A stretch of DNA of 64,000 nucleotides from an uncultured Candidatus Melainabacteria bacterium (GTDB taxonomy: Bacteria; Cyanobacteriota; Vampirovibrionia; Gastranaerophilales; Gastranaerophilaceae): contig CATLFB010000005.1 of the NCBI GenBank assembly GCA_949927415.1, positions 62,001 through 126,000 of the forward strand. Direction: 5' to 3'. The translations under genes and the position numbers were made by a program. Positions 1 through 64,000 of this stretch are shown here, one piece after another (the stretch's first letter is position 1; every line of letters starts with the position of its first letter). The notes under the pieces were generated by a model. It was not told the origin of the DNA, made no database searches, and worked only from the letters and a program-made list of their open reading frames with translations.

Positions 1-1
1 T

Positions 2-1345
2 TCTTCTGAAAAAGGACTCTTTATTTCAAGTGCATGCCCTGTAATCGTTGATTATATAAGGCTTTATATGCCGGAATTCACTAAATACATCACGCCAATC
101 GGGTCTCCCTTAATGACGCATTCTAAAATGCTTAAAGAAACTTTTGGCGAAGATATCTCAATCGTCTTCATCGGCCCCTGTATCGGCAAGAAAAACGAAG
201 TCGAATATTCCGGCCTGTTTGATGTTGCTTTGACGTTTGAAGAACTCAGAATGTGGTTTAATGAAGAAATCATTGACACTACAAAAGTTGCAAAAGACAG
301 CCGCTATCATTTTGTGCCGGATTCTGCTCATGAAGGCACTTTATACCCGATTGACGGAGGAATGAACCAGACTATCAGAAAATCCGGTATTAACGACAAT
401 GTACAGCTTCTGGAAGTTTGCGGTTTGAGTTCTTTGCAAAGAGCGCTGAAAAATCTTGATGTTGAAAAACTCGACAAAACAATATTTATAGAAGCTCTTG
501 CATGCGACGGGGGTTGTGTCGGAGGTCCGTGTATTTCATCTGAAAAAGCAGGAATCACAATGGTTTCTGACATCTTGACAAAAGAGAAAAAGCGCGACGA
601 AATCCCAAAAGAGCCAAAAACCGTCTTTGACTACAATATTGAGCCTAAGAAAATAGTGGATTCGGAATATCCGCTTGAAGACATTCTAAAAACATTGAAA
701 AAAATCGGCAAACACACTGTTGACGATGAATTAAACTGCGGAGGCTGCGGCTATGCGACATGTCGGGATTTGGCAAAAGCGCTTCTGGATGGAGATGCGG
801 AAACTTCCATGTGCGTTTCTTATATGCGAAAAATTGCGATGAGAAAAGCGGCCGCAATGCTTAGATGCATGCCGTCTGCAACCGTTATGGTTGACAGTGA
901 GATGAATATTCTTGAGGCAAATGACGCATTTATGAGAATGTTTACAGGCGACATGTACGACGTTTTTAAAGCGCGTCCGGACGGGCTTGCGGGTGCTGCA
1001 ATCGAGAGAATTATCGATTTTGCGGATATTTTCAAAACAATTCTGGAATCCGGAAAAGATCTGCACAAAGAACGTTTTCCCGTAAATAACCGGCTCTATG
1101 ATATAAGCGCATTTACAATAGAAGAAAACGAAATTGTCGGAGCTGTAATAACAGACGTTACGCAGGCAGAAACCAACAGGGAAAAGATTTCGCAAAAAGC
1201 TCATGAAGTAATTTCCAAAAACATCTCAATTGTTCAGGAAATCGCCTGTTTGCTTGGCGAACACATGGTTGAGACTGAAACTTTGCTGAGTTCAATAGCA
1301 GAGGACTATGAGGAAAGAGAGGACGGCAGGGATGAAACTAAATAA
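2..1345 (+). CDS. Sensory-type [FeFe] hydrogenase with 4Fe-4S and PAS domains (5' end outside window)
   Basis: The reading frame is open from base 2, before the first ATG at 68, so the gene begins upstream of the window. The visible part holds the H-cluster domain of an iron-only hydrogenase: SSACP near the start, FIGPCIGKKNE, then ALACDGGCVGGPC. These match the three cysteine loops in the form seen in group C/D enzymes rather than catalytic group A. A four-cysteine Fe-S motif follows (CGGCGYATC, a later SMC), then a PAS domain starting near ATVMVDSEMNILEAND. H-cluster plus Fe-S plus PAS, with a PP2C phosphatase next downstream, is the known arrangement of putative H2-sensing hydrogenases (HydS, group C). 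I infer that it senses H2 or redox state and signals through the phosphatase. The family is confident; the sensory role is inferred. Confidence 0.88.
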   Translation, partial: SSEKGLFISSACPVIVDYIRLYMPEFTKYITPIGSPLMTHSKMLKETFGEDISIVFIGPCIGKKNEVEYSGLFDVALTFEELRMWFNEEIIDTTKVAKDSRYHFVPDSAHEGTLYPIDGGMNQTIRKSGINDNVQLLEVCGLSSLQRALKNLDVEKLDKTIFIEALACDGGCVGGPCISSEKAGITMVSDILTKEKKRDEIPKEPKTVFDYNIEPKKIVDSEYPLEDILKTLKKIGKHTVDDELNCGGCGYATCRDLAKALLDGDAETSMCVSYMRKIAMRKAAAMLRCMPSATVMVDSEMNILEANDAFMRMFTGDMYDVFKARPDGLAGAAIERIIDFADIFKTILESGKDLHKERFPVNNRLYDISAFTIEENEIVGAVITDVTQAETNREKISQKAHEVISKNISIVQEIACLLGEHMVETETLLSSIAEDYEEREDGRDETK

Positions 1346-1489
1346 GCGAATACCTATAAATACGTTAAGATAATGATTAAGCTTCGCCATTAAGTTTGGC
1401 TAATAATTAACAATTTACAGGCACAGCATTTGAAATCAACTTATTTACTTATTCCCCTATTCACTTATTCACTTGAAAAAGGATAACCA

Positions 1490-2653
1490 ATGTTTATAGA
1501 TATCGACTGTAACCAAATGAAAAAATACAACCAAAACGCCTACGGGGACTATTTTGTTTCCAAAAGATACCCTGACGAGGCGCGCCTGATTGCCGTGCTT
1601 TCAGACGGTTTGGGCAGCGGAATCAAGGCAAACATTCTTTCCTGTATGACGGCAACCATGCTTTTGCAGTTTATTGAAAACGGCCAAATTCCGATTAGGA
1701 AAGCCGCCGAAATCGTCATGAACTCGCTTCCTGTCTGCAAAGTACGCCGTATTAGTTACTCAACCTTTTCAGCCATCGACTGCGATGATTACGGCAATGC
1801 CAAAATTGTTGAAGAAGGCAACCCGGAATTCTTGTGGATACGCGATAACGAGGTTATAACGCCGGAATATGAAACAATCCAGTCAAAAACCTTCAAAAAC
1901 CGGCGTATGAAAGTTTATAAGCTTAAACTGAAACTTGGCGACCGCCTGATTTTTTGTTCGGATGGCGTGACACAGTCGGGCCTTGGCGGCGGCAGGCTTA
2001 AACTCGGACTTAGACGAGAAGGCTTGATTGTGCTTGTTCAGGACAAATTAAGAGAGCATCCTGATGTGTCGAGTTCAGAGTTGTCGCAATATATTGTCAA
2101 TCAGGCGCGAAACATCGAAACCGACCGCAATCCCAAAGACGATATTTCCGCATGCGTCCTGTATTTCAGAGAACCGCGCGAATCGCTTGTTTTTACGGGT
2201 CCCCCGTATCATCAGCAAAAGGATGCGGAGTATGCAAAACTTTTTGACAATTTCAAAGGTAAAAAAGCAATCGCAGGCGGCACAACCGCAAACCTGATTT
2301 CCCGAGAACTTAACCGCCCGATAACAATGGATACGACAATAAGTATCGGAAAACTTCCGGCATGTTCTTACATGGACGGCGTTGACCTTGTGACAGAAGG
2401 GATTCTGACACTCACCAAAACGCTTGAATATCTGGAATCAGGCACTTCAGATATTGACAACGCGGCAGGAAAACTGGTAAAATTCTTATTAGACAGCGAC
2501 TGCATAAGTTTCATGGTTGGAGCAAAACTTAATCAGGCGCACTATGATCCGGCGCTTCCGATAGAAATCGAGATTCGCAAAAATATCATAAAAAAAATGG
2601 CATGCGTGCTTCAAGAGAAGTATTTTAAAAAGGTGAATATCCAATATATGTAA
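1490..2653 (+). CDS. SpoIIE/PP2C-family serine phosphatase
   Basis: A 387-residue protein. The N-terminal half is a PP2C/SpoIIE phosphatase: LSDGLGSGIKA supplies the first metal-binding Asp, and FCSDGV and PKDDISA supply the later acidic metal ligands. The C-terminal half (KAIAGGTTANLISREL onward) resembles the extension found on SpoIIE-like proteins next to sensory hydrogenases. No membrane segment is visible, so it should be cytosolic. It lies 144 bases after the PAS-hydrogenase and before a [2Fe-2S] protein, so I infer that it is the output of the hydrogenase sensor and dephosphorylates an unidentified Ser/Thr-phosphorylated partner. No matching kinase is next to it. Confidence 0.85.
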   Translation: MFIDIDCNQMKKYNQNAYGDYFVSKRYPDEARLIAVLSDGLGSGIKANILSCMTATMLLQFIENGQIPIRKAAEIVMNSLPVCKVRRISYSTFSAIDCDDYGNAKIVEEGNPEFLWIRDNEVITPEYETIQSKTFKNRRMKVYKLKLKLGDRLIFCSDGVTQSGLGGGRLKLGLRREGLIVLVQDKLREHPDVSSSELSQYIVNQARNIETDRNPKDDISACVLYFREPRESLVFTGPPYHQQKDAEYAKLFDNFKGKKAIAGGTTANLISRELNRPITMDTTISIGKLPACSYMDGVDLVTEGILTLTKTLEYLESGTSDIDNAAGKLVKFLLDSDCISFMVGAKLNQAHYDPALPIEIEIRKNIIKKMACVLQEKYFKKVNIQYM

Positions 2654-2745
2654 GTGAAATGTGAAATGATACAAATGAAAAGACCTTATCGGTGAGCGAA
2701 ACTCACGAAACAGACCTTTCACCTCTCACTTCTCACCTTTCACTT
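2652..2745. repeat. Intergenic heptamer inverted repeat, copy R1 (short form)
   Basis: The left arm carries GTGAAAT-type units and the right arm carries TCACCTC, TCACTTC, TCACCTT and TCACTT in tandem. The arms can pair across a centre of about 40 bases that includes GACCTTATCGG and CAGACC. This is the shortest of five related copies in the window. A degenerate stretch at about 1429-1475 (repeated TATTCACT units) may be a sixth. Confidence 0.75.
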
Positions 2746-2809
2746 AAAAAAAAATGACTGAAAAAATTTTATAATAGTTGACGGGAATCGTCAGAGAGGA
2801 TAGAAAAAT

Positions 2810-3073
2810 ATGGCAGAAAAAGTTAGTGTAAAAGTATGTTTAGGAACAACCTGTTTTGTAATGGGTTCAGCGAATTTACAGGAACTCATTGAAATGGTTC
2901 CGAAAAAATATGGCGAAAAAGTTGATGTATCAGGCGTTCCCTGCCTCGGGCTCTGCTCTATTGACTGGGAATTTTCAAAAGCACCTTATGTAAAAGTTGA
3001 TGATGAAGTTATCAAAGAAGCAACTGTTGAAAAGGTTCTCAAAGCAATCGACGAAAAACTCGCAGCAAAATAA
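2810..3073 (+). CDS. Thioredoxin-fold [2Fe-2S] ferredoxin (NuoE-like)
   Basis: An 87-residue protein with the four-cysteine pattern of thioredoxin-like [2Fe-2S] ferredoxins: C10 and C15 (CLGTTC), then C45 and C49 (CLGLC). It is only the Fe-S domain; the helical N-terminal part of full NuoE/HydC proteins is absent. Such small proteins recur in [FeFe] hydrogenase loci as electron-transfer or sensing subunits. It lies between the sensory hydrogenase/phosphatase pair and the group B-like hydrogenase and ends in its own terminator. A TATAAT box (2770-2775) and an AGAGAGGAT ribosome site precede it, which suggests separate transcription from the phosphatase. Confidence 0.85.
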   Translation: MAEKVSVKVCLGTTCFVMGSANLQELIEMVPKKYGEKVDVSGVPCLGLCSIDWEFSKAPYVKVDDEVIKEATVEKVLKAIDEKLAAK

Positions 3074-3078
3074 GTTTT

Positions 3079-3110
3079 AAAAAACCCTCACCGGTGAGTG
3101 AGGGTTTTTT
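3079..3110. terminator. Bidirectional intrinsic terminator
   Basis: A perfect 13-bp stem (AAAAAACCCTCAC with GTGAGGGTTTTTT) around a 6-base loop, with A and T runs on both sides. It serves the [2Fe-2S] gene and the convergent gene ending at 3116. Confidence 0.93.
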
Positions 3111-3115
3111 ATTAG

Positions 3116-3622
3116 TTAATCTAAAAATTCAGCGTTCTTGAAAATCGGGTCTTTGCCAATTAGTTCAGTTCTGTCTGCTTTCGCTTTATCCGTTACTGCC
3201 CAGTATATTCTGTCAAATATGCTGTTCTTGCCTCTTTCGCAGGCTGTTAATGTATCAAATTTGTCCTTTTTCGCCAATTTGTTCAAACATTCTAAGCCTG
3301 TTTCTGTAGTAATATCCTGATGTTTGAAAATATTTAGGAGTTTTACAAGCTTGTTGGTAATTTTTTCAGGAGTCATATTTAAAAGTTTGTTTTTGCCAGT
3401 TTTTGTGAGCGTACAGCTGTGTTAAACGTCTTGAAGTTTTGTTTTGGTGCTGGCATAAATGTCAATTACACCATCACTGTCATCCAAATGAAAAGTATAA
3501 GGTGTTTTTTGCGTTTTCTCTTCAAACATTTGCGCCACCTGATTCCACATGCGTTTGTTTGATTTAACATTCGACAAATCAAGTCTTGCCGTAAAATTTA
3601 TGTTGTTATCGTTTGTAATCAT
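3116..3622 (-). pseudogene. Hypothetical gene interrupted by an in-frame TAA
   Basis: Two minus-strand open frames (3422-3622, 66 codons; 3116-3376, 86 codons) lie in the same frame. They are separated by one TAA at 3422-3424 and 15 further sense codons reading HSCTLTKTGKNKLLN. Removing the stop gives one 168-residue protein. The N-terminal part starts with INFTARLDLS, a leader style shared by other proteins here. The AGGAGG-like ribosome site lies only before 3622; the downstream ATG at 3376 has none. I read this as one gene broken by a nonsense change, although two coupled small genes or read-through are possible. Function unknown. Confidence 0.6.
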
Positions 3623-3713
3623 CAGATTAACCTCCTGTGCATCAAAAGTTCAAAAATCCTGATTATTGCTCAAATGTGAAGAAAAATTTACAAACCTCTC
3701 AGTTGCGATTTTT

Positions 3714-3742
3714 TTGAAAAATTTCTATGTTCATGCGATAAT
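3714..3742 (+). promoter_or_regulatory. Sigma-70-type promoter for the group B-like hydrogenase
   Basis: TTGAAA, 17-base spacer, GATAAT. The expected start is near 3750, about 30 bases before the ATG at 3781, which has GAGGTG as its ribosome site. Confidence 0.6.
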
Positions 3743-3780
3743 ATTGCTATCAATAAAAGAATAGTAAAGAGGTGTAAAAT

Positions 3781-5265
3781 ATGGCAATGAACATAAGCCC
3801 CCAAAGACAGACATCACACTTAAAAAGAGAAATTCTGGTAAGACTTATCAGAGCATTTTTGAGTGATAATTTTGAAGAAAAAACAAGACTAATCCCATAC
3901 GATATGCGTCCGAAAGGCCATGAAGTTCCTTACAGATGCTGTATCTATAAAGAACGCGCAATTCTGCGTGACAGAACAGTTGCAGGCCTCGGCCATTCAA
4001 TTGAAGAAACCGATGACAGCGAACTTCTTTCAAATCTGGCTGAAAAAGCGCTCTCGCGTAAAGAACCCGAACAGAACCCGCTGACCGTTTTGACAACCGC
4101 CTGCAAAGGATGCGTTCCGGCAAGAATCTACGTTACAGATTTATGTCAGGGATGTGTCGCAAGACCTTGCGTAAACACTTGTAAATTCGGCGCAATCAGT
4201 GTTATCAACGGCAAATCCGTAATTGACCCCGCAAAATGCAAAAACTGCGGAATGTGCGCTCAGGTCTGCCCTTATCAGGCAATCCAGAAAATCATCGTTC
4301 CTTGCGAAAATGCCTGCCCTGTGGGCGCAATTACAAAAGGCGATGACGGCTATGCGCAAATAGATTTTGAAAAATGCATTTCCTGCGGAAAATGCGTTGC
4401 GGCTTGTCCTTTCGGAGCAGTTCATGAAAAAAGCCAGATTATTGATGTTCTCAAAAGCATCAAAGACGATAAAAAACAGGTAATTGCAATGGTTGCACCC
4501 GCAATGTTCGGCCAGCTTCCATGCACTCCGGCCCAGTTGAAACAGGCGATTATGAAGCTTGGTTTTGACGATGTCTACGAAGTTGCGCAGGGCGCTGATA
4601 TCACAACAAAAACTGAAGCCGCAGAATTCGTTGAAAGACTTGAAAAAGGCGAAGAATTCATGACAACATCATGCTGTGCCGGCTACAACGAACTTGTGGA
4701 CAAACATATCCCGGAAATGAAACCTTTCCGCTCAGACACAAAAACTCCGATGTACTACACGGCCGAAATCGTGAAAAAAGAACATCCGGATGCAGTTACG
4801 GTATTTTTCAGCCCATGCGTTGCAAAACGCCGCGAAGCGCTTAAAAATCCGAACGTTGACTATGTTTTGAACTACGAAGAAGTCGGCGCATGGTTTATCG
4901 CACTTGGAATTCAGGTTGCAGAATGCGACGAAAGCAGTTTCAAAACGGAATCTTCTGCCGAAGCAAGAAATTATGCCGTAATCGGCGGTGTCGCAAAAGC
5001 TGTTCAGACCGTTCTTCCGGAAGAAATCCCGGCACATCCGGTGATTATCGACGGCTTGAACAAACAATCAATCAGAGATTTGAAAAAATACGCCAAAAAC
5101 GGTATGTGCGAACTCGGAAACCTGATTGAAGTAATGTCCTGTCAGGGCGGCTGTCTTGGCGGAAACGCAACCGTCAACGCTTACAAACCGGCGCTCAAAC
5201 AGTTGACAAATTACGTCAATTCAAGCGATTCGATTGTTAAAGAAGCGCAAAAAGTTGAAAAGTAA
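3781..5265 (+). CDS. [FeFe] hydrogenase, group B-like, monomeric with ferredoxin domains
   Basis: A 494-residue enzyme for reversible H2 production or uptake. The N-terminal half is rich in Fe-S ligands (CKGC, CQGC..RPCVNTC, CKNCGMCAQVCP, CENACP, CISCGKCVAACP), giving several [4Fe-4S] clusters that wire electrons to the active site. The H-cluster domain has TTSCCAGY (about 295-302), FSPCVAKRRE with C346, and MSCQGGC with C454 and C458. These are the variant loop sequences of group B enzymes; group A has SCCPAW and MPC. No signal peptide, so cytosolic and probably ferredoxin-linked. It has its own promoter and terminator, so it is a separate unit from the sensory hydrogenase upstream. Co-location suggests that the upstream module regulates it (inference). 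Confidence 0.9.
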   Translation: MAMNISPQRQTSHLKREILVRLIRAFLSDNFEEKTRLIPYDMRPKGHEVPYRCCIYKERAILRDRTVAGLGHSIEETDDSELLSNLAEKALSRKEPEQNPLTVLTTACKGCVPARIYVTDLCQGCVARPCVNTCKFGAISVINGKSVIDPAKCKNCGMCAQVCPYQAIQKIIVPCENACPVGAITKGDDGYAQIDFEKCISCGKCVAACPFGAVHEKSQIIDVLKSIKDDKKQVIAMVAPAMFGQLPCTPAQLKQAIMKLGFDDVYEVAQGADITTKTEAAEFVERLEKGEEFMTTSCCAGYNELVDKHIPEMKPFRSDTKTPMYYTAEIVKKEHPDAVTVFFSPCVAKRREALKNPNVDYVLNYEEVGAWFIALGIQVAECDESSFKTESSAEARNYAVIGGVAKAVQTVLPEEIPAHPVIIDGLNKQSIRDLKKYAKNGMCELGNLIEVMSCQGGCLGGNATVNAYKPALKQLTNYVNSSDSIVKEAQKVEK

Positions 5266-5290
5266 ATTAATTTAATACAGAAATCTAAAC

Positions 5291-5324
5291 ACAAAAAGTC
5301 CTGAAGAAATTCGGGGCTTTTTGT
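5291..5324 (+). terminator. Intrinsic terminator after the hydrogenase
   Basis: A 15-bp stem (two G-U pairs) closed by a GAAA tetraloop, ending in CTTTTTGT. It lies 25 bases after the stop codon. Confidence 0.88.
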
Positions 5325-5330
5325 TTGTAA

Positions 5331-5336
5331 TATAAT
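5331..5336 (+). promoter_or_regulatory. -10 box of dxr, leaderless geometry
   Basis: TATAAT ends exactly 6 bases before the ATG at 5343. There is no Shine-Dalgarno in the gap, so the transcript probably starts at the ATG itself. No good -35 box is visible. Confidence 0.5.
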
Positions 5337-5342
5337 AAATTT

Positions 5343-6494
5343 ATGGAAAAGAAGAGAAAAATAAGCATCATCGGTTCAACCGGTTCAATCGGCACGCAGG
5401 CTCTGGAAGTTATCGAAAAACTTCATGATAAATTTGAGATAATAGCGCTTGCGGGCGGTAATAATGTCGAACTTTTGAAAAAACAGGCTGAAAAATTCAA
5501 GCCGAAATATGTTTGCCACAATTCTGCATCTCCCTTGAACGGAGCGGACCGGGGGAAAGATATAAAAATTCTCCATGGCGCAGACGGCCTAGATGAAATC
5601 TGTTCAAACAAGGAAAACGACATAATCCTTGTCGCATGTTCAGGTAAAATCGGGCTAAAACCAACCTTAAAGGCTATTGAAAACGGAATTGATATCGCAC
5701 TTGCAAACAAAGAAACGTTAGTAATGGCAGGCGATATAGTAATGAAAAAGGCGCACGAAAAAGGCGTGAATATAATTCCCGTTGACAGCGAACACTGCGC
5801 AATCCACCAGTGCATAAAAGACATTAATCAGGTCGAAAAGCTTATTATTACAGCAAGCGGCGGCCCGTTTCTTCACAAAACCATTGATGAAATGAAACAA
5901 GCAACGGTGAAAGAAGCGCTTGCGCATCCGCGTTGGAATATGGGCCGAAAGATTACCGTTGACAGCGCAACTCTGATGAACAAGGGGCTGGAAATCATTG
6001 AGGCTCACCATCTTTTTGGAATAGATTATGACGATATTGAGGTTGTTGTGCACCCGCAAAGCATTGTGCATTCTGCAATTGAGTACAAAGACGGAAGCGT
6101 TGTCGCACAAATCGGCCTTCCGAGCATGCATATTCCGATACAGTATGCGATTTCATACCCGGAAAGGTTTGAGGGGATAAAGTCAAAAAGTTTTAGTTTT
6201 GCTGATGCCGCAAGGCTTGATTTTGAAAAGCCGGATTTTGAGAAGTTTCCCTCGGTCAAACTGGCCTATCAGGCCGGCAAAACAGGCGGAACGGCCACAG
6301 TTTGCCTGAATGCAGCAAATGAAGAGGCTGTTTTTGCATTTTTGGAAGGAAAAATTAAGCTGTATCAGATTTATGAAATTACAAAGCAGATTTTTGACTC
6401 CCATGAAGTTATCCAAAATCCCACAATAGATGAGATTTTCGCGGTCGATGAGGCGGTTCGAAAACTTACAAAAGATTTGATACAGAATATGTAA
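5343..6494 (+). CDS. dxr: 1-deoxy-D-xylulose 5-phosphate reductoisomerase
   Basis: A 383-residue enzyme of the MEP isoprenoid pathway. It converts 1-deoxy-D-xylulose 5-phosphate to 2-C-methyl-D-erythritol 4-phosphate with NADPH. The NADPH loop GSTGSIG is at residues 11-17. ALANKETLVMAG, PVDSEHCAIHQC, ASGGPF, HPRWNMGRKITVDSATLMNKGLE and HPQSIVHS follow in the usual order and cover the metal and substrate sites. Length is normal. The start is set by ATG 5343 directly after a -10 box, with no ribosome site, so translation is probably leaderless. It is transcribed alone and converges on the methyltransferase operon downstream. Confidence 0.96.
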   Translation: MEKKRKISIIGSTGSIGTQALEVIEKLHDKFEIIALAGGNNVELLKKQAEKFKPKYVCHNSASPLNGADRGKDIKILHGADGLDEICSNKENDIILVACSGKIGLKPTLKAIENGIDIALANKETLVMAGDIVMKKAHEKGVNIIPVDSEHCAIHQCIKDINQVEKLIITASGGPFLHKTIDEMKQATVKEALAHPRWNMGRKITVDSATLMNKGLEIIEAHHLFGIDYDDIEVVVHPQSIVHSAIEYKDGSVVAQIGLPSMHIPIQYAISYPERFEGIKSKSFSFADAARLDFEKPDFEKFPSVKLAYQAGKTGGTATVCLNAANEEAVFAFLEGKIKLYQIYEITKQIFDSHEVIQNPTIDEIFAVDEAVRKLTKDLIQNM

Positions 6495-6612
6495 GAATTT
6501 TTTGAAACTGCGTAGTTCGAGATTTTTTATAGTGTAATTTTGGTTGATTTTAAAATTTGCAGAAGTAAAAATAACTTCGCATTATATATAACAGATTTAT
6601 GAGTTAAATAAT

Positions 6613-7182
6613 TTATCTCAGCTTTCTTGCAAGCGAAAGCCCTGCAGGAAGCGTCAGAACAGTGTTTTCGTAATCAGCATGCGCACCTATCGCCTCAATA
6701 AACGGCTGCACTTTCTCCCGGTGCGACAAAACATTGTCCACTGCCAAAATTCCGCCGGCCACAAGGTGCGGATGTATAAGTTCAAAATATCGCAAAGTTT
6801 CGCTCTTGTTCGCGTCGATAAATACAAAGTCGAACTTCTCATCTTCCGGCAAATATTCCAAAATTTTGATTGCAGAACCTTCTACAGTTGTTATCACATC
6901 CAAAACCCCGCATTTTGCAAAGTTTTCGCGCGCCGGCTCGATTCTTTTGGCGTAAAATTCAACGGTTTTTAATTTTCCGCCCGTTTCTTTCAAGGCTTTC
7001 CCTATCCAGATGCCGGAATAGCCGTTTGAGGTGCCAAGTTCAAGAACGCTTTGTGATTTTGCCGTGCGTATTAAAAGGTTCAGAAATTCACCGGTGACAC
7101 GCGCAACATTCCAAAATTGTTTTTGCGTTTTTTCAAGCTCTATAAGCGTTTCCTGCGTTGTTTTGTCGAAATTTTCTATCAT
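6613..7182 (-). CDS. Class I SAM-dependent O-methyltransferase
   Basis: A 189-residue methyltransferase of the bacterial catechol-O-methyltransferase-like family (YrrM/TrmR type). The SAM-binding motif is LELGTSNGYSGIWIG. FDFVFIDANKSE carries the acidic metal-binding pair, and AGGILAVDNVLSHR is the typical DNV motif. Substrates in this family range from phenolic compounds to tRNA wobble uridine, and the sequence does not decide between them. The ATG overlaps the stop of the beta-propeller gene by four bases, so it is the last gene of the grpE-dnaJ-propeller-methyltransferase run. Confidence 0.85.
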   Translation of the reverse strand: MIENFDKTTQETLIELEKTQKQFWNVARVTGEFLNLLIRTAKSQSVLELGTSNGYSGIWIGKALKETGGKLKTVEFYAKRIEPARENFAKCGVLDVITTVEGSAIKILEYLPEDEKFDFVFIDANKSETLRYFELIHPHLVAGGILAVDNVLSHREKVQPFIEAIGAHADYENTVLTLPAGLSLARKLR

Positions 7183-8606
7183 TTGTTTATCTTCTTCACA
7201 TTGTCAACCACGACGATTGAATTTATAGGGATTTCAACCGAATTTGTCTTGACGATTTTTTTCATACCCAAATCCAAAATCGTATATTTTTTTGCTTTTG
7301 TGTCAGTTACAATTGCAAGATTTGTGTCGTCGATTCTGAAAATCTTTGTTGAAAAACCGTTTGTGCCAAGTTTGATAACATCTGTAAGCTGGTCATTTTT
7401 CGTATCGATTACGCAGATTTCGTTGTTGACGGCGCCCAGAATGTACAATTTGTCATGCCATACAAGCATGTCAATCGGTTTTTCTGTAATATCTGTTTCG
7501 CCGATAAATCCGATTGTCTTATAATCTATTATCGCAAGCCGGTTTTTCGTGCGGCTTGTTATGTAAATTTTGTTGTTTGCGTATGCGATTTTGGATGTGT
7601 TCGGAAATTTGCCGATTTCACGCAAAAGATAATCGTTATCCAATTCCACAACCCAGATTTCGTTGGATTTTTTGTCCACATAGAAAAGTTTTGTACCGTC
7701 TTCGCTAAGTGTCAATTTTTCGCACATTCCGTTCAGCTTAAGCTGTTTTTTCAACGTCATTGTCTCAAGCGAAAGTACGTAAATGCTTGCGTCTTCAGGG
7801 CTTGCAATGTATGCAATTTTTGCATTCTTGTCAATAATTATTTCATCCGGCTGCGTGCTCAAATTTATTTGTTTAATGATTTGTTCGTCTGCAAGCGAAA
7901 TTACATCAACTGATTTTTTGTTGTAAGACGATACAAGCAAAAATTTTCCGTCATAACCCTTCATTGAAATCGGAATATTTTCCTGCGAAAGCGCGTATTC
8001 AGGCGTCAGTTTTGAAGGGTTCACGACTTGAATATTTTTGGTGAAATTTGTTGTTGCATAAATGGTTTTGTTTTTCAAAACCGGAATCAGTGCTAGTGAA
8101 TTCACTATAGAATTATTCTTCTTTACCGGTGCAATAATTTTTAATGTCGGGTCATGCAGGGTTGCAATCTGAAGGTTTCCGATTATTCCTTTGATATTAT
8201 CCGGCACAAGAAGTCCGCGAGGAACAAGCATATCCTGCGGCAAAAGTCCTGATTTAATCTGATGCGGCGGGTTTTGAAGTTTTATGATACTCTTTCTCCC
8301 GTCGTTTGTTTCGATAACTTTCAGCAAAACAAAATCGTTGTTAAGTATTACAACATCCGGTTTTTGGGCTAAAGTCTTCCCGGCTGGAATTGTTTCTTTT
8401 ATCGCAAGGGTTTCGGGATTAATGATGCGCGCCGGAATCACGGGAAGGTAAATTGTATTGTCAGGTAGGATGATAACCCCGTCAAAGCGGAAGTTTGTCT
8501 GCGGAAAATCTTTGCTCACCAAAGTTTGGACATCCGCCGGAAGCTGTGCTGCGTTTGCGCAGCCTGCTGCTAAAAACATTGCCAATACAATTAAAAATTT
8601 CTGCAT
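7179..8606 (-). CDS. Secreted beta-propeller (YncE-like) lipoprotein
   Basis: A 475-residue exported protein. The N-terminus is a short hydrophobic signal ending in LAAGC, a good lipobox, although cleavage after ANA is an alternative. The mature part shows repeating blades of about 40 residues with the pattern of a 7-bladed propeller (IIIDKNAKIAYIASPEDASIYVLSLETM, LTLSEDGTKLFYVDKKSNEIWVVEL and similar, each shown here in short segments). Such proteins act as binding scaffolds in the cell envelope; no catalytic residues are evident. The start is coupled to dnaJ through a TAATG overlap, which is an odd pairing for a surface protein and may reflect shared stress control. Confidence 0.72.
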   Translation of the reverse strand: MQKFLIVLAMFLAAGCANAAQLPADVQTLVSKDFPQTNFRFDGVIILPDNTIYLPVIPARIINPETLAIKETIPAGKTLAQKPDVVILNNDFVLLKVIETNDGRKSIIKLQNPPHQIKSGLLPQDMLVPRGLLVPDNIKGIIGNLQIATLHDPTLKIIAPVKKNNSIVNSLALIPVLKNKTIYATTNFTKNIQVVNPSKLTPEYALSQENIPISMKGYDGKFLLVSSYNKKSVDVISLADEQIIKQINLSTQPDEIIIDKNAKIAYIASPEDASIYVLSLETMTLKKQLKLNGMCEKLTLSEDGTKLFYVDKKSNEIWVVELDNDYLLREIGKFPNTSKIAYANNKIYITSRTKNRLAIIDYKTIGFIGETDITEKPIDMLVWHDKLYILGAVNNEICVIDTKNDQLTDVIKLGTNGFSTKIFRIDDTNLAIVTDTKAKKYTILDLGMKKIVKTNSVEIPINSIVVVDNVKKINK

Positions 8607-9730
8607 TACCGGAAAGCTCCTTTTACCTTATTTAAAAGTGTTTCTTGCGATTTTTTGCCGCCTTTAAGTTCGTACAATTTGCGGTAAAGTTGTTTTTCTT
8701 CTTCTGTTGGCTGGGTTGGTATTACCACATTAATTATTATAACATGGTCTCCGCGCTGTGAAGGTCTTGAAATCACAGGAACCCCTGCTCCCTTGATTTT
8801 GACAGTGTTTCCGCTCTGTACGCCCGGTTGGATTTTGATTGATTTCATTCCTTCAAGCGTTTCAATTTCAACTTCGTCGCCAAGAACAGCCTGCGCCGGA
8901 TTTATGTCTAGGCGTGTGTAAATATCCAGTCCGTCGCGTTTGAAATATTCTGACGCTTTTACGTGAAGCACAACATATAAATCTCCGGCTTGCCCGCCGT
9001 TTGTGCCGGCATCGCCTTCACCTGAAACACGAATTTTTGACATGTTGTCTACACCTGCCGGAATTTTGATTTCGATTTTCTTTTCTTTTTCAACTTTTCC
9101 GTAACCTTTGCAGGCTTTGCATGGTGTTCCAACTTTTTTGCCTGTACCGTGGCAATCCGGACAAACCGTGATTTGCGAAATCGCGCCAAGTGGCGTTCTT
9201 GTAACAGTTTGAACCTGTCCTGAACCGTGGCAGGTCGGGCAGGTTACGGGCTGGGTTCCTTTTTGTGCGCCTGTTCCGCCGCATTCTGTGCAAAGTTCAA
9301 GGTGGTCAAATTTGATTTCTTTTGTTGTTCCGAAAATTGCTTCTTTAAAATCTATTTCAACGTCATATCTCAAATCATCTCCGCGCTGCGGTGCATTCGG
9401 GTCAGACCCGCCGCCAAATCCAAATCCGCCAAAGCCTCCGAAAAATGAGTTAAAAATATCGTTCAAATCGCCAAAACCGCCTGCAAACGGGCCGTTTGTG
9501 TCGAATCCGGCGTTTTTCAATCCGTCTTCGCCGTAGCGATCATAAGTTGCACGTTTGTTTTCGTCCATCAAAGTTTCGTAAGCTTTTCCGAGTTCTTTGA
9601 ATTTCTCTTCCGCGTCAGGTGCTTTGTTTACGTCGGGGTGCAATGTTCTCGCTTTCTTTCGGAAAGCTGATTTTATTTCATCTTTTGTCGCGTTTTGCGA
9701 TACTTCCAATATATCGTAGTAATTTGCCAT
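8606..9730 (-). CDS. dnaJ: Chaperone DnaJ (Hsp40)
   Basis: A 374-residue type I J-protein that delivers clients to DnaK and stimulates its ATPase. The J domain (residues 1-68) carries HPD at 31-33. A Gly/Phe-rich linker follows (GGFGGFGFGGG). The zinc domain has four CxxCxGxG repeats (CTECGGTG, CPTCHGSG, CPDCHGTG, CKACKGYG), then the C-terminal substrate domains. Length is normal. grpE lies upstream on the same strand, separated by an inverted-repeat element. dnaK is not in the window, so the usual hrcA-grpE-dnaK-dnaJ order is broken here. Confidence 0.97.
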   Translation of the reverse strand: MANYYDILEVSQNATKDEIKSAFRKKARTLHPDVNKAPDAEEKFKELGKAYETLMDENKRATYDRYGEDGLKNAGFDTNGPFAGGFGDLNDIFNSFFGGFGGFGFGGGSDPNAPQRGDDLRYDVEIDFKEAIFGTTKEIKFDHLELCTECGGTGAQKGTQPVTCPTCHGSGQVQTVTRTPLGAISQITVCPDCHGTGKKVGTPCKACKGYGKVEKEKKIEIKIPAGVDNMSKIRVSGEGDAGTNGGQAGDLYVVLHVKASEYFKRDGLDIYTRLDINPAQAVLGDEVEIETLEGMKSIKIQPGVQSGNTVKIKGAGVPVISRPSQRGDHVIIINVVIPTQPTEEEKQLYRKLYELKGGKKSQETLLNKVKGAFR

Positions 9731-9756
9731 ATCTTTTTCTGATTCCTGTTTTTGTT

Positions 9757-9903
9757 GGTGAAAGGTGAAAAGTGAGTTGTGAAAAGTCGGTTGCGGGTTA
9801 TTAATGTTATCAAGTTTAACGATTTGGGTTTATATAACCATTATAAAAATCGGTTGTTGAAATTTGATTTCCGAAACGGTCTTTTCACCTCTCACTTTTC
9901 ACT
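9757..9903. repeat. Intergenic heptamer inverted repeat, copy R2
   Basis: The left arm is GTGAAAG, GTGAAAA, GTGAGTT, GTGAAAA; then GTCGGTTGCGGG, an AT-rich centre, and CCGAAACGGTC followed by TTTTCACCTCTCACTTTTCAC. It fills the whole gap between grpE and dnaJ, so both genes are presumably transcribed through it. Confidence 0.8.
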
Positions 9904-9909
9904 ACTCTC

Positions 9910-10494
9910 TTAATTCTCCGCAGTTGCCACATTCACAAGTGCAGGTCTCAAAACTTTATCACCAAGCTTGTATCCCTTTTGAAGTTCTGCAATAACAGTG
10001 TTTTCCGCATGTTCTGAGGTAGGTGTCTGCATTACGGCTTCATGGAAATTAGGGTCGAATTCCTCTCCTGTTGCCTCGATTGGTTCAAGTCCGAGTTTTG
10101 TGAGAGCATCTGTTACCTGTTTGTGCACAAGTGCGAAACTTTCTTTGCATTTGTCGCAGTCTTCAACATTTTCCAACGCTTTTTCGCCGCGTTCAAAGTT
10201 GTCGAGAACCTCAATCATTTTTTTTAGAGTGCTTTCCGCGCCGTATTTCAAAAGGCTTTCGCGCTCCTGTGCCTGACGTTTGCGATAGTTGTCAAAGTCT
10301 GCCGCAAGTCTCAGGTACTGATTGTTTAATTCGTCGTATTTTTCCTGCAGTTTTGCAGTTTCATCATCTTTTTTGCAGTCTTCTTTTATTGACTCATCAG
10401 TTTCATTTTGTTGTGCTTCGTTTTGAAGTTCTTCTTCCAATTTGATGTCGTCAACTGAATTGTTTTTAAAAGGATTGTTGTGTTTGTGTGTCAT
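9910..10494 (-). CDS. grpE: Nucleotide exchange factor GrpE
   Basis: A 194-residue GrpE. An acidic, low-complexity N-terminus (about residues 1-45) leads into the long dimerising helix (EKYDELNNQYLRLAADFDNYRKR, read in segments) and then the beta domain with ATGEEFDPNFHEAVM and GYKLGDKVLRPALV, which are family hallmarks. It releases ADP from DnaK. The ribosome site AGAGGT lies 6 bases before the ATG. A promoter-like TTGATA/TACAAT pair is just upstream; no CIRCE operator (TTAGCACTC inverted repeat) is visible. Confidence 0.95.
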   Translation of the reverse strand: MTHKHNNPFKNNSVDDIKLEEELQNEAQQNETDESIKEDCKKDDETAKLQEKYDELNNQYLRLAADFDNYRKRQAQERESLLKYGAESTLKKMIEVLDNFERGEKALENVEDCDKCKESFALVHKQVTDALTKLGLEPIEATGEEFDPNFHEAVMQTPTSEHAENTVIAELQKGYKLGDKVLRPALVNVATAEN

Positions 10495-10510
10495 TTTTTA
10501 CCTCTATAAT

Positions 10511-10538
10511 ATTGTATAACTTAATTATAATTTATCAA
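10511..10538 (-). promoter_or_regulatory. Promoter of the grpE-dnaJ operon
   Basis: On the minus strand TTGATA (10533-10538), 16-base spacer, TACAAT (10511-10516). The leader to the grpE ATG would be only about 10 bases, so a second start further upstream is possible. Confidence 0.42.
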
Positions 10539-10597
10539 GGTGGCGGGTCGGGTAAAATTTATTATTTTTTAATATTTTGCGCAATTTGAAATACATT

Positions 10598-10809
10598 TTA
10601 CAAAAGTTTGTCGATTGAAGTTTTCAATGTTTTGCAGAGTTTTTCAAGATGTGAAAATTTAATTTTTTTCAAAGTTTGGTTTTTAATTTTTTCAAGAACG
10701 GCTGCGTTGATTCCGGAGATTTTTGCAAGCTGTCGGAGTGAAAGTTTGTTTTTCTCTCTAAATCCCGCACGTTTTCTGCGAGATTTTTTGCGCTTGAAAT
10801 TTGGTGCAT
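10598..10809 (-). pseudogene. XRE-type helix-turn-helix regulator, frameshifted
   Basis: An ATG at 10807-10809 with AGGAG 9 bases upstream reads MHQISSAKNLAENVRDL, a typical N-terminus of small XRE regulators. That frame then leaves the family pattern. From about 10758 another frame carries REKNKLSLRQLAKISGI and the rest of the HTH domain to the stop at 10598. One missing base near 10759 joins the two into a normal protein of about 70 residues. The alternative is a TTG start at 10837 giving a basic, unconvincing N-terminus with no ribosome site. I therefore call a frameshifted gene, or an assembly error. Confidence 0.6.
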
Positions 10810-10902
10810 TGTAAACTCCTGTTAGATTTTGTATCAAATATGATTATAATTATCGTATTCAATACAAAATGTACACTATTAAAACTAATTTGTCAAATAA
10901 AG

Positions 10903-10908
10903 TATAAT
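10903..10908 (+). promoter_or_regulatory. -10 box, leaderless geometry
   Basis: TATAAT ends 6 bases before the ATG at 10915 and no Shine-Dalgarno is present. This is the same spacing as at dxr, the serine recombinase, hom and hemW. Confidence 0.45.
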
Positions 10909-10914
10909 TTTGTA

Positions 10915-11136
10915 ATGGACATAAGCAAAGTAGATATAAAAACACAATTAAAAATTATGCTTTCATTAAAGCAGATGACGATGGAAAAGCTTGCGAACAG
11001 GATGAGTGAGGTTACAGGCAGGCCTTATACGCGGGCAATGTTGTACGGGAAAATCAATCGCGACACAATCTCTTTTTCCGAATGCCGCTTGATTGCAGAG
11101 ATTCTTGGGTATAAAATAGAATTCGTAGAAGAATAG
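10915..11136 (+). CDS. Small helix-turn-helix regulator
   Basis: A 73-residue protein (MDISKVDIKTQLK onward) with an all-helical HTH pattern: LKIMLSLKQMTMEKLANRMSE, a turn at TGRPYTRAMLYGKI, then CRLIAEILGYKIEF. It resembles the regulator at 51233 in overall plan. The open frame extends upstream to 10801, but that would overlap the divergent HTH gene and its ribosome site. ATG 10915 directly follows a TATAAT box and gives the family-like N-terminus, so I chose it. It probably forms one unit with the hypothetical gene 17 bases downstream. Target genes unknown. Confidence 0.7.
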   Translation: MDISKVDIKTQLKIMLSLKQMTMEKLANRMSEVTGRPYTRAMLYGKINRDTISFSECRLIAEILGYKIEFVEE

Positions 11137-11153
11137 TTTTATAAGGAAATGAC

Positions 11154-11612
11154 ATGAACACGATTACCCCGAAAGTTACTCCGTCTTTTGGCATGGCTGT
11201 AAAATTCAGCAAAAATGGCAGAAATTTTTATGAAAAAGTATTTGAACATAACCCCGCGGCAGGCGATGAATTCATCAAACGACAGGCAGGAAATCTTGCC
11301 TCACACATATACGTCAACGGCTCCGGAAATGTTTCAGTTGATATAAAATCACGCAAATACAAAATTATGGGAGATATACGACTTTTAGAAAACTCTGCAG
11401 AAGAGATTTTGCTTGTCAGAGAGGGGAATCTTTTTCGCTCTCAGGATATAAAAACTATTATTTGTCCTTCAAAAGTTCCGTTTGCCGAAAAATACGGAGA
11501 AAATGGTTATAAGCTTGCGGCGGCAGAGTGCATTGCAAATTTTGAGAATAAAGTTGGCCGCAAAAAATATGGAATAGCCGAAAAATTAATCAGTATTTTG
11601 ACTAATGACTAA
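11154..11612 (+). CDS. Hypothetical protein with PSFGM leader
   Basis: A 152-residue protein of unknown function. The first 13 residues, MNTITPKVTPSFG, show the (S/T)-F-x-(G/A) leader also seen at 3622, 17738, 28669 and 30839. The rest is mixed alpha/beta with no hydrophobic segment or recognisable catalytic motif. The ribosome site AAGGAA is well placed. It follows the HTH gene by 17 bases and ends at a strong terminator, so the two form a short operon. Confidence 0.65.
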   Translation: MNTITPKVTPSFGMAVKFSKNGRNFYEKVFEHNPAAGDEFIKRQAGNLASHIYVNGSGNVSVDIKSRKYKIMGDIRLLENSAEEILLVREGNLFRSQDIKTIICPSKVPFAEKYGENGYKLAAAECIANFENKVGRKKYGIAEKLISILTND

Positions 11613-11663
11613 AACTGATTTGCCGTTGCGATTTCTGATAACTTCCGGCTCAAATTCTAAATC

Positions 11664-11692
11664 AAAAAGACGGGAATGAGACCCGTCTTTTT
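11664..11692. terminator. Bidirectional intrinsic terminator
   Basis: An 11-bp perfect stem (AAAAAGACGGG with CCCGTCTTTTT) with a 7-base loop. It sits between convergent genes ending at 11612 and 11715. Confidence 0.92.
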
Positions 11693-11714
11693 GCTCAATA
11701 AATTTGTTTTTTGC

Positions 11715-11948
11715 TTATGCCGCAATTGCTAAATTGATTTCGGCAAACTCCATTGGAATGTCTCGAAATTCCATAGAAATTTCCGGCAATTCGATAGAAA
11801 TCTCTTCTAAATTACATCTAACTGAAAAGTCAAGCGTGATAACGTCCGTATTATCAGGTTGAATGTTCATTGTTTTGATACTTTCAAAGCATTTTTCAAG
11901 AAATTCTACAACATGTGAAACTGAAAAATTTGAAACATTAATACTCAT
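11715..11948 (-). CDS. Small hypothetical protein with short internal repeats
   Basis: A 77-residue protein with a good ribosome site (AGAGGG, 7-8 bases before the ATG). The C-terminal third is a run of seven-residue units, EISIELP, EISMEFR, DIPMEFA, ending EINLAIAA, with alternating acidic and hydrophobic positions suggesting a regular beta or amphipathic structure. No family recognised. It converges on the PSFGM-leader gene and shares its terminator. Confidence 0.6.
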   Translation of the reverse strand: MSINVSNFSVSHVVEFLEKCFESIKTMNIQPDNTDVITLDFSVRCNLEEISIELPEISMEFRDIPMEFAEINLAIAA

Positions 11949-12197
11949 TTTAAAGCCCTCTTTTTATTACGTCCGGTATATTAATAAAGTATTTTTGTAT
12001 GGAGCGATTTCAGGAGGAGGAATTTTTGTTACATTAGTTCATAAATTCGGGCAAGGGTGATTAAAAGAAGGCCCGGTGTTATATCAGGCCGGAAAACCCG
12101 TGTTTTGTGAGATTTTTGCCAAAAATCTTTGCGGTATTTAACAATTTTACAAAAGGCTTTAAATAGCTTATTATAAAATAAAATAAGGAGAAATAAA

Positions 12198-12635
12198 ATG
12201 ACAGTATTAAAGATAGAAAGATTGCCGCACAACAGATTTTTGCCTGAATACAAGACTTCCGGAGCTGCCGGCATGGATTTGTGCGCTGCAATAGATGAGC
12301 CTGTAGTTTTGAAGCCATTGGAGCGGGCATTGATTCCTACAGGCATAAAAATTGAACTTGAACACGGGTTTGAGGCGCAAATCAGACCGCGTTCAGGGCT
12401 TTCAATCAAGCACGGGATTACGCTAATCAATTGCGTCGGAACGATTGACGAGGATTACAGGGGAGAAGTCTGCATTCCGGTTGTGAATCTTTCGAATGAA
12501 ACTTATTCAATCCAGCCGGATGAAAGAGTTGCACAAATGATTATTGCACGCGTTGAGCAGGCTGAAATCAAGGTTGCTGTTGAATTAACAGAAACTGTTC
12601 GCGGTGCCGGCGGGTTCGGTTCAACCGGAAAATAA
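12198..12635 (+). CDS. dut: Deoxyuridine 5'-triphosphate nucleotidohydrolase
   Basis: A 145-residue homotrimeric dUTPase. It hydrolyses dUTP to dUMP and pyrophosphate, keeping uracil out of DNA and feeding dTMP synthesis. All five motifs are present in order: [22 protein letters not shown] (catalytic Asp), ERVAQMII and the glycine-rich [10 protein letters not shown] that closes over the substrate. Length is normal. An AAGGAG ribosome site lies 8 bases before the ATG. It is transcribed alone. Confidence 0.96.
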
Positions 12636-12672
12636 GTTCAAGTGCAACTTTTTAATGCGCTGAGTTTACGGT

Positions 12673-12742
12673 TTTGAGATGTTTTAAGACGCGCAGCAAA
12701 GTTTTTTTGAAAAACTTTCAACGCAGAGTTTATAATCTCAAA
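12673..12742. other. Nested inverted repeats between dut and the next gene
   Basis: An outer TTTGAGAT/ATCTCAAA pair (12673-12680 and 12735-12742) encloses a 9-bp hairpin AAAGTTTTT/AAAAACTTT (12698-12718). It could be a terminator for dut or a small structured RNA; the sequence does not decide. Confidence 0.35.
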
Positions 12743-12757
12743 TGCTTTTGAAATGCG

Positions 12758-12943
12758 CTATTTTTTCTTGCTGAAAACGGACAATTTTTTAAGATCAGAC
12801 ATGTCAAAATTTGTTTTAATCAGATTATCAAACAGGTTGTAGCTTTCCTGATTGTCAGTTTTGCTATTCTGATTTTTCCAGTAATCCTTGTCGAGTTGAG
12901 GATTCCCTTTGTTGTTTGAGTAATCTGAATACAAGTCTGTCAT
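12758..12943 (-). CDS. Small hydrophilic hypothetical protein
   Basis: A 61-residue, Asn/Asp/Lys-rich protein (MTDLYSDYSNNKGNP to FSKKK). It has an AAGGAT ribosome site 6-7 bases before the ATG. No membrane segment, cysteines or recognised domain. The composition suggests a disordered protein. It lies upstream-adjacent to the GH57 gene's 3' end and converges on dut. Confidence 0.5.
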   Translation of the reverse strand: MTDLYSDYSNNKGNPQLDKDYWKNQNSKTDNQESYNLFDNLIKTNFDMSDLKKLSVFSKKK

Positions 12944-13059
12944 TTTTAATCCTTATCTGTTTTTGGCTGACGCCGGAATGGATGCTTTAATGGTTTAACG
13001 GCCGAAAATATTAAAACTTTACGGGTCTGATAATATAATTTTACATTTTTTAATATTTA

Positions 13060-15291
13060 TCACTCGCGCCTGATTGTCAGAAGCATATCGTTCGGGATGA
13101 AGAAATTTTTCACCCCGTAATTCGCGTTAACAAAGCAGAATTCCAGAGTTTCGCCGTTTTCAATATCAAGAACATCAAAAGGTATTTTTAAGTCGATTAC
13201 ATCTTCATAAACCGCCTTGATGTCTTTTGAATTTTTCAAAACCCAGAGATTGTTCGGAATTGATTTTATTAGCCGTATAAGCTGCACTTTTTTGCTGCGA
13301 AGCGCGATTTGAAGTTCATTGTGGAACTTTTCTTTTGAAATCGGAAGGATATTTTCGGTTTTGTTGATGAGCCTTACGGGTGAAAGCGCCTGTTTTCTGT
13401 CCGCGTTTCGCGTGTATAAATATATCTGGAAAGTTTTTTCGGAAAGTTCGGGGTTTTTGTGAATGTATTCATTCACGTAAAACCTCAAATACAAATTGTC
13501 TTTGTCATATCCAAAACACACTCTGTCAAAGAATTTCGACTCACTCAAAAGCGGCCCGTCAGGAATATCAATGCATCCGGCGTTCAGCCATGAATCATCT
13601 TTTGAGTCGGCCCCCGTCATCGTGGGCGTGATTTCGCCTTTAGGGTATCGCGACGGCTTTGCAATCGCCGAAATCAGCGGAGTATCAAGATAATTCGGCG
13701 GTTCAAGCCCCAAAAATACGTAAATATTTTTCAAATGTTCTCTGAAAAGATAATCAAAAATATTGTCGCGTCCTGAATCATTCGGCTCGCCGTACCACCA
13801 GAACCAGTCGCTGCCTTCGCAGATAAAAAGTTCTTTTCTGGCGTCTTCGATATTCGGATGCAGAGGATTTGACTTTACAAATGAAGAAAAATCATCACGA
13901 ACCTGTTTTAAATATGTCCAGGCTAAATTTTTCAACGGCTCATCAATCCAGAGTTTGAAGTTGCGGTTTAGCCATGAGCCGGCAAAAACTTTGTTCAACG
14001 GTTTGTGATGAGGCTCTTTTTCTAAATAATCGCTTATCAAAACGGTTTCAAGTGTATGGTCTTCTTCAATTAATTTGTATAATTTTTTCAGGAAAACGAA
14101 TCCGTCCTGTGAGTAGTTTTCCCAGCAGTTTTCGCCGTCCATTGCGATTGTTATAAGATGGTTTTCATCAGGAGAAGTCAAAAGTTTTCCTTGCGCAACC
14201 TTGATTCTGTCGTACAAGTCGTTTGCCGCAAGTTCCGTATCAAGATTCGGGTACTCGAAACTTATCAGATTTGGAATAACAGCGTCGCGGAAAATCATTT
14301 TTACACCGTTTGAGTATTCATACGATTTCAAAAGGTGATAAGGGTCTTCCAAATACCCTTTGAAGTCCCTTACAAATTCAAAATCAATGCTGTTTGAAAG
14401 GATTCCCTCATCGGAAATCGTCCATTCTATGCCCAAATCCTTAAACATCTCAAGCATTTTTGAACTTACGCAATGTTCTGAAGGCCAGATTCCTTTCGGA
14501 CGTTTCCCGAACAGTTCTTCAATTCTGTCCAGTGCAAATTCGGTTTGAAGTTTCGCATCAAGTCCCATTTTTAAATTAACCGGCAAATCTTCATTAAAAG
14601 ATTTTTTTATTCCGTTTATATCAAGCAAAATCGGCAGAATTGGATGATAATACGGGCTTGTGGTGATTTCAATCCGGTTTTTCGAAAGAATTTTTTTATA
14701 CGTCGGAATAATTTTTCTGATTACATCGCGCTGGATTTCGATGATATTTTGGCGGTCTTCAAGCGTGTAGCCTTTGCCTTTTTTGAAAAGTTTTTTCAAA
14801 AGCGGATATTTATTCTTCAAATCCGGCTCAAACCAGACAAGATTGAATAGCGCCATCAAATCGGAGTATTCCTGATCTGAAAAACTTTCAAGCGTGCACT
14901 CAGGGCTTGAAATTCTTTTCTGATAAAGTCTGTTGTATTCCTCGTATGGAAAAATCATTGTCTGATAATTCGCGTCAAAAAAGTTGTTCAGAATGAATTC
15001 TTTGTCATCATTGCTTAAATCTTCGACATTTTGCACGGTCATTCTTGAATGCAAATCATGAAGCCCTTTTTCGCCGTAATCAATAAAAGCATCAAGCAGG
15101 GCCGGAACAAAGTTGAAGTTAAGTTTAATTTTTTTGAACTTGTCAAGGAGTGCCGCGAGCGCAAAATAATCTTTGACGGCATGCAGCCTTACCCATGGCA
15201 TCAAAAAATCACCTTCCGGCGAAAGCTGGTAAACAGGCTGATGCAAATGCCAGTATAAAGCTATGGATAGTTTTTTTGTTTGGCTCATCAT
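13060..15291 (-). CDS. Glycoside hydrolase family 57 (alpha-amylase/glucanotransferase type)
   Basis: A 743-residue cytosolic GH57 enzyme acting on alpha-1,4 (or 1,6) glucans, probably glycogen. Conserved regions are visible in order: WHLHQPVY near residue 14, an SPYYHPILPI segment, GIWPSEHCVS with the nucleophile Glu, and IAMDGENCWENY with the acid/base region. The C-terminal third (DWFWWYGEPNDS, then a beta-rich tail with CFVNANYG) matches the longer GH57 proteins that carry an extra carbohydrate-handling domain. GGAG lies 11 bases before tandem ATGs; either could be used. Upstream, TTGCCC, 17 bases and TATAAT on the minus strand make a plausible promoter. Exact specificity is not decided. 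Confidence 0.88.
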   Translation of the reverse strand: MMSQTKKLSIALYWHLHQPVYQLSPEGDFLMPWVRLHAVKDYFALAALLDKFKKIKLNFNFVPALLDAFIDYGEKGLHDLHSRMTVQNVEDLSNDDKEFILNNFFDANYQTMIFPYEEYNRLYQKRISSPECTLESFSDQEYSDLMALFNLVWFEPDLKNKYPLLKKLFKKGKGYTLEDRQNIIEIQRDVIRKIIPTYKKILSKNRIEITTSPYYHPILPILLDINGIKKSFNEDLPVNLKMGLDAKLQTEFALDRIEELFGKRPKGIWPSEHCVSSKMLEMFKDLGIEWTISDEGILSNSIDFEFVRDFKGYLEDPYHLLKSYEYSNGVKMIFRDAVIPNLISFEYPNLDTELAANDLYDRIKVAQGKLLTSPDENHLITIAMDGENCWENYSQDGFVFLKKLYKLIEEDHTLETVLISDYLEKEPHHKPLNKVFAGSWLNRNFKLWIDEPLKNLAWTYLKQVRDDFSSFVKSNPLHPNIEDARKELFICEGSDWFWWYGEPNDSGRDNIFDYLFREHLKNIYVFLGLEPPNYLDTPLISAIAKPSRYPKGEITPTMTGADSKDDSWLNAGCIDIPDGPLLSESKFFDRVCFGYDKDNLYLRFYVNEYIHKNPELSEKTFQIYLYTRNADRKQALSPVRLINKTENILPISKEKFHNELQIALRSKKVQLIRLIKSIPNNLWVLKNSKDIKAVYEDVIDLKIPFDVLDIENGETLEFCFVNANYGVKNFFIPNDMLLTIRRE

Positions 15292-15360
15292 AAGGCTTAA
15301 CTCCGACTGAGATTATTATAGCGTACTTTTCGGATTAGGGCAATGGGGGGCGGGGGGAGT

Positions 15361-15521
15361 AGGTGAAAAGAGCATAGTGAAAGGTGAAAAGACCGTATCG
15401 GGAGTTGATTTTCAACAAAAATTTTCTTTTTTAGTTATAAAAAAACAAAACCGTTGGATTTTTACAAATAATAAATCCCCCCGTAACCGACTTCTCACTT
15501 TTCACCCCTCACCTCTCACTT
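15361..15521. repeat. Intergenic heptamer inverted repeat, copy R3 (inverted orientation)
   Basis: This copy is the reverse complement of the R5 type: GTGAAAGGTGAAAAGACCG, then ATCGGGAGTTGATTTTCAAC, an AT-rich centre, CCGTAACCGAC and TCACTTTTCACCCCTCACC. The internal core of about 100 bases aligns with R5 when flipped. Confidence 0.82.
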
Positions 15522-15590
15522 ATTCCCCCCTCCCTACTTGCAAAATTCTAAAAAATCTGCTACAATAATAGCAGAAAGAAGGTTAGGATT

Positions 15591-15989
15591 ATGTTAAGTG
15601 CAGTCAGAATGTTTTCGAATAATTTTGCATCTTCTCAGCAAAAGCAGCGGCAAGATTTGATTAATGAACGTTACAGCGAAATCTATTCGCATGAACTTGC
15701 GCACCAGCGTGCAGGCGGGCATCTTGCAGGCGGAATCGTAATTGAGCGCGATGCTAACGGAATCCCTGTCGGCGGGCATGTGCCGATAAAAATGCCGGCG
15801 TTAGATAAAAATAATCCGGACAAAACCATTAAAGATGCCAACACTGTCATAAATTCTGCTATGGCGCCGTCTGATCCTTCGGCTCAGGATTACAAGGTCG
15901 CAAATCAGGCAAGAAGTATAAAATCTCAGGCTGAAAGTTTTAAAAAAGAGGACCCCGAAGTTGGCAAACGACTGAATGTGAGTGCGTAA
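15591..15989 (+). CDS. SprA-related putative metalloprotease-like protein
   Basis: A 132-residue protein matching the SprA/CJM1_0395 family (putative metalloprotease catalytic domain). The SHELAHQRAGGHLAGG segment, about residues 33-48, contains an HExxH-like zinc motif (HELAH). GGHVPIKMPAL and AMAPSDPSAQDYKVANQAR follow, as in that family. The family usually has a longer low-complexity N-terminus, which is missing here. Protease activity in this family is predicted, not proven. A short hairpin (TCTGCT/AGCAGA) precedes the AAGG ribosome site. Transcribed alone, with a terminator 18 bases downstream. Confidence 0.78.
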   Translation: MLSAVRMFSNNFASSQQKQRQDLINERYSEIYSHELAHQRAGGHLAGGIVIERDANGIPVGGHVPIKMPALDKNNPDKTIKDANTVINSAMAPSDPSAQDYKVANQARSIKSQAESFKKEDPEVGKRLNVSA

Positions 15990-16006
15990 AAAGTTTTTAA
16001 GTTAAA

Positions 16007-16035
16007 TTAAAAGCGGGTATTAAGCCCGCTTTTAA
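16007..16035. terminator. Intrinsic terminator
   Basis: An 11-bp perfect stem (TTAAAAGCGGG with CCCGCTTTTAA) and a 7-base loop between convergent genes. Confidence 0.88.
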
Positions 16036-16061
16036 CAGGTGTTTTGAGGTCTTGACGAAAT

Positions 16062-16379
16062 CTATTTACCGGCCTTTTTTTCAGCTTTTTTTATGGCTTC
16101 GTCTTCTTTTTTCATTGCATGCTTTTCTTTCATGTCTTCGACTTTTTCTTCAACTTTTTCTTTAACATTTTTCGCGCCCTGTTTGACGTCTTCTTTCACG
16201 TTGTGCGCTTTTTCTTTCAGGTTTTCTGCAGTATGAGCAGCTTTTTCTTTAACATTTTCAGCACCCTGTTTGATGTCTTCTTTTACATTGTGGGTTTTTT
16301 CTTTTATATTTTCGGCTGCATGGGCTGCTTTTTCTTTTAAAGTTTCATGTCCTTTATCGTTCATTTTTTCGTTTTTCAT
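16062..16379 (-). CDS. LEA-like amphipathic repeat protein
   Basis: A 105-residue, lysine- and glutamate-rich protein with no hydrophobic core. A 29-residue unit beginning KEKAAHAAENIKEK and ending KQGAENV is repeated almost exactly, then partly a third time (KEKVEEKVEDMKEK). The 11-residue periodicity is that of group 3 LEA and related stress proteins, which are disordered in water and fold into helices on drying or on membranes. I chose ATG 16379 because GGAG lies 7 bases upstream; the longer frame to 16412 has no ribosome site. A role in desiccation or osmotic stress is inferred. Confidence 0.72.
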   Translation of the reverse strand: MKNEKMNDKGHETLKEKAAHAAENIKEKTHNVKEDIKQGAENVKEKAAHTAENLKEKAHNVKEDVKQGAKNVKEKVEEKVEDMKEKHAMKKEDEAIKKAEKKAGK

Positions 16380-16505
16380 GATTTTTCTCCTGTAAATTTT
16401 CGTAATACACAATCAACAAACTGATTATATAAGATTTTTTACAGGTTTTAATTGCAGTAAAGTGTAATAGTGAGTTTTGATGCGGTAGTTCTTTGTGGTA
16501 ATAAT

Positions 16506-17738
16506 TTATTCGAGATTAACTTTTTCTATTAAAAGTTTTTCCGGCAGCATCTTATTTAATTTTTCATGTGGAATGGTTTTTTCTGCAAGTGAGGAGCGGA
16601 AAAGTTCGGATATTATTTCAGTCTGATTTTTGGCATTTATATAATAAACTGCGCGCTCTAAATCTTTTTGCATATAAGCCTTTTGCGCTTTTTCAATAAT
16701 TTTGTCTATTGATTTGTCTATGTATGAACAGATATGCTTTAAGTTGATGGAATTGTTCACTGAGTTATTCGAGATTTGCATGAGTTTTCTAAAAAATATG
16801 CCAATCTGCAGTTTGTCAATTTCGGTTTCTTTTATGTCTTTTGGAAGTTTTCTTAAAAGCTCTGCATGACAGCTTTCTTCTCCGGCTCTTTCCTGAATGA
16901 TTTTATTGCCTGTTTTGTCGTACTTTTGCAAATTGTGTTCATACATATTTGTGAAGTATTTCGCCTTAAGCCCCATGTATAAATCAAAAGTTTTGTTTGT
17001 CTCGTTTTTGTCCGCATAATCCAGATACGGCCCGAGTAAATCATATTCAAAAGCTTTGATGTTACTTGTTCCATATCCGGTATCAGATAAGAAATTCATT
17101 CTCGTAAAACTTTTCTGATCTCTAATTTCAGCCCCGTCCCAGACGAATTTTTCCTTTGGAAGTTTTTCTTTGAACAAAATTCCGACATCAAGAATTCCTG
17201 CATTGTCATTTGTGATATGAACGTTTTTCCCTCTCAAATCAGGGTGGAGAATGCTGATATTATCCATGCCTTTGTCAAGCCGTTCGAGAATTTCCATTAA
17301 TGCTGTGAGATTCTTCTCGTTAAACTGATTTCTTTGCGGGTGCGGCCAGCTGCCCGGAACTTTTGATGAAAAAATAAAATATTCGTTTCTGAAATTTATC
17401 CCGAAAAGTCCTTTTTGCGTGTCGTGCAAATAATCCGGGTTATTATGTCTCAGGCATAAATCACGCAGCAAATCAAGGTTTTCGGTTTCAGCTTTCCAGC
17501 GTATAGCAATAGGGGCAGGGAAAGCGGTTTCTTTAAAAAACTTTAAAACATTACTGCACAAATCATACACAATGCCGCTTTTGCCTTCGCCAAGAATGGC
17601 TTTCGAGGCTCTGCCGCTGATTTCAACAATATCTTTTTCATCGGCGATTCTGTTGATTGGATAAACCGAGCCTCCTGATATTTTATAAGGCGGCCGGCAG
17701 CCTGTAAAAGTTGTGCATTGTATACGATTGACTTCCAT
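16506..17738 (-). CDS. Divergent protein-kinase-fold protein with FTG leader
   Basis: A 410-residue protein that starts MEVNRIQCTTFTG, the recurring leader, and then shows kinase-like landmarks: a glycine-rich loop LGEGKSGIVY (49-58), a candidate ATP-binding Lys in VLKFF (K66), a catalytic-loop-like HPDLRGKNV with D167 and N172, and LDVG (D184) in place of DFG. The hinge and later lobe are not recognisable, and the last 150 residues are helical. It is closest in plan to aminoglycoside-phosphotransferase or Ser/Thr kinase folds. Substrate unknown. No obvious ribosome site precedes the ATG. Confidence 0.55.
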   Translation of the reverse strand: MEVNRIQCTTFTGCRPPYKISGGSVYPINRIADEKDIVEISGRASKAILGEGKSGIVYDLCSNVLKFFKETAFPAPIAIRWKAETENLDLLRDLCLRHNNPDYLHDTQKGLFGINFRNEYFIFSSKVPGSWPHPQRNQFNEKNLTALMEILERLDKGMDNISILHPDLRGKNVHITNDNAGILDVGILFKEKLPKEKFVWDGAEIRDQKSFTRMNFLSDTGYGTSNIKAFEYDLLGPYLDYADKNETNKTFDLYMGLKAKYFTNMYEHNLQKYDKTGNKIIQERAGEESCHAELLRKLPKDIKETEIDKLQIGIFFRKLMQISNNSVNNSINLKHICSYIDKSIDKIIEKAQKAYMQKDLERAVYYINAKNQTEIISELFRSSLAEKTIPHEKLNKMLPEKLLIEKVNLE

Positions 17739-17802
17739 AGATATTTTAAAACGGAAGAAATTATTTTTTGCTATCTTTTTTATTGCCGGTGTATTTTCAA
17801 TA

Positions 17803-17826
17803 AAAAAGCCTCAAAAGAGGCTTTTT
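17803..17826. terminator. Intrinsic terminator of the cupin gene
   Basis: A 10-bp stem AAAAAGCCTC/GAGGCTTTTT with an AAAA loop, directly beyond the minus-strand gene ending at 17828. Confidence 0.9.
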
Positions 17827-17827
17827 C

Positions 17828-18133
17828 TTAAATCTTAATAAGCAAAAATTTGCTGTCTTTTTTTGCAAGAACTTTGTGCTGGTCGTCTTTTTTAAACATT
17901 AATAAATCACCTTTTTCAACGGTGAATTTTTCCGCGTCAAAATGGATTTCGATTTCGCCTTCCAAAACATAAACTGCCGCATCACAAACAGAGGTGTGTG
18001 TGTCGATGATTTCGTCTTTTTTGATTGCGATTGCGCTTAAACAGCTGTCGCCTTTTTCCATCAAAACTTTTCTTTGAAGTTTGCCGTCTTCAAGATCAAC
18101 AATATCTTTTGCTTTCAAAACATTGTAAAACAT
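17828..18133 (-). CDS. Small cupin-domain protein
   Basis: A 101-residue single-domain cupin. The first motif is degenerate (THTSVCDAAVYVLEGEIEIHF, read in segments), with one His where classic cupins have two. The second motif, EKGDLLMFKKDDQHKV, keeps the PxGD-like turn and a His. Metal binding is therefore likely but weak. Such proteins act as sensors or small isomerases; no function can be assigned. It is transcribed divergently from the RND pump operon, which raises the possibility of a regulatory link. Confidence 0.75.
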   Translation of the reverse strand: MFYNVLKAKDIVDLEDGKLQRKVLMEKGDSCLSAIAIKKDEIIDTHTSVCDAAVYVLEGEIEIHFDAEKFTVEKGDLLMFKKDDQHKVLAKKDSKFLLIKI

Positions 18134-18332
18134 AAATTTCTCCTTATATTCTCTAATTGGGCAAGTTTTGCAGAATCTTTTTTATGAAGATTTTTTGAAA
18201 TTCCTGCCGCATTACTATTAAAAAATTTTTGAACGGATTTTTCATTCTCCTGTGCGGCTAAATTATAGATTTAATGTTTTTAAGCCTGACAGGACTTCGT
18301 TTTGAAACCAATTGTTTCGATAGTTTATAATG

Positions 18333-18361
18333 TTGACACCACATGTATAATAATTTAAAAT
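18333..18361 (+). promoter_or_regulatory. Promoter of the RND efflux operon
   Basis: TTGACA, 17-base spacer, TAAAAT: one mismatch from consensus. The expected start is near 18368, about 42 bases before the first ATG, which has a GGAGAGAAG ribosome site. Confidence 0.72.
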
Positions 18362-18409
18362 TTTTAGTATTATTTATTAATGTTTGTTTAAATTATATCG
18401 GAGAGAAGT

Positions 18410-19585
18410 ATGAAAATTAATTTGACCAGAAAACAGTGGGCAGTTGTAATTCTGTTGATAATTGTCGTGCCTATTGTTTATAATAAAACATCGGGATTTA
18501 TAAAAGGAATGCTGCAGCAGCAGGCAATGCGTATGCCAAAAGAAGTCGAAGTTGACAATCCCCATATTGTCGAGACGAATGTTTCCGCAGAATCAACGGG
18601 ACGAGTTGAAGCGCAGTATTCGGTTGATTTGGTTGCAAGGGTTCCGGGATTTTTGCTGAAAAAATACTTCACGGAAGGCGATTTTGTCAAAAAAGGCCAG
18701 ATTCTTTTCCAGATAGACCCAAGAGAATATCAGCTTGAAGTTAACAACTCTCAGGCCGCCGTAAATCAGTACAGCGCCTTGTTAACCAATGCTCAGCAGG
18801 AATTGAACAGAGCAAATGCGCTTGTCAAAGAAGATTTGATAAGCCGCTCTGATGTTGACCAGAGCCTTGCCTCAAGAAATTCCAACCGTGCACTTCTCGA
18901 TGCTGCAAGACAAAAACTTGAACTTGCAAAAGTAAACTTAAGCTACACATCTGTAAAATCGCCCATCGACGGCAGAATCGGCAAAGTCAATATCACGGAA
19001 GGCAACTATGTAACACCGAGTTCAGGCGGGCTTGTGAACGTTTCGAGCGTAAATCCCGTTTATGTTTCGTTCAGCCTCAAAAGCGATGAGTTCGTAAAAC
19101 TTTTAAAAGCCAGCAATCAGTTTAAAGATGTGAAAGTTGAAGTTCAGTTTGACGATGGCACATGGTATGAAAAAGCCGGTGTTGTCAACTTTGTAGACAA
19201 TAAAATCGACAAAGATTCAGGTTCTGTTGCAATGAGGGCAACTTTCGACAACACAAAAATGTGGCTTGTTCCGGGCGATTATATGAAAGTCCGGCTCACG
19301 GCACCTGAAAAAGTTAAGTTTGTAACAGTTCCGCAAGCCTGCACAAAAGGCGATGCCATGAGCGGCTATTATGTCTGGGTTGTACAAGACGACAAAGCCG
19401 TCAAAAAAGAAATTAAAGTCTCTGAAGACATCAAAAACAACTGGGTTGTCGAAAGCGGCATTGATTTGCAGGACAAAGTCGTAGTGTCAGGAATTCAGAG
19501 CATCATGGCAGAAGGTCAGAAGCTTAAAATCGTCGAAAAATCACAAACCCCTGAAACTCCCGACAAAACAGCAGGTGAAAACTAA
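18410..19585 (+). CDS. RND efflux periplasmic adaptor (AcrA/MexA type)
   Basis: A 391-residue membrane fusion protein. One membrane helix lies near residues 9-25 ([14 protein letters not shown]). The split lipoyl domain follows ([20 protein letters not shown] and later [21 protein letters not shown], in segments), around a coiled-coil hairpin rich in Gln and Ala, then the beta-barrel domain ([18 protein letters not shown]). It links the inner-membrane pump to the outer-membrane channel. It overlaps the pump gene by one base (TAATG), so translation is coupled. First gene of a complete tripartite operon. Confidence 0.93.
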
Positions 19586-22500
19586 TGAAAAAAACATTTG
19601 ATAAAGAAAAACTTTTCTTTTTTATACAAAAACCGCGATTTGCGCTCGTAATCTCAATATGTATAGTCATTCTCGGCGTAATTTCAATGCTTGGCTTAAA
19701 GCAGGAAAGCTATCCTGACGTAACGCCTCCGCAGATAATGGTTTCTGCCAACTATCAGGGTGCAAGTGCAGAAGTTATCGAATCTTCCGTTGCAACAGTT
19801 CTTGAAAACAAACTTAACGGTGTCGAAAACTTATCCTATATGACATCAACCTCCTACGACGGAAGCTATTCTCTGACAATGTATTTCAAAGTCGGCTCTG
19901 ACAAAAATATCAACCTTATGAATGTCCAAAACCGCATCCAGCAGGTTCAATCCCAACTGCCGGAAGATGTCCAGAGAACAGGCGTCACAGCAATCAGCCG
20001 CTCATCAGGTTCGGGCGCTGTAATCCTTACGCTTTATCCTGAATCCGGCGACTGGTCACAGCTTGATTTGACAAACTACGGTTCTATTTATATAAAAGAT
20101 GAACTCAAACGTGTTGACGGCGTTGCAGACGTAAGCGTATACGGCGCCGGCGACTATTCAATGCGAATCTGGCTTGACCCTCAAAAAATGGCCGGCTTAA
20201 ATATTTCAACAAGCGAAGTCAGATCCGCAATCACAAGCCAGAATACGCAGGTAACGGCAGGCGCTCTCGGCGCGCTTCCGTCAGATGAAAATCAGGCCCT
20301 GCAAATTACCCTCAAAACTCAGGGAAGACTGAAAGATGTAAAAGAATTCGAAAACATAATTATCCGCTCCAATATGGACGGATCAAACGTCAGAATAAAA
20401 GATGTTGCGCGCGTTGAACTCGGTGCGCAGTCTTATTCAAACCTTGGTCTTGTAAACGGAAAGCCGTCTGCGGTTATCGTAATTTCACAGCTTCCGGACG
20501 CGAACGTTATCAACCTTTCAAAAGCCGTCAAGGCAAAAGTCACAGAACTCAATTCGCGCCTCACAAACGGGCTTAAAATCTTATACGTAAAAGATGACGC
20601 CGATTATATTCAGGAATCAATGAAAGAAGTTGAATTTACAATCCTTTTGACAGGCCTAATCGTTGTAATCATTATTTTCTTATTCCTCGGAGACGGCATG
20701 GCAACACTGGTTCCATGCGCAACAATTCCTGTGTCGCTTGTCGGAACATTCTTCGCACTCAAAGCGATGGGTATGTCAATAAATCTTTTGACACTATTCG
20801 CCCTCGTCCTTGCGGTAGGTGTCGTTGTTGACGATGCTATTGTCGTAATCGAAAACGTCAACCGCCACATTGAAGAAGGCAAATCCGCAATTATGGCAAC
20901 CCAAATCACAATGCAGGAAGTCGGCTCCTCACTTGTTGCGATGGCGCTTGTATTGATGGCTGTATTTGTGCCGATTGTGTTTATGGGCGGAATGACGGGC
21001 GTTATGTATAAGCAATTTGCTGTTTGTATCGCGGTTTCCATCGCGATTTCGGCAATCTGCGCGCTGTCGCTTTCTCCTGCTATGTGTTCGCATTTTCTCG
21101 GACACAAAAACGATGAGAAACAAGATTCCAAAATCCCTGCTTTTGCAATCCTTCAGCATATTATAAAACGGATTTCCAAAAGAACAGCCGGATGGGTTGA
21201 AAAGTTCAACAAAATTTTCGACAAAATCGAAGATTTCTATATGGAATTCGTCCAAAAATTCGTCTATAATAAAAAACTCGTTGCGATATTTTACGTTGCA
21301 ATCGTCGGTTTGACTCTGTTTTCTTTCAGAACAATTTCAACCGGCTTTATTCCGGACGAAGATCAGGGCGTCTTGCTTGCGATGATTACTCTGCCGGATG
21401 GGGCGTCGCTTTCCAGAACGGAAGAAGTTTCAAGAAAATTTATCGACGGAATCCGCTACATTGATGGCATAAACGCTGAAAAACTAACGGTTTTCGGCGG
21501 CAATGGCGCGGTAAACTCTTCAACCGCGATTATTCTTCTTGATGAATACAGCGAAAGAAAAATGACGCCGGTCAAATGGATTAAACGCAAAATCCAGGGT
21601 AAACCAACAGATTTATCACACACCGCAATCCTGAATAAAATCAGAGCCGTTGCGGCGAATACAAAAGAAGCGTCAATTCAGGCATTTTCGCCCCCTGCAA
21701 TTATGGGTATGAGCATGATGGGCGGTTTTGAATTCCAAATGCTTTCGCAGGGTGAATATACAGCGCAGGATTTGGAAGGCTGGGCGAAAAAACTTGTTGC
21801 CGCTGCAAACCAGGACCCGTCGCTTTCAAACGTTTACACAAACTTTCAGGCAAACGTTCCGCAATACATTGTAGAAATCGACTACTCAAAAGCAATGGCG
21901 CAGAATATCGACCTGCAGGAACTCTATTCAACACTTTCTTCTATGCTTGGAACTTATTACGTAAACGACTTTAACAAATACGGCCGCGTATTCAAAGTTC
22001 AAATGCAGGCTGAAAGCCGATTCCGCAACAAAGCAGGCGACCTTTCCGGAATCTATGTCAAAAACAGAAACGGTGTAATGGTTCCGATACTTTCGGTCGT
22101 AAAACTCAAACAAACCGTTGGTACAGCCTCAATTACCCGTTACAACCAGTATGAATCAGTGCAAATCCAGGGCCAACAGTCTGCCGGAAAAAGTTCGGGC
22201 GATGCGATGAATGCAATGGAAGCCGTTGCGAAAAAGACACTTCCCTCGGATATGACCTTCGACTGGTCGGGAACATCAGCCCAGGAGCGCGAAGCATCCG
22301 GCCAAACCGCGATGGTTGTCGGTATGGCGTTGATATTTGTTTATCTTTTTCTTGTCGCACTTTATGAAAGCTACACAATTCCGGTCGCGGTTCTTCTGAT
22401 ATCGCCGATTGCGGCGTTGGGTGCGCTGATTTTCCAAATGATGATTAACCAGTCCTTTGATATCTACTCTCAGGTCGGTATGATTACGCTAATCGGGCTT

Positions 22501-22848
22501 GCGGCAAAACAGTCAATTTTGATTGTTGAATTTGCAAAAGAAGAACATGAAAAACACGGGCTTTCAGTAAAAGAAGCCGCCGTGAAAGCCGCAAAACTGC
22601 GATTCAGAGCAATCATGATGACAGAACTTGCATTCATTATCGGTGTATTGCCGATGATTTTTGCAACAGGCGCCGGCGCAAATTCAAGAATTTCGGTCGG
22701 CTCAACCGTGTTTGGCGGAATGATTGCGGCCGCAACCCTCGGGGCTGTTTTGACCCCCGCCTTCTACGTAATCGTTCAGGAATTCGTTGACCTTTTCCCG
22801 AAAAAGGAAATCAGCGAAAAAGATTTGGAGATAACAGAAAAAGTATGA
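19585..22848 (+). CDS. RND family hydrophobe/amphiphile efflux pump (AcrB type)
   Basis: A 1087-residue inner-membrane proton antiporter with 12 predicted membrane helices and two large periplasmic loops, the normal size for HAE1 pumps. [13 protein letters not shown] follows the first helix. The helix-4 motif [18 protein letters not shown] carries the two Asp residues of the proton relay. [10 protein letters not shown]-like and [16 protein letters not shown] motifs are present. Likely substrates are drugs, detergents, bile salts or fatty acids; the sequence cannot choose. Flanked by its adaptor and a TolC-like channel with overlapping ends. Confidence 0.95.
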
Positions 22849-24350
22849 AAAAGATTTTAAATTTAATTTTAATATGTTCGGTTTTGTCGCTAACTTCAAG
22901 CGCGGTTTTGGCAAAAGGAACTTCTCAAAAAACAAAAAAGAATGATGAAGTTCAAATAGTTAAGCCCGACAAAACAAAGGTTAACAAAAAGCACGAAACC
23001 CGAAAGAATGCTGATAATGCCAAAACAAAAGCGAAATCTTCAAAAGAAGCCGAAGGCATGTATGAGACAAAATTCCCTGTCATAAACAGCCAGATAGAAT
23101 ATTCGGACATGAATGGCGAAGTGACGCTTGTCGACTGCATAAAGCTTGCAATAACGCACCATCCGGCGATTATGTCTGCAATCAGCAACGCCGAAATCTA
23201 TAAATCCCGTGTCGGACAAGCTTGGTCAAATTACTTTCCCACAATCGGCGCAGGCGTGAGTTATTCCAGAAACGATATGCTCATGACAATGGGCGGCGCA
23301 TACGCCAGAATGATGTCGCAAAAGTACAATATGTATTACGTTCCGACTCTTTCTGCCAATATGCTATTGTTTGACTTTGGCAAAACCAAGGCCGGCGCTG
23401 ATATGGCAAAAAGGAATTTCGAAGCCTCAAGATATGATGCTGAAACCAGCATTGAAATGGTGATTTATAATGTAAAAGTCGCTTATTACAACCTTGTTTT
23501 TGCTGAAATTCAGAAAATGGTTTACGAAGATACGGTAAAAGATTTTGAACTGCAGTTGAAACAGGCAAAAGCGCAATACGACATCGGCAGAAAAGCCAAA
23601 ATCGATGTCACAACCGCTGAATACAACCTCGGCAATGCAAAGGTTAATCTTATCAAGGCAAAAAACACGCTTGAACTTGCGGCAGTCCAGCTTGCAAATG
23701 CAGTCGGGATTCCGGAGTTAGAGGGAGTTGTTTTGAAAGATAAACTCAACACAAAAGCTTATGATGTGAAGTTTGCGGATTTGATTAAGACCGCCGAAGC
23801 ATCTCGTCCGGCACTTTTGTCAGCCAAGAAGAAAATGGATGCGGCAGAAATGAATGTCAGAAGTGCAAAACGTGCATTTTCACCTGATTTGAGCGCATTC
23901 GGTTCATACAATTACGGCGGCCGCCAGATTGACAGCGATTACGGCTATCAATTCGGGGTGCAATTGCAGTACAATGCTTTGAACGTTATGCTTTTGAAAA
24001 AACAGGTTGATGAGGCAAATGCGACTTACAAAAAATTCGTTGCTGATTACGAACAGGAAAAGCAGAATGTGTATTTGGAGGTCAAAAGCGCTTACATAAA
24101 TCTTTTGAATTCGCATGACAGTCTTGATGTTTCAAAACTTGCGCTTCAGCAGGCAAAAGAACGCCAATATCAGGCATTCAGAAGATATCAGGTCGGATTG
24201 GGCGATGCGATTGAGTTTAAGGATTCGGAAAACACTTATCTGAATGCCCAGCTGGATTACTATTCAAATCTTTTGAATTACAATATCAATGCGGCTGAAC
24301 TTGAGCGTGTAATCGGTGCGCCGATTAAGGAATCAGACATAGATTTGTAA
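22845..24350 (+). CDS. TolC-family outer membrane efflux protein
   Basis: A 501-residue outer-membrane channel protein. A signal peptide ([19 protein letters not shown]) precedes an unusual Lys/Thr-rich stretch of about 50 residues, then the duplicated TolC helical repeats ([22 protein letters not shown], then [33 protein letters not shown], in segments), and the second half ending [12 protein letters not shown]. It forms a trimeric channel with the adaptor and pump encoded just upstream (ATGA overlap). The basic linker after the signal peptide is not typical of TolC and might bind peptidoglycan or surface polymers (inference). Confidence 0.92.
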
Positions 24351-24361
24351 AAGTTGTCAAA

Positions 24362-24961
24362 ATGAATATTTTTATTATCAGAATAGACGAATTTTTGAAA
24401 AATGTTGACAAAAATTCCATAACGCAAGAATTCAAATCCCAAAAGCGCTGTATTGAATACAGTCTCGGGCGCTTTTTGGTGAAGTTTGCGGCGAAAAATT
24501 TTTATGGCGTTCAAGATGTTGAAATTGTTGTAGAGAATAAGAAACCGAAGTTCAAAAATTCAGCACTTAATTTCAGCATATCGCATTCGAAAAATATTGC
24601 GGCTGTTGCGTTTGATGAATTTGATACGGGATTCGATATCGAAGAAATGAGAGATAGAAATCTTGAAAAACTTTCCAAATATTTTGACAGAAATTTCTCT
24701 GACAAAACGGATTTTTATAAATTTTGGACATCTTATGAGGCCGAATACAAAAGCAAAAAACAATGTTTAACTTCTTTCGAATTTCAAAATTACATGTGTT
24801 CGGTTTCGCATTCCGGTAGGAATCCTGATGTGAAAATTTTTGAAGTGAAGTTTTCTTCTTCAAAAATTTCACATCTGTTAGATTTGGAAAAATACGCTTA
24901 TGAAGAAAATCCTGAAAACACTTTACAAATCAAAGAATTGCCGCCTCCGCATCCAATGTAA
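24362..24961 (+). CDS. 4'-phosphopantetheinyl transferase (Sfp-like)
   Basis: A 199-residue enzyme that moves phosphopantetheine from CoA to a carrier-protein serine. Family marks: FSISHSKNIAAVAF, TGFDIE (D92, E94 bind Mg), and FWTSYEAEYK (W122, E126, K130), corresponding to the WxxKExxxK signature with Tyr in place of the first Lys. It follows tolC by 11 bases with no clear promoter, so it may be a fourth gene of the efflux operon. No polyketide or peptide synthetase is present in the window, so its substrate is probably the fatty-acid ACP. Confidence 0.82.
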   Translation: MNIFIIRIDEFLKNVDKNSITQEFKSQKRCIEYSLGRFLVKFAAKNFYGVQDVEIVVENKKPKFKNSALNFSISHSKNIAAVAFDEFDTGFDIEEMRDRNLEKLSKYFDRNFSDKTDFYKFWTSYEAEYKSKKQCLTSFEFQNYMCSVSHSGRNPDVKIFEVKFSSSKISHLLDLEKYAYEENPENTLQIKELPPPHPM

Positions 24962-24963
24962 TC

Positions 24964-24992
24964 TTGACAACTTTCAAAACGGGTTTTATACT
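24964..24992 (+). promoter_or_regulatory. Promoter of the HD-domain gene
   Basis: TTGACA, 17-base spacer, TATACT: a strong sigma-70-type pair immediately after the upstream stop codon. The expected leader is about 29 bases. Confidence 0.75.
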
Positions 24993-25027
24993 GTATGTAA
25001 TACCCCATTTACAAAAAGGATTGAGAT

Positions 25028-25834
25028 ATGAAATCAGTAAAAGAAATTTCTATAGAAACAAAAATTCTAAAACGGCTTGAAGGCACTCCAAACTGTTTAA
25101 AGTTGGTGAATTATCTTTTTGCTGATGAAGAGTTGCAGGAATTGCAGGATTATGCGAACAATGTTTCGATAAAACGTCTGGGCTTCAACGACCATGGGCC
25201 TGTTCACATGCGTCAGGTTGTCGGAAACGCAATAAAGATGCTTAATCTTTTGCAGGATGCGGGAATAAAAACTTCACTTGAGACCGAGGAAATAGGAACT
25301 TTTGAAGACAGTATGTGTGCGGTGATTCTGGCCGGCTTGATGCATGATTTGGGAATGTCAATCGGACGGCAGGGACATGAAGATATGTCAGTAATCCTTG
25401 CGCAGCCGATAATTGAGCGTGCATTGCAGTTTGTTTTCCCGGACAATCTTCACAAACGCGTCATAATAAAATCTCTTGCAACAGAAGCGATAATCGGTCA
25501 TATGGCATCGAAGAAAATACATTCAATAGAAGCCGGAATTATTCTGATAGCCGACGGCTGTGATATGACAAAGGGTCGTGCGAGAATTCCGCTTGCGATG
25601 AACACGACTCCTCGTGTGGGCGATATTCACAAATATTCCGCAAACGCGATTAACAGAATCGGGATTCACCATGGAGATAGAAAGCCAATAAGAATTGATA
25701 TAGAAATGAGCGCAGATGTCGGATTTTTCCAGATAGAAGAGGTTTTGCTTGCAAAAATCGAATCAAGTCCTGCCAAACAGTATGTAGAGCTTTATGCCGG
25801 CGTCGAAGGTCAGGAAAGCAAATGCTATTTGTAA
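25028..25834 (+). CDS. HD-domain metal-dependent phosphohydrolase
   Basis: A 268-residue cytosolic HD-superfamily protein. Ligands visible: HGPVH, MHDLGM (the HD pair) and GHED, followed by ADGCDMTKGRARIP. Substrates in the superfamily include nucleotides, (p)ppGpp and cyclic nucleotides; no RelA-type synthetase domain or HD-GYP motif is present, so the substrate is open. A near-consensus promoter and AAAAAGGA ribosome site suggest steady expression from a single-gene unit. It is the last backbone gene before the AT-rich stretch. Confidence 0.82.
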   Translation: MKSVKEISIETKILKRLEGTPNCLKLVNYLFADEELQELQDYANNVSIKRLGFNDHGPVHMRQVVGNAIKMLNLLQDAGIKTSLETEEIGTFEDSMCAVILAGLMHDLGMSIGRQGHEDMSVILAQPIIERALQFVFPDNLHKRVIIKSLATEAIIGHMASKKIHSIEAGIILIADGCDMTKGRARIPLAMNTTPRVGDIHKYSANAINRIGIHHGDRKPIRIDIEMSADVGFFQIEEVLLAKIESSPAKQYVELYAGVEGQESKCYL

Positions 25835-26089
25835 GTTTTATATCTGCCGTTAAAAATTAATTGACAGTGCTGCAAAATTTGTTATAACCAATATATTGTA
25901 ATAAATGTTCCTTCAGTTATTATCTGCCAACAGTATTTAGTCGACAAATCGATTAAATTAATCCAGCTGTTGAATCTTATTTTGTTAATTTTGATGCTTG
26001 TTAATTTTTGTAAACAATTTGTTGCTGTTTTTAATAATAGTAGCAAATATATTTATATTTGATTATTATATGAAAAAGGTTAAGGGGTA
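25835..26089. other. AT-rich intergenic region at the island edge
   Basis: No gene is visible. Base composition drops sharply to AT-rich here and stays so to about 53.7 kb. No tRNA fragment or direct repeat that would mark an insertion end was found. Confidence 0.4.
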
Positions 26090-28573
26090 ATGAGAATTTT
26101 ATTAACGTATAAACCGATTAATAATATTAATGTGTATAAGAAAAATAAAATAAATACTCAAGATAATATTCCTCCAAGTTCTCTAAATAATGAATTTTTC
26201 TTATATCCATTATCATTTTGCGGATATTACAATTCTATTTCAAATTATAAATCTAAACCCTCTGCTATCCAAATTCCGGAATATTCTCAGTTAAATCGGG
26301 AGTCAAATATTAATTCCAATCCTGTCGATTTTGCAAAAGTAACTATATCAAAGTTATTTGAGGATGATCGAGACTATGTAAACCGGGAATATATGAATGA
26401 AGATAGATTTGATAGATTTAAAAGTTTGTCATATTTGCAAAAAAATTTAGGTTTGAATAAAGAAATAAATAATTATATATCTTCTCATAATAGTCGGAAG
26501 ATATCTAAAGCATATTTAGAGTTTTTTAATGCCAACATGCAGTCTCTTGAAAATGTTGCCAGAGGTAAACAAAAATATTCTTCAGTATTTTTAAAAAAGA
26601 AAATTGGCAATGAAAACTTAGTAGATTTTTGGTTAAAAGAATTAGGACAGAATGGTATTAAAAGAAACAAGATAAAAGTATTAAATACATCTTTGCAGGA
26701 CAAATATGATAGTGACGGAAATATCGATAATATAGTGATAGCTACTATAAATAAATATTTTATGACAGAAATAAATAATGATAATAATGTGTCTGGAGAA
26801 GTAAGTGATGTAGATTCCCTTTTAAAATTAAAGACGAATTTAAATAGAATAAACAATTTATCTCTTATTGAGCAGCAACATGAATTTGTAAAGTTATTAA
26901 AAGATGACAATCTTTTAAACAAAGATATTAATGGAATAAAAATAAAGGATGTTTTGCTAACTCCAATTCAAAGAAATAACAATATTTATACCAAAGATTT
27001 AAGTGATAAATTAAAATTAACCTTTTTGGAAGAAATAGCAGAGGATGAGGCTTTGCGTAAAGAGTCTATAGTTGCAGCAATAAAATTTGTGAGAAAAACG
27101 ATTCTAACAGAGTTCTCAAAACAAGAAAAATTAGATAGTGCTGAAAATTTTATTCAAAGTGAAAATTTAAAAAATTTCGATGATAATTTAGTAAAAAAAA
27201 TTTTTTTAGAAAACTCAAATGAAGAAGCTGAGAAGATAATCAAAAATATTAAATTATTTGAAAGAGGAGCTCAGAAAATATTTGATGACATGTTAATCTC
27301 TACCCCATTTACTTCAAGTAAAAAGAATAATATTGTAAATGAAAGTATAAATATAGTATTGACCCTGGCTAATAATAGAGTTAATTCTATTGATTCTGAA
27401 GAAGAAGCAAATAAAATATTAGATGCAGTAGATCGTCTTGCCGATTGTTTGGATTCAAATTATATAAAAGGTGCTAATGACGAGTGGAAATATATAAAAG
27501 GGTATGCATATCAAGAATGGAAAGAGAAACATCTTCCTAAAATTGTTAAATCACAACAAAAAAATTATATTGATGTTGAAAGATTTTTAAAAAGTCCGGC
27601 TGCAAATGAACTTGAGAATATAAATGTTATTAATACAATATTTAAATCAGATGTTATAACAATCGAGGAAAAAGCGTTTTTAGCGAATAAGTCTTCTGAG
27701 CCTTATTTCTATGATATGTGCAAGTTTCTCTCAGAACAGGTTCCAAATAATAAAAATAGAAAACGTATTATTGAAAATTTAATTGAGGAGGATAGAATTC
27801 AATCCTTAATTTTTGATGAATTAAAAAATATATTTATAGATGATGTTCATAATAGACTTTATAATTCAAGTATTATAAATAAAACTATTCAAAATGAAAA
27901 AATGTATGATTTATTTATAGATGAATTATTTGATATCAGTGATTTAGATAGATTTTCATCATACGAAGAGAAAATAGCGTTCTTAAGTAAATATACAACA
28001 GAAGAACTTGATATGGCAGCACAAAAGGTTAAAGAAAAATACATAACAGAAAAGTCCTTAGAAGCATATGAAACAGAATCCTCAAAATATGATTTAAGTA
28101 TGCAAGCTGATAATATTATACATAAACTGGAAATATCAGTAGATGGAGAAAAATATTCGTTATTTGATGTTATAGATAAAGATTTTTCATATATTGAAAA
28201 TGTATTAATTAAAAATCAAAATATTACTCAAGAAAATTTTGAAGTTGTCGCAAAACTTCTTTGTGAAAATACAAAGGAATCAAAAGAAGTATATAATATA
28301 ATGAGTTTGATTCTTGATAAAATGCAGGAGGCAAATCCTGATAACTATGTTCAAATACAGCAATCAAGATCTTTTTTACAAAAACTGAAAGCCGGAATTT
28401 TTAACAAAAATAATATTGTACCCAGTGGTGTATTAGCTAATGTTTTGATAGCATCTAAAGGTGCAAGTGTAAGTGGAGAACCACATGTCATGACCGCAGG
28501 TGCAATAGTTACAGCTGTTATATATTCATGCTTAATTGCAAATAATATTATATCAGAATTTCAGAAAGGATAA
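26090..28573 (+). CDS. Large helical hypothetical protein
   Basis: An 827-residue protein of unknown function, start set by AAGGGG 5-6 bases before ATG. The leader region contains LSFCGYY near residue 45, a variant of the recurring motif. The body is almost entirely Lys/Glu/Asn-rich helix without recognisable catalytic motifs. The last 50 residues (ASGVLANVLIASKGASVSG-like, then AIVTAVIYSCLIANNII) are hydrophobic and glycine-rich and could insert in a membrane. Codon use is strongly AT-biased. It heads a four-gene run on the same strand that ends at a terminator at 32006. Export or surface location is a guess. Confidence 0.6.
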   Translation: MRILLTYKPINNINVYKKNKINTQDNIPPSSLNNEFFLYPLSFCGYYNSISNYKSKPSAIQIPEYSQLNRESNINSNPVDFAKVTISKLFEDDRDYVNREYMNEDRFDRFKSLSYLQKNLGLNKEINNYISSHNSRKISKAYLEFFNANMQSLENVARGKQKYSSVFLKKKIGNENLVDFWLKELGQNGIKRNKIKVLNTSLQDKYDSDGNIDNIVIATINKYFMTEINNDNNVSGEVSDVDSLLKLKTNLNRINNLSLIEQQHEFVKLLKDDNLLNKDINGIKIKDVLLTPIQRNNNIYTKDLSDKLKLTFLEEIAEDEALRKESIVAAIKFVRKTILTEFSKQEKLDSAENFIQSENLKNFDDNLVKKIFLENSNEEAEKIIKNIKLFERGAQKIFDDMLISTPFTSSKKNNIVNESINIVLTLANNRVNSIDSEEEANKILDAVDRLADCLDSNYIKGANDEWKYIKGYAYQEWKEKHLPKIVKSQQKNYIDVERFLKSPAANELENINVINTIFKSDVITIEEKAFLANKSSEPYFYDMCKFLSEQVPNNKNRKRIIENLIEEDRIQSLIFDELKNIFIDDVHNRLYNSSIINKTIQNEKMYDLFIDELFDISDLDRFSSYEEKIAFLSKYTTEELDMAAQKVKEKYITEKSLEAYETESSKYDLSMQADNIIHKLEISVDGEKYSLFDVIDKDFSYIENVLIKNQNITQENFEVVAKLLCENTKESKEVYNIMSLILDKMQEANPDNYVQIQQSRSFLQKLKAGIFNKNNIVPSGVLANVLIASKGASVSGEPHVMTAGAIVTAVIYSCLIANNIISEFQKG

Positions 28574-28668
28574 ATATGATACATTTAATATTGACCAAAC
28601 CATATATAAAATCACAAAATTTTTTAAGAAATAATAATTATATTTAATGCGTAAATGAGGTGTTATTG

Positions 28669-28998
28669 ATGAAAATTTTTCCAATACTTTTATCAAATCC
28701 ATATAAACAATCTTTTGGGGAAAAAGATAGCAGAGCCGATTTAAAAAGGCAAGTAAAACAGATTATGCGAGAGAATTTTGCAGACATGCAGAGTTCAATA
28801 ACTGAGAATGCAAGAAAACAAATTAATAATGAATTTACGGATAAATTTGAAAAAGAAATCAAAAAAAGTCAAAACCTTCCTATCCGGCAAGATACAAAAC
28901 TAATTTTAAACGAATTAAAAACGGCTTATCGTAATGCAGCATTACAGTGGGATGTTGATGCTATTGACCGATATTTAAATGACAAAGGACTTCAATAA
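28669..28998 (+). CDS. Small hypothetical protein with QSFG leader
   Basis: A 109-residue protein beginning MKIFPILLSNPYKQSFGEKD, a clear example of the recurring leader. The rest is charged helix (RADLKRQVKQIMRENFADM and later LNELKTAYRNAALQWDVDAIDRYL, in segments), perhaps a coiled coil. I chose ATG 28669 because GAGGTG lies 7-8 bases upstream; the ATG at 28660 has none. The end overlaps the upstream boundary of the HEAT-like gene. Function unknown. Confidence 0.6.
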   Translation: MKIFPILLSNPYKQSFGEKDSRADLKRQVKQIMRENFADMQSSITENARKQINNEFTDKFEKEIKKSQNLPIRQDTKLILNELKTAYRNAALQWDVDAIDRYLNDKGLQ

Positions 28999-28999
28999 A

Positions 29000-30823
29000 G
29001 TGAAAATAGCATCAATTAAAAATTATAATGGAATATTTAATACTAATTTCTCTTTCAAATCCGATGAGAAGCAATCTATAAAATCAGAACAAGATATTTA
29101 TATAAAAAGATTTGTTAAGGATTCCTTTGAACGCAGAAATCCAAGTATTATAAATAATGCAACTAATAATATTGTTAAAGAATTTCAGGATAAAATTATT
29201 GGTAAAATATACTCATCACCTCGATTGACAACTATAGATAAACAGGTTAAAGTCCTTGATGAAATTGCAGATGCCTATATTAGAGATTGTCAATTTGATA
29301 AAGCTACATCAATTACACTTCATACAATGAATAAACTTTATCAAGACAAATCTATAACTGACAATGAAAAAAAACAAAAAATTCTTTCTGATAATCATAT
29401 ATATATTTTAAAAAGATTTTTAGACACATCCCGATTGGACAATCCGTTAAGGAAGAATGTAGTTGATATGATTTGTGAAATGAACTATAAAGAGTTTTTA
29501 CCAATCGCAGAAGAAATATTATCATATAAACCATTTGTTTATGAGTTAAAGAATACTGAATATACAAGACCATTAAGAAAATTCATCAATTCTTATTATA
29601 ATTTGGATAATTTATCTTCATTTACGGATAAAAATGGTTATTATAAAAGAGGAATGTGTAGTGTTCTGGAAGAATGGGGGCTGCCAAGACATATAAAGTA
29701 TCTAACTACTATATTAAATAGCAATTATAGTGACGACATTCCTAAAACAGATGCAATAAGAGCGATTGGAACAATTGGAGGTCCAGAGGCAGAGAATATC
29801 TTAAAACAATATGCAAGTATTAAGAGTGGAAATTATAAAGACGTAATATTAAGAAATGAAGCTATATTTTATCTGGATTCTAATGGAAAGTCTGATTCTA
29901 GTCATAAATTTTTAAGATCATTATTTCATAATTACGAAAGTATAAAGGAAGATAAACATATTACTAAAACATATTATGCACTAATGGTAGCTTTAATGAA
30001 ATATAATGATCCTGATGATGTATTAATGCTTGAGAAAAATTTATATAATCCAAAACTTGATATTGTATCTAACACGATATTTGCTATTGGAAATATAAAA
30101 TGTCGAAAATCTGTGGATTGTTTACTTTCATATTTAAAAACGAATCCGAAAAATAAGTACGATTTTTGGGATATAGATAATATAAATGTCCTTACTCCGC
30201 TTGCAGAAGCTTTATCAAAGCAAAAACTTACATATAGCGAGGCTTTATTTGCAAAAAATAAACTTCGAGATTTAGTCAGTCAAGATCAAAAAATATATGC
30301 TTCTGAAATTAATAAATACATTGATGCTATAGGTGAAGATAATGGTGAATTATTAACACCTAAGTATGAAACTGAATTTTGGAAACAAAGTTTTCAAAAA
30401 AAATCTATAAAAGCAGATTACTATAACGTTTTAAAACTTTTGAATAAATTTGCCTCCTATAATGATTTAGATTATTTAATAAATAATGAATTACATTATA
30501 AAGATTCATATTCTTATAGATATACTAATGAGCTTATACCTCGAACAATTGGCATGATTGGTCGAAGCCTTGATGTTGATAAGTATATTAGCAATAAAAA
30601 TTTGTCTGATAATCAATTAGAAGAAATGGTATATGGTTCAAGTTATTTTATAAATTATGAACCAAGGCTTTTAAAATTAGCAAATGAACGAATTCCTATA
30701 CTTGCAGCCCGCTATACTCTGTCTGATAACGCATCTGCCGCTAATTATTTTGTATTTGGAAAAGAGAATAATCCGGAATTATTTGCAAAAATATTTGTAA
30801 GAGGTAATTTAAAATGGCAATAA
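29000..30823 (+). CDS. HEAT-repeat-like hypothetical protein
   Basis: About 607 residues. Central segments show paired helices with the spacing of HEAT repeats: DAIRAIGTIGGPEAENILKQYA and VSNTIFAIGNIKCRKSVDCLLSYL (read in segments), similar to PBS-lyase/HEAT scaffolds. A GTG at 29000 gives VKIASIKNYNGIFNTNFSF, which fits the leader style of its neighbours and has AAAGGA upstream, so I prefer it to ATG 28979, which would overlap the previous gene. Likely a protein-binding scaffold; partner unknown, perhaps the 827-residue protein in the same run. Confidence 0.62.
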   Translation: MKIASIKNYNGIFNTNFSFKSDEKQSIKSEQDIYIKRFVKDSFERRNPSIINNATNNIVKEFQDKIIGKIYSSPRLTTIDKQVKVLDEIADAYIRDCQFDKATSITLHTMNKLYQDKSITDNEKKQKILSDNHIYILKRFLDTSRLDNPLRKNVVDMICEMNYKEFLPIAEEILSYKPFVYELKNTEYTRPLRKFINSYYNLDNLSSFTDKNGYYKRGMCSVLEEWGLPRHIKYLTTILNSNYSDDIPKTDAIRAIGTIGGPEAENILKQYASIKSGNYKDVILRNEAIFYLDSNGKSDSSHKFLRSLFHNYESIKEDKHITKTYYALMVALMKYNDPDDVLMLEKNLYNPKLDIVSNTIFAIGNIKCRKSVDCLLSYLKTNPKNKYDFWDIDNINVLTPLAEALSKQKLTYSEALFAKNKLRDLVSQDQKIYASEINKYIDAIGEDNGELLTPKYETEFWKQSFQKKSIKADYYNVLKLLNKFASYNDLDYLINNELHYKDSYSYRYTNELIPRTIGMIGRSLDVDKYISNKNLSDNQLEEMVYGSSYFINYEPRLLKLANERIPILAARYTLSDNASAANYFVFGKENNPELFAKIFVRGNLKWQ

Positions 30824-30838
30824 AAAGGAGTAAACATT

Positions 30839-31990
30839 ATGATTAAGATTATTGGTGTAAACTTACAAAGTAAAAATGTTAACAATAATGGTGTACAAAA
30901 ACCATCTAATCTATATTTTAACACTATACGACCATCATTTACAGGGAATGATTTTTTCAGAAAAGCGAATGATTATGATAAAACCCGGAAAAATAATGCG
31001 GTTGATTCAGAGACAAAATTAAATGAAACTAATATACAAAATCAAGGTTTTAAAAAGGTTGACAAATCTTCAAATGTTATAGAATCACTGCAAGTTATTG
31101 GCTTTGTGGGCGGTGCATTTGCTTTAAGTTTAGGAGTTGCAATGCTGCTCGCTGATGGCGGAGACCCGAACTACGTATTCTTGCCGGATGGAACAGCATT
31201 AATGAGTCTAAAAGATCAAAGATTGCAAACCTCAAATATTGTAGCAGATGGAGATGATGGCATCTTTAAGATGAAGAATACACCAATAAATCTTGATGCA
31301 AGAAATTATGATATATCGCAGCCGGAAAAAGGCATATATAAAAATATTGATGGAAGTGTTGATATAGATTTAATGCATAATAAATATATAGATAAAGAAC
31401 ATGGGATATTCGTAGATCCGGAACATAACATTTCTGCATTTATAAATAAAGATGGTAAGATGCAGAATTTAGTTATCCCGGATATTAATGATAAAGTTTC
31501 TTTTCAACAACTACCTCAAGAATCTCAAAAATGGACTGCCGGTCATATTGAATATATACCTCAAGCCATAACAAGGCATAATTTTATAGAAAAATATGGA
31601 ATGAATCCTGAACAATATGCAGCTGAGCATGATGGTAAAACAGGGTATGTCAAAATCCTTCCCGATGATAATCGTACATCTTTTGAGAAATTAAAAGACT
31701 TCTTATTAAATAATAATGATGATGATAAAAATTATGATATTTTTGGACGTGAAATTATCAGATTGGAGGATAATTATGGGAATATATCTCATGTAGCTTT
31801 AGATGAAAATCTGCAGAACTTTGTTAAACAGCATGGATTTAATGAAGAAGATATTAATAAAATTTCAAATTTTGTTGATACATTACATTTAAAAGAATAT
31901 TTAGTAAAATACGAACCTAATTATGCAAATCTAATTGATATTCATCCCGGGTCTATTGAAGATTTCGGTAGTTTGAATGATATACAATAG
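30839..31990 (+). CDS. Hypothetical protein with PSFTG leader and one membrane helix
   Basis: A 383-residue protein. MIKIIGVNLQS starts it and RPSFTGNDFF lies near residue 37. A hydrophobic glycine-rich segment (VIGFVGGAFALSLGVAMLLA) at about 84-103 should span the membrane; the long remainder, starting GGDPNYVFLPDGTA, is probably a beta-rich domain on one side. No family recognised. It follows the HEAT-like gene by 15 bases with an AAAAGGAG ribosome site and is the last gene of the run. Confidence 0.6.
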   Translation: MIKIIGVNLQSKNVNNNGVQKPSNLYFNTIRPSFTGNDFFRKANDYDKTRKNNAVDSETKLNETNIQNQGFKKVDKSSNVIESLQVIGFVGGAFALSLGVAMLLADGGDPNYVFLPDGTALMSLKDQRLQTSNIVADGDDGIFKMKNTPINLDARNYDISQPEKGIYKNIDGSVDIDLMHNKYIDKEHGIFVDPEHNISAFINKDGKMQNLVIPDINDKVSFQQLPQESQKWTAGHIEYIPQAITRHNFIEKYGMNPEQYAAEHDGKTGYVKILPDDNRTSFEKLKDFLLNNNDDDKNYDIFGREIIRLEDNYGNISHVALDENLQNFVKQHGFNEEDINKISNFVDTLHLKEYLVKYEPNYANLIDIHPGSIEDFGSLNDIQ

Positions 31991-32005
31991 AGATGATATG
32001 ACAAG

Positions 32006-32029
32006 AAAGAGCCATTCAAATGGCTCTTT
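32006..32029 (+). terminator. Intrinsic terminator of the AT-rich four-gene run
   Basis: AAAGAGCCATT and AATGGCTCTTT form a stem of up to 11 bp with a T tail, 16 bases after the last stop codon. Confidence 0.85.
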
Positions 32030-32160
32030 TTATCAAAATACTCTCATGTCCTCAAAATTAGAACCTGTGCGATTATGAAATATCCTATATGTATTTATAT
32101 TTCTTTATAAATTAGAATTGTTTTGCGTAACTATAGTATAATTAGACAAAAGGAGTTTAT

Positions 32161-34590
32161 ATGTCCATTGACGACGCTAAGGAAAATTTTGACAAGATTT
32201 TTAATGATAAAGAATTGTTACAAACCATAGTAACGGAATCCGATACCAGGTTGAAATTAATTGATGATATAATAGTAAAAGTTTTAGATTGGAATAAAAA
32301 TCAAATTTTTACGGAAGAACATACTCAAGACGGCGGATATGTCGACTATTTGATGAAAGTAAACTCAAGAAACTGCTTTATTATTGAAGCTAAGAAAACA
32401 TCAAATGAACTTTGGGATTTATGCGATAAAGCTCTTAATACATATAATATATCCGGTCCGGCACTTAAAAAAGCATTAAAAGCAATCGAACAGGCGAGAA
32501 ACTATGCTATCAATAAAAGTGTTGGCAATTCTGTTGTAACAAATGGCGTTACTTGGATTGGTTTTCTAGGAGTAAGAACTGACGGAATAGAATGGCCTAA
32601 TGGCAAAGCTATTGTTTTTCCTAATCTTGAGGCAATAGAAAAGAATTTTGAAAAATTTTACGAATTGTTCTCTAAAGATGGTATATTATCAGAAAATCTG
32701 AGGACTAAAATACGTGATGCAGAAGCCGGTAAAGGCGGAATTCCTCCAAAAGTGTTGAAGTTACCTTATCCTAAAAATTCAGTACTTGTGCCCAAATCGT
32801 CTTTGGCTCGAGATATAGAAAGTGTTTTTAACAAATTCTTTGACAAAATTACCGATGAAGATGATGGTGAAATGCTTGAAGAATGTTTTGTTGAATCGAA
32901 AGAAAGTAAATTTGCCGACGCTACTTTAAAATCAATTTCAGAAAATTTAATAGCTGATATTGATAAAATAGATACAAAAACAAATCAACTTTCAAAAGAA
33001 ATTGAAGAGACTATTTTAACAAAACATGGCAGAACCGTATTAATTATTGGTAATAAAGGTTCAGGGAAGACGACTTATATTAAAAGATTTTTCAATATAG
33101 TTTTAGACCCTGTGCTTAAGAAAAAGTGTCTGATTTTGAATGTTGATATCGGAGTCAGTCCCGGGAAATTAAATTTTACAGAATGGATTACTCTAAGATT
33201 AATTGAACAAATACACAAGCAATTGTTTGGTAGAAATCGTGGAGAACCGACTTTTAATGATTTAAAAGGAATTTTTAATAGTGATTATCATAGATTTAAA
33301 ACGGGAACTTTTCCTAATTTATATGAAATGGATAGAGAGGCTTTTGATGTAAAATTTGGTGAATTTTTGGAAAAAGAAAGAGAAAACAAGTTTGAATATC
33401 TGGTTAAACTTCTTCAAAATGCTGTATCATCCAGAGGACGTGTTCCTTGTATAATTTTTGATAATCTTGACCATCATGAAAAATCGATTCAGGATGAAGT
33501 TTTTCAATATGCTCAGGCTATACGAGATAAAGTTTTAAGTTTTACTCTTTGTCCAATAACAGATAAAACAATTTGGGTTCATTCAAAATCCGGTCCTATG
33601 CAAAGTTTTGTGACAACCGTATTATATCTTCCGTCTCCACCTACAAAAGAAATAATCCAAAGCCGGTTAAAATATATGAAAAATAAAATAAGAAAAATAG
33701 AAGCCGGAGTGAGCGGAAACCGTGAGGATAGCAAGTATTTCTTAAAATATGGTATAAAACTCAATATCAAAGAATTAAATAAATTTGTCGGTCATATTCA
33801 GGAGACATTTATAAATACTGATTTCACTGCAAAAATTATCGGTAAACTTACAAACTATTCTGTACGAAAATGCTTGGTATTGTCTCGTGCAATTATGACT
33901 TCTCCGGTTATAACACCGGATGATTTGTTTAATAGTAATTTTTCAGAAAAGTCAACAATAAGTCTTAAAAATATTGAAAAGGCAATAATCCGAGATAAAT
34001 GTAATATTTTTGATCAACAAAGTAACAATTATATTTTGAACTTATTTACTTCAAATCCGGAAAATTATACTACACCGTTGTTAAAATTAAGGGTATTATC
34101 CTTTTTGAAATATAAAACTTCTCTTTTAAAACATACTTCTAATGAGGTATTTATAAGTATTGATGATATTTATAATTTTTTCTACAGTTTAGGTATAAAC
34201 GAAACCTGCGTAAAACAATGTCTTCAAGAATTTTTGGAATACGGTCTTATTGGTTGTCAAGATGCCAGCGTATCTGATATTAATTATGCTGAAAAAATTT
34301 GTTTAAATCCGTGTGGAATTCAACATTTAAACCTTGCGACACATTCAAATGTTTATTTGTTTAATATGGCTCTGCGAACACCTATTTTAGAAAATGACTA
34401 TTTTGATGAAATTGAACAATTGACTAATATTGATTTTTGGAAGTACCCAAAAGAAGTTATCTCAACATTTATCCGCTATTGTATTGCCGAAGATAAAAAA
34501 TACATTCAACTTAATGAAAATGAAGAATACGAACATCAGCGGAAACTCAATTCTTTATTGGATAATTTTATTGTAAAAAGTTATAATTGA
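32161..34590 (+). CDS. PD-(D/E)XK nuclease fused to a P-loop NTPase, candidate defence protein
   Basis: An 809-residue protein. The N-terminal 130 residues look like the HsdR-N/PD-(D/E)XK nuclease fold: TRLKLIDDIIVKVLDW, then D62 and FIIEAKK with E76 and K78. A P-loop NTPase follows, with IIGNKGSGKTT (about 296-305) as Walker A and CIIFDNLDH (about 430-438) as Walker B. The C-terminal part is helical and resembles winged-helix segments of STAND/KAP ATPases. Nuclease plus NTPase in one chain, on an AT-rich island beside TIR and ABC-3C genes, suggests an anti-phage effector switched on by NTP-dependent sensing (inference). AAAGGAG precedes the ATG. I cannot name a known system. Confidence 0.65.
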   Translation: MSIDDAKENFDKIFNDKELLQTIVTESDTRLKLIDDIIVKVLDWNKNQIFTEEHTQDGGYVDYLMKVNSRNCFIIEAKKTSNELWDLCDKALNTYNISGPALKKALKAIEQARNYAINKSVGNSVVTNGVTWIGFLGVRTDGIEWPNGKAIVFPNLEAIEKNFEKFYELFSKDGILSENLRTKIRDAEAGKGGIPPKVLKLPYPKNSVLVPKSSLARDIESVFNKFFDKITDEDDGEMLEECFVESKESKFADATLKSISENLIADIDKIDTKTNQLSKEIEETILTKHGRTVLIIGNKGSGKTTYIKRFFNIVLDPVLKKKCLILNVDIGVSPGKLNFTEWITLRLIEQIHKQLFGRNRGEPTFNDLKGIFNSDYHRFKTGTFPNLYEMDREAFDVKFGEFLEKERENKFEYLVKLLQNAVSSRGRVPCIIFDNLDHHEKSIQDEVFQYAQAIRDKVLSFTLCPITDKTIWVHSKSGPMQSFVTTVLYLPSPPTKEIIQSRLKYMKNKIRKIEAGVSGNREDSKYFLKYGIKLNIKELNKFVGHIQETFINTDFTAKIIGKLTNYSVRKCLVLSRAIMTSPVITPDDLFNSNFSEKSTISLKNIEKAIIRDKCNIFDQQSNNYILNLFTSNPENYTTPLLKLRVLSFLKYKTSLLKHTSNEVFISIDDIYNFFYSLGINETCVKQCLQEFLEYGLIGCQDASVSDINYAEKICLNPCGIQHLNLATHSNVYLFNMALRTPILENDYFDEIEQLTNIDFWKYPKEVISTFIRYCIAEDKKYIQLNENEEYEHQRKLNSLLDNFIVKSYN

Positions 34591-34628
34591 AAAATTTTCA
34601 TACATTGAAAATGTGAATAAAATCGAAT

Positions 34629-34654
34629 AAAAAAGACCGTGCTAGGTCTTTTTT
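34629..34654. terminator. Intrinsic terminator
   Basis: A 10-bp stem AAAAAAGACC/GGTCTTTTTT with a GTGCTA loop and a long T run. The rest of 34655-34878 holds a tandem pair of GTGGGGAAAT units near 34697 and no gene that I can support. Confidence 0.88.
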
Positions 34655-34878
34655 TTTTCGACGTATTGAGTTCTTTTTAATTCTTTTAATATCAAGTGGG
34701 GAAATAGTGGGGAAATTTTATTAAGTGGATACTTTAATAATTTTTTAAGCAATAAAAAAAGTGACTAAAATCCTTGTCACTTCTAATCTTTAAAAAATAC
34801 CATAGAGTTGACGAGTTCAGAACTTGGTTACTTGAAAATGTGGCATAATTATAATTACATTTTTGACCAAAATAACAT

Positions 34879-35784
34879 TTAAAATGGTATTTTTAGCAAC
34901 TCATTAATTTTTTGTTGTGTCTTGGCATCAATATTTGGTTCGTTGTTTTTTAAATGTTCAATAGAGTAGTTTAACATGTTACCAAAATTAAATAGTATAT
35001 TATTGCCAATATCTGTACCAAGCCATTTACACCTAATACTATAATTTATTACAAAATCAATTTTATCGTCAACATAGACTCCATTAAGATATTTAGAAAA
35101 GCTATCTTCTAATAAAATTTTAGAACCTTGTTGATTTATATATTCAACAATAGTAAATAATAGTACATTTTTATAAAACCAACCTAAATTTTCATTATGG
35201 TATAGTTCATATCGTTTTAATGCAACTTCATTACCTACAATACATAATGAAAATAAAACAGAATATTTATTATGCTTGTGGTAACTTATTGTATCTAATT
35301 CGATTATTATTGTTTTATTTACTGCATCTGTTTTCCACTCAATACTCCAATCTGTTTCAAAATCACCATTATCTAGATAAAATTGATTTTGTGAAAATTG
35401 AGCAGCAAGAGTATCCTCTATTTGCCTAAATCCAGATGTAAAATTGTTTCTAAAATCTGCATAAAATTTATCTCTTACAAATAACGGCAATATACAATCT
35501 TCAAGTAAAACGGGAAGGATTATTGCTCTTTTTTCTTCAACTTCACGCAGTAATCCTGCAGTCATCTCCCTTTTTACCCAATCAGATTCTATAGATTGTT
35601 TTGAAAAAACCATTAATAAGTAATCCGATTCAGATAATACTTCTTGTATTTTTTGAGTAATAGAATCTCCAACTTTCAATTCCCATCTATCTAACCAAAT
35701 TGGAATATTACTTTTTACTAAATTCATAGCTAATTTATCAACAAATTCTTTGTCTGAATGTGAATAACTAATGAAAACTCTCAT
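34879..35784 (-). CDS. TIR-domain protein
   Basis: A 301-residue protein. Residues 1-130 are a TIR domain: MRVFISYSHSDKEFVDKLA, IPIWLDRWELKVGDSI, then SDYLLMVFSKQSIESDW with the WxxxE motif W69 to E73 that carries the catalytic Glu of bacterial TIR NADases. The C-terminal 170 residues are of unknown type. It lies 30 bases after the ABC ATPase gene on the same strand with its own AAAGGAT site, so it may be a fourth gene of that operon and a second, NAD-depleting effector. NADase activity is inferred from the motif. Confidence 0.85.
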   Translation of the reverse strand: MRVFISYSHSDKEFVDKLAMNLVKSNIPIWLDRWELKVGDSITQKIQEVLSESDYLLMVFSKQSIESDWVKREMTAGLLREVEEKRAIILPVLLEDCILPLFVRDKFYADFRNNFTSGFRQIEDTLAAQFSQNQFYLDNGDFETDWSIEWKTDAVNKTIIIELDTISYHKHNKYSVLFSLCIVGNEVALKRYELYHNENLGWFYKNVLLFTIVEYINQQGSKILLEDSFSKYLNGVYVDDKIDFVINYSIRCKWLGTDIGNNILFNFGNMLNYSIEHLKNNEPNIDAKTQQKINELLKIPF

Positions 35785-35814
35785 AATAATTATCCTTTCC
35801 GTTTTGTCTTTTAT

Positions 35815-37407
35815 CTATGCCCAAGATTTTCCAAATAACTGTTTGCCATCAATGCCTAATTTTAAAACTGCCGAATTATTAAGTAAGTTATATGTTTTTT
35901 TGCTATAAGAATTTTGTTTATCAAAAGCGATTATTACCTGCTTTCCACTTAATGAATATAATTCAACTATTTTTTCTATAGCTTCATCAGAAATCTGTTT
36001 TAAGATTAATGAATCATGTACAAGAAGTGGTAATTCGGTTAGGTTAAGAATAGCAAGGTCAAAAATTACAAGTCCTTTATATGCAATACCTGTACCAGTA
36101 TCATCTGGAGTAAAAAAATTATAGTTGTCTTTTGTAAAAGAAATTATTGGTGGTTTATGCACAGTTTTATATATTTCGTTGTTATAATCTTTCATTTTAT
36201 TATTGATTTCAGTTGCTATTAAAGCTAATTGTTTTTCTTTAATTTGTTTTAATTGTTCCTCTGTATCTTTTTTTGTTTTAAGTAGCGTATTCATTTTTGT
36301 ATAAGAATCGTTTTCTTGTTGTAAGCGTTCTTGAGATTTTAACAATTCAGTATGCTTAGATAACACCAATTTAGAAAGATTTGGGGTCTTTGTTAATGTT
36401 TGTAGTTCTCTTTCTAGTTCATCAATAATTCTTTCATAATCAGCTAATTCATCTTGAAGATTAGCTCTTTCATCATTTAACTCTGATTTAAATATTATAG
36501 AAATTTTTTTATGAAAGTTTTCAACCTCAGCTATATGTTCAAAGTTTGCATTAGGAAAGTATACTTTTAAATTATTCAATGAATCATTTGTTATAGAAAA
36601 CTTATATTCAGCATTTTCTGTTAAGGTATCATATCTAGCTTTTATCTTACCTTTTATTCGTCTTATTTTGGATAATTTATTTTTAATTTCTAAAGCTTTT
36701 TCTGAAATTGCTGAATCAAGGTCAAAAAATCCACAAGATAATTTTTCTATTTCTTTAGATATTTGCTCAATTTCTTTTAAATTTTTATTGAATGTTGATT
36801 TATTTATTTTAGCAATAAAATTTAACTTTTGAGCTTTTTTAAATGCTTTATAAGCCTCTTTTGCAGCCTTTGTTTGTTTTTCTATATTTTCTATCGGAAG
36901 ATAAAAATTGAATAATTTAATTAAGGCTAAAATTGATTCCTGTGCCTTTTCAGCAGGAAAACTTTGTAAAGGATGTTTTTCACTATAATTATCTTTTCCA
37001 TAAACACGTATATATCTTCCAACAGCATTTCTAAAGGTTAACTCAGGTAATTCTAATTGATAACATTCATTTAACCATCTACAATACATATCAATGTCTA
37101 TTTGTTCAAGTTTTTCATATTTATCATTACATTTCCATACTGTGTTTGTATCGGTATTATGTCTACAAAACTTATATAGATTGTTATTAAATTTAAAACA
37201 AAAGAAAATATCATGAGGACCTACATTTCTAATAATGTTATCTTGTTTAGCATAAGTGTTTCCACCAAAAACAAAATCTATTATTAAGAGGAATGTAGAT
37301 TTACCAATAGAATTATGAGCTTCATTAGTGCCCAAAACCACACTTAGACCTTCGTTGAATGTTACCTTTGACTGATAAAATTTTTCACAATAAATTTCAA
37401 GCAACAT
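35815..37407 (-). CDS. SMC/Rad50-like ATPase of an ABC three-component system (DUF2326 type)
   Basis: About 530 residues. The N-terminus MLLEIYCEKFYQSKVTF leads to the P-loop GTNEAHNSIGKST (about 26-38) and IDFVFGGN, the form seen in DUF2326/ABC-3C ATPases. A long antiparallel coiled coil occupies about 170-395, and the second ATPase half has YKGLVIFDLAIL and LPLLVHDS (Walker B region). I start at ATG 37407 (GGGGTG 7-8 bases upstream) rather than the GTG at 37422. The gene overlaps the MC6-like gene by 11 bases. In such systems the ATPase is thought to sense invader DNA or a replication state and license the effector. Confidence 0.82.
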   Translation of the reverse strand: MLLEIYCEKFYQSKVTFNEGLSVVLGTNEAHNSIGKSTFLLIIDFVFGGNTYAKQDNIIRNVGPHDIFFCFKFNNNLYKFCRHNTDTNTVWKCNDKYEKLEQIDIDMYCRWLNECYQLELPELTFRNAVGRYIRVYGKDNYSEKHPLQSFPAEKAQESILALIKLFNFYLPIENIEKQTKAAKEAYKAFKKAQKLNFIAKINKSTFNKNLKEIEQISKEIEKLSCGFFDLDSAISEKALEIKNKLSKIRRIKGKIKARYDTLTENAEYKFSITNDSLNNLKVYFPNANFEHIAEVENFHKKISIIFKSELNDERANLQDELADYERIIDELERELQTLTKTPNLSKLVLSKHTELLKSQERLQQENDSYTKMNTLLKTKKDTEEQLKQIKEKQLALIATEINNKMKDYNNEIYKTVHKPPIISFTKDNYNFFTPDDTGTGIAYKGLVIFDLAILNLTELPLLVHDSLILKQISDEAIEKIVELYSLSGKQVIIAFDKQNSYSKKTYNLLNNSAVLKLGIDGKQLFGKSWA

Positions 37408-37624
37408 AATGCAACACCCCACTTTCTTCTTTAAATTGAATTACTTTTAATGCATATAAACAATCCAGAGTATCAATATATTCTTCAATATCATCAAAAG
37501 ATTTTCTTGTAAGCAAATATAATGTTTTCAGTTGTATATCACCCTTTTTTATGATGCCTAATAAAAGAGGTAATTTGCTCAAAATACTTTCGTTATAAGA
37601 AATGGCTTTACTCGGTAATTTCAC
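37397..37624 (-). CDS. ABC three-component system middle component, MC6-like
   Basis: A 75-residue protein beginning VKLPSKAISYNESILSKLP and ending with a winged-helix-like LDCLYALKVIQFKEESGVL. Size, N-terminal K-L-P-x-K and the final small beta hairpin fit the MC6 group of middle components that bridge ATPase and effector. I chose the GTG at 37622-37624 because GAGGT lies 6 bases upstream; an earlier GTG at 37636 has none. It overlaps both neighbours, indicating tight translational coupling. Confidence 0.72.
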   Translation of the reverse strand: MKLPSKAISYNESILSKLPLLLGIIKKGDIQLKTLYLLTRKSFDDIEEYIDTLDCLYALKVIQFKEESGVLHYVA

Positions 37625-38417
37625 GAAATACCTCACAATTCTGTATAAAAAATGAAATTACAACTTCACATGCTTCCTTTGATATATCCAGAGTTTTGTT
37701 ATTTACCCAATTTACCATCTGGTTGAAAATTTCTTGCTTGTTGTTATTTTCATATTCCATTTTTATAAAACATGTCTTTATTTGACCACTTAAAACATCC
37801 AAGTGAAATCCGTTCTTCCCTTCTAAATTTTTAAACAAATCTAATATATATGGGTAATATTCAGTTACATACATAGAAACTTTTGTTTTTAGGAGCTTCT
37901 CATTATTTGAAAATTTATTTTTCAAGGATACAGGATTGTAATTTAATTGAATAAAATCTTCTTCTTTTAATTTTGATATCTTATCTACAACAATAGCTAT
38001 ATCATCTTCTAATGCTAAGTTTAATGTTGCATTATAAGTTTCTGTACGTTTTAAAAGCTTTTCTTTTATATTTACAAGTTTTAAGTATTCATCTTTACTT
38101 GTATGATAATCTTGGGTCTTGTGGCACTTAAGACATAAGGCAATTTTATTTTCAAAAGATTCTGAGTTTTCACCCAAACGTTTCAAATTTGAAAGTGTTT
38201 TGTACTGTTCCTGAGTGGGACGATTAGGATAAATATGAGCTATTTCGTATAATGCATTGTTCTTTTTTTGCTTATTATTTCTTAGATCTTCACCACACAA
38301 AGGACATATAAAATTAACCTCTCTCAAATATAGTTGTATTTCACTTTTTGATGGGTCTTTTCGTTTTTTTATATAGTTATCATTTAACAATAGCTTTTCA
38401 AATTCTTCCTTTTTCAA
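37608..38417 (-). CDS. HNH-nuclease effector of an ABC three-component system
   Basis: A 269-residue protein, first gene of the minus-strand defence operon. The N-terminal half is an HNH/zinc-ribbon nuclease: C38 and C41 (CPLC), YEIAHIYP with H61, FENKIALCLKCHK with N90, C95, C98 and H99. The C-terminal half ends KTLDISKEACEVVISFFIQNCEVF, matching the conserved C-terminal domain that ABC-3C effectors use to dock the other components. It probably cleaves DNA when released or activated. The assignment rests on domain pattern plus operon order, not on a search. Confidence 0.8.
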   Translation of the reverse strand: MKKEEFEKLLLNDNYIKKRKDPSKSEIQLYLREVNFICPLCGEDLRNNKQKKNNALYEIAHIYPNRPTQEQYKTLSNLKRLGENSESFENKIALCLKCHKTQDYHTSKDEYLKLVNIKEKLLKRTETYNATLNLALEDDIAIVVDKISKLKEEDFIQLNYNPVSLKNKFSNNEKLLKTKVSMYVTEYYPYILDLFKNLEGKNGFHLDVLSGQIKTCFIKMEYENNNKQEIFNQMVNWVNNKTLDISKEACEVVISFFIQNCEVFREITE

Positions 38418-38624
38418 TAAATCTTTATTGTCCTTATATTTATTAGTAAACCTAATCCATTCTTAAAATAATTATATTATAAAAATGCTTAAACCCAATA
38501 TAATGACTATTAATCGTTAATATTTTTTATCTTATTATTTTATAAAATTATTGTAGTTGACAAATTTTAAACTTTATAGATAATAGTATCTCGCCTCAAA
38601 CCCTTATGGGACTTACGTTTTAAG

Positions 38625-38653
38625 TTGACAAAATTGAGTTTGTGTGGTAATAT
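38625..38653 (+). promoter_or_regulatory. Promoter for the structured leader and 59-aa gene
   Basis: TTGACA, 17-base spacer, TAATAT. A second TTGACA at 38557-38562 with GATAAT 16 bases on lies upstream. Transcription would enter the folded region starting at 38663. Confidence 0.65.
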
Positions 38654-38662
38654 AAAAACATA

Positions 38663-38791
38663 AGCAATCCGCAAGCGGTAATCTTAAATATATTTAAAAG
38701 GTTACGTTTGCTCTATAACAAAATTCTCACCAGCCTATAGTATGGGTCTAGTTCCTATGCTTGAAGCCTTTTAAAATGGGGGTATTTTGTT
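38663..38791 (+). ncRNA. Structured leader or small RNA, type unknown
   Basis: Just after a good promoter there are several nested pairings. An outer AGCAA/TTGCT stem (38663-38667, 38708-38712) encloses a small CCG/CGG hairpin and an 8-bp GTAATCTT/AAGGTTAC hairpin, giving a three-way-junction outline. A second long-range stem pairs AACAAAATxCTC (38717-38728) with GGGxATTTTGTT (38780-38791). The region has no open frame. It could be a regulatory leader for the 59-aa gene, an antisense/copy-control RNA or part of an origin. No known class recognised. Confidence 0.4.
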
Positions 38792-38822
38792 ATGCCCAAA
38801 ATTAAAGAAAAAAAGGACAACA

Positions 38823-39002
38823 ATGAAGCGAGTTAAAACATACAACTTCATAGAAATTACAAAGAAAGAATTTCAACAGTATCAGTCTGAGCCAATTACG
38901 GAGAAACAAGCTATTGAAATTCAGGAAAATTTATTTGGAGTTGTAGAGTTATTACTCAAATGGGATAAAGAATTAAATTTAAAGACTAAAAAATGTGCAT
39001 AG
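38823..39002 (+). CDS. Small hypothetical protein of an integrated element
   Basis: A 59-residue, charged protein (MKRVKTYNFIEITKKEF to NLKTKKCA). The start at 38823 has AAAGGACAAC directly upstream; an earlier ATG at 38787 lies inside the structured leader and has no ribosome site. No recognised domain. Its place before an unknown protein and a filamentous-phage-like replication protein suggests a control or accessory role in the element. Confidence 0.55.
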   Translation: MKRVKTYNFIEITKKEFQQYQSEPITEKQAIEIQENLFGVVELLLKWDKELNLKTKKCA

Positions 39003-39191
39003 CATAAGAAAGGCAAGTAATACTATGAGAACAAAATTAAAGAACATTGGCAGTGAAATACGAAAAAATACAAAGCCACTGTTGTAAGAATGGGGATTAA
39101 ATTCAATAAATTTAAGAATTTTCCTGAAAGAACAATATTATTACAAAGATATTACTCAAATATTTGACGATTTTTAAATATTCAAATATAT

Positions 39192-39255
39192 CAAGAGTTC
39201 CACACTATGTATATTAAACTCTATTAAAGAATAATATATCAATAAGAAACTCTTG
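39192..39255. repeat. Inverted repeat upstream of the 486-aa gene
   Basis: CAAGAGTT (39192-39199) and AACTCTTG (39248-39255) flank a 48-base AT-rich loop. The stretch 39003-39291 holds no gene that I can support. A regulatory or replication role is possible. Confidence 0.35.
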
Positions 39256-39291
39256 TATACATTTTAAATAGAAAATAGAAGGAATACAGTA

Positions 39292-40752
39292 ATGATAAAA
39301 ACGGCAAAAGATAGTTCATTGCTTAATGAACATAATAGAATTGATGATGTTAGTTGGTTTACAAATATATCTTCATGTATTTGGTTGTCTAAAGTAACTA
39401 ATATTTTAAATATTATTATTGATAATAATGATGATATTACAAGATGTACTAATATATTAAAAGAACAGGTAAAAATAATATCCTCTTATACAATAACTGA
39501 TATTGAAAGTTATAGAGGTATTTATAATAATTATACCTATAATTATCTCAATGACTTTAAAGGTGCTGTAGAACAGTTTATAACTGATTGCTCAGAAAAT
39601 AATATAAGTAAATACTTTAATGTCAAATATATTGGAAACAAAAGACAGAAGGTACAAAGCGGTTATAAAAATCCTAAAAATATCATAATGGATTTTGATG
39701 CCGATTACTTTGCCAAAATAACAGGAAGGATTGAAGATATTCCTTTATATTCCACCTGCTACTGCCATTACTTTATGATTGCTTTTTTACTCGATATTAT
39801 AAACTCAGCAGGAATTATATTACCCCAATATAGTAAAGAGGATTCTTTTTATAAAAATTTTTTCGAGGTGTTATTTGAAAACCTTAATTCATCAGTTTTA
39901 ACTGGCTTTGAAGCCTTTGCTGAATACGATTTAGACTATTCTTATTGCTGTTTATATGATGAACTAAGGAAATTAACTTCTTTATATCAAGATAAACTGG
40001 TATTCTATGCAACACCGCATAATAAAAGTTTTGAAGTAACAATAAAAGAGTATTCATTGATTACAAAAATGTTTGTTAGATATAGAGAAGCGTGGAGTGA
40101 TAAAGATGTAAGTCGGATTATCCCAAACCCGTCATCAAAGAGCAGAAAGTATAAAATTAAACATCAAGACGTTATACATATAAATTCAGATAGGGAACAC
40201 GATAAAGTTCAAGGAGTATTTTCAAAGCTAAGAATCACGGAAGGCTCAAATAAAAATAGTATGAGAGTATATTTAACTTTATCAGGACAAAGAATTATTA
40301 ACCGTATATTTGATAGTTCTAGCGATGTTAACGATAATGTTAAAACTCATAAGATTATTGATTATATACCTAGTACAGCATATATGGTTGCTTTTATGCT
40401 GTGGGTAGTACTGAATTGTACAGTAGAAGCAAATAATAAATTTCAAGACTTTGAATATTCTTGCATACCAATATTTCAGCAATATATTGATGAATATGTT
40501 GAATTAAAAGGAAATAAACAACCTAGAAATGTGGTTGTAAATACGGCAATTTCAGTAATGCTATCTTCTAAAACAAAGGAAGAACAAGAAGAATTTATAA
40601 ACAGTCATTTTACAGAAAAACAGTCACAGCAAAAAGCCTTAATTAGAGCGGGAATAAGTAGAATTAATGAACTCAAAACAGAGATACCTAGAGATACTAT
40701 ACCTTTTACAACGAGGTTAATTGAGGAGTTAAAACATGTCTATAACTGGTAA
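39292..40752 (+). CDS. Hypothetical protein of an integrated element
   Basis: A 486-residue protein with no family I recognise. It is mainly helical, with a mid-region segment (STAYMVAFMLWVVLNCTVEA) that is moderately hydrophobic but probably not a membrane helix. The C-terminus is charged (FTEKQSQQKALIRAGISRI). An AGAAGGAA ribosome site precedes ATG. It overlaps the replication-protein gene by 17 bases, so the two are co-translated and probably work together in replication or packaging of the element. Confidence 0.6.
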   Translation: MIKTAKDSSLLNEHNRIDDVSWFTNISSCIWLSKVTNILNIIIDNNDDITRCTNILKEQVKIISSYTITDIESYRGIYNNYTYNYLNDFKGAVEQFITDCSENNISKYFNVKYIGNKRQKVQSGYKNPKNIIMDFDADYFAKITGRIEDIPLYSTCYCHYFMIAFLLDIINSAGIILPQYSKEDSFYKNFFEVLFENLNSSVLTGFEAFAEYDLDYSYCCLYDELRKLTSLYQDKLVFYATPHNKSFEVTIKEYSLITKMFVRYREAWSDKDVSRIIPNPSSKSRKYKIKHQDVIHINSDREHDKVQGVFSKLRITEGSNKNSMRVYLTLSGQRIINRIFDSSSDVNDNVKTHKIIDYIPSTAYMVAFMLWVVLNCTVEANNKFQDFEYSCIPIFQQYIDEYVELKGNKQPRNVVVNTAISVMLSSKTKEEQEEFINSHFTEKQSQQKALIRAGISRINELKTEIPRDTIPFTTRLIEELKHVYNW

Positions 40753-41842
40753 TATCTTAATTGACAAACTCAGGATAAATATTCCTTTGTCAATATTAGA
40801 TGAGGTTGGTATAAATGCTGAAATCTGTAAACAAGAGATAAGAAATACGCTTGAAGAATATTTTATTGATAAAAAGGCTTACGCCGTAGCAACAGCCTAT
40901 AATTACCTAAGAATAACCCTAACTCCTACTAGGTTTAAACCTGATAACAACGGATATTATACTGATACTAATTTAGAAATGCCGTCAGAAGAATGGTTAT
41001 TGAACCTTTGTCAAGAGTTAGGGTTTGATAAAAACAGAAGGATTGGTGAATCCGCTAATATTACGTGGATTCATTTAACAAAGAATATAATTACAAATAA
41101 AAAGCCGCTTGAATATATAATGTTTTTATCTGATTTCCCCTTAAAAAGAAGATTTATATCTTCTTTAATTTCATCTAATTCACAAAATACAAGCATAAGG
41201 TTATCTACACCTAAACGAACTCCAAAAAAGAAAGACATTTTAGGCGATAGAATTTTTATTTTCTATGATAAAACGCAGGAATTACTAAATAAAGCCAAAA
41301 CAGGGGCAATTATATTAAAACAGCCATTAACAAATGATGAAATTGAATATTTTTCATCACATGGCGGTTATTATATTAAAGAAGGTAATTATCTCAACAT
41401 CAGCGGTCTAAACCTCTTAAGATTCGAATTACAATACAGGTATAAAGATAAAATAGAACCTTTGCAAAAATTTTTAAAGCCTGATTCAAAAGCTGATAAT
41501 TTAACAATAGCTACAATGCTTGATTTATTGCGGAAAAATGAGCTTTATTCAAGATTAGATAACTTTTATACAAGTGAACTACAGTCAGTAGTATTTTATG
41601 GATTGCCTGATGAACCACAAAAACAATTAACAAGTTATAAAAGGGCATTTGCTGATTTAGTTGATGAAAGTGATTTGGTAACTTTACAACTTGTATATGA
41701 CTCTCTAGAGTTGGGTAAAATTTTCAAAAATAATAAGGCTGTATTGCAAAGCAGTAAGAATAATTTATATAAAGAGCTATATAGGAAATTAATCTTAAGT
41801 AACAAAAAAACGGCTAAACACTTGACAAACAGTGAAAAATAG
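40736..41842 (+). CDS. Filamentous-phage-like replication initiation protein (gene II/X type, tentative)
   Basis: A 368-residue protein. The opening LIDKLRINIPLSIL and the central DRIFIFYDKTQELLNKAK followed by LNLLRFELQYRYKDKI match the layout of gene II/X replication proteins of filamentous phages and some plasmids, in which a beta-stranded domain with F-Y-D-K and L-R-x-E-x-R strands supports a nicking Tyr. I do not see a certain catalytic tyrosine. A long-stem hairpin directly downstream and a recombinase 1 kb away fit an integrated rolling-circle element. Family call is moderate. Confidence 0.5.
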   Translation: MSITGNILIDKLRINIPLSILDEVGINAEICKQEIRNTLEEYFIDKKAYAVATAYNYLRITLTPTRFKPDNNGYYTDTNLEMPSEEWLLNLCQELGFDKNRRIGESANITWIHLTKNIITNKKPLEYIMFLSDFPLKRRFISSLISSNSQNTSIRLSTPKRTPKKKDILGDRIFIFYDKTQELLNKAKTGAIILKQPLTNDEIEYFSSHGGYYIKEGNYLNISGLNLLRFELQYRYKDKIEPLQKFLKPDSKADNLTIATMLDLLRKNELYSRLDNFYTSELQSVVFYGLPDEPQKQLTSYKRAFADLVDESDLVTLQLVYDSLELGKIFKNNKAVLQSSKNNLYKELYRKLILSNKKTAKHLTNSEK

Positions 41843-41860
41843 TGAATAATATATATGTGT

Positions 41861-41908
41861 AACCTAGAGACCTCTTCCTACAGCTCGTCTGTTATAGAAC
41901 TCTAGGTT
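41861..41908. terminator. Long-loop hairpin between convergent genes; terminator or origin
   Basis: AACCTAGAG (41861-41869) pairs perfectly with CTCTAGGTT (41900-41908) around a 30-base loop containing CTACAGCTCGTCTG. It overlaps the stop codon of the minus-strand HEPN gene. The large loop is unusual for a terminator and sits where a rolling-circle origin would be, next to the replication gene. Confidence 0.5.
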
Positions 41909-42591
41909 TTAGCTTTATATAGGTCTTTTGAAATTTTATTGTAAACATCTAAAAAGTTTGAAGTATCTTTTAATATAGAAATATCCTCTTGTGGTAAATA
42001 TGATAGAACTTCCATTATTTCATCATACTTATTTAAAAGAGATTTGCTTAATACAGGCTCATAATGAAAAATCCTGTTTCTGAGTTTTCTAATAGATGTC
42101 AGCTTTTTTGAGAGTATATTTATTTGCTGTGCAGAGCTTTTGCAATTTACAAAAACTCCTCTAAAACATTCTTTCTTGTGCCATATTTTGGTGCTATATC
42201 TTTTTGAACATAATCCAGTCCAAAATCCAAAATTAAGGTTTGCTATTACTTTGCCTATAGTAAAATTTTGTGGCTTACATTCCTTTAAGGTTTCATTGTA
42301 GGCTCTAATTAGTTTTGCATGCTCTTGTTCAAGTAAGATTTTCTGTTGTTTGATTTCATCCTCAAGCCATGTTTGAGAAATACACTTGCTTAATGTTGAA
42401 TTAATGGCATTACGTAAGGTTACTTCAAGTATTGACAATTCTGGATATAAAGACTGTGAAATCCTGATATTATTTTTATAGCGTTCTAAAACAACTTCTA
42501 TTGAGTCATCTTCACATTGAATAAATGACCTTAGTCTTTCAACACTTAAAGTGCTTGCATATTTTTTCAACTCTTTTTCATCAATAGCCAT
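41902..42591 (-). CDS. Abi-like HEPN-domain protein
   Basis: A 229-residue protein. LSILEVTLRNAINSTL and GKVIANLNFGFWTGL match Abi-family abortive-infection proteins. RNRIFHYEP at 171-179 supplies the HEPN RNase signature R-x4-H (R171, H176). HEPN proteins of this type cut RNA and stop growth of infected cells. It is oriented against the replication genes and looks like cargo of the element. No antitoxin partner (such as a nucleotidyltransferase) is adjacent. Confidence 0.75.
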   Translation of the reverse strand: MAIDEKELKKYASTLSVERLRSFIQCEDDSIEVVLERYKNNIRISQSLYPELSILEVTLRNAINSTLSKCISQTWLEDEIKQQKILLEQEHAKLIRAYNETLKECKPQNFTIGKVIANLNFGFWTGLCSKRYSTKIWHKKECFRGVFVNCKSSAQQINILSKKLTSIRKLRNRIFHYEPVLSKSLLNKYDEIMEVLSYLPQEDISILKDTSNFLDVYNKISKDLYKAKT

Positions 42592-42666
42592 AGTTGCATT
42601 ATATCATAAATAAGCGATTTTTCAGGCGTGGTTGACAAGATTTTATTCTTTCTATAGGATTGGCTT

Positions 42667-42804
42667 ATGAAAAAAGTTTTACAAACAGCTTTAGGAATTG
42701 TGTTAGGAGTAATTTTATTAATAGTCTTACTCCCATTATTGGGATTGATAGGGAATTTGCTTTTATTTGCATTTTTGAAACTTGGTTCTTTATTTTTAGG
42801 CTAA
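42667..42804 (+). CDS. Small hydrophobic membrane peptide
   Basis: A 45-residue frame, MKKVLQTALGIVLGVILL then LLPLLGLIGNLLLF and ending KLGSLFLG. Two hydrophobic stretches follow a short positive N-terminus, so it should insert in the inner membrane. A TTGACA box (42632-42637) with TAGGAT 17 bases on precedes it; the ribosome site (TAGGAT) is weak. It could be a holin-like, toxin or phage coat-like peptide; the sequence does not decide. It lies between the HEPN gene and the tyrosine recombinase. Confidence 0.5.
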   Translation: MKKVLQTALGIVLGVILLIVLLPLLGLIGNLLLFAFLKLGSLFLG

Positions 42805-42882
42805 TTTATTTCTATAACTAAAATAATAAGTTACATTCTAATTTGCTACAAGACGAGAAATATGTAGCAGAAAGGAATGTAA

Positions 42883-43428
42883 ATGAAGAAGAAAGCCGAA
42901 CCAATTAAAAACAGGAGAGATATTGAGAAAATTGAACAGTATCTAAAATTACACAATAAACGAGATTATGTTATCTGGGTATTAGGCATGAATTCTGGTT
43001 TGCGGGTGTCTGATATAGTAGGGTTAAATGTTTCAGATGTTGTTGATAAAACCCATATTTCAATTATTGAAAAGAAAACAGGCAAGCCAAAAACTTTTTA
43101 TATCAATGATAAGTTAAAACGAGTGCTAAAAGAATACACAAAGGGTAGAAACCTTGACGAACCTCTATTTTTAGGTAAGCAAGGGAAACGACTTGACCGC
43201 TCGCAGGTCTATAGATTTATTGTAAAAGTTTGCAAAGAACATGATATAAAAGTACACGTATCGACACATACTCTCAGACGCAGCTTTGGTTACCACCATT
43301 ATCAAAAGTTTAAAGACCCGGTTGTGTTGCAAAAAATATTTAACCATTCCAGCCAAAGAATAACGCTTATGTATATCGGGGTTGAGCAAGATGAAATTGA
43401 TTTAAGTTACAAGAACTTTGAATTGTAA
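42883..43428 (+). CDS. Short tyrosine recombinase (Xer/integrase catalytic domain)
   Basis: A 181-residue tyrosine recombinase consisting almost only of the catalytic domain. Catalytic residues are all visible: R41 (SGLRVSD), a Lys in EKKTGKPK, H129 and R132 (THTLRRS), H155 (FNHSSQ) and the nucleophile Y164 (TLMYIG). The N-terminal SAM-like DNA-binding domain is nearly absent, as in small recombinases of compact elements. AAAGGAA precedes ATG. It probably integrates or resolves the small replicon-like element to its left. A strong terminator follows. Confidence 0.85.
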   Translation: MKKKAEPIKNRRDIEKIEQYLKLHNKRDYVIWVLGMNSGLRVSDIVGLNVSDVVDKTHISIIEKKTGKPKTFYINDKLKRVLKEYTKGRNLDEPLFLGKQGKRLDRSQVYRFIVKVCKEHDIKVHVSTHTLRRSFGYHHYQKFKDPVVLQKIFNHSSQRITLMYIGVEQDEIDLSYKNFEL

Positions 43429-43518
43429 ACACTTTTTAATACTGAACTTGCCCCATCTTGAAATGCAACAGTTTGTACCATATTGATACAATTAGCCTAA
43501 CAATAGCAAATATATGCT

Positions 43519-43557
43519 AAACAAAGGCTGTTGTCAATTTGAAAACAGCCTTTGTTT
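43519..43557 (+). terminator. Strong intrinsic terminator after the recombinase
   Basis: A 14-bp perfect stem AAACAAAGGCTGTT/AACAGCCTTTGTTT with an 11-base loop and a T-rich tail. It isolates the TerY-P operon from upstream transcription. Confidence 0.9.
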
Positions 43558-43676
43558 TGAGTCAAATTAGTAGTTTTATGTTTTGTTTTTGTTATCAAAA
43601 CTCTTTTGGAATAACTATTTTCAGACTTTGCCCCATTCTGGTACATAATGGTGCAAAATTAGAGAAAGGAATAACT

Positions 43677-44366
43677 ATGACAGAACAAACACCTTATGAA
43701 ATTGAAGAACAAAATATTAGATTTGATGTAGTTGAATTTGCTGAAAATCCAGAGCCTAGATGTCCTTGTATCCTGCTTTTGGATTGCTCAGGGTCAATGA
43801 ATGGTAAACCTATTCAAGAATTAAATAATGGTTTGCGAGCTTTTCAGCAACAGTTGAGCAGCGATGATTTAGCTTCAAAGCGAGTTGAAGTTACTGTTGT
43901 AAAATTTGATACAGATGTAGAAATTATAAACGAGTTTGAAACAGCAGAGAATTTTACACCAAAACCACTTGAAGCAAACGGTCTAACAAGTATGGGCAGA
44001 GCCATTGAAAGAGCAGTAAATCTACTTGAACAAAGAAAAGCAGTTTATAAAGCTAATGGTATTTCATATTATCGTCCATGGATATTTTTGCTGACTGACG
44101 GTGAACCTACAGACGATTATACAAATGCTATGGAAGCAGTTCATGAAGGTGAAAAAAATAAGCAATTTGCATTCTTTGCTGTAGGTATTCAAGGGGCAAA
44201 TATGGATATTTTAAGACAAATTTCTGTAAGACAGCCTTTGCCGTTACAGGGCTTGAATTTTACATCATTATTTCAATGGCTGTCAAATTCCATGTCCTCT
44301 GTTTCACGTTCTTCACTGGATGCAGAAATTGCATTAGAATCACCAAGCGGATGGGCTAAGATATAA
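43677..44366 (+). CDS. TerY-like vWA-domain protein
   Basis: A 229-residue von Willebrand A protein. The metal-ion-dependent adhesion site is complete: DCSGS at 36-40, the Thr in ANGLTSMG and the Asp in LLTDGEPTDD. This is the TerY pattern (cytosolic, no signal peptide), known from tellurite-resistance loci and TerY-P triads. I chose ATG 43677 because AAAGGA lies 7-8 bases upstream; the frame continues to 43539 without a ribosome site and across a terminator. Its stop overlaps the phosphatase start by one base. It probably binds the kinase/phosphatase pair or their target. Confidence 0.88.
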   Translation: MTEQTPYEIEEQNIRFDVVEFAENPEPRCPCILLLDCSGSMNGKPIQELNNGLRAFQQQLSSDDLASKRVEVTVVKFDTDVEIINEFETAENFTPKPLEANGLTSMGRAIERAVNLLEQRKAVYKANGISYYRPWIFLLTDGEPTDDYTNAMEAVHEGEKNKQFAFFAVGIQGANMDILRQISVRQPLPLQGLNFTSLFQWLSNSMSSVSRSSLDAEIALESPSGWAKI

Positions 44367-45148
44367 TGGGCTGGAAGTATTTTTATTCATCAGTAAAAGG
44401 GACATCTCATATTGCTTCAAACACTCCTAAACAGGATAATTGTAAAATTTGTGTGTTCAAAGATTATCTTATTGCTACTGTAGCAGACGGGGCAGGGAGT
44501 GCAAAGTATTCTGATTTGTCATCAAAGTTTATTTGTAAGTTGTTTATCAGAAAAACTAAACAATGGCTTACAAACAATAATCTTGAAGATTTAACAAGAG
44601 ATGTTATTGCAGAGTGGTTTACTTATTTTCAAAAAGTAATAAATAGGGCTGTAGTAATATACAAATTAGAATCTTCAAGAGAATTTGCAACAACATTATT
44701 GTTTTCAGTATTGAGTAAAAATTTTAATGTTTTTGTTCAAATTGGAGATGGTATTATTGCCATTGGCGATAAAAATGATATGGAATGTGTATTTTTACCG
44801 CAGAATGGCGAATTTATCAACACAACTCACTTTGCAACAGAAACCAGTGCCATAAATATTTTTATGTATAAAACAACATCTGAGCCCGTTAATCGTATTG
44901 CAATGCACTCTGATGGTATAGAACAAATTGCACTGGATTTTAAAGCCAAAAAACCTTTTATTCCTTTCTTTGTTCCATTTTTCTCTGCTTTAGAAAAACT
45001 GGAAGATATAGGATATTCTGAAATATTATCTAAACAGTTAGAAATATTTTTACATTCAGATAGAGTAAATAAGAAAACCGATGATGATAAAACTTTGTTT
45101 TTAGCCTCTGTAACTACAGAAAATGTGGAGTCTGATGATGAACAGTAA
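44366..45148 (+). CDS. PP2C-family phosphatase of a TerY-P module
   Basis: A 260-residue PP2C phosphatase. KGTSHIASNTPKQDNC and TVADGAGSAKYSDLSS contain the first metal-binding residues (the ADGAG form typical of PP2C_2 proteins in TerY-P loci), and later IAMHSDGIEQIAL and KKTDDDKTLFLA supply the remaining acidic ligands. It should reverse the action of the Ser/Thr kinase encoded three genes on. Coupled to the vWA gene by a TAATG overlap and to the TPR gene by an 11-base overlap. Confidence 0.88.
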   Translation: MGWKYFYSSVKGTSHIASNTPKQDNCKICVFKDYLIATVADGAGSAKYSDLSSKFICKLFIRKTKQWLTNNNLEDLTRDVIAEWFTYFQKVINRAVVIYKLESSREFATTLLFSVLSKNFNVFVQIGDGIIAIGDKNDMECVFLPQNGEFINTTHFATETSAINIFMYKTTSEPVNRIAMHSDGIEQIALDFKAKKPFIPFFVPFFSALEKLEDIGYSEILSKQLEIFLHSDRVNKKTDDDKTLFLASVTTENVESDDEQ

Positions 45149-46313
45149 TAATTATTTAAACAGGGCTATAAATTTGTATGAACAAAAACTTTATTCTGAT
45201 GCTATTAGAGAGAGTTCTAAGGCTATAGAATTAGATTCATATAACGACGGAGCATATACCGTAAGAGGGATGTCCTATTATTCAACTGAACAAATAGAAA
45301 AGGCTGTTGAAGATTTAACAACAGCAATACAGTTAAATCCGTATAATTCTGTTGCTTATTGTTACAGGGGAATGTGTTTTTCAATATGCAAGTTTGCAGA
45401 AGCTAACTCTGTAATTGCATTTGACAAACCTTCTTCTTTCAGTTTAAAAGGGTTTAAATTGACTAATGAAGTTAACCAGAATCTCTTACAAAGTTTAGAT
45501 GATGAAAATACAGCTATTCAACTTGATAATGAGAATTTACAGGCTTATTTAGCAAGAGCAGAAACTTTATTCTGGCTTGAAAATTACGAAAATTCTTTAA
45601 TTGATTTAAACAAAGTCATAAAAGAGTGTCCTAATGAAGGTGTTTTTGAATTAAGGGCTGAAATTTATTATTTATTTAAAATTTACGATTGTTGTATTCA
45701 AGATATAAATGAAGTTATAAAATTAAATCCTAATAATTGTGTTGCTTTTGATGTTCGTGGTCGTGCGTATTATATGAAAAAAGAATATGACAGAGCTATT
45801 GTAGATTTAACTAAGGCTATTCAATTAAATCCGTCCAATGATATGGCATATTATTATCGTGGGTGCTGTTATTACTTTAAAGATGAAAATAATAAAGCCA
45901 CAGAGGATTTTGGTAAGTGTGTGAAAAATAATCCGTATAATTACAGTGCATACGATTATAGAGCCAGAGGTTACTGGTTTATGAAAAATTTTCAGCAAGC
46001 TGTACAAGATGAAACTATGTCAATATCTTTAAACCCTAATCACGGTAATGCGTATGACTTTAGAGGACGGGCTTATTATTTTTTGAAAGATTATCAAAGT
46101 GCTGTTAATGATACAAGTAAGGCAATTAATTTAGGAATACATAATTACAGTGTATTTGATTGCAGAGGGCGGTCATATTTTTATTTAAAACAATATGATA
46201 ATGCAATTAATGATTTTAAACAAGCATTACAAATTAAACCTGATAATCTTGAATTACAAGAATTTTTGAAAAAAGTTTATGCTGAAATACAATCTCAAAG
46301 GCTGGTACAATAA
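45138..46313 (+). CDS. TPR-repeat protein
   Basis: About 391 residues of tandem tetratricopeptide repeats, roughly ten, each with the W-L-G-Y-A-F-A-P type pattern (for example YYSTEQIEKAVEDLTTAIQLNP read in segments; later KEYDRAIVDLTKAIQLNP and KDYQSAVNDTSKAINLG). TPR arrays bind peptides and organise complexes. I start at ATG 45138, which has GGAG 8 bases upstream; the frame opens at 45123. It sits inside the vWA-PP2C-kinase unit, which is unusual, since the basic triad lacks a separate TPR gene. I infer a scaffold or sensor for phosphorylated partners. Confidence 0.85.
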   Translation: MNSNNYLNRAINLYEQKLYSDAIRESSKAIELDSYNDGAYTVRGMSYYSTEQIEKAVEDLTTAIQLNPYNSVAYCYRGMCFSICKFAEANSVIAFDKPSSFSLKGFKLTNEVNQNLLQSLDDENTAIQLDNENLQAYLARAETLFWLENYENSLIDLNKVIKECPNEGVFELRAEIYYLFKIYDCCIQDINEVIKLNPNNCVAFDVRGRAYYMKKEYDRAIVDLTKAIQLNPSNDMAYYYRGCCYYFKDENNKATEDFGKCVKNNPYNYSAYDYRARGYWFMKNFQQAVQDETMSISLNPNHGNAYDFRGRAYYFLKDYQSAVNDTSKAINLGIHNYSVFDCRGRSYFYLKQYDNAINDFKQALQIKPDNLELQEFLKKVYAEIQSQRLVQ

Positions 46314-47957
46314 ATGGTAAAAACTGGCAATAATACTTACACTCAAACATATACTGATGATTTAGGTAATCCCGTTGTATTAGGCAAAGAACTTGCAAGA
46401 GGCGGTGAAGGCAGAGTTTGTCTTGTTCAAGGTAATTCAAATGTTGTTGCAAAGTTGTATTTAGATAAAGCCCTTAATAAACACGATAAAGCAGGAAAAA
46501 TTAAAGCAATGTGTGATTTGTATGATATGGATATTGCGAAATTTTCAGCTTTGCCACAAAGAGTTATATTTGATGCTCGCGGAAAAGTTGTTGGCTTTAT
46601 AATGGAAAAAATCACAGACTTTAAAGAAATTCATAACCTTTATGGAATATCTACTAAAAGAAAATTGTTTGACTATGCTGACTGGGGTTTTATGGTACAC
46701 TCAGCTAAAAACCTTGCTATTGCTGTTAATAAATTGCATAGTAAAAATATTGTAATTGGTGATATAAATCAGGGAAATATTTTAGTTAATAATCAAGCAA
46801 TGATAAAACTTATTGATTGTGATTCTTATCAGGTTAAATATAATGGGAAATTTTATTTATGCGAAGTTGGAGTTCCTGAATATACTTCACCAGAACTTCA
46901 AGGACAGTCTTTTAACGGTATTCAAAGAACAAAAAATCATGATTGCTTTGGATTAGCTGTTATGATTTTTAAAATCTTGATGTTTGGCAGACATCCGTAT
47001 AGCGGAGTTGGGGCTCCGCCTGAAATAGAGAATGCTATTAAGCAGGGCTGTTATTGTTATGGTAATTATTCAAAAGGTACAACACCTATTTACTCGCAAT
47101 TATTTTCAGAGGTTCTCAGTGATGAGGTAAAAGAATTATTTGACCGTGCTTTTTCTAAAAATAAAAACATCATACGTCCGACAGCAGAGGAATGGATAAA
47201 TACGTTAGAATGCCTTGAACAAAATTTGATACAGTGTTCAAAGAATCATAAACATTATAACAACGGGAATTCTTGTATCTGGTGTAAGTTATCAAAGTTT
47301 GGATTTAATCCTTTTAGTAATTCTACTGTTAACAATAAACCTCAAAACACACCGAATTATCAACAAACACCATACACATACAATCCGCCAAAACAGCAAA
47401 GTACCCCTAATACTAATTATAATAACTCATACCAGCCATCGCAGCCAAAACAAACTCAACCTGCAACTAATAAAATAAATCTCAAACCTGTATTTATTAT
47501 CTTAGCTGTAATCTTTTTTGTAGGTATGCTGGGAGCATTCAATGATTCTAAGGATGATTCAACGTATACACAGCCAGTTACAAATCAAGAAACGAAGAAC
47601 GATACTACACAAGAAAATATCTCTGAACAAAAATCCTATACTGAAGCTGAAAAGCATATAAATAGAAACGCTTATTCTGATAATGAAACAAATAAAAATA
47701 ATGTAACTAATGAAAAACAAGATAACAATACTTCATCAAATAATTCAATGGATGAGTTTAACGAGATTAATAGTATACATACATCACATTATAGCAATAG
47801 TACCTCAGATTATGGGGAATTTGGTTCCTTTGTGAATGACAAAACCCCTCAAAGAACTAAAGATATTGTGAAATATGCAACAAAATCACCTACACAAAAA
47901 CAAAAATACACGCCAAAAAGCAATATAGAAAAATCGCAGGAGTGGTTTTTTGAATAA
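46314..47957 (+). CDS. Membrane-anchored Ser/Thr protein kinase of a TerY-P module
   Basis: A 547-residue protein. The kinase domain (about 20-310) has the glycine loop ARGGEGRV (28-35), ATP-binding K47 in VAKLY, catalytic loop GDINQGN (D150, N155) and IDCDSY (D168) for DFG, then TSPELQG as APE. A Cys/His cluster follows (CSKNHKHY, then CIWC), as in TerY-P kinases. Next come a Gln/Asn/Pro-rich linker and one membrane helix (VFIILAVIFFVGMLGAF, near 395-412), with a polar, Asn/Ser/Thr-rich tail presumably outside. The start follows the TPR stop directly. It should phosphorylate a cellular target under phage or stress signals. Confidence 0.87.
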   Translation: MVKTGNNTYTQTYTDDLGNPVVLGKELARGGEGRVCLVQGNSNVVAKLYLDKALNKHDKAGKIKAMCDLYDMDIAKFSALPQRVIFDARGKVVGFIMEKITDFKEIHNLYGISTKRKLFDYADWGFMVHSAKNLAIAVNKLHSKNIVIGDINQGNILVNNQAMIKLIDCDSYQVKYNGKFYLCEVGVPEYTSPELQGQSFNGIQRTKNHDCFGLAVMIFKILMFGRHPYSGVGAPPEIENAIKQGCYCYGNYSKGTTPIYSQLFSEVLSDEVKELFDRAFSKNKNIIRPTAEEWINTLECLEQNLIQCSKNHKHYNNGNSCIWCKLSKFGFNPFSNSTVNNKPQNTPNYQQTPYTYNPPKQQSTPNTNYNNSYQPSQPKQTQPATNKINLKPVFIILAVIFFVGMLGAFNDSKDDSTYTQPVTNQETKNDTTQENISEQKSYTEAEKHINRNAYSDNETNKNNVTNEKQDNNTSSNNSMDEFNEINSIHTSHYSNSTSDYGEFGSFVNDKTPQRTKDIVKYATKSPTQKQKYTPKSNIEKSQEWFFE

Positions 47958-47966
47958 GAGGACTTT

Positions 47967-48848
47967 ATGATAAAGAAAAATTTATTATATATTCTAATAA
48001 TCTTTTTATTTTCAGTAAATCAAGTTATGGCTGAAAACTGGATACCAGTTCAGGCTGATAATGGGAAAACCGCTGAATTTGATATTGATAGCTTAGTTAT
48101 AACCGATAATATTGCGAGATACAGGGTAAAACAAAAAATTCTTGGAGAAGATAAAATTTTCAATATGGTAACTAATTTTAATAACAAAACAAGTGCTATA
48201 TGTGATATAGAAATAATTGACTATACTGGAAAAAGAAAGTTTGAAAGTTACTCAAGTAAACTTAAATATTTACCAATAAGAAAAGGAAGTTTAAATCAAG
48301 TCTTATATCAATTTTTAATATATTTAAAAGAAAGTAATATTAATGACGTTTCGTCAAGTAGGGAATTAAAGAGATACATTAATAAATTGCAGAAGAAAAT
48401 ACAAGGAAGTTGGCATCCGAATAACCTATATGAATTAGGATATTTTCAACCTGATGAAAAAGCTATAGCATACGTTACATTATTTGTACACAAAAATGGC
48501 AACATTCATTACGTAAGCTATCAAAACAATACCAATACAGAGTATGATGAGTTTAACGAAAAATTAAAAGCTGAAATAAATAAGTTTTACACGAAACATA
48601 AAACATTAGAAGCACTACCTGAAAATTTTAAAGGTGAAGGAGTTGTTATTGTCGTTAAATATGAATATTTTATACAGGACAAATTACAAAAAGATTTTTC
48701 TTCTAATTGGAACAACGTTGGGATTGGGTATATTGAATGTAATAAAAAATTTTTCAGAGCTTATCCTGTCTTAAGGTTATTTATTCTGCCTTTTAAGTTT
48801 ATTTATGGAATTTTGGAAGAATCTTATGAAGATGCATTTGGAAGGTAA
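47967..48848 (+). CDS. Exported protein with TonB-C-like domain
   Basis: A 293-residue protein with a clear signal peptide (LLYILIIFLFSVNQVMA, cleavage before EN). A beta-rich region follows (residues 23-110, WIPVQADNGKTAEFDIDSL), then a segment like the TonB/TolA C-terminal fold (KKIQGSWHPNNLYELGY, then AIAYVTLFVHKNGNIHYVSY), similar in outline to the protein at 63125. It lies 9 bases after the kinase with GAGGA as ribosome site. An exported partner in a TerY-P operon suggests sensing at the envelope, together with the kinase's external tail (inference). Confidence 0.65.
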   Translation: MIKKNLLYILIIFLFSVNQVMAENWIPVQADNGKTAEFDIDSLVITDNIARYRVKQKILGEDKIFNMVTNFNNKTSAICDIEIIDYTGKRKFESYSSKLKYLPIRKGSLNQVLYQFLIYLKESNINDVSSSRELKRYINKLQKKIQGSWHPNNLYELGYFQPDEKAIAYVTLFVHKNGNIHYVSYQNNTNTEYDEFNEKLKAEINKFYTKHKTLEALPENFKGEGVVIVVKYEYFIQDKLQKDFSSNWNNVGIGYIECNKKFFRAYPVLRLFILPFKFIYGILEESYEDAFGR

Positions 48849-48854
48849 AAAGGA

Positions 48855-49718
48855 ATGGAATTAATATTTGGAATTCTTTTTATAGCTGTAATCATTACCT
48901 GGTGTGTTTATAACCGTAATAAAGCAGAAGAACGCAAAAAGGCAGTAGAATTACAAAATCAAAAAATTGATTTTGTTAAATCTAATAGTCAATGTTTGTA
49001 TGCTATAAAAAAGCTTAATCATAACTATAATTTTAAAGAATTTGATGCCCATCCTCGTTATCGGAGAAATTGTAATAGCAAAACACAACTTGATAATTTT
49101 GACATCTACAATCATATGCTTTTAACGATTGAACATAGTCCTAATTATTTTACAGGAATAGTAAAAGCTGTTAAATATAACAGACAAAAATATTCTCAGT
49201 ATGAACAACAGTTCAATTTAACTATAAATAAAATTGTAAGCGGATGTAATTATTGCAAGCTTACGGCAAATTCTATTATTGAAGCTGATGAATTTAAATC
49301 AATAGAAGAAGTCGAATGCAAAAAACTTAAAAAGGATGCTATAAGGGATTTTACCATTGAACTTATTGTATGCTACAGAAGTCCTAGAGGTAGAAATAGT
49401 TATAAGCGAACATATAAATTTAATTGTCATGATATAGAGCGTTATTTAAATGATTATAATCAGATGCAGCAAAATAAGCAATCCGCAGTTTATCAACGAC
49501 AGCTTATGACACCGAAAATGAGATACAAAATTCTTAAACGAGATGGTTTTAAATGTGTAATATGCGGTAGAAGTAGAAAAGATGGGGCAAAACTCCATGT
49601 TGACCATATAAAACCAGTTTCCAAAGGTGGGAAAACAGAAGAATCAAATCTTAGAACACTTTGTGATATGTGCAACTTAGGTAAAAGCGATGCTTACGAC
49701 CCTTATGGTTTAAACTAA
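48855..49718 (+). CDS. Membrane-anchored HNH endonuclease
   Basis: A 287-residue protein. An N-terminal membrane helix (LIFGILFIAVIITWCVY, residues 3-19) precedes a middle region rich in charged helix. The C-terminal 70 residues are a standard HNH nuclease: FKCVICGRS, KLHVDHIKPVSKGG, SNLRTLCDMCNLGKS, with both zinc CxxC pairs and the H-N-H residues intact. It is the last gene of the operon (7 bases after the previous stop, AAAAGGA site). A nuclease held at the membrane would meet incoming DNA first; I infer that it is the effector of this TerY-P variant. Confidence 0.82.
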   Translation: MELIFGILFIAVIITWCVYNRNKAEERKKAVELQNQKIDFVKSNSQCLYAIKKLNHNYNFKEFDAHPRYRRNCNSKTQLDNFDIYNHMLLTIEHSPNYFTGIVKAVKYNRQKYSQYEQQFNLTINKIVSGCNYCKLTANSIIEADEFKSIEEVECKKLKKDAIRDFTIELIVCYRSPRGRNSYKRTYKFNCHDIERYLNDYNQMQQNKQSAVYQRQLMTPKMRYKILKRDGFKCVICGRSRKDGAKLHVDHIKPVSKGGKTEESNLRTLCDMCNLGKSDAYDPYGLN

Positions 49719-49730
49719 ATATAGAATAGG

Positions 49731-50009
49731 TTATAAACTTCTCAAAAATTCCAGTTCAGAACTAGTTATAAATCCCTTAAAATCTTCATTAGCTAAATGA
49801 TATTGAAACCAATTTTGCTCGTTATCTAGTTTTGAAGCATTACAAACCATACCGTCATTTAATCTTATTGCATAGCGTAAAATATTTTCTAAATCATAAA
49901 TAAAAACACTTAATCTGTTTTTCTTATAAAATCCGTTGATGTTTTTACTTGTACTATGTTTTAACTTCCTTGAATACTTTGCATAATTATTATTGTTTAA
50001 TGTAATCAT
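49731..50009 (-). CDS. Small hypothetical protein of a mobile element
   Basis: A 92-residue protein (MITLNNNNYAKYSRKLK to LEFLRSL). The start at 50009 has AAGGAAGG upstream; the frame runs to 50042 without a ribosome site. The middle (RLSVFIYDLENILRYAIRLNDG) may fold as a small alpha/beta domain. No family recognised. It converges on the HNH gene and follows the resolvase gene on the same strand. Confidence 0.55.
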   Translation of the reverse strand: MITLNNNNYAKYSRKLKHSTSKNINGFYKKNRLSVFIYDLENILRYAIRLNDGMVCNASKLDNEQNWFQYHLANEDFKGFITSSELEFLRSL

Positions 50010-50122
50010 TTTAAACCTTCCTTGAGTCCATAAAAAGTACACTTTTTGTGGACTTATTCAGTATCCGAAAAATCAGTATCTTTTAGCGGTGATTTTTTAG
50101 AATTTTAGTACATGAAAAACAC

Positions 50123-50716
50123 TTAACATTTTATGGACTCTGCATACTTATAAAATGTACTTCTTGCAATATCGCACATACCCATAACATCTTTAACTGT
50201 AATTAAACCTTGCGTATAAAGTTCATAACCTCTTAAAAATTCCTTTGGTATATCTGAAATCGGTCTTCCAAACTTTACTCCTCTTGATTTAGCGGATGCT
50301 ATACCTTCTGCTTGACGTGTTTTAATGTTATCCCGTTCCCTCTCTGCAACATAGCCTAGCAATTTAAGCACAATATCTGTAATTAAGCGACCTGTTAAAC
50401 CATTTTGATTATCTCTAGTATTGAGTATCGGCATATCTAGAACCTGAATATCCACACCTATATTTACAAGCGATTCCCATTCCTTACAGATTTGAGTGTA
50501 ATTCCTGCCAAACCTGTCAATACTTTTAACAATAACAAGGTCGCCTGCCCTTAACTGTGCCTTCATAGCCTGATATTTTTCCCTGCTGACAAAGTTTTTA
50601 CCTGAAGCTTTTTCAATAATAATTTCGTCAACTTTTAATCCTTGAAGCGAGTCAAGCTGTCTATTTTCGTTTTGCTCACGGCTTGAAACTCTGATATATG
50701 CAAATATTTTACTCAT
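50123..50716 (-). CDS. Serine recombinase, resolvase/invertase family
   Basis: A 197-residue small serine recombinase. IFAYIRVSSREQ carries the catalytic Ser (S11), KSIDRFGRNY the active-site Arg residues, and ERERDNIKTRQAEGIASAKSRGVKFGRP is the dimer helix, followed by a C-terminal helix-turn-helix (ITVDKVMGMCDIARSTFYKY-like). It should resolve cointegrates or invert DNA. Typical of plasmids and transposons. It lies about 1.5 kb from a second, larger serine recombinase of the same element. Confidence 0.92.
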   Translation of the reverse strand: MSKIFAYIRVSSREQNENRQLDSLQGLKVDEIIIEKASGKNFVSREKYQAMKAQLRAGDLVIVKSIDRFGRNYTQICKEWESLVNIGVDIQVLDMPILNTRDNQNGLTGRLITDIVLKLLGYVAERERDNIKTRQAEGIASAKSRGVKFGRPISDIPKEFLRGYELYTQGLITVKDVMGMCDIARSTFYKYAESIKC

Positions 50717-50788
50717 GTTATACCTCTTTGATAGGAAATTTTATTCTAAACTTAACTTTATTTTTGCAACATAGTGTAGGGATTGCCC

Positions 50789-51082
50789 CTACACTATATC
50801 GAATTTCATATAACTGGAAACCTTTAAAAGAGCTTTGTATAACTCCGCATATTTTGTTTTCAAGGTCTTTGTATCAACATTGTTTCTTGTAATTTCAGTT
50901 AGTTTAAAAGTAAATACACCTGCTTGAAGTTCAAGAACATTAGCCTTGTTCATAATGTCCTTAACTTCCGCTACTTTTTCATCTCTAAGCTCTTTTAATT
51001 CAGCTATTTTTGAGTCGATAGACTTGATAACTCTTGCATTGTCTTCAAGATTGATGTTTGTTGTAATTACTTGTGTTGCCAT
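50789..51082 (-). CDS. Small coiled-coil phage-like protein
   Basis: A 97-residue protein. The first half is a charged coiled coil (IKSIDSKIAELKELRDEKVAEV), followed by VFTFKLTEITRNNVDTKTLKTKYAELY, a pattern often seen in small early phage genes of unknown function. AAGGCGG-like ribosome site. It is transcribed divergently from the regulator at 51233, with a paired operator-like repeat in between. Confidence 0.6.
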   Translation of the reverse strand: MATQVITTNINLEDNARVIKSIDSKIAELKELRDEKVAEVKDIMNKANVLELQAGVFTFKLTEITRNNVDTKTLKTKYAELYKALLKVSSYMKFDIV

Positions 51083-51110
51083 TTGTGACCGCCTTTCTTT
51101 TATTTACCTT

Positions 51111-51188
51111 ACGTTATCATGATGTATCGATATTTTGTTTTTGTCAATGTTTCTTTTTAATTTACGACACAAAACTTTACGATAACGT
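51111..51188. promoter_or_regulatory. Operator-like inverted repeat between divergent genes
   Basis: ACGTTATC (51111-51118) and GATAACGT (51181-51188) are exact inverted copies in the 150-base divergent promoter region. TTTACGA also occurs twice near 51157 and 51176. A TATACT box lies near 51211. The adjacent HTH gene probably binds here. Confidence 0.5.
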
Positions 51189-51232
51189 GATATATAAATA
51201 AAATAGTGTTATACTAATAAGGTGAGGTAAAT

Positions 51233-51526
51233 ATGACAAATCCAGAAACACCAAAATACATAGCATCAGAAGAACGCAAAGAGCAAGCTAGAAGGCTTGT
51301 TAAGGACTTTTTACAAGAACAGAATACATCTGTGTATAGATTAGCTAGAATGTTGAATGAGGCTTATGGACGCTCTGCTTCTGACTCTAATTTATTAAAT
51401 AAACTTGCACGCTCGTCTTTCAAAGTAACAGAGTTAATGGATATTGCAGAATTATTTGACTATGAAATAAAATTTGTTCCAAAAACCTTGATAGAGCGTC
51501 ATGATGAAAATTTTAAGCAGATGTAG
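51233..51526 (+). CDS. Helix-turn-helix regulator (DUF6471-like)
   Basis: A 97-residue protein with an HTH in the form ARRLVKDFLQEQNTSVYRLARMLNEAYGRS, NLLNKLARSSFKVTELMDIAELFDYEIKFV, read in segments. This fits the DUF6471-type or XRE-like regulators of mobile elements and resembles the chromosomal gene at 10915. GGTGAGGT precedes the ATG. It likely represses the divergent gene cluster through the ACGTTATC repeats. Confidence 0.7.
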   Translation: MTNPETPKYIASEERKEQARRLVKDFLQEQNTSVYRLARMLNEAYGRSASDSNLLNKLARSSFKVTELMDIAELFDYEIKFVPKTLIERHDENFKQM

Positions 51527-51613
51527 ATAAGGAACAGACAACTTCAATGGCTATTATGAAACTTATGCACCATAATGAGCATTCTATTACATATTCTATG
51601 AATAGTTTAACGA

Positions 51614-52186
51614 TTAATTTATCCATTTTATTAACGTTTCTCCTTTGTAACCTTTAACCCATACATACCAAGCATAAGCAATAGCACTTGAATTATACGT
51701 TTTAAAATCACCATTTTTAGCACAATTTATACGACTACTTGAGATATAAATGACTTTCGGCGGATATTGTGTAAAAAGTTTTTGGCGTTTTTGAGTTTCA
51801 AGAAATAGAACTTTAAGAAACATACAGACTTTTCTACCGTCATCAACCTTACTTAAAGCGTGTTCTATAAACTCCTGAGCGTATTTATATGGTGGATTTG
51901 TAACTATATCTCCGTTATGATAAGGTTCTGCGTTTGATAAAAAATCCTCTATGCTTCCGTAACCTCTATTTATTAAATCCGTTGCTTTTCCTAATTTTCC
52001 TGCTTCGTCAAAAACTTTTGCTAAATGTCCTTCACCACAAGCACATTCCCAGATATTATTTAATTCTGGCTCAACCTCTAATAATAAATACCCTGCAATC
52101 GGCTCGGTTGCGTAATAGTCTTCTGATTGTCGTTCATTCTTTGAATGGTTACTAGCTCCTATGTTTATAAATATACTTTCTTTCAT
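51614..52186 (-). CDS. Phage-type DNA adenine methyltransferase
   Basis: A 190-residue N6-adenine methyltransferase. WECACGEGHLAKVF is the SAM-binding motif I and GDIVTNPPYKYAQEF holds the catalytic NPPY. This compact form is common in phages and integrative elements as an orphan methylase that protects element DNA from restriction. No cognate endonuclease is adjacent. It diverges from the large serine recombinase, 70 bases away. Confidence 0.87.
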   Translation of the reverse strand: MKESIFINIGASNHSKNERQSEDYYATEPIAGYLLLEVEPELNNIWECACGEGHLAKVFDEAGKLGKATDLINRGYGSIEDFLSNAEPYHNGDIVTNPPYKYAQEFIEHALSKVDDGRKVCMFLKVLFLETQKRQKLFTQYPPKVIYISSSRINCAKNGDFKTYNSSAIAYAWYVWVKGYKGETLIKWIN

Positions 52187-52244
52187 GATTTACTCCTTCA
52201 TGAAAGAATTTAGTTACAAATGACCTTAATTATAGTTTTGATGC

Positions 52245-52250
52245 TATAAT
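52245..52250 (+). promoter_or_regulatory. -10 box of the serine recombinase, leaderless geometry
   Basis: An extended -10, TGCTATAAT, ends 6 bases before ATG 52257. No Shine-Dalgarno is present in TGCCTC. Confidence 0.5.
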
Positions 52251-52256
52251 TGCCTC

Positions 52257-53708
52257 ATGGAACAAAGAATAAAAGCAGTTATATATGCACGTGTAAGTTC
52301 AGAAGAACAAAAGAAAGAAGGGTTCTCTATTGAAGCCCAATTGGATTTACTGCACGAATATGCAAGCAAGAATCATATTGAAGTGGTAAAAGAGTTTACA
52401 GAAGCTGAAACAGCAAAACAAACAGGCAGGCATAAATTTGCAGAGATGATAAAATTCCTTAAAAAGAGCAAGGATGTTAATGCCATTCTTGTAGAAAAAA
52501 CAGACCGTTTATATAGAAATTTTAGGGATTACGTTGATGTAGATGATAGCAAGTTTGAAATTCATCTGGTAAAAGAAAATGAAATAATAACCCCTGATTC
52601 CCCTTCGCATGCAAAGTTGGTTCACGGGTTAAAGGTTTTATTGGCTAAAAACTTTATTGATAACCTTAGAGAAGAAACTCAAAAAGGACGATTAAAGAAA
52701 GCAAGTAACGGTTTATTTATAGGACAAGTACCTTATGGCTATAAAAAACTTGATAAAAATACAACTGTTATTGATGAAGAAAAAGCACCATTTGTAAGAC
52801 GTGCTTTTGAATTATACGCTTCGGGGCTTTCATTAGAAAAAGTAAGATGGCAATTAAGAGATGAAGGATTTGTTTATCAGGCATCAAACAAAGTTATTTC
52901 ACATGGACAATTAGGTAAACTCCTAAAAAATGTCAGCTATATTGGAGGTTTGTATTTCAGAGGCACAGTTTATTCAGGTAAACATGAGCCAATTATATCA
53001 GATGAATTATTTGAAAAAGCACAAATTTCAGCCCAAAAGGATAATAAACCTTTATATAGAGATGACCACAATTTTACTTTTGCAGGTTTAATAACTTGTG
53101 CAAAATGCGGATGTGCTATTACTGCTGAAATAAAGAAGGGTAAATATATATACTATCACTGTACTGGTGGCAAGGGTAAATGTGAACAGAAGAAAATTTA
53201 CATCAATGAACTAGATTTAATGCCACAATTTGATGAAGCTGTAAAAGCCGTGAGCCTTGCACAAAGACACATTGATTACATTAAACAAGGTTTGAAAGAA
53301 AGTTTAGCAGATAAAAAAGAATTTTCCGAACAAATGCGTAGCAATCTTGAAGCAGAAGCTAAAAGAATACGGCACAGGATAGATAAAATTACTAATGAAT
53401 ATTATGATGATTTGATTGATGCTAAGTTTTACAATGATAAAAGACTTCAATGGAACAAAGATTTAGATGAAGTCATGATAAAACTTGAAGCTTTACACCA
53501 TGCCGAACAAAAATACTATGAAGAAGGGGTTAGAATTATCGAAACGCTGAAAAACGCTTATATCTTATATAAACAACAATCCCCTATCGAACAAAGAAAA
53601 TTATTAAATTACTTACTATCGAACTGCAAGTTAGAAGGCAAAAAGGTAAGCTATGACTATAACTTACCTTTCTCATATTTCGTAAATTTTGACTCTTGTC
53701 GCAAAAAA

Positions 53709-53735
<27 letters not shown>
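52257..53735 (+). CDS. Large serine recombinase (site-specific integrase)
   Basis: A 492-residue large serine integrase. The N-terminal catalytic domain has VIYARVSSEEQ (S14) and EKTDRLYRNFRDY; the recombinase domain has GQVPYGYKK and YASGLSLEKVRWQLRDEGF; a zinc ribbon follows (CAKCGCAIT, then YYHCTGG..KCEQ) and a long coiled coil (320-440). The last codons, KKYPGCDSNA, are read from the 3' half of tRNA-Arg on the other strand, so the element probably sits in that tRNA gene and the attachment junction lies in the recombinase's 3' end. Length is at the short end for the family. Confidence 0.92.
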
Positions 53736-53782
<47 letters not shown>

Positions 53783-63124: not shown

Positions 63125-63661
63125 TTATTTGCCGCTTCGTTTGGATTGAGTGCCTTTTAGTTTGTCGTTTTGAAAAACATTGTAGTCAAAATGAAATTGA
63201 ACAGTTATTGAATTGTTTTTATAACTTTTCGGAAGTTCTTCAAACGGCGCCGATTGTTTAAGTGCGTCAATTGCAGCCTGATCTGTTTCTTCACTGCCGG
63301 AAGATTTTAAAATTTTGTACGATAACAATCTGCCGTCTTTAGCAATGTGGAACAAAAGCTCTACACTATTGCTGGTTGTGGATTTTGGAGGATTCCAGTT
63401 TTGCTTGATTTTGTGTTGTAAATTTTTCATGTACGGCGCAAATTCATCTTGAATGTCTTCAGAAGTTTGGCGGGTTTTACTTTGATAAATTTTTGGAAAA
63501 TTCCGAAAATTTTTGTACAAAGTGTCGATATTAAATGAAATATATGCCGCAGCAGAAAGAAGAATTACGCATAAAACAATCATAATCCATTCATTAAGTC
63601 CGGATTTTTTCTCGAATGAATTTTGAACGTTGTCTTTTTGTTCGTTTTCTAATTTTTCCAT
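63125..63661 (-). CDS. TonB C-terminal-domain protein
   Basis: A 178-residue protein with one membrane helix near 27-46 (WIMIVLCVILLSAAAYISF) and a periplasmic TonB/TolA-like C-terminal domain: LQHKIKQNWNPPKS, then VELLFHIAKDGRLLSYKILKSSGSEETDQAAIDALKQSAPF (in segments). The Pro-rich spacer of true TonB is absent and no ExbB/ExbD genes are in view, so TolA-like or orphan function is possible. It follows the corrinoid-protein gene by 5 bases. The protein at 47967 has a related domain. Confidence 0.82.
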   Translation of the reverse strand: MEKLENEQKDNVQNSFEKKSGLNEWIMIVLCVILLSAAAYISFNIDTLYKNFRNFPKIYQSKTRQTSEDIQDEFAPYMKNLQHKIKQNWNPPKSTTSNSVELLFHIAKDGRLLSYKILKSSGSEETDQAAIDALKQSAPFEELPKSYKNNSITVQFHFDYNVFQNDKLKGTQSKRSGK

Positions 63662-63666
63662 AATTC

Positions 63667-64000
63667 TTATCCCTCAAAATTTTTCACAAAATCCGCAATA
63701 TCGCATGCATCAATCGTGCCGATTACAATATCAAAACCAAGATTTGCCGCATCAATTTCCGCTTGAATTTCTTTTTGCATGTGCGCTAATAGCCCCGGAA
63801 TAATTATTTTCCGATTTTTTACGCGGGACGCTAAATCGTGTTTTTTCAAAGTTTGCACAACCATTTTTGCGGTGAATTTTTCTGCCGACCATGCGGTTAA
63901 AACGCTCATCCCGTCTGCCGGTGTCACAATCAAATATGATGAACGTTTCAAACTTTCCAATTCGTTTGCGACCGCAAAAAACGTCAGGGCAAAATTCGTT
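63667..64000 (-). CDS. Corrinoid/iron-sulfur protein large subunit, C-terminal end (partial)
   Basis: The frame is open to the window edge, reading TNFALTFFAVANELESL before the visible part, so the gene's 5' end lies beyond 64000. SSYLIVTPADGMSVLTAWSAEKF and KNRKIIIPGLLAHMQKEI, FDIVIGTIDACDIADFVKNF (in segments) match the C-terminal cobalamin-binding domain of the acetyl-CoA decarbonylase/synthase gamma subunit (AcsC/CdhE). That protein carries the methyl group in the Wood-Ljungdahl pathway. Only about 110 residues are visible, so another corrinoid methyl carrier remains possible. Confidence 0.7.
   Translation of the reverse strand, partial: TNFALTFFAVANELESLKRSSYLIVTPADGMSVLTAWSAEKFTAKMVVQTLKKHDLASRVKNRKIIIPGLLAHMQKEIQAEIDAANLGFDIVIGTIDACDIADFVKNFEG

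Follow-up and report, generated by a model that had tools for sequence, protein, structure and literature searches.

The 64,000-nucleotide stretch of DNA analysed here (the window), from an uncultured Candidatus Melainabacteria bacterium, carries a six-gene operon that we are inclined to read, from its sequence, as a two-module defence (conflict) system borne by a mobile element, with a phospho-switch joined to an envelope sensor with a nuclease effector. The vWA-PP2C-kinase triad within it is already known; what sets the operon apart is the coupling of this triad to TPR, TonB_2-type and usually membrane-helix HNH proteins.

The six ORFs all lie on the + strand, lack internal stops and follow each other with overlaps of 1 and 14 bases and then gaps of 0, 9 and 6 bases. 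The first encodes a vWA (TerY/YegL-like) protein of 229 aa (43677..44366; ORF call and Pfam VWA, 8e-13), whose start codon was picked by the N-terminus conserved among relatives and whose MIDAS residues (DxSxS, T and D) are present when the sequence is read by eye. There follow a PphC-like PP2C phosphatase of 260 aa (44366..45148; PP2C_2, 4e-43), a TPR protein of 392 aa that is syntenic in relatives (45135..46313; TPR_2, 1.5e-39), a YegI-like Ser/Thr kinase of 547 aa (46314..47957; Pkinase, 5e-15), an exported protein of 293 aa (47967..48848) and an HNH protein of 287 aa (48855..49718; HNH, 5.3e-13). The same-strand operon and the intact MIDAS called in the first-pass annotation are thus real, and the operon recurs as one repeated unit across family genomes, the window and G425 types of it being near-identical. 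The operon genes are under purifying selection (dN/dS 0.012-0.203, 14 gene pairs).

In the kinase, the catalytic domain is followed by a conserved Cys/His cluster, a membrane helix (residues 390-408, 47481..47537; hydropathy script) and a tail predicted to lie on the outer side (47538..47954). The cluster and the helix had been proposed at the outset and were confirmed; all 11 kinases in the alignment share C308, C321, W323 and C324, as well as D150. Pfam named neither a zinc ribbon nor an OB-fold in the window kinase, which matches PADLOC kinase models (PD-T4-6, 2.2e-11). The tail past the membrane helix retains 14-32% identity where most of the kinase domain retains 76-100% (two comparisons), and in the pairs L007/L008 and L010/L041 the tails remain similar. 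TonB_2 matches were found in the tails of 3 of the 11 aligned kinases, two of these matches being weak, and the tail of the window kinase has none. Quick divergence of a low-complexity tail possibly reflects weak constraint too.

The exported protein consists of a signal peptide (seen by eye), a beta domain and a TonB_2-like C-terminal part. Its own TonB_2 match is weak (0.0017, below the Pfam cut-off), but 4 of 7 aligned relatives, window included, match the domain (best 2.4e-7), and its profile aligned with TonB_2 proteins from L182 and from the type B loci, described below (E 4.5e-6, probability 86.5%), in line with the TonB-C-like fold first suggested for it. The AlphaFold2 model (pLDDT 54.5) shows a helix-strand-strand-helix-strand order in the second half. 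Foldseek paired the first part with Haemophilus Protein E (probability up to 1.00), a likeness that we take as a lead only, because the best E was 0.019 and no Foldseek match for the exported protein reached 0.001. The window genome holds 8 further TonB_2 matches, and the domain is therefore not special to the operon. Viral contigs searched with the exported protein gave no relatives.

The HNH protein combines an N-terminal membrane helix (residues 1-19; hydropathy script), a middle domain of its own (~36-212) and a predicted C-terminal HNH nuclease domain (49554..49691, + strand) with the conserved residues present; C234, C237, D250, H251, N265, C270, C273 and N274 recur in every one of the 11 proteins aligned. 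The membrane helix ascribed to this protein in the first-pass annotation is found in 9 of 12 HNH proteins, the window copy among them, but it is not universal, since the close relatives L006-L008 lack it. AlphaFold2 gave no reliable model of the HNH protein (four sequences, mean pLDDT 34.7), and no fold is assigned to the middle domain. The first search with the HNH protein matched 149 of 382 genomes, mostly through the HNH domain alone; eight other full-length matches were followed up together with those in G363, G251 and G023, and in the contexts of these three (L043-L045) the operon was not found. Among viral contigs, 197 relatives were confirmed with the HNH profile, the best 80 of which match residues 174-287 only. 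Phage and plasmid sequences, searched with the whole protein, showed no place that covers 80% of it.

A query with the middle domain matched 19 of 383 family genomes, of which 12 were counted. Left out were G023 (28% over query residues 4-173, E 2e-11), whose alignment stops before the HNH domain, and the weak matches in G299, G437, G258, G474, G419 and G255 (E 1e-4 to 6e-4). Of the 383 genomes, 12 have the middle domain, 13 have the kinase and 9 have both (Fisher p 3e-13), or 10 have both (Fisher 4e-15) if G361, whose operon is severed at a contig end, is counted; Fisher's test assumes independent genomes, and those of a family are related. This co-occurrence argues against chance as the reason why the three extra genes adjoin the triad. 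Across a phylum sample of 329 genomes the middle domain occurred in 9, all from the window's own family. The copies fall into two gene orders, type A (vWA-PP2C-TPR-KIN-TONB-HNH) and type B (TPR-vWA-PP2C-HNH-KIN-TonB_2), which represent two kinase clades with equal parts, unlike order and unlike surroundings.

Two of the 13 kinase genomes (G019 and G406) matched neither the HNH nor the Mrr query. Outside the family, these queries matched none of 17 triad (or partial-triad) loci, made up of 8 from f8, another family of the class (8 of 13 kinase-matching genomes; G164, G173, G179, G187 and G207 were left out) and 9 plasmid records (of 57 that matched the kinase); the coupling to a nuclease is therefore a local variant. 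That relatives keep only the triad thus holds outside the family but fails inside it, where 9 of the 13 kinase genomes carry the HNH gene. The kinase search of viral contigs gave two matches.

Sequence comparison further suggests that these additional genes are a sensor-effector module able to move, found also without the kinase (G278, G456). Loci L039 and L038 have 2,429 bp in common at 97.0%, spanning the membrane and tail part of the kinase, TONB and HNH, and no match upstream of this block. Because the block starts inside the kinase gene, the tail half of the kinase moves with TONB-HNH. In one genome this membrane/TonB_2/HNH half, 97% identical in DNA, sits on a radical-SAM/AAA/Mrr cluster. 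A related half occurs at L182 on a J-domain protein, which can be aligned to the L042 kinase along the latter's membrane/TonB half (33% identity, 392 columns, E 7e-45) and whose gene has TPR, HNH and TonB_2 genes as neighbours. The effector may also be replaced: G415 and G418 have triads near-identical to each other and no HNH gene, and a two-helix Mrr_cat protein precedes the triad; these two are one case, because their nucleases are 97% identical to each other. The earlier view of the extra genes as making a membrane-located TerY-P variant stands for the membrane helices, present in the kinase and mostly in the HNH protein, but the extra genes look more like a portable module than an appendage of TerY-P.

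The operon looks to be carried on a mobile DNA element. A tyrosine recombinase gene lies just upstream (42883..43428, + strand; also upstream in L039 and L005) and a small serine recombinase gene downstream (50123..50716, - strand), with relatives at L008, L036, L039, L180, L038 and L009. A large serine recombinase gene (52257..53735, + strand) overlaps with its end a tRNA-Arg gene (53709..53782, - strand), which marks the end of the presumed carrier element. A search for the direct repeat that an element integrated at a tRNA gene should have at its opposite end gave nothing: no stretch of 14 bases from 53651-53850 recurs elsewhere in the window, and the left border was not located. PADLOC and Pfam defence matches are present in the low-GC stretch around the operon; within it, PADLOC left the vWA and exported proteins unmatched and gave weak or generic matches for the PP2C, TPR and HNH proteins.

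The triad, first annotated as TerY-P, belongs with TerY-P and YegL-PphC-YegI (Pfam VWA, PP2C_2 and Pkinase; kinase tblastn against E. coli, 2e-53 to 2e-55 in four records among the matches listed). TerY-P likewise has vWA, PP2C and Ser/Thr kinase genes in one operon, but its kinase carries a C-terminal zinc ribbon or OB-fold, whereas in the window kinase the conserved Cys/His cluster, to which Pfam gives neither name, is followed by a membrane helix and a tail, and its partners are TPR, TonB_2-type and usually membrane-tethered HNH proteins, the latter with their own middle domain. LHH nucleases are of an HNH-like type. In published work, TerY-P is described as anti-phage and associated with restriction and DNA-processing genes (PMC11090510, PMC4978471, PMC7699616, PMC10889362), with anti-phage activity reported in three of these sources (PMC7699616, PMC11090510, PMC10889362). 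A Helicobacter TerY-P cluster is reported to include an LHH nuclease (PMC4978471), and a nearby HNH-type nuclease is therefore not new in itself. CoCoNuT types II and III-A join TerY-P to a nuclease system (PMC11090510). They have a McrB-type GTPase, coiled-coil nuclease proteins or a HEPN protein, whereas the six window proteins have no Pfam match to any of these; the main text of PMC11090510 mentions neither HNH nor TonB.

E. coli YegL-PphC-YegI shares the three families in identical order, and both YegI and the window kinase have hydrophobic helices (hydropathy script). The examined E. coli record holds three genes only; towards the end of YegI there is a weak match to HHH_5 but none to TonB_2, and no HNH or Mrr match was found in the 11 kb examined. 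ZorE, of the Zorya type II system, is an HNH protein. That system is described as an inner-membrane envelope sensor with a recruited nuclease effector (the ZorE nickase) and modular effectors (PMC11890865). Its likeness to the window operon would be one of logic only: none of the six proteins matches the ZorA/ZorB motor proteins (Pfam, PADLOC), signalling would run through a kinase and a phosphatase, and TonB_2 would replace the peptidoglycan-binding ZorB domain. Within the TerY-P, YegI, Gastranaerophilales phage-defence and Zorya literature covered, from which subscription papers are mostly absent, we recognised no description of the window gene set.

In the proposed defence system, the first module would be a phospho-switch in which the YegI-like membrane kinase is restrained by the PP2C phosphatase, with the vWA and TPR proteins as scaffold or adaptor. 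The second would have a sensor outside, made of the kinase tail past the membrane and the exported or membrane-bound TonB_2-type proteins, and an effector inside, the usually membrane-tethered HNH nuclease. An incoming phage (or other element) would bind or disturb the outer parts and free the kinase from PP2C control; phosphorylation via vWA/TPR would then activate the HNH nuclease or recruit it at the entry site, where it could cut the DNA that is entering or, in an abortive response, that of the host. The gene set, its co-occurrence, the exchange of modules, the conserved active-site residues, purifying selection and the variable kinase tail are observed; how the proteins lie in the membrane, what the ligand is, which way the signal runs, and that the nuclease is active and phages are stopped, we infer.

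A bolder version, which we hold possible but less likely than not, is receptor-kinase immunity, in which variable, often TonB_2-type outer domains would recognise phage entry. The inner heads (the kinase with PP2C/vWA, the J-domain, the radical-SAM/AAA cluster head of G278) and the output nucleases (membrane HNH or membrane Mrr) would be swappable. TolA is exploited by phages; the outer domains may imitate TonB/TolA-like parts of this sort and diversify under attack.

We consider it unlikely that the operon serves accessory envelope-stress signalling, as E. coli yegL-pphC-yegI may, with the nuclease that it regulates acting in DNA uptake, repair or element maintenance rather than defence. The triads without a nuclease match in plasmid records, those of E. 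coli included, an exported protein like ordinary envelope domains and the further TonB_2 matches of the window genome are consistent with that role, as is the report of YegI as a membrane-bound kinase opposed and dephosphorylated by PphC, for which no expression-promoting condition is known (PMC13232886). A patchy distribution (kinase in 13 of 383 family genomes), type A copies amid recombinase genes, defence genes as neighbours, replacement of the nuclease in relatives, the variable kinase tail and an HNH gene copy disrupted by a stop in G425 argue against it. There is rather little to recommend a role for the carrier element against rival elements (conjugation, incoming plasmids), not phages, by the same mechanism: type A copies do adjoin recombinase genes of related elements, but none of the four type B loci matched any of five genes of the element, and one of them (L042) adjoins Cas1, Cas6 and Csm6-CARF protein genes. 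An island of independent genes, with TONB and HNH as a separate two-gene unit travelling with the triad, is very doubtful: TONB-HNH at L038 and TPR-HNH-TonB_2 at L182 do occur without the triad, and some triads lack HNH, but the type B HNH gene sits between PP2C and kinase, the L038/L039 exchanged block starts inside the kinase gene, and gaps are small in both orders.

For stand-alone TerY-P, the trigger and the effector are unsettled in the literature covered. In this family, nature provides constructs with a candidate at either end of the pathway, (i) for the input, a tail past the membrane that varies between kinases of otherwise similar sequence; and (ii) for the output, two alternative membrane nucleases; input and output are therefore directly testable. 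If the proposed defence system is correct, a kinase-wired case would join envelope-sensing defence systems such as Zorya.

All six ORFs of the operon (window 43677–49718, + strand) were confirmed as tightly packed same-strand genes, as the first-pass annotation had read them. By Pfam and a hydropathy script, the first three encode vWA, PP2C phosphatase and TPR proteins. The kinase (KIN) that follows bears a Cys/His cluster and a single membrane helix; after it come an exported protein (TONB) and an HNH protein with a helix at its N-terminus. Across 11 aligned kinases and 11 aligned HNH proteins, the key residues did not vary. The exported protein alone matched TonB_2 weakly (0.0017, below the Pfam cut-off); a TonB_2 match was present in four of the seven aligned members of its family (best 2.4e-7), and in a profile comparison the family matched the TonB_2 proteins of the L182 locus and of loci with a second gene order (type B, below) with an E of 4.5e-6.

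Among 383 genomes of the window's family, the middle domain of the HNH protein (residues about 36–212, between membrane helix and C-terminal HNH) was detected over its length in 12 genomes, the kinase in 13 and both in nine; the divergent G023 and six weak matches had been left out of the middle-domain count beforehand. G361, with the same operon and the kinase end at a contig edge, is a tenth case. Fisher's test for this co-occurrence gave 3e-13, or 4e-15 counting G361, with relatives that are not independent. Within a 329-genome phylum sample, the middle domain was confined to the window's family.

Thirteen HNH loci were compared: the window, L006, L007 (the G323 copy), L008 (the G464 copy), L010, L036, L038, L039, L040, L041, L042, L180 and L182. 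A kinase gene lies in the HNH gene's cluster at 10 of them, the L036 contig holding the kinase end only. L180 is a 3.2-kb contig of G425, the kinase of which is on another contig, and no kinase was found within the stretch fetched at L038 and L182. At all 13 loci a TONB or TonB_2-type protein is encoded next to HNH or within the cluster (at L180 recognized by BLAST only, E 2e-11, with the Pfam match absent), and a TPR gene in all 11 clusters that are uncut. The G425 HNH gene (L180 1060–1923) has an in-frame stop, from either decay of this copy or a mistake in the assembly.

Type A gene order (vWA-PP2C-TPR-KIN-TONB-HNH) was observed in the window, L006, L007, L008 (vWA gene cut by the contig end), L039 and, as far as its contig reaches, L036; type B order (TPR-vWA-PP2C-HNH-KIN-TonB_2) was observed in L010, L040, L041 and L042. 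The two types formed separate supported groups in the kinase tree (99/98 and 100/100), with the kinase of G415, a genome lacking an HNH match, placed less firmly as sister to type A (89/91); the vWA tree was poorly resolved. Besides the window, seven contigs are of type A or come from G425 (L005, the G425 operon locus, L006, L007, L008, L036, L039 and L180). The tyrosine recombinase was matched in three of them, the L006 match being at 43% and on the opposite side, and the small serine recombinase in four; the latter was matched also in L038 and L009. Neither recombinase was matched in L007, the contig of which is little beyond the operon, and none of five such element genes was matched in the four type B loci. 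Mere hitch-hiking is less likely, because the same parts persist in two orders and two settings.

The earlier proposal that the last three genes are not random neighbours holds within the family, but not at the loci examined outside it: HNH and Mrr queries matched none of 17 outside loci (9 plasmid, 8 from f8, another family in the same class) at E 1e-3. Four listed E. coli records matched the window kinase (2e-53 to 2e-55). In the single record examined, yegL-pphC-yegI follow the gene order of the window; by sequence, the window kinase is assigned to the YegI family. All nine plasmid loci examined (of 57 matching records) have vWA, PP2C and kinase; all eight f8 loci examined (from 13 matching genomes) have kinase and PP2C, and seven also have vWA, one of these in scattered gene order. 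In two rhizobial loci with YegI-type triads, His-Xaa-Ser radical-SAM genes lie ahead of the triad and an SH3-domain gene directly follows the kinase (L197 6931–7596, L199 6897–7556), perhaps as an equivalent envelope part. Nucleases in TerY-P clusters are already reported in PMC11090510 and PMC4978471. The local novelty is that the kinase is coupled with TonB_2 proteins and with a nuclease at the membrane, its own membrane attachment being already known.

In G415 and G418 the triad was present and an HNH match absent. Directly upstream of the triad lies a gene whose 228-residue product combines two membrane helices with an Mrr_cat nuclease domain (4.7e-23 in G415). The two copies are 97% identical and therefore count as one case of effector replacement, with a membrane Mrr-type nuclease in place of HNH. 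L038, in G278, also encodes such a protein (3.6e-22), in a cluster (7921–17619) with a radical-SAM protein, an AAA ATPase (IetA-like by PADLOC, 1.2e-25), three TPR proteins, a TonB_2 protein, TONB and HNH; this is possibly an undescribed defence cluster. Pfam does not identify the inner head at L038 as a kinase. L038 and L039 share a 2,429-bp block at 97.0% that starts inside the kinase gene just before the membrane helix and runs through TONB and HNH, and their remaining matches are element genes at about 87%. This block represents a graft of the putative sensor-effector half. In L182 (8004–11998) one protein begins with a J-domain (DnaJ 5.2e-8) and ends in a TonB domain; alongside are genes for a TPR protein, HNH and another TonB_2 protein, with no kinase, vWA or PP2C in the 19 kb fetched. 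The J-domain protein could be aligned to the L042 kinase in its membrane/TonB half (33%, 392 columns, E 7e-45), and represents a change of head on that half.

Genes for 93-residue membrane proteins directly follow HNH in L006 (6712–6993), L008 (6446–6727) and L036 (6638–6919); the proteins resemble the L038 Mrr protein in its membrane part (35–47%) and are too short for its nuclease domain. At L045 (8339–9370), a 343-residue protein aligns with the HNH protein over the latter's N-terminal and middle regions (28.7%) and has a different C-terminus.

The single helix after the kinase domain would place the kinase tail outside the cell; for kinases of type B the hydropathy script gives two to four helices. 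Between the window and L005, vWA, PP2C and TPR were 98%, 87% and 90% identical, and the kinase 90–100% over residues 1–350, 20–26% over 401–500 and 51% at the end. The gene after the L005 kinase encodes a different exported protein (TonB_2 2.7e-4, just below the cut-off). The L006 and L007 kinases were 60% identical in the first block, 76–98% over residues 51–400, then 46%, 64% and finally 14–32% from 501 to 700, with the other genes at 81.5–91.9%; L006/L008 showed the same pattern and is not independent of that pair. Tail divergence was not universal: the L007 and L008 kinases differ in a linker only, and the L010 and L041 tails stay similar. Across 14 gene pairs dN/dS ranged from 0.012 to 0.203, and for the window/L005 kinase tail it was 0.42 at a near-saturated dS of 1.42 (window/L036 TONB dS, 1.60, was also near saturation). 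The genes are therefore under constraint, the kinase tail least.

From about 26 to 54 kb the window has a GC content of 0.25–0.34, against roughly 0.36–0.44 outside, and a large serine recombinase gene overlapping a tRNA-Arg gene lies at the end of this stretch. Separate from the operon is an ABC-3C pair (35815–38417, − strand), comprising a DUF2326 protein (2.2e-19) and a partner that matches CTD11 (2.2e-35) and, weakly, HNH_2. Nearby are genes for a TIR-like protein (34879–35784, − strand; PADLOC PDC-S66 1.3e-22, bSEFIR 1.3e-14), a HEPN/Abi_2-like protein (41902–42591, − strand; PADLOC PD-T4-5 6.2e-15) and an 809-residue protein (32161–34590, + strand) with weak HSDR_N-like and AAA/STAND-like matches and none in PADLOC. 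At the type B locus L042, Cas1 lies at about 1.9 kb, adjoined by Csm6-CARF and Cas6 genes. Such neighbours make a defence role likelier without proving one. Large low-GC genes at 26090–31990 (+ strand) share, by eye, a short F-x-G/FTG-like motif at their N-termini, and it recurs in further genes of these genomes.

Judged from their predicted domains, the gene parts would fit an envelope alarm. The outer TonB_2 domains would sense an envelope event, the kinase would be freed from PP2C, phosphorylation would be relayed via the vWA and TPR proteins, and the nuclease at the membrane would act on DNA at the entry point. For Zorya II, PMC11890865 describes an envelope-coupled complex proposed to recruit the ZorE nickase. 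The likeness is one of logic, from envelope event to nuclease, and not of membership. The operon had been proposed as a membrane-located TerY-P variant, a reading that these data partly support. The putative sensor-nuclease half looks portable and occurs also without the kinase (L038, L182). The reading is better restated as a portable module that would pair an envelope sensor with a nuclease and be driven, in most cases here, by a TerY-P/YegI-type phospho-switch.
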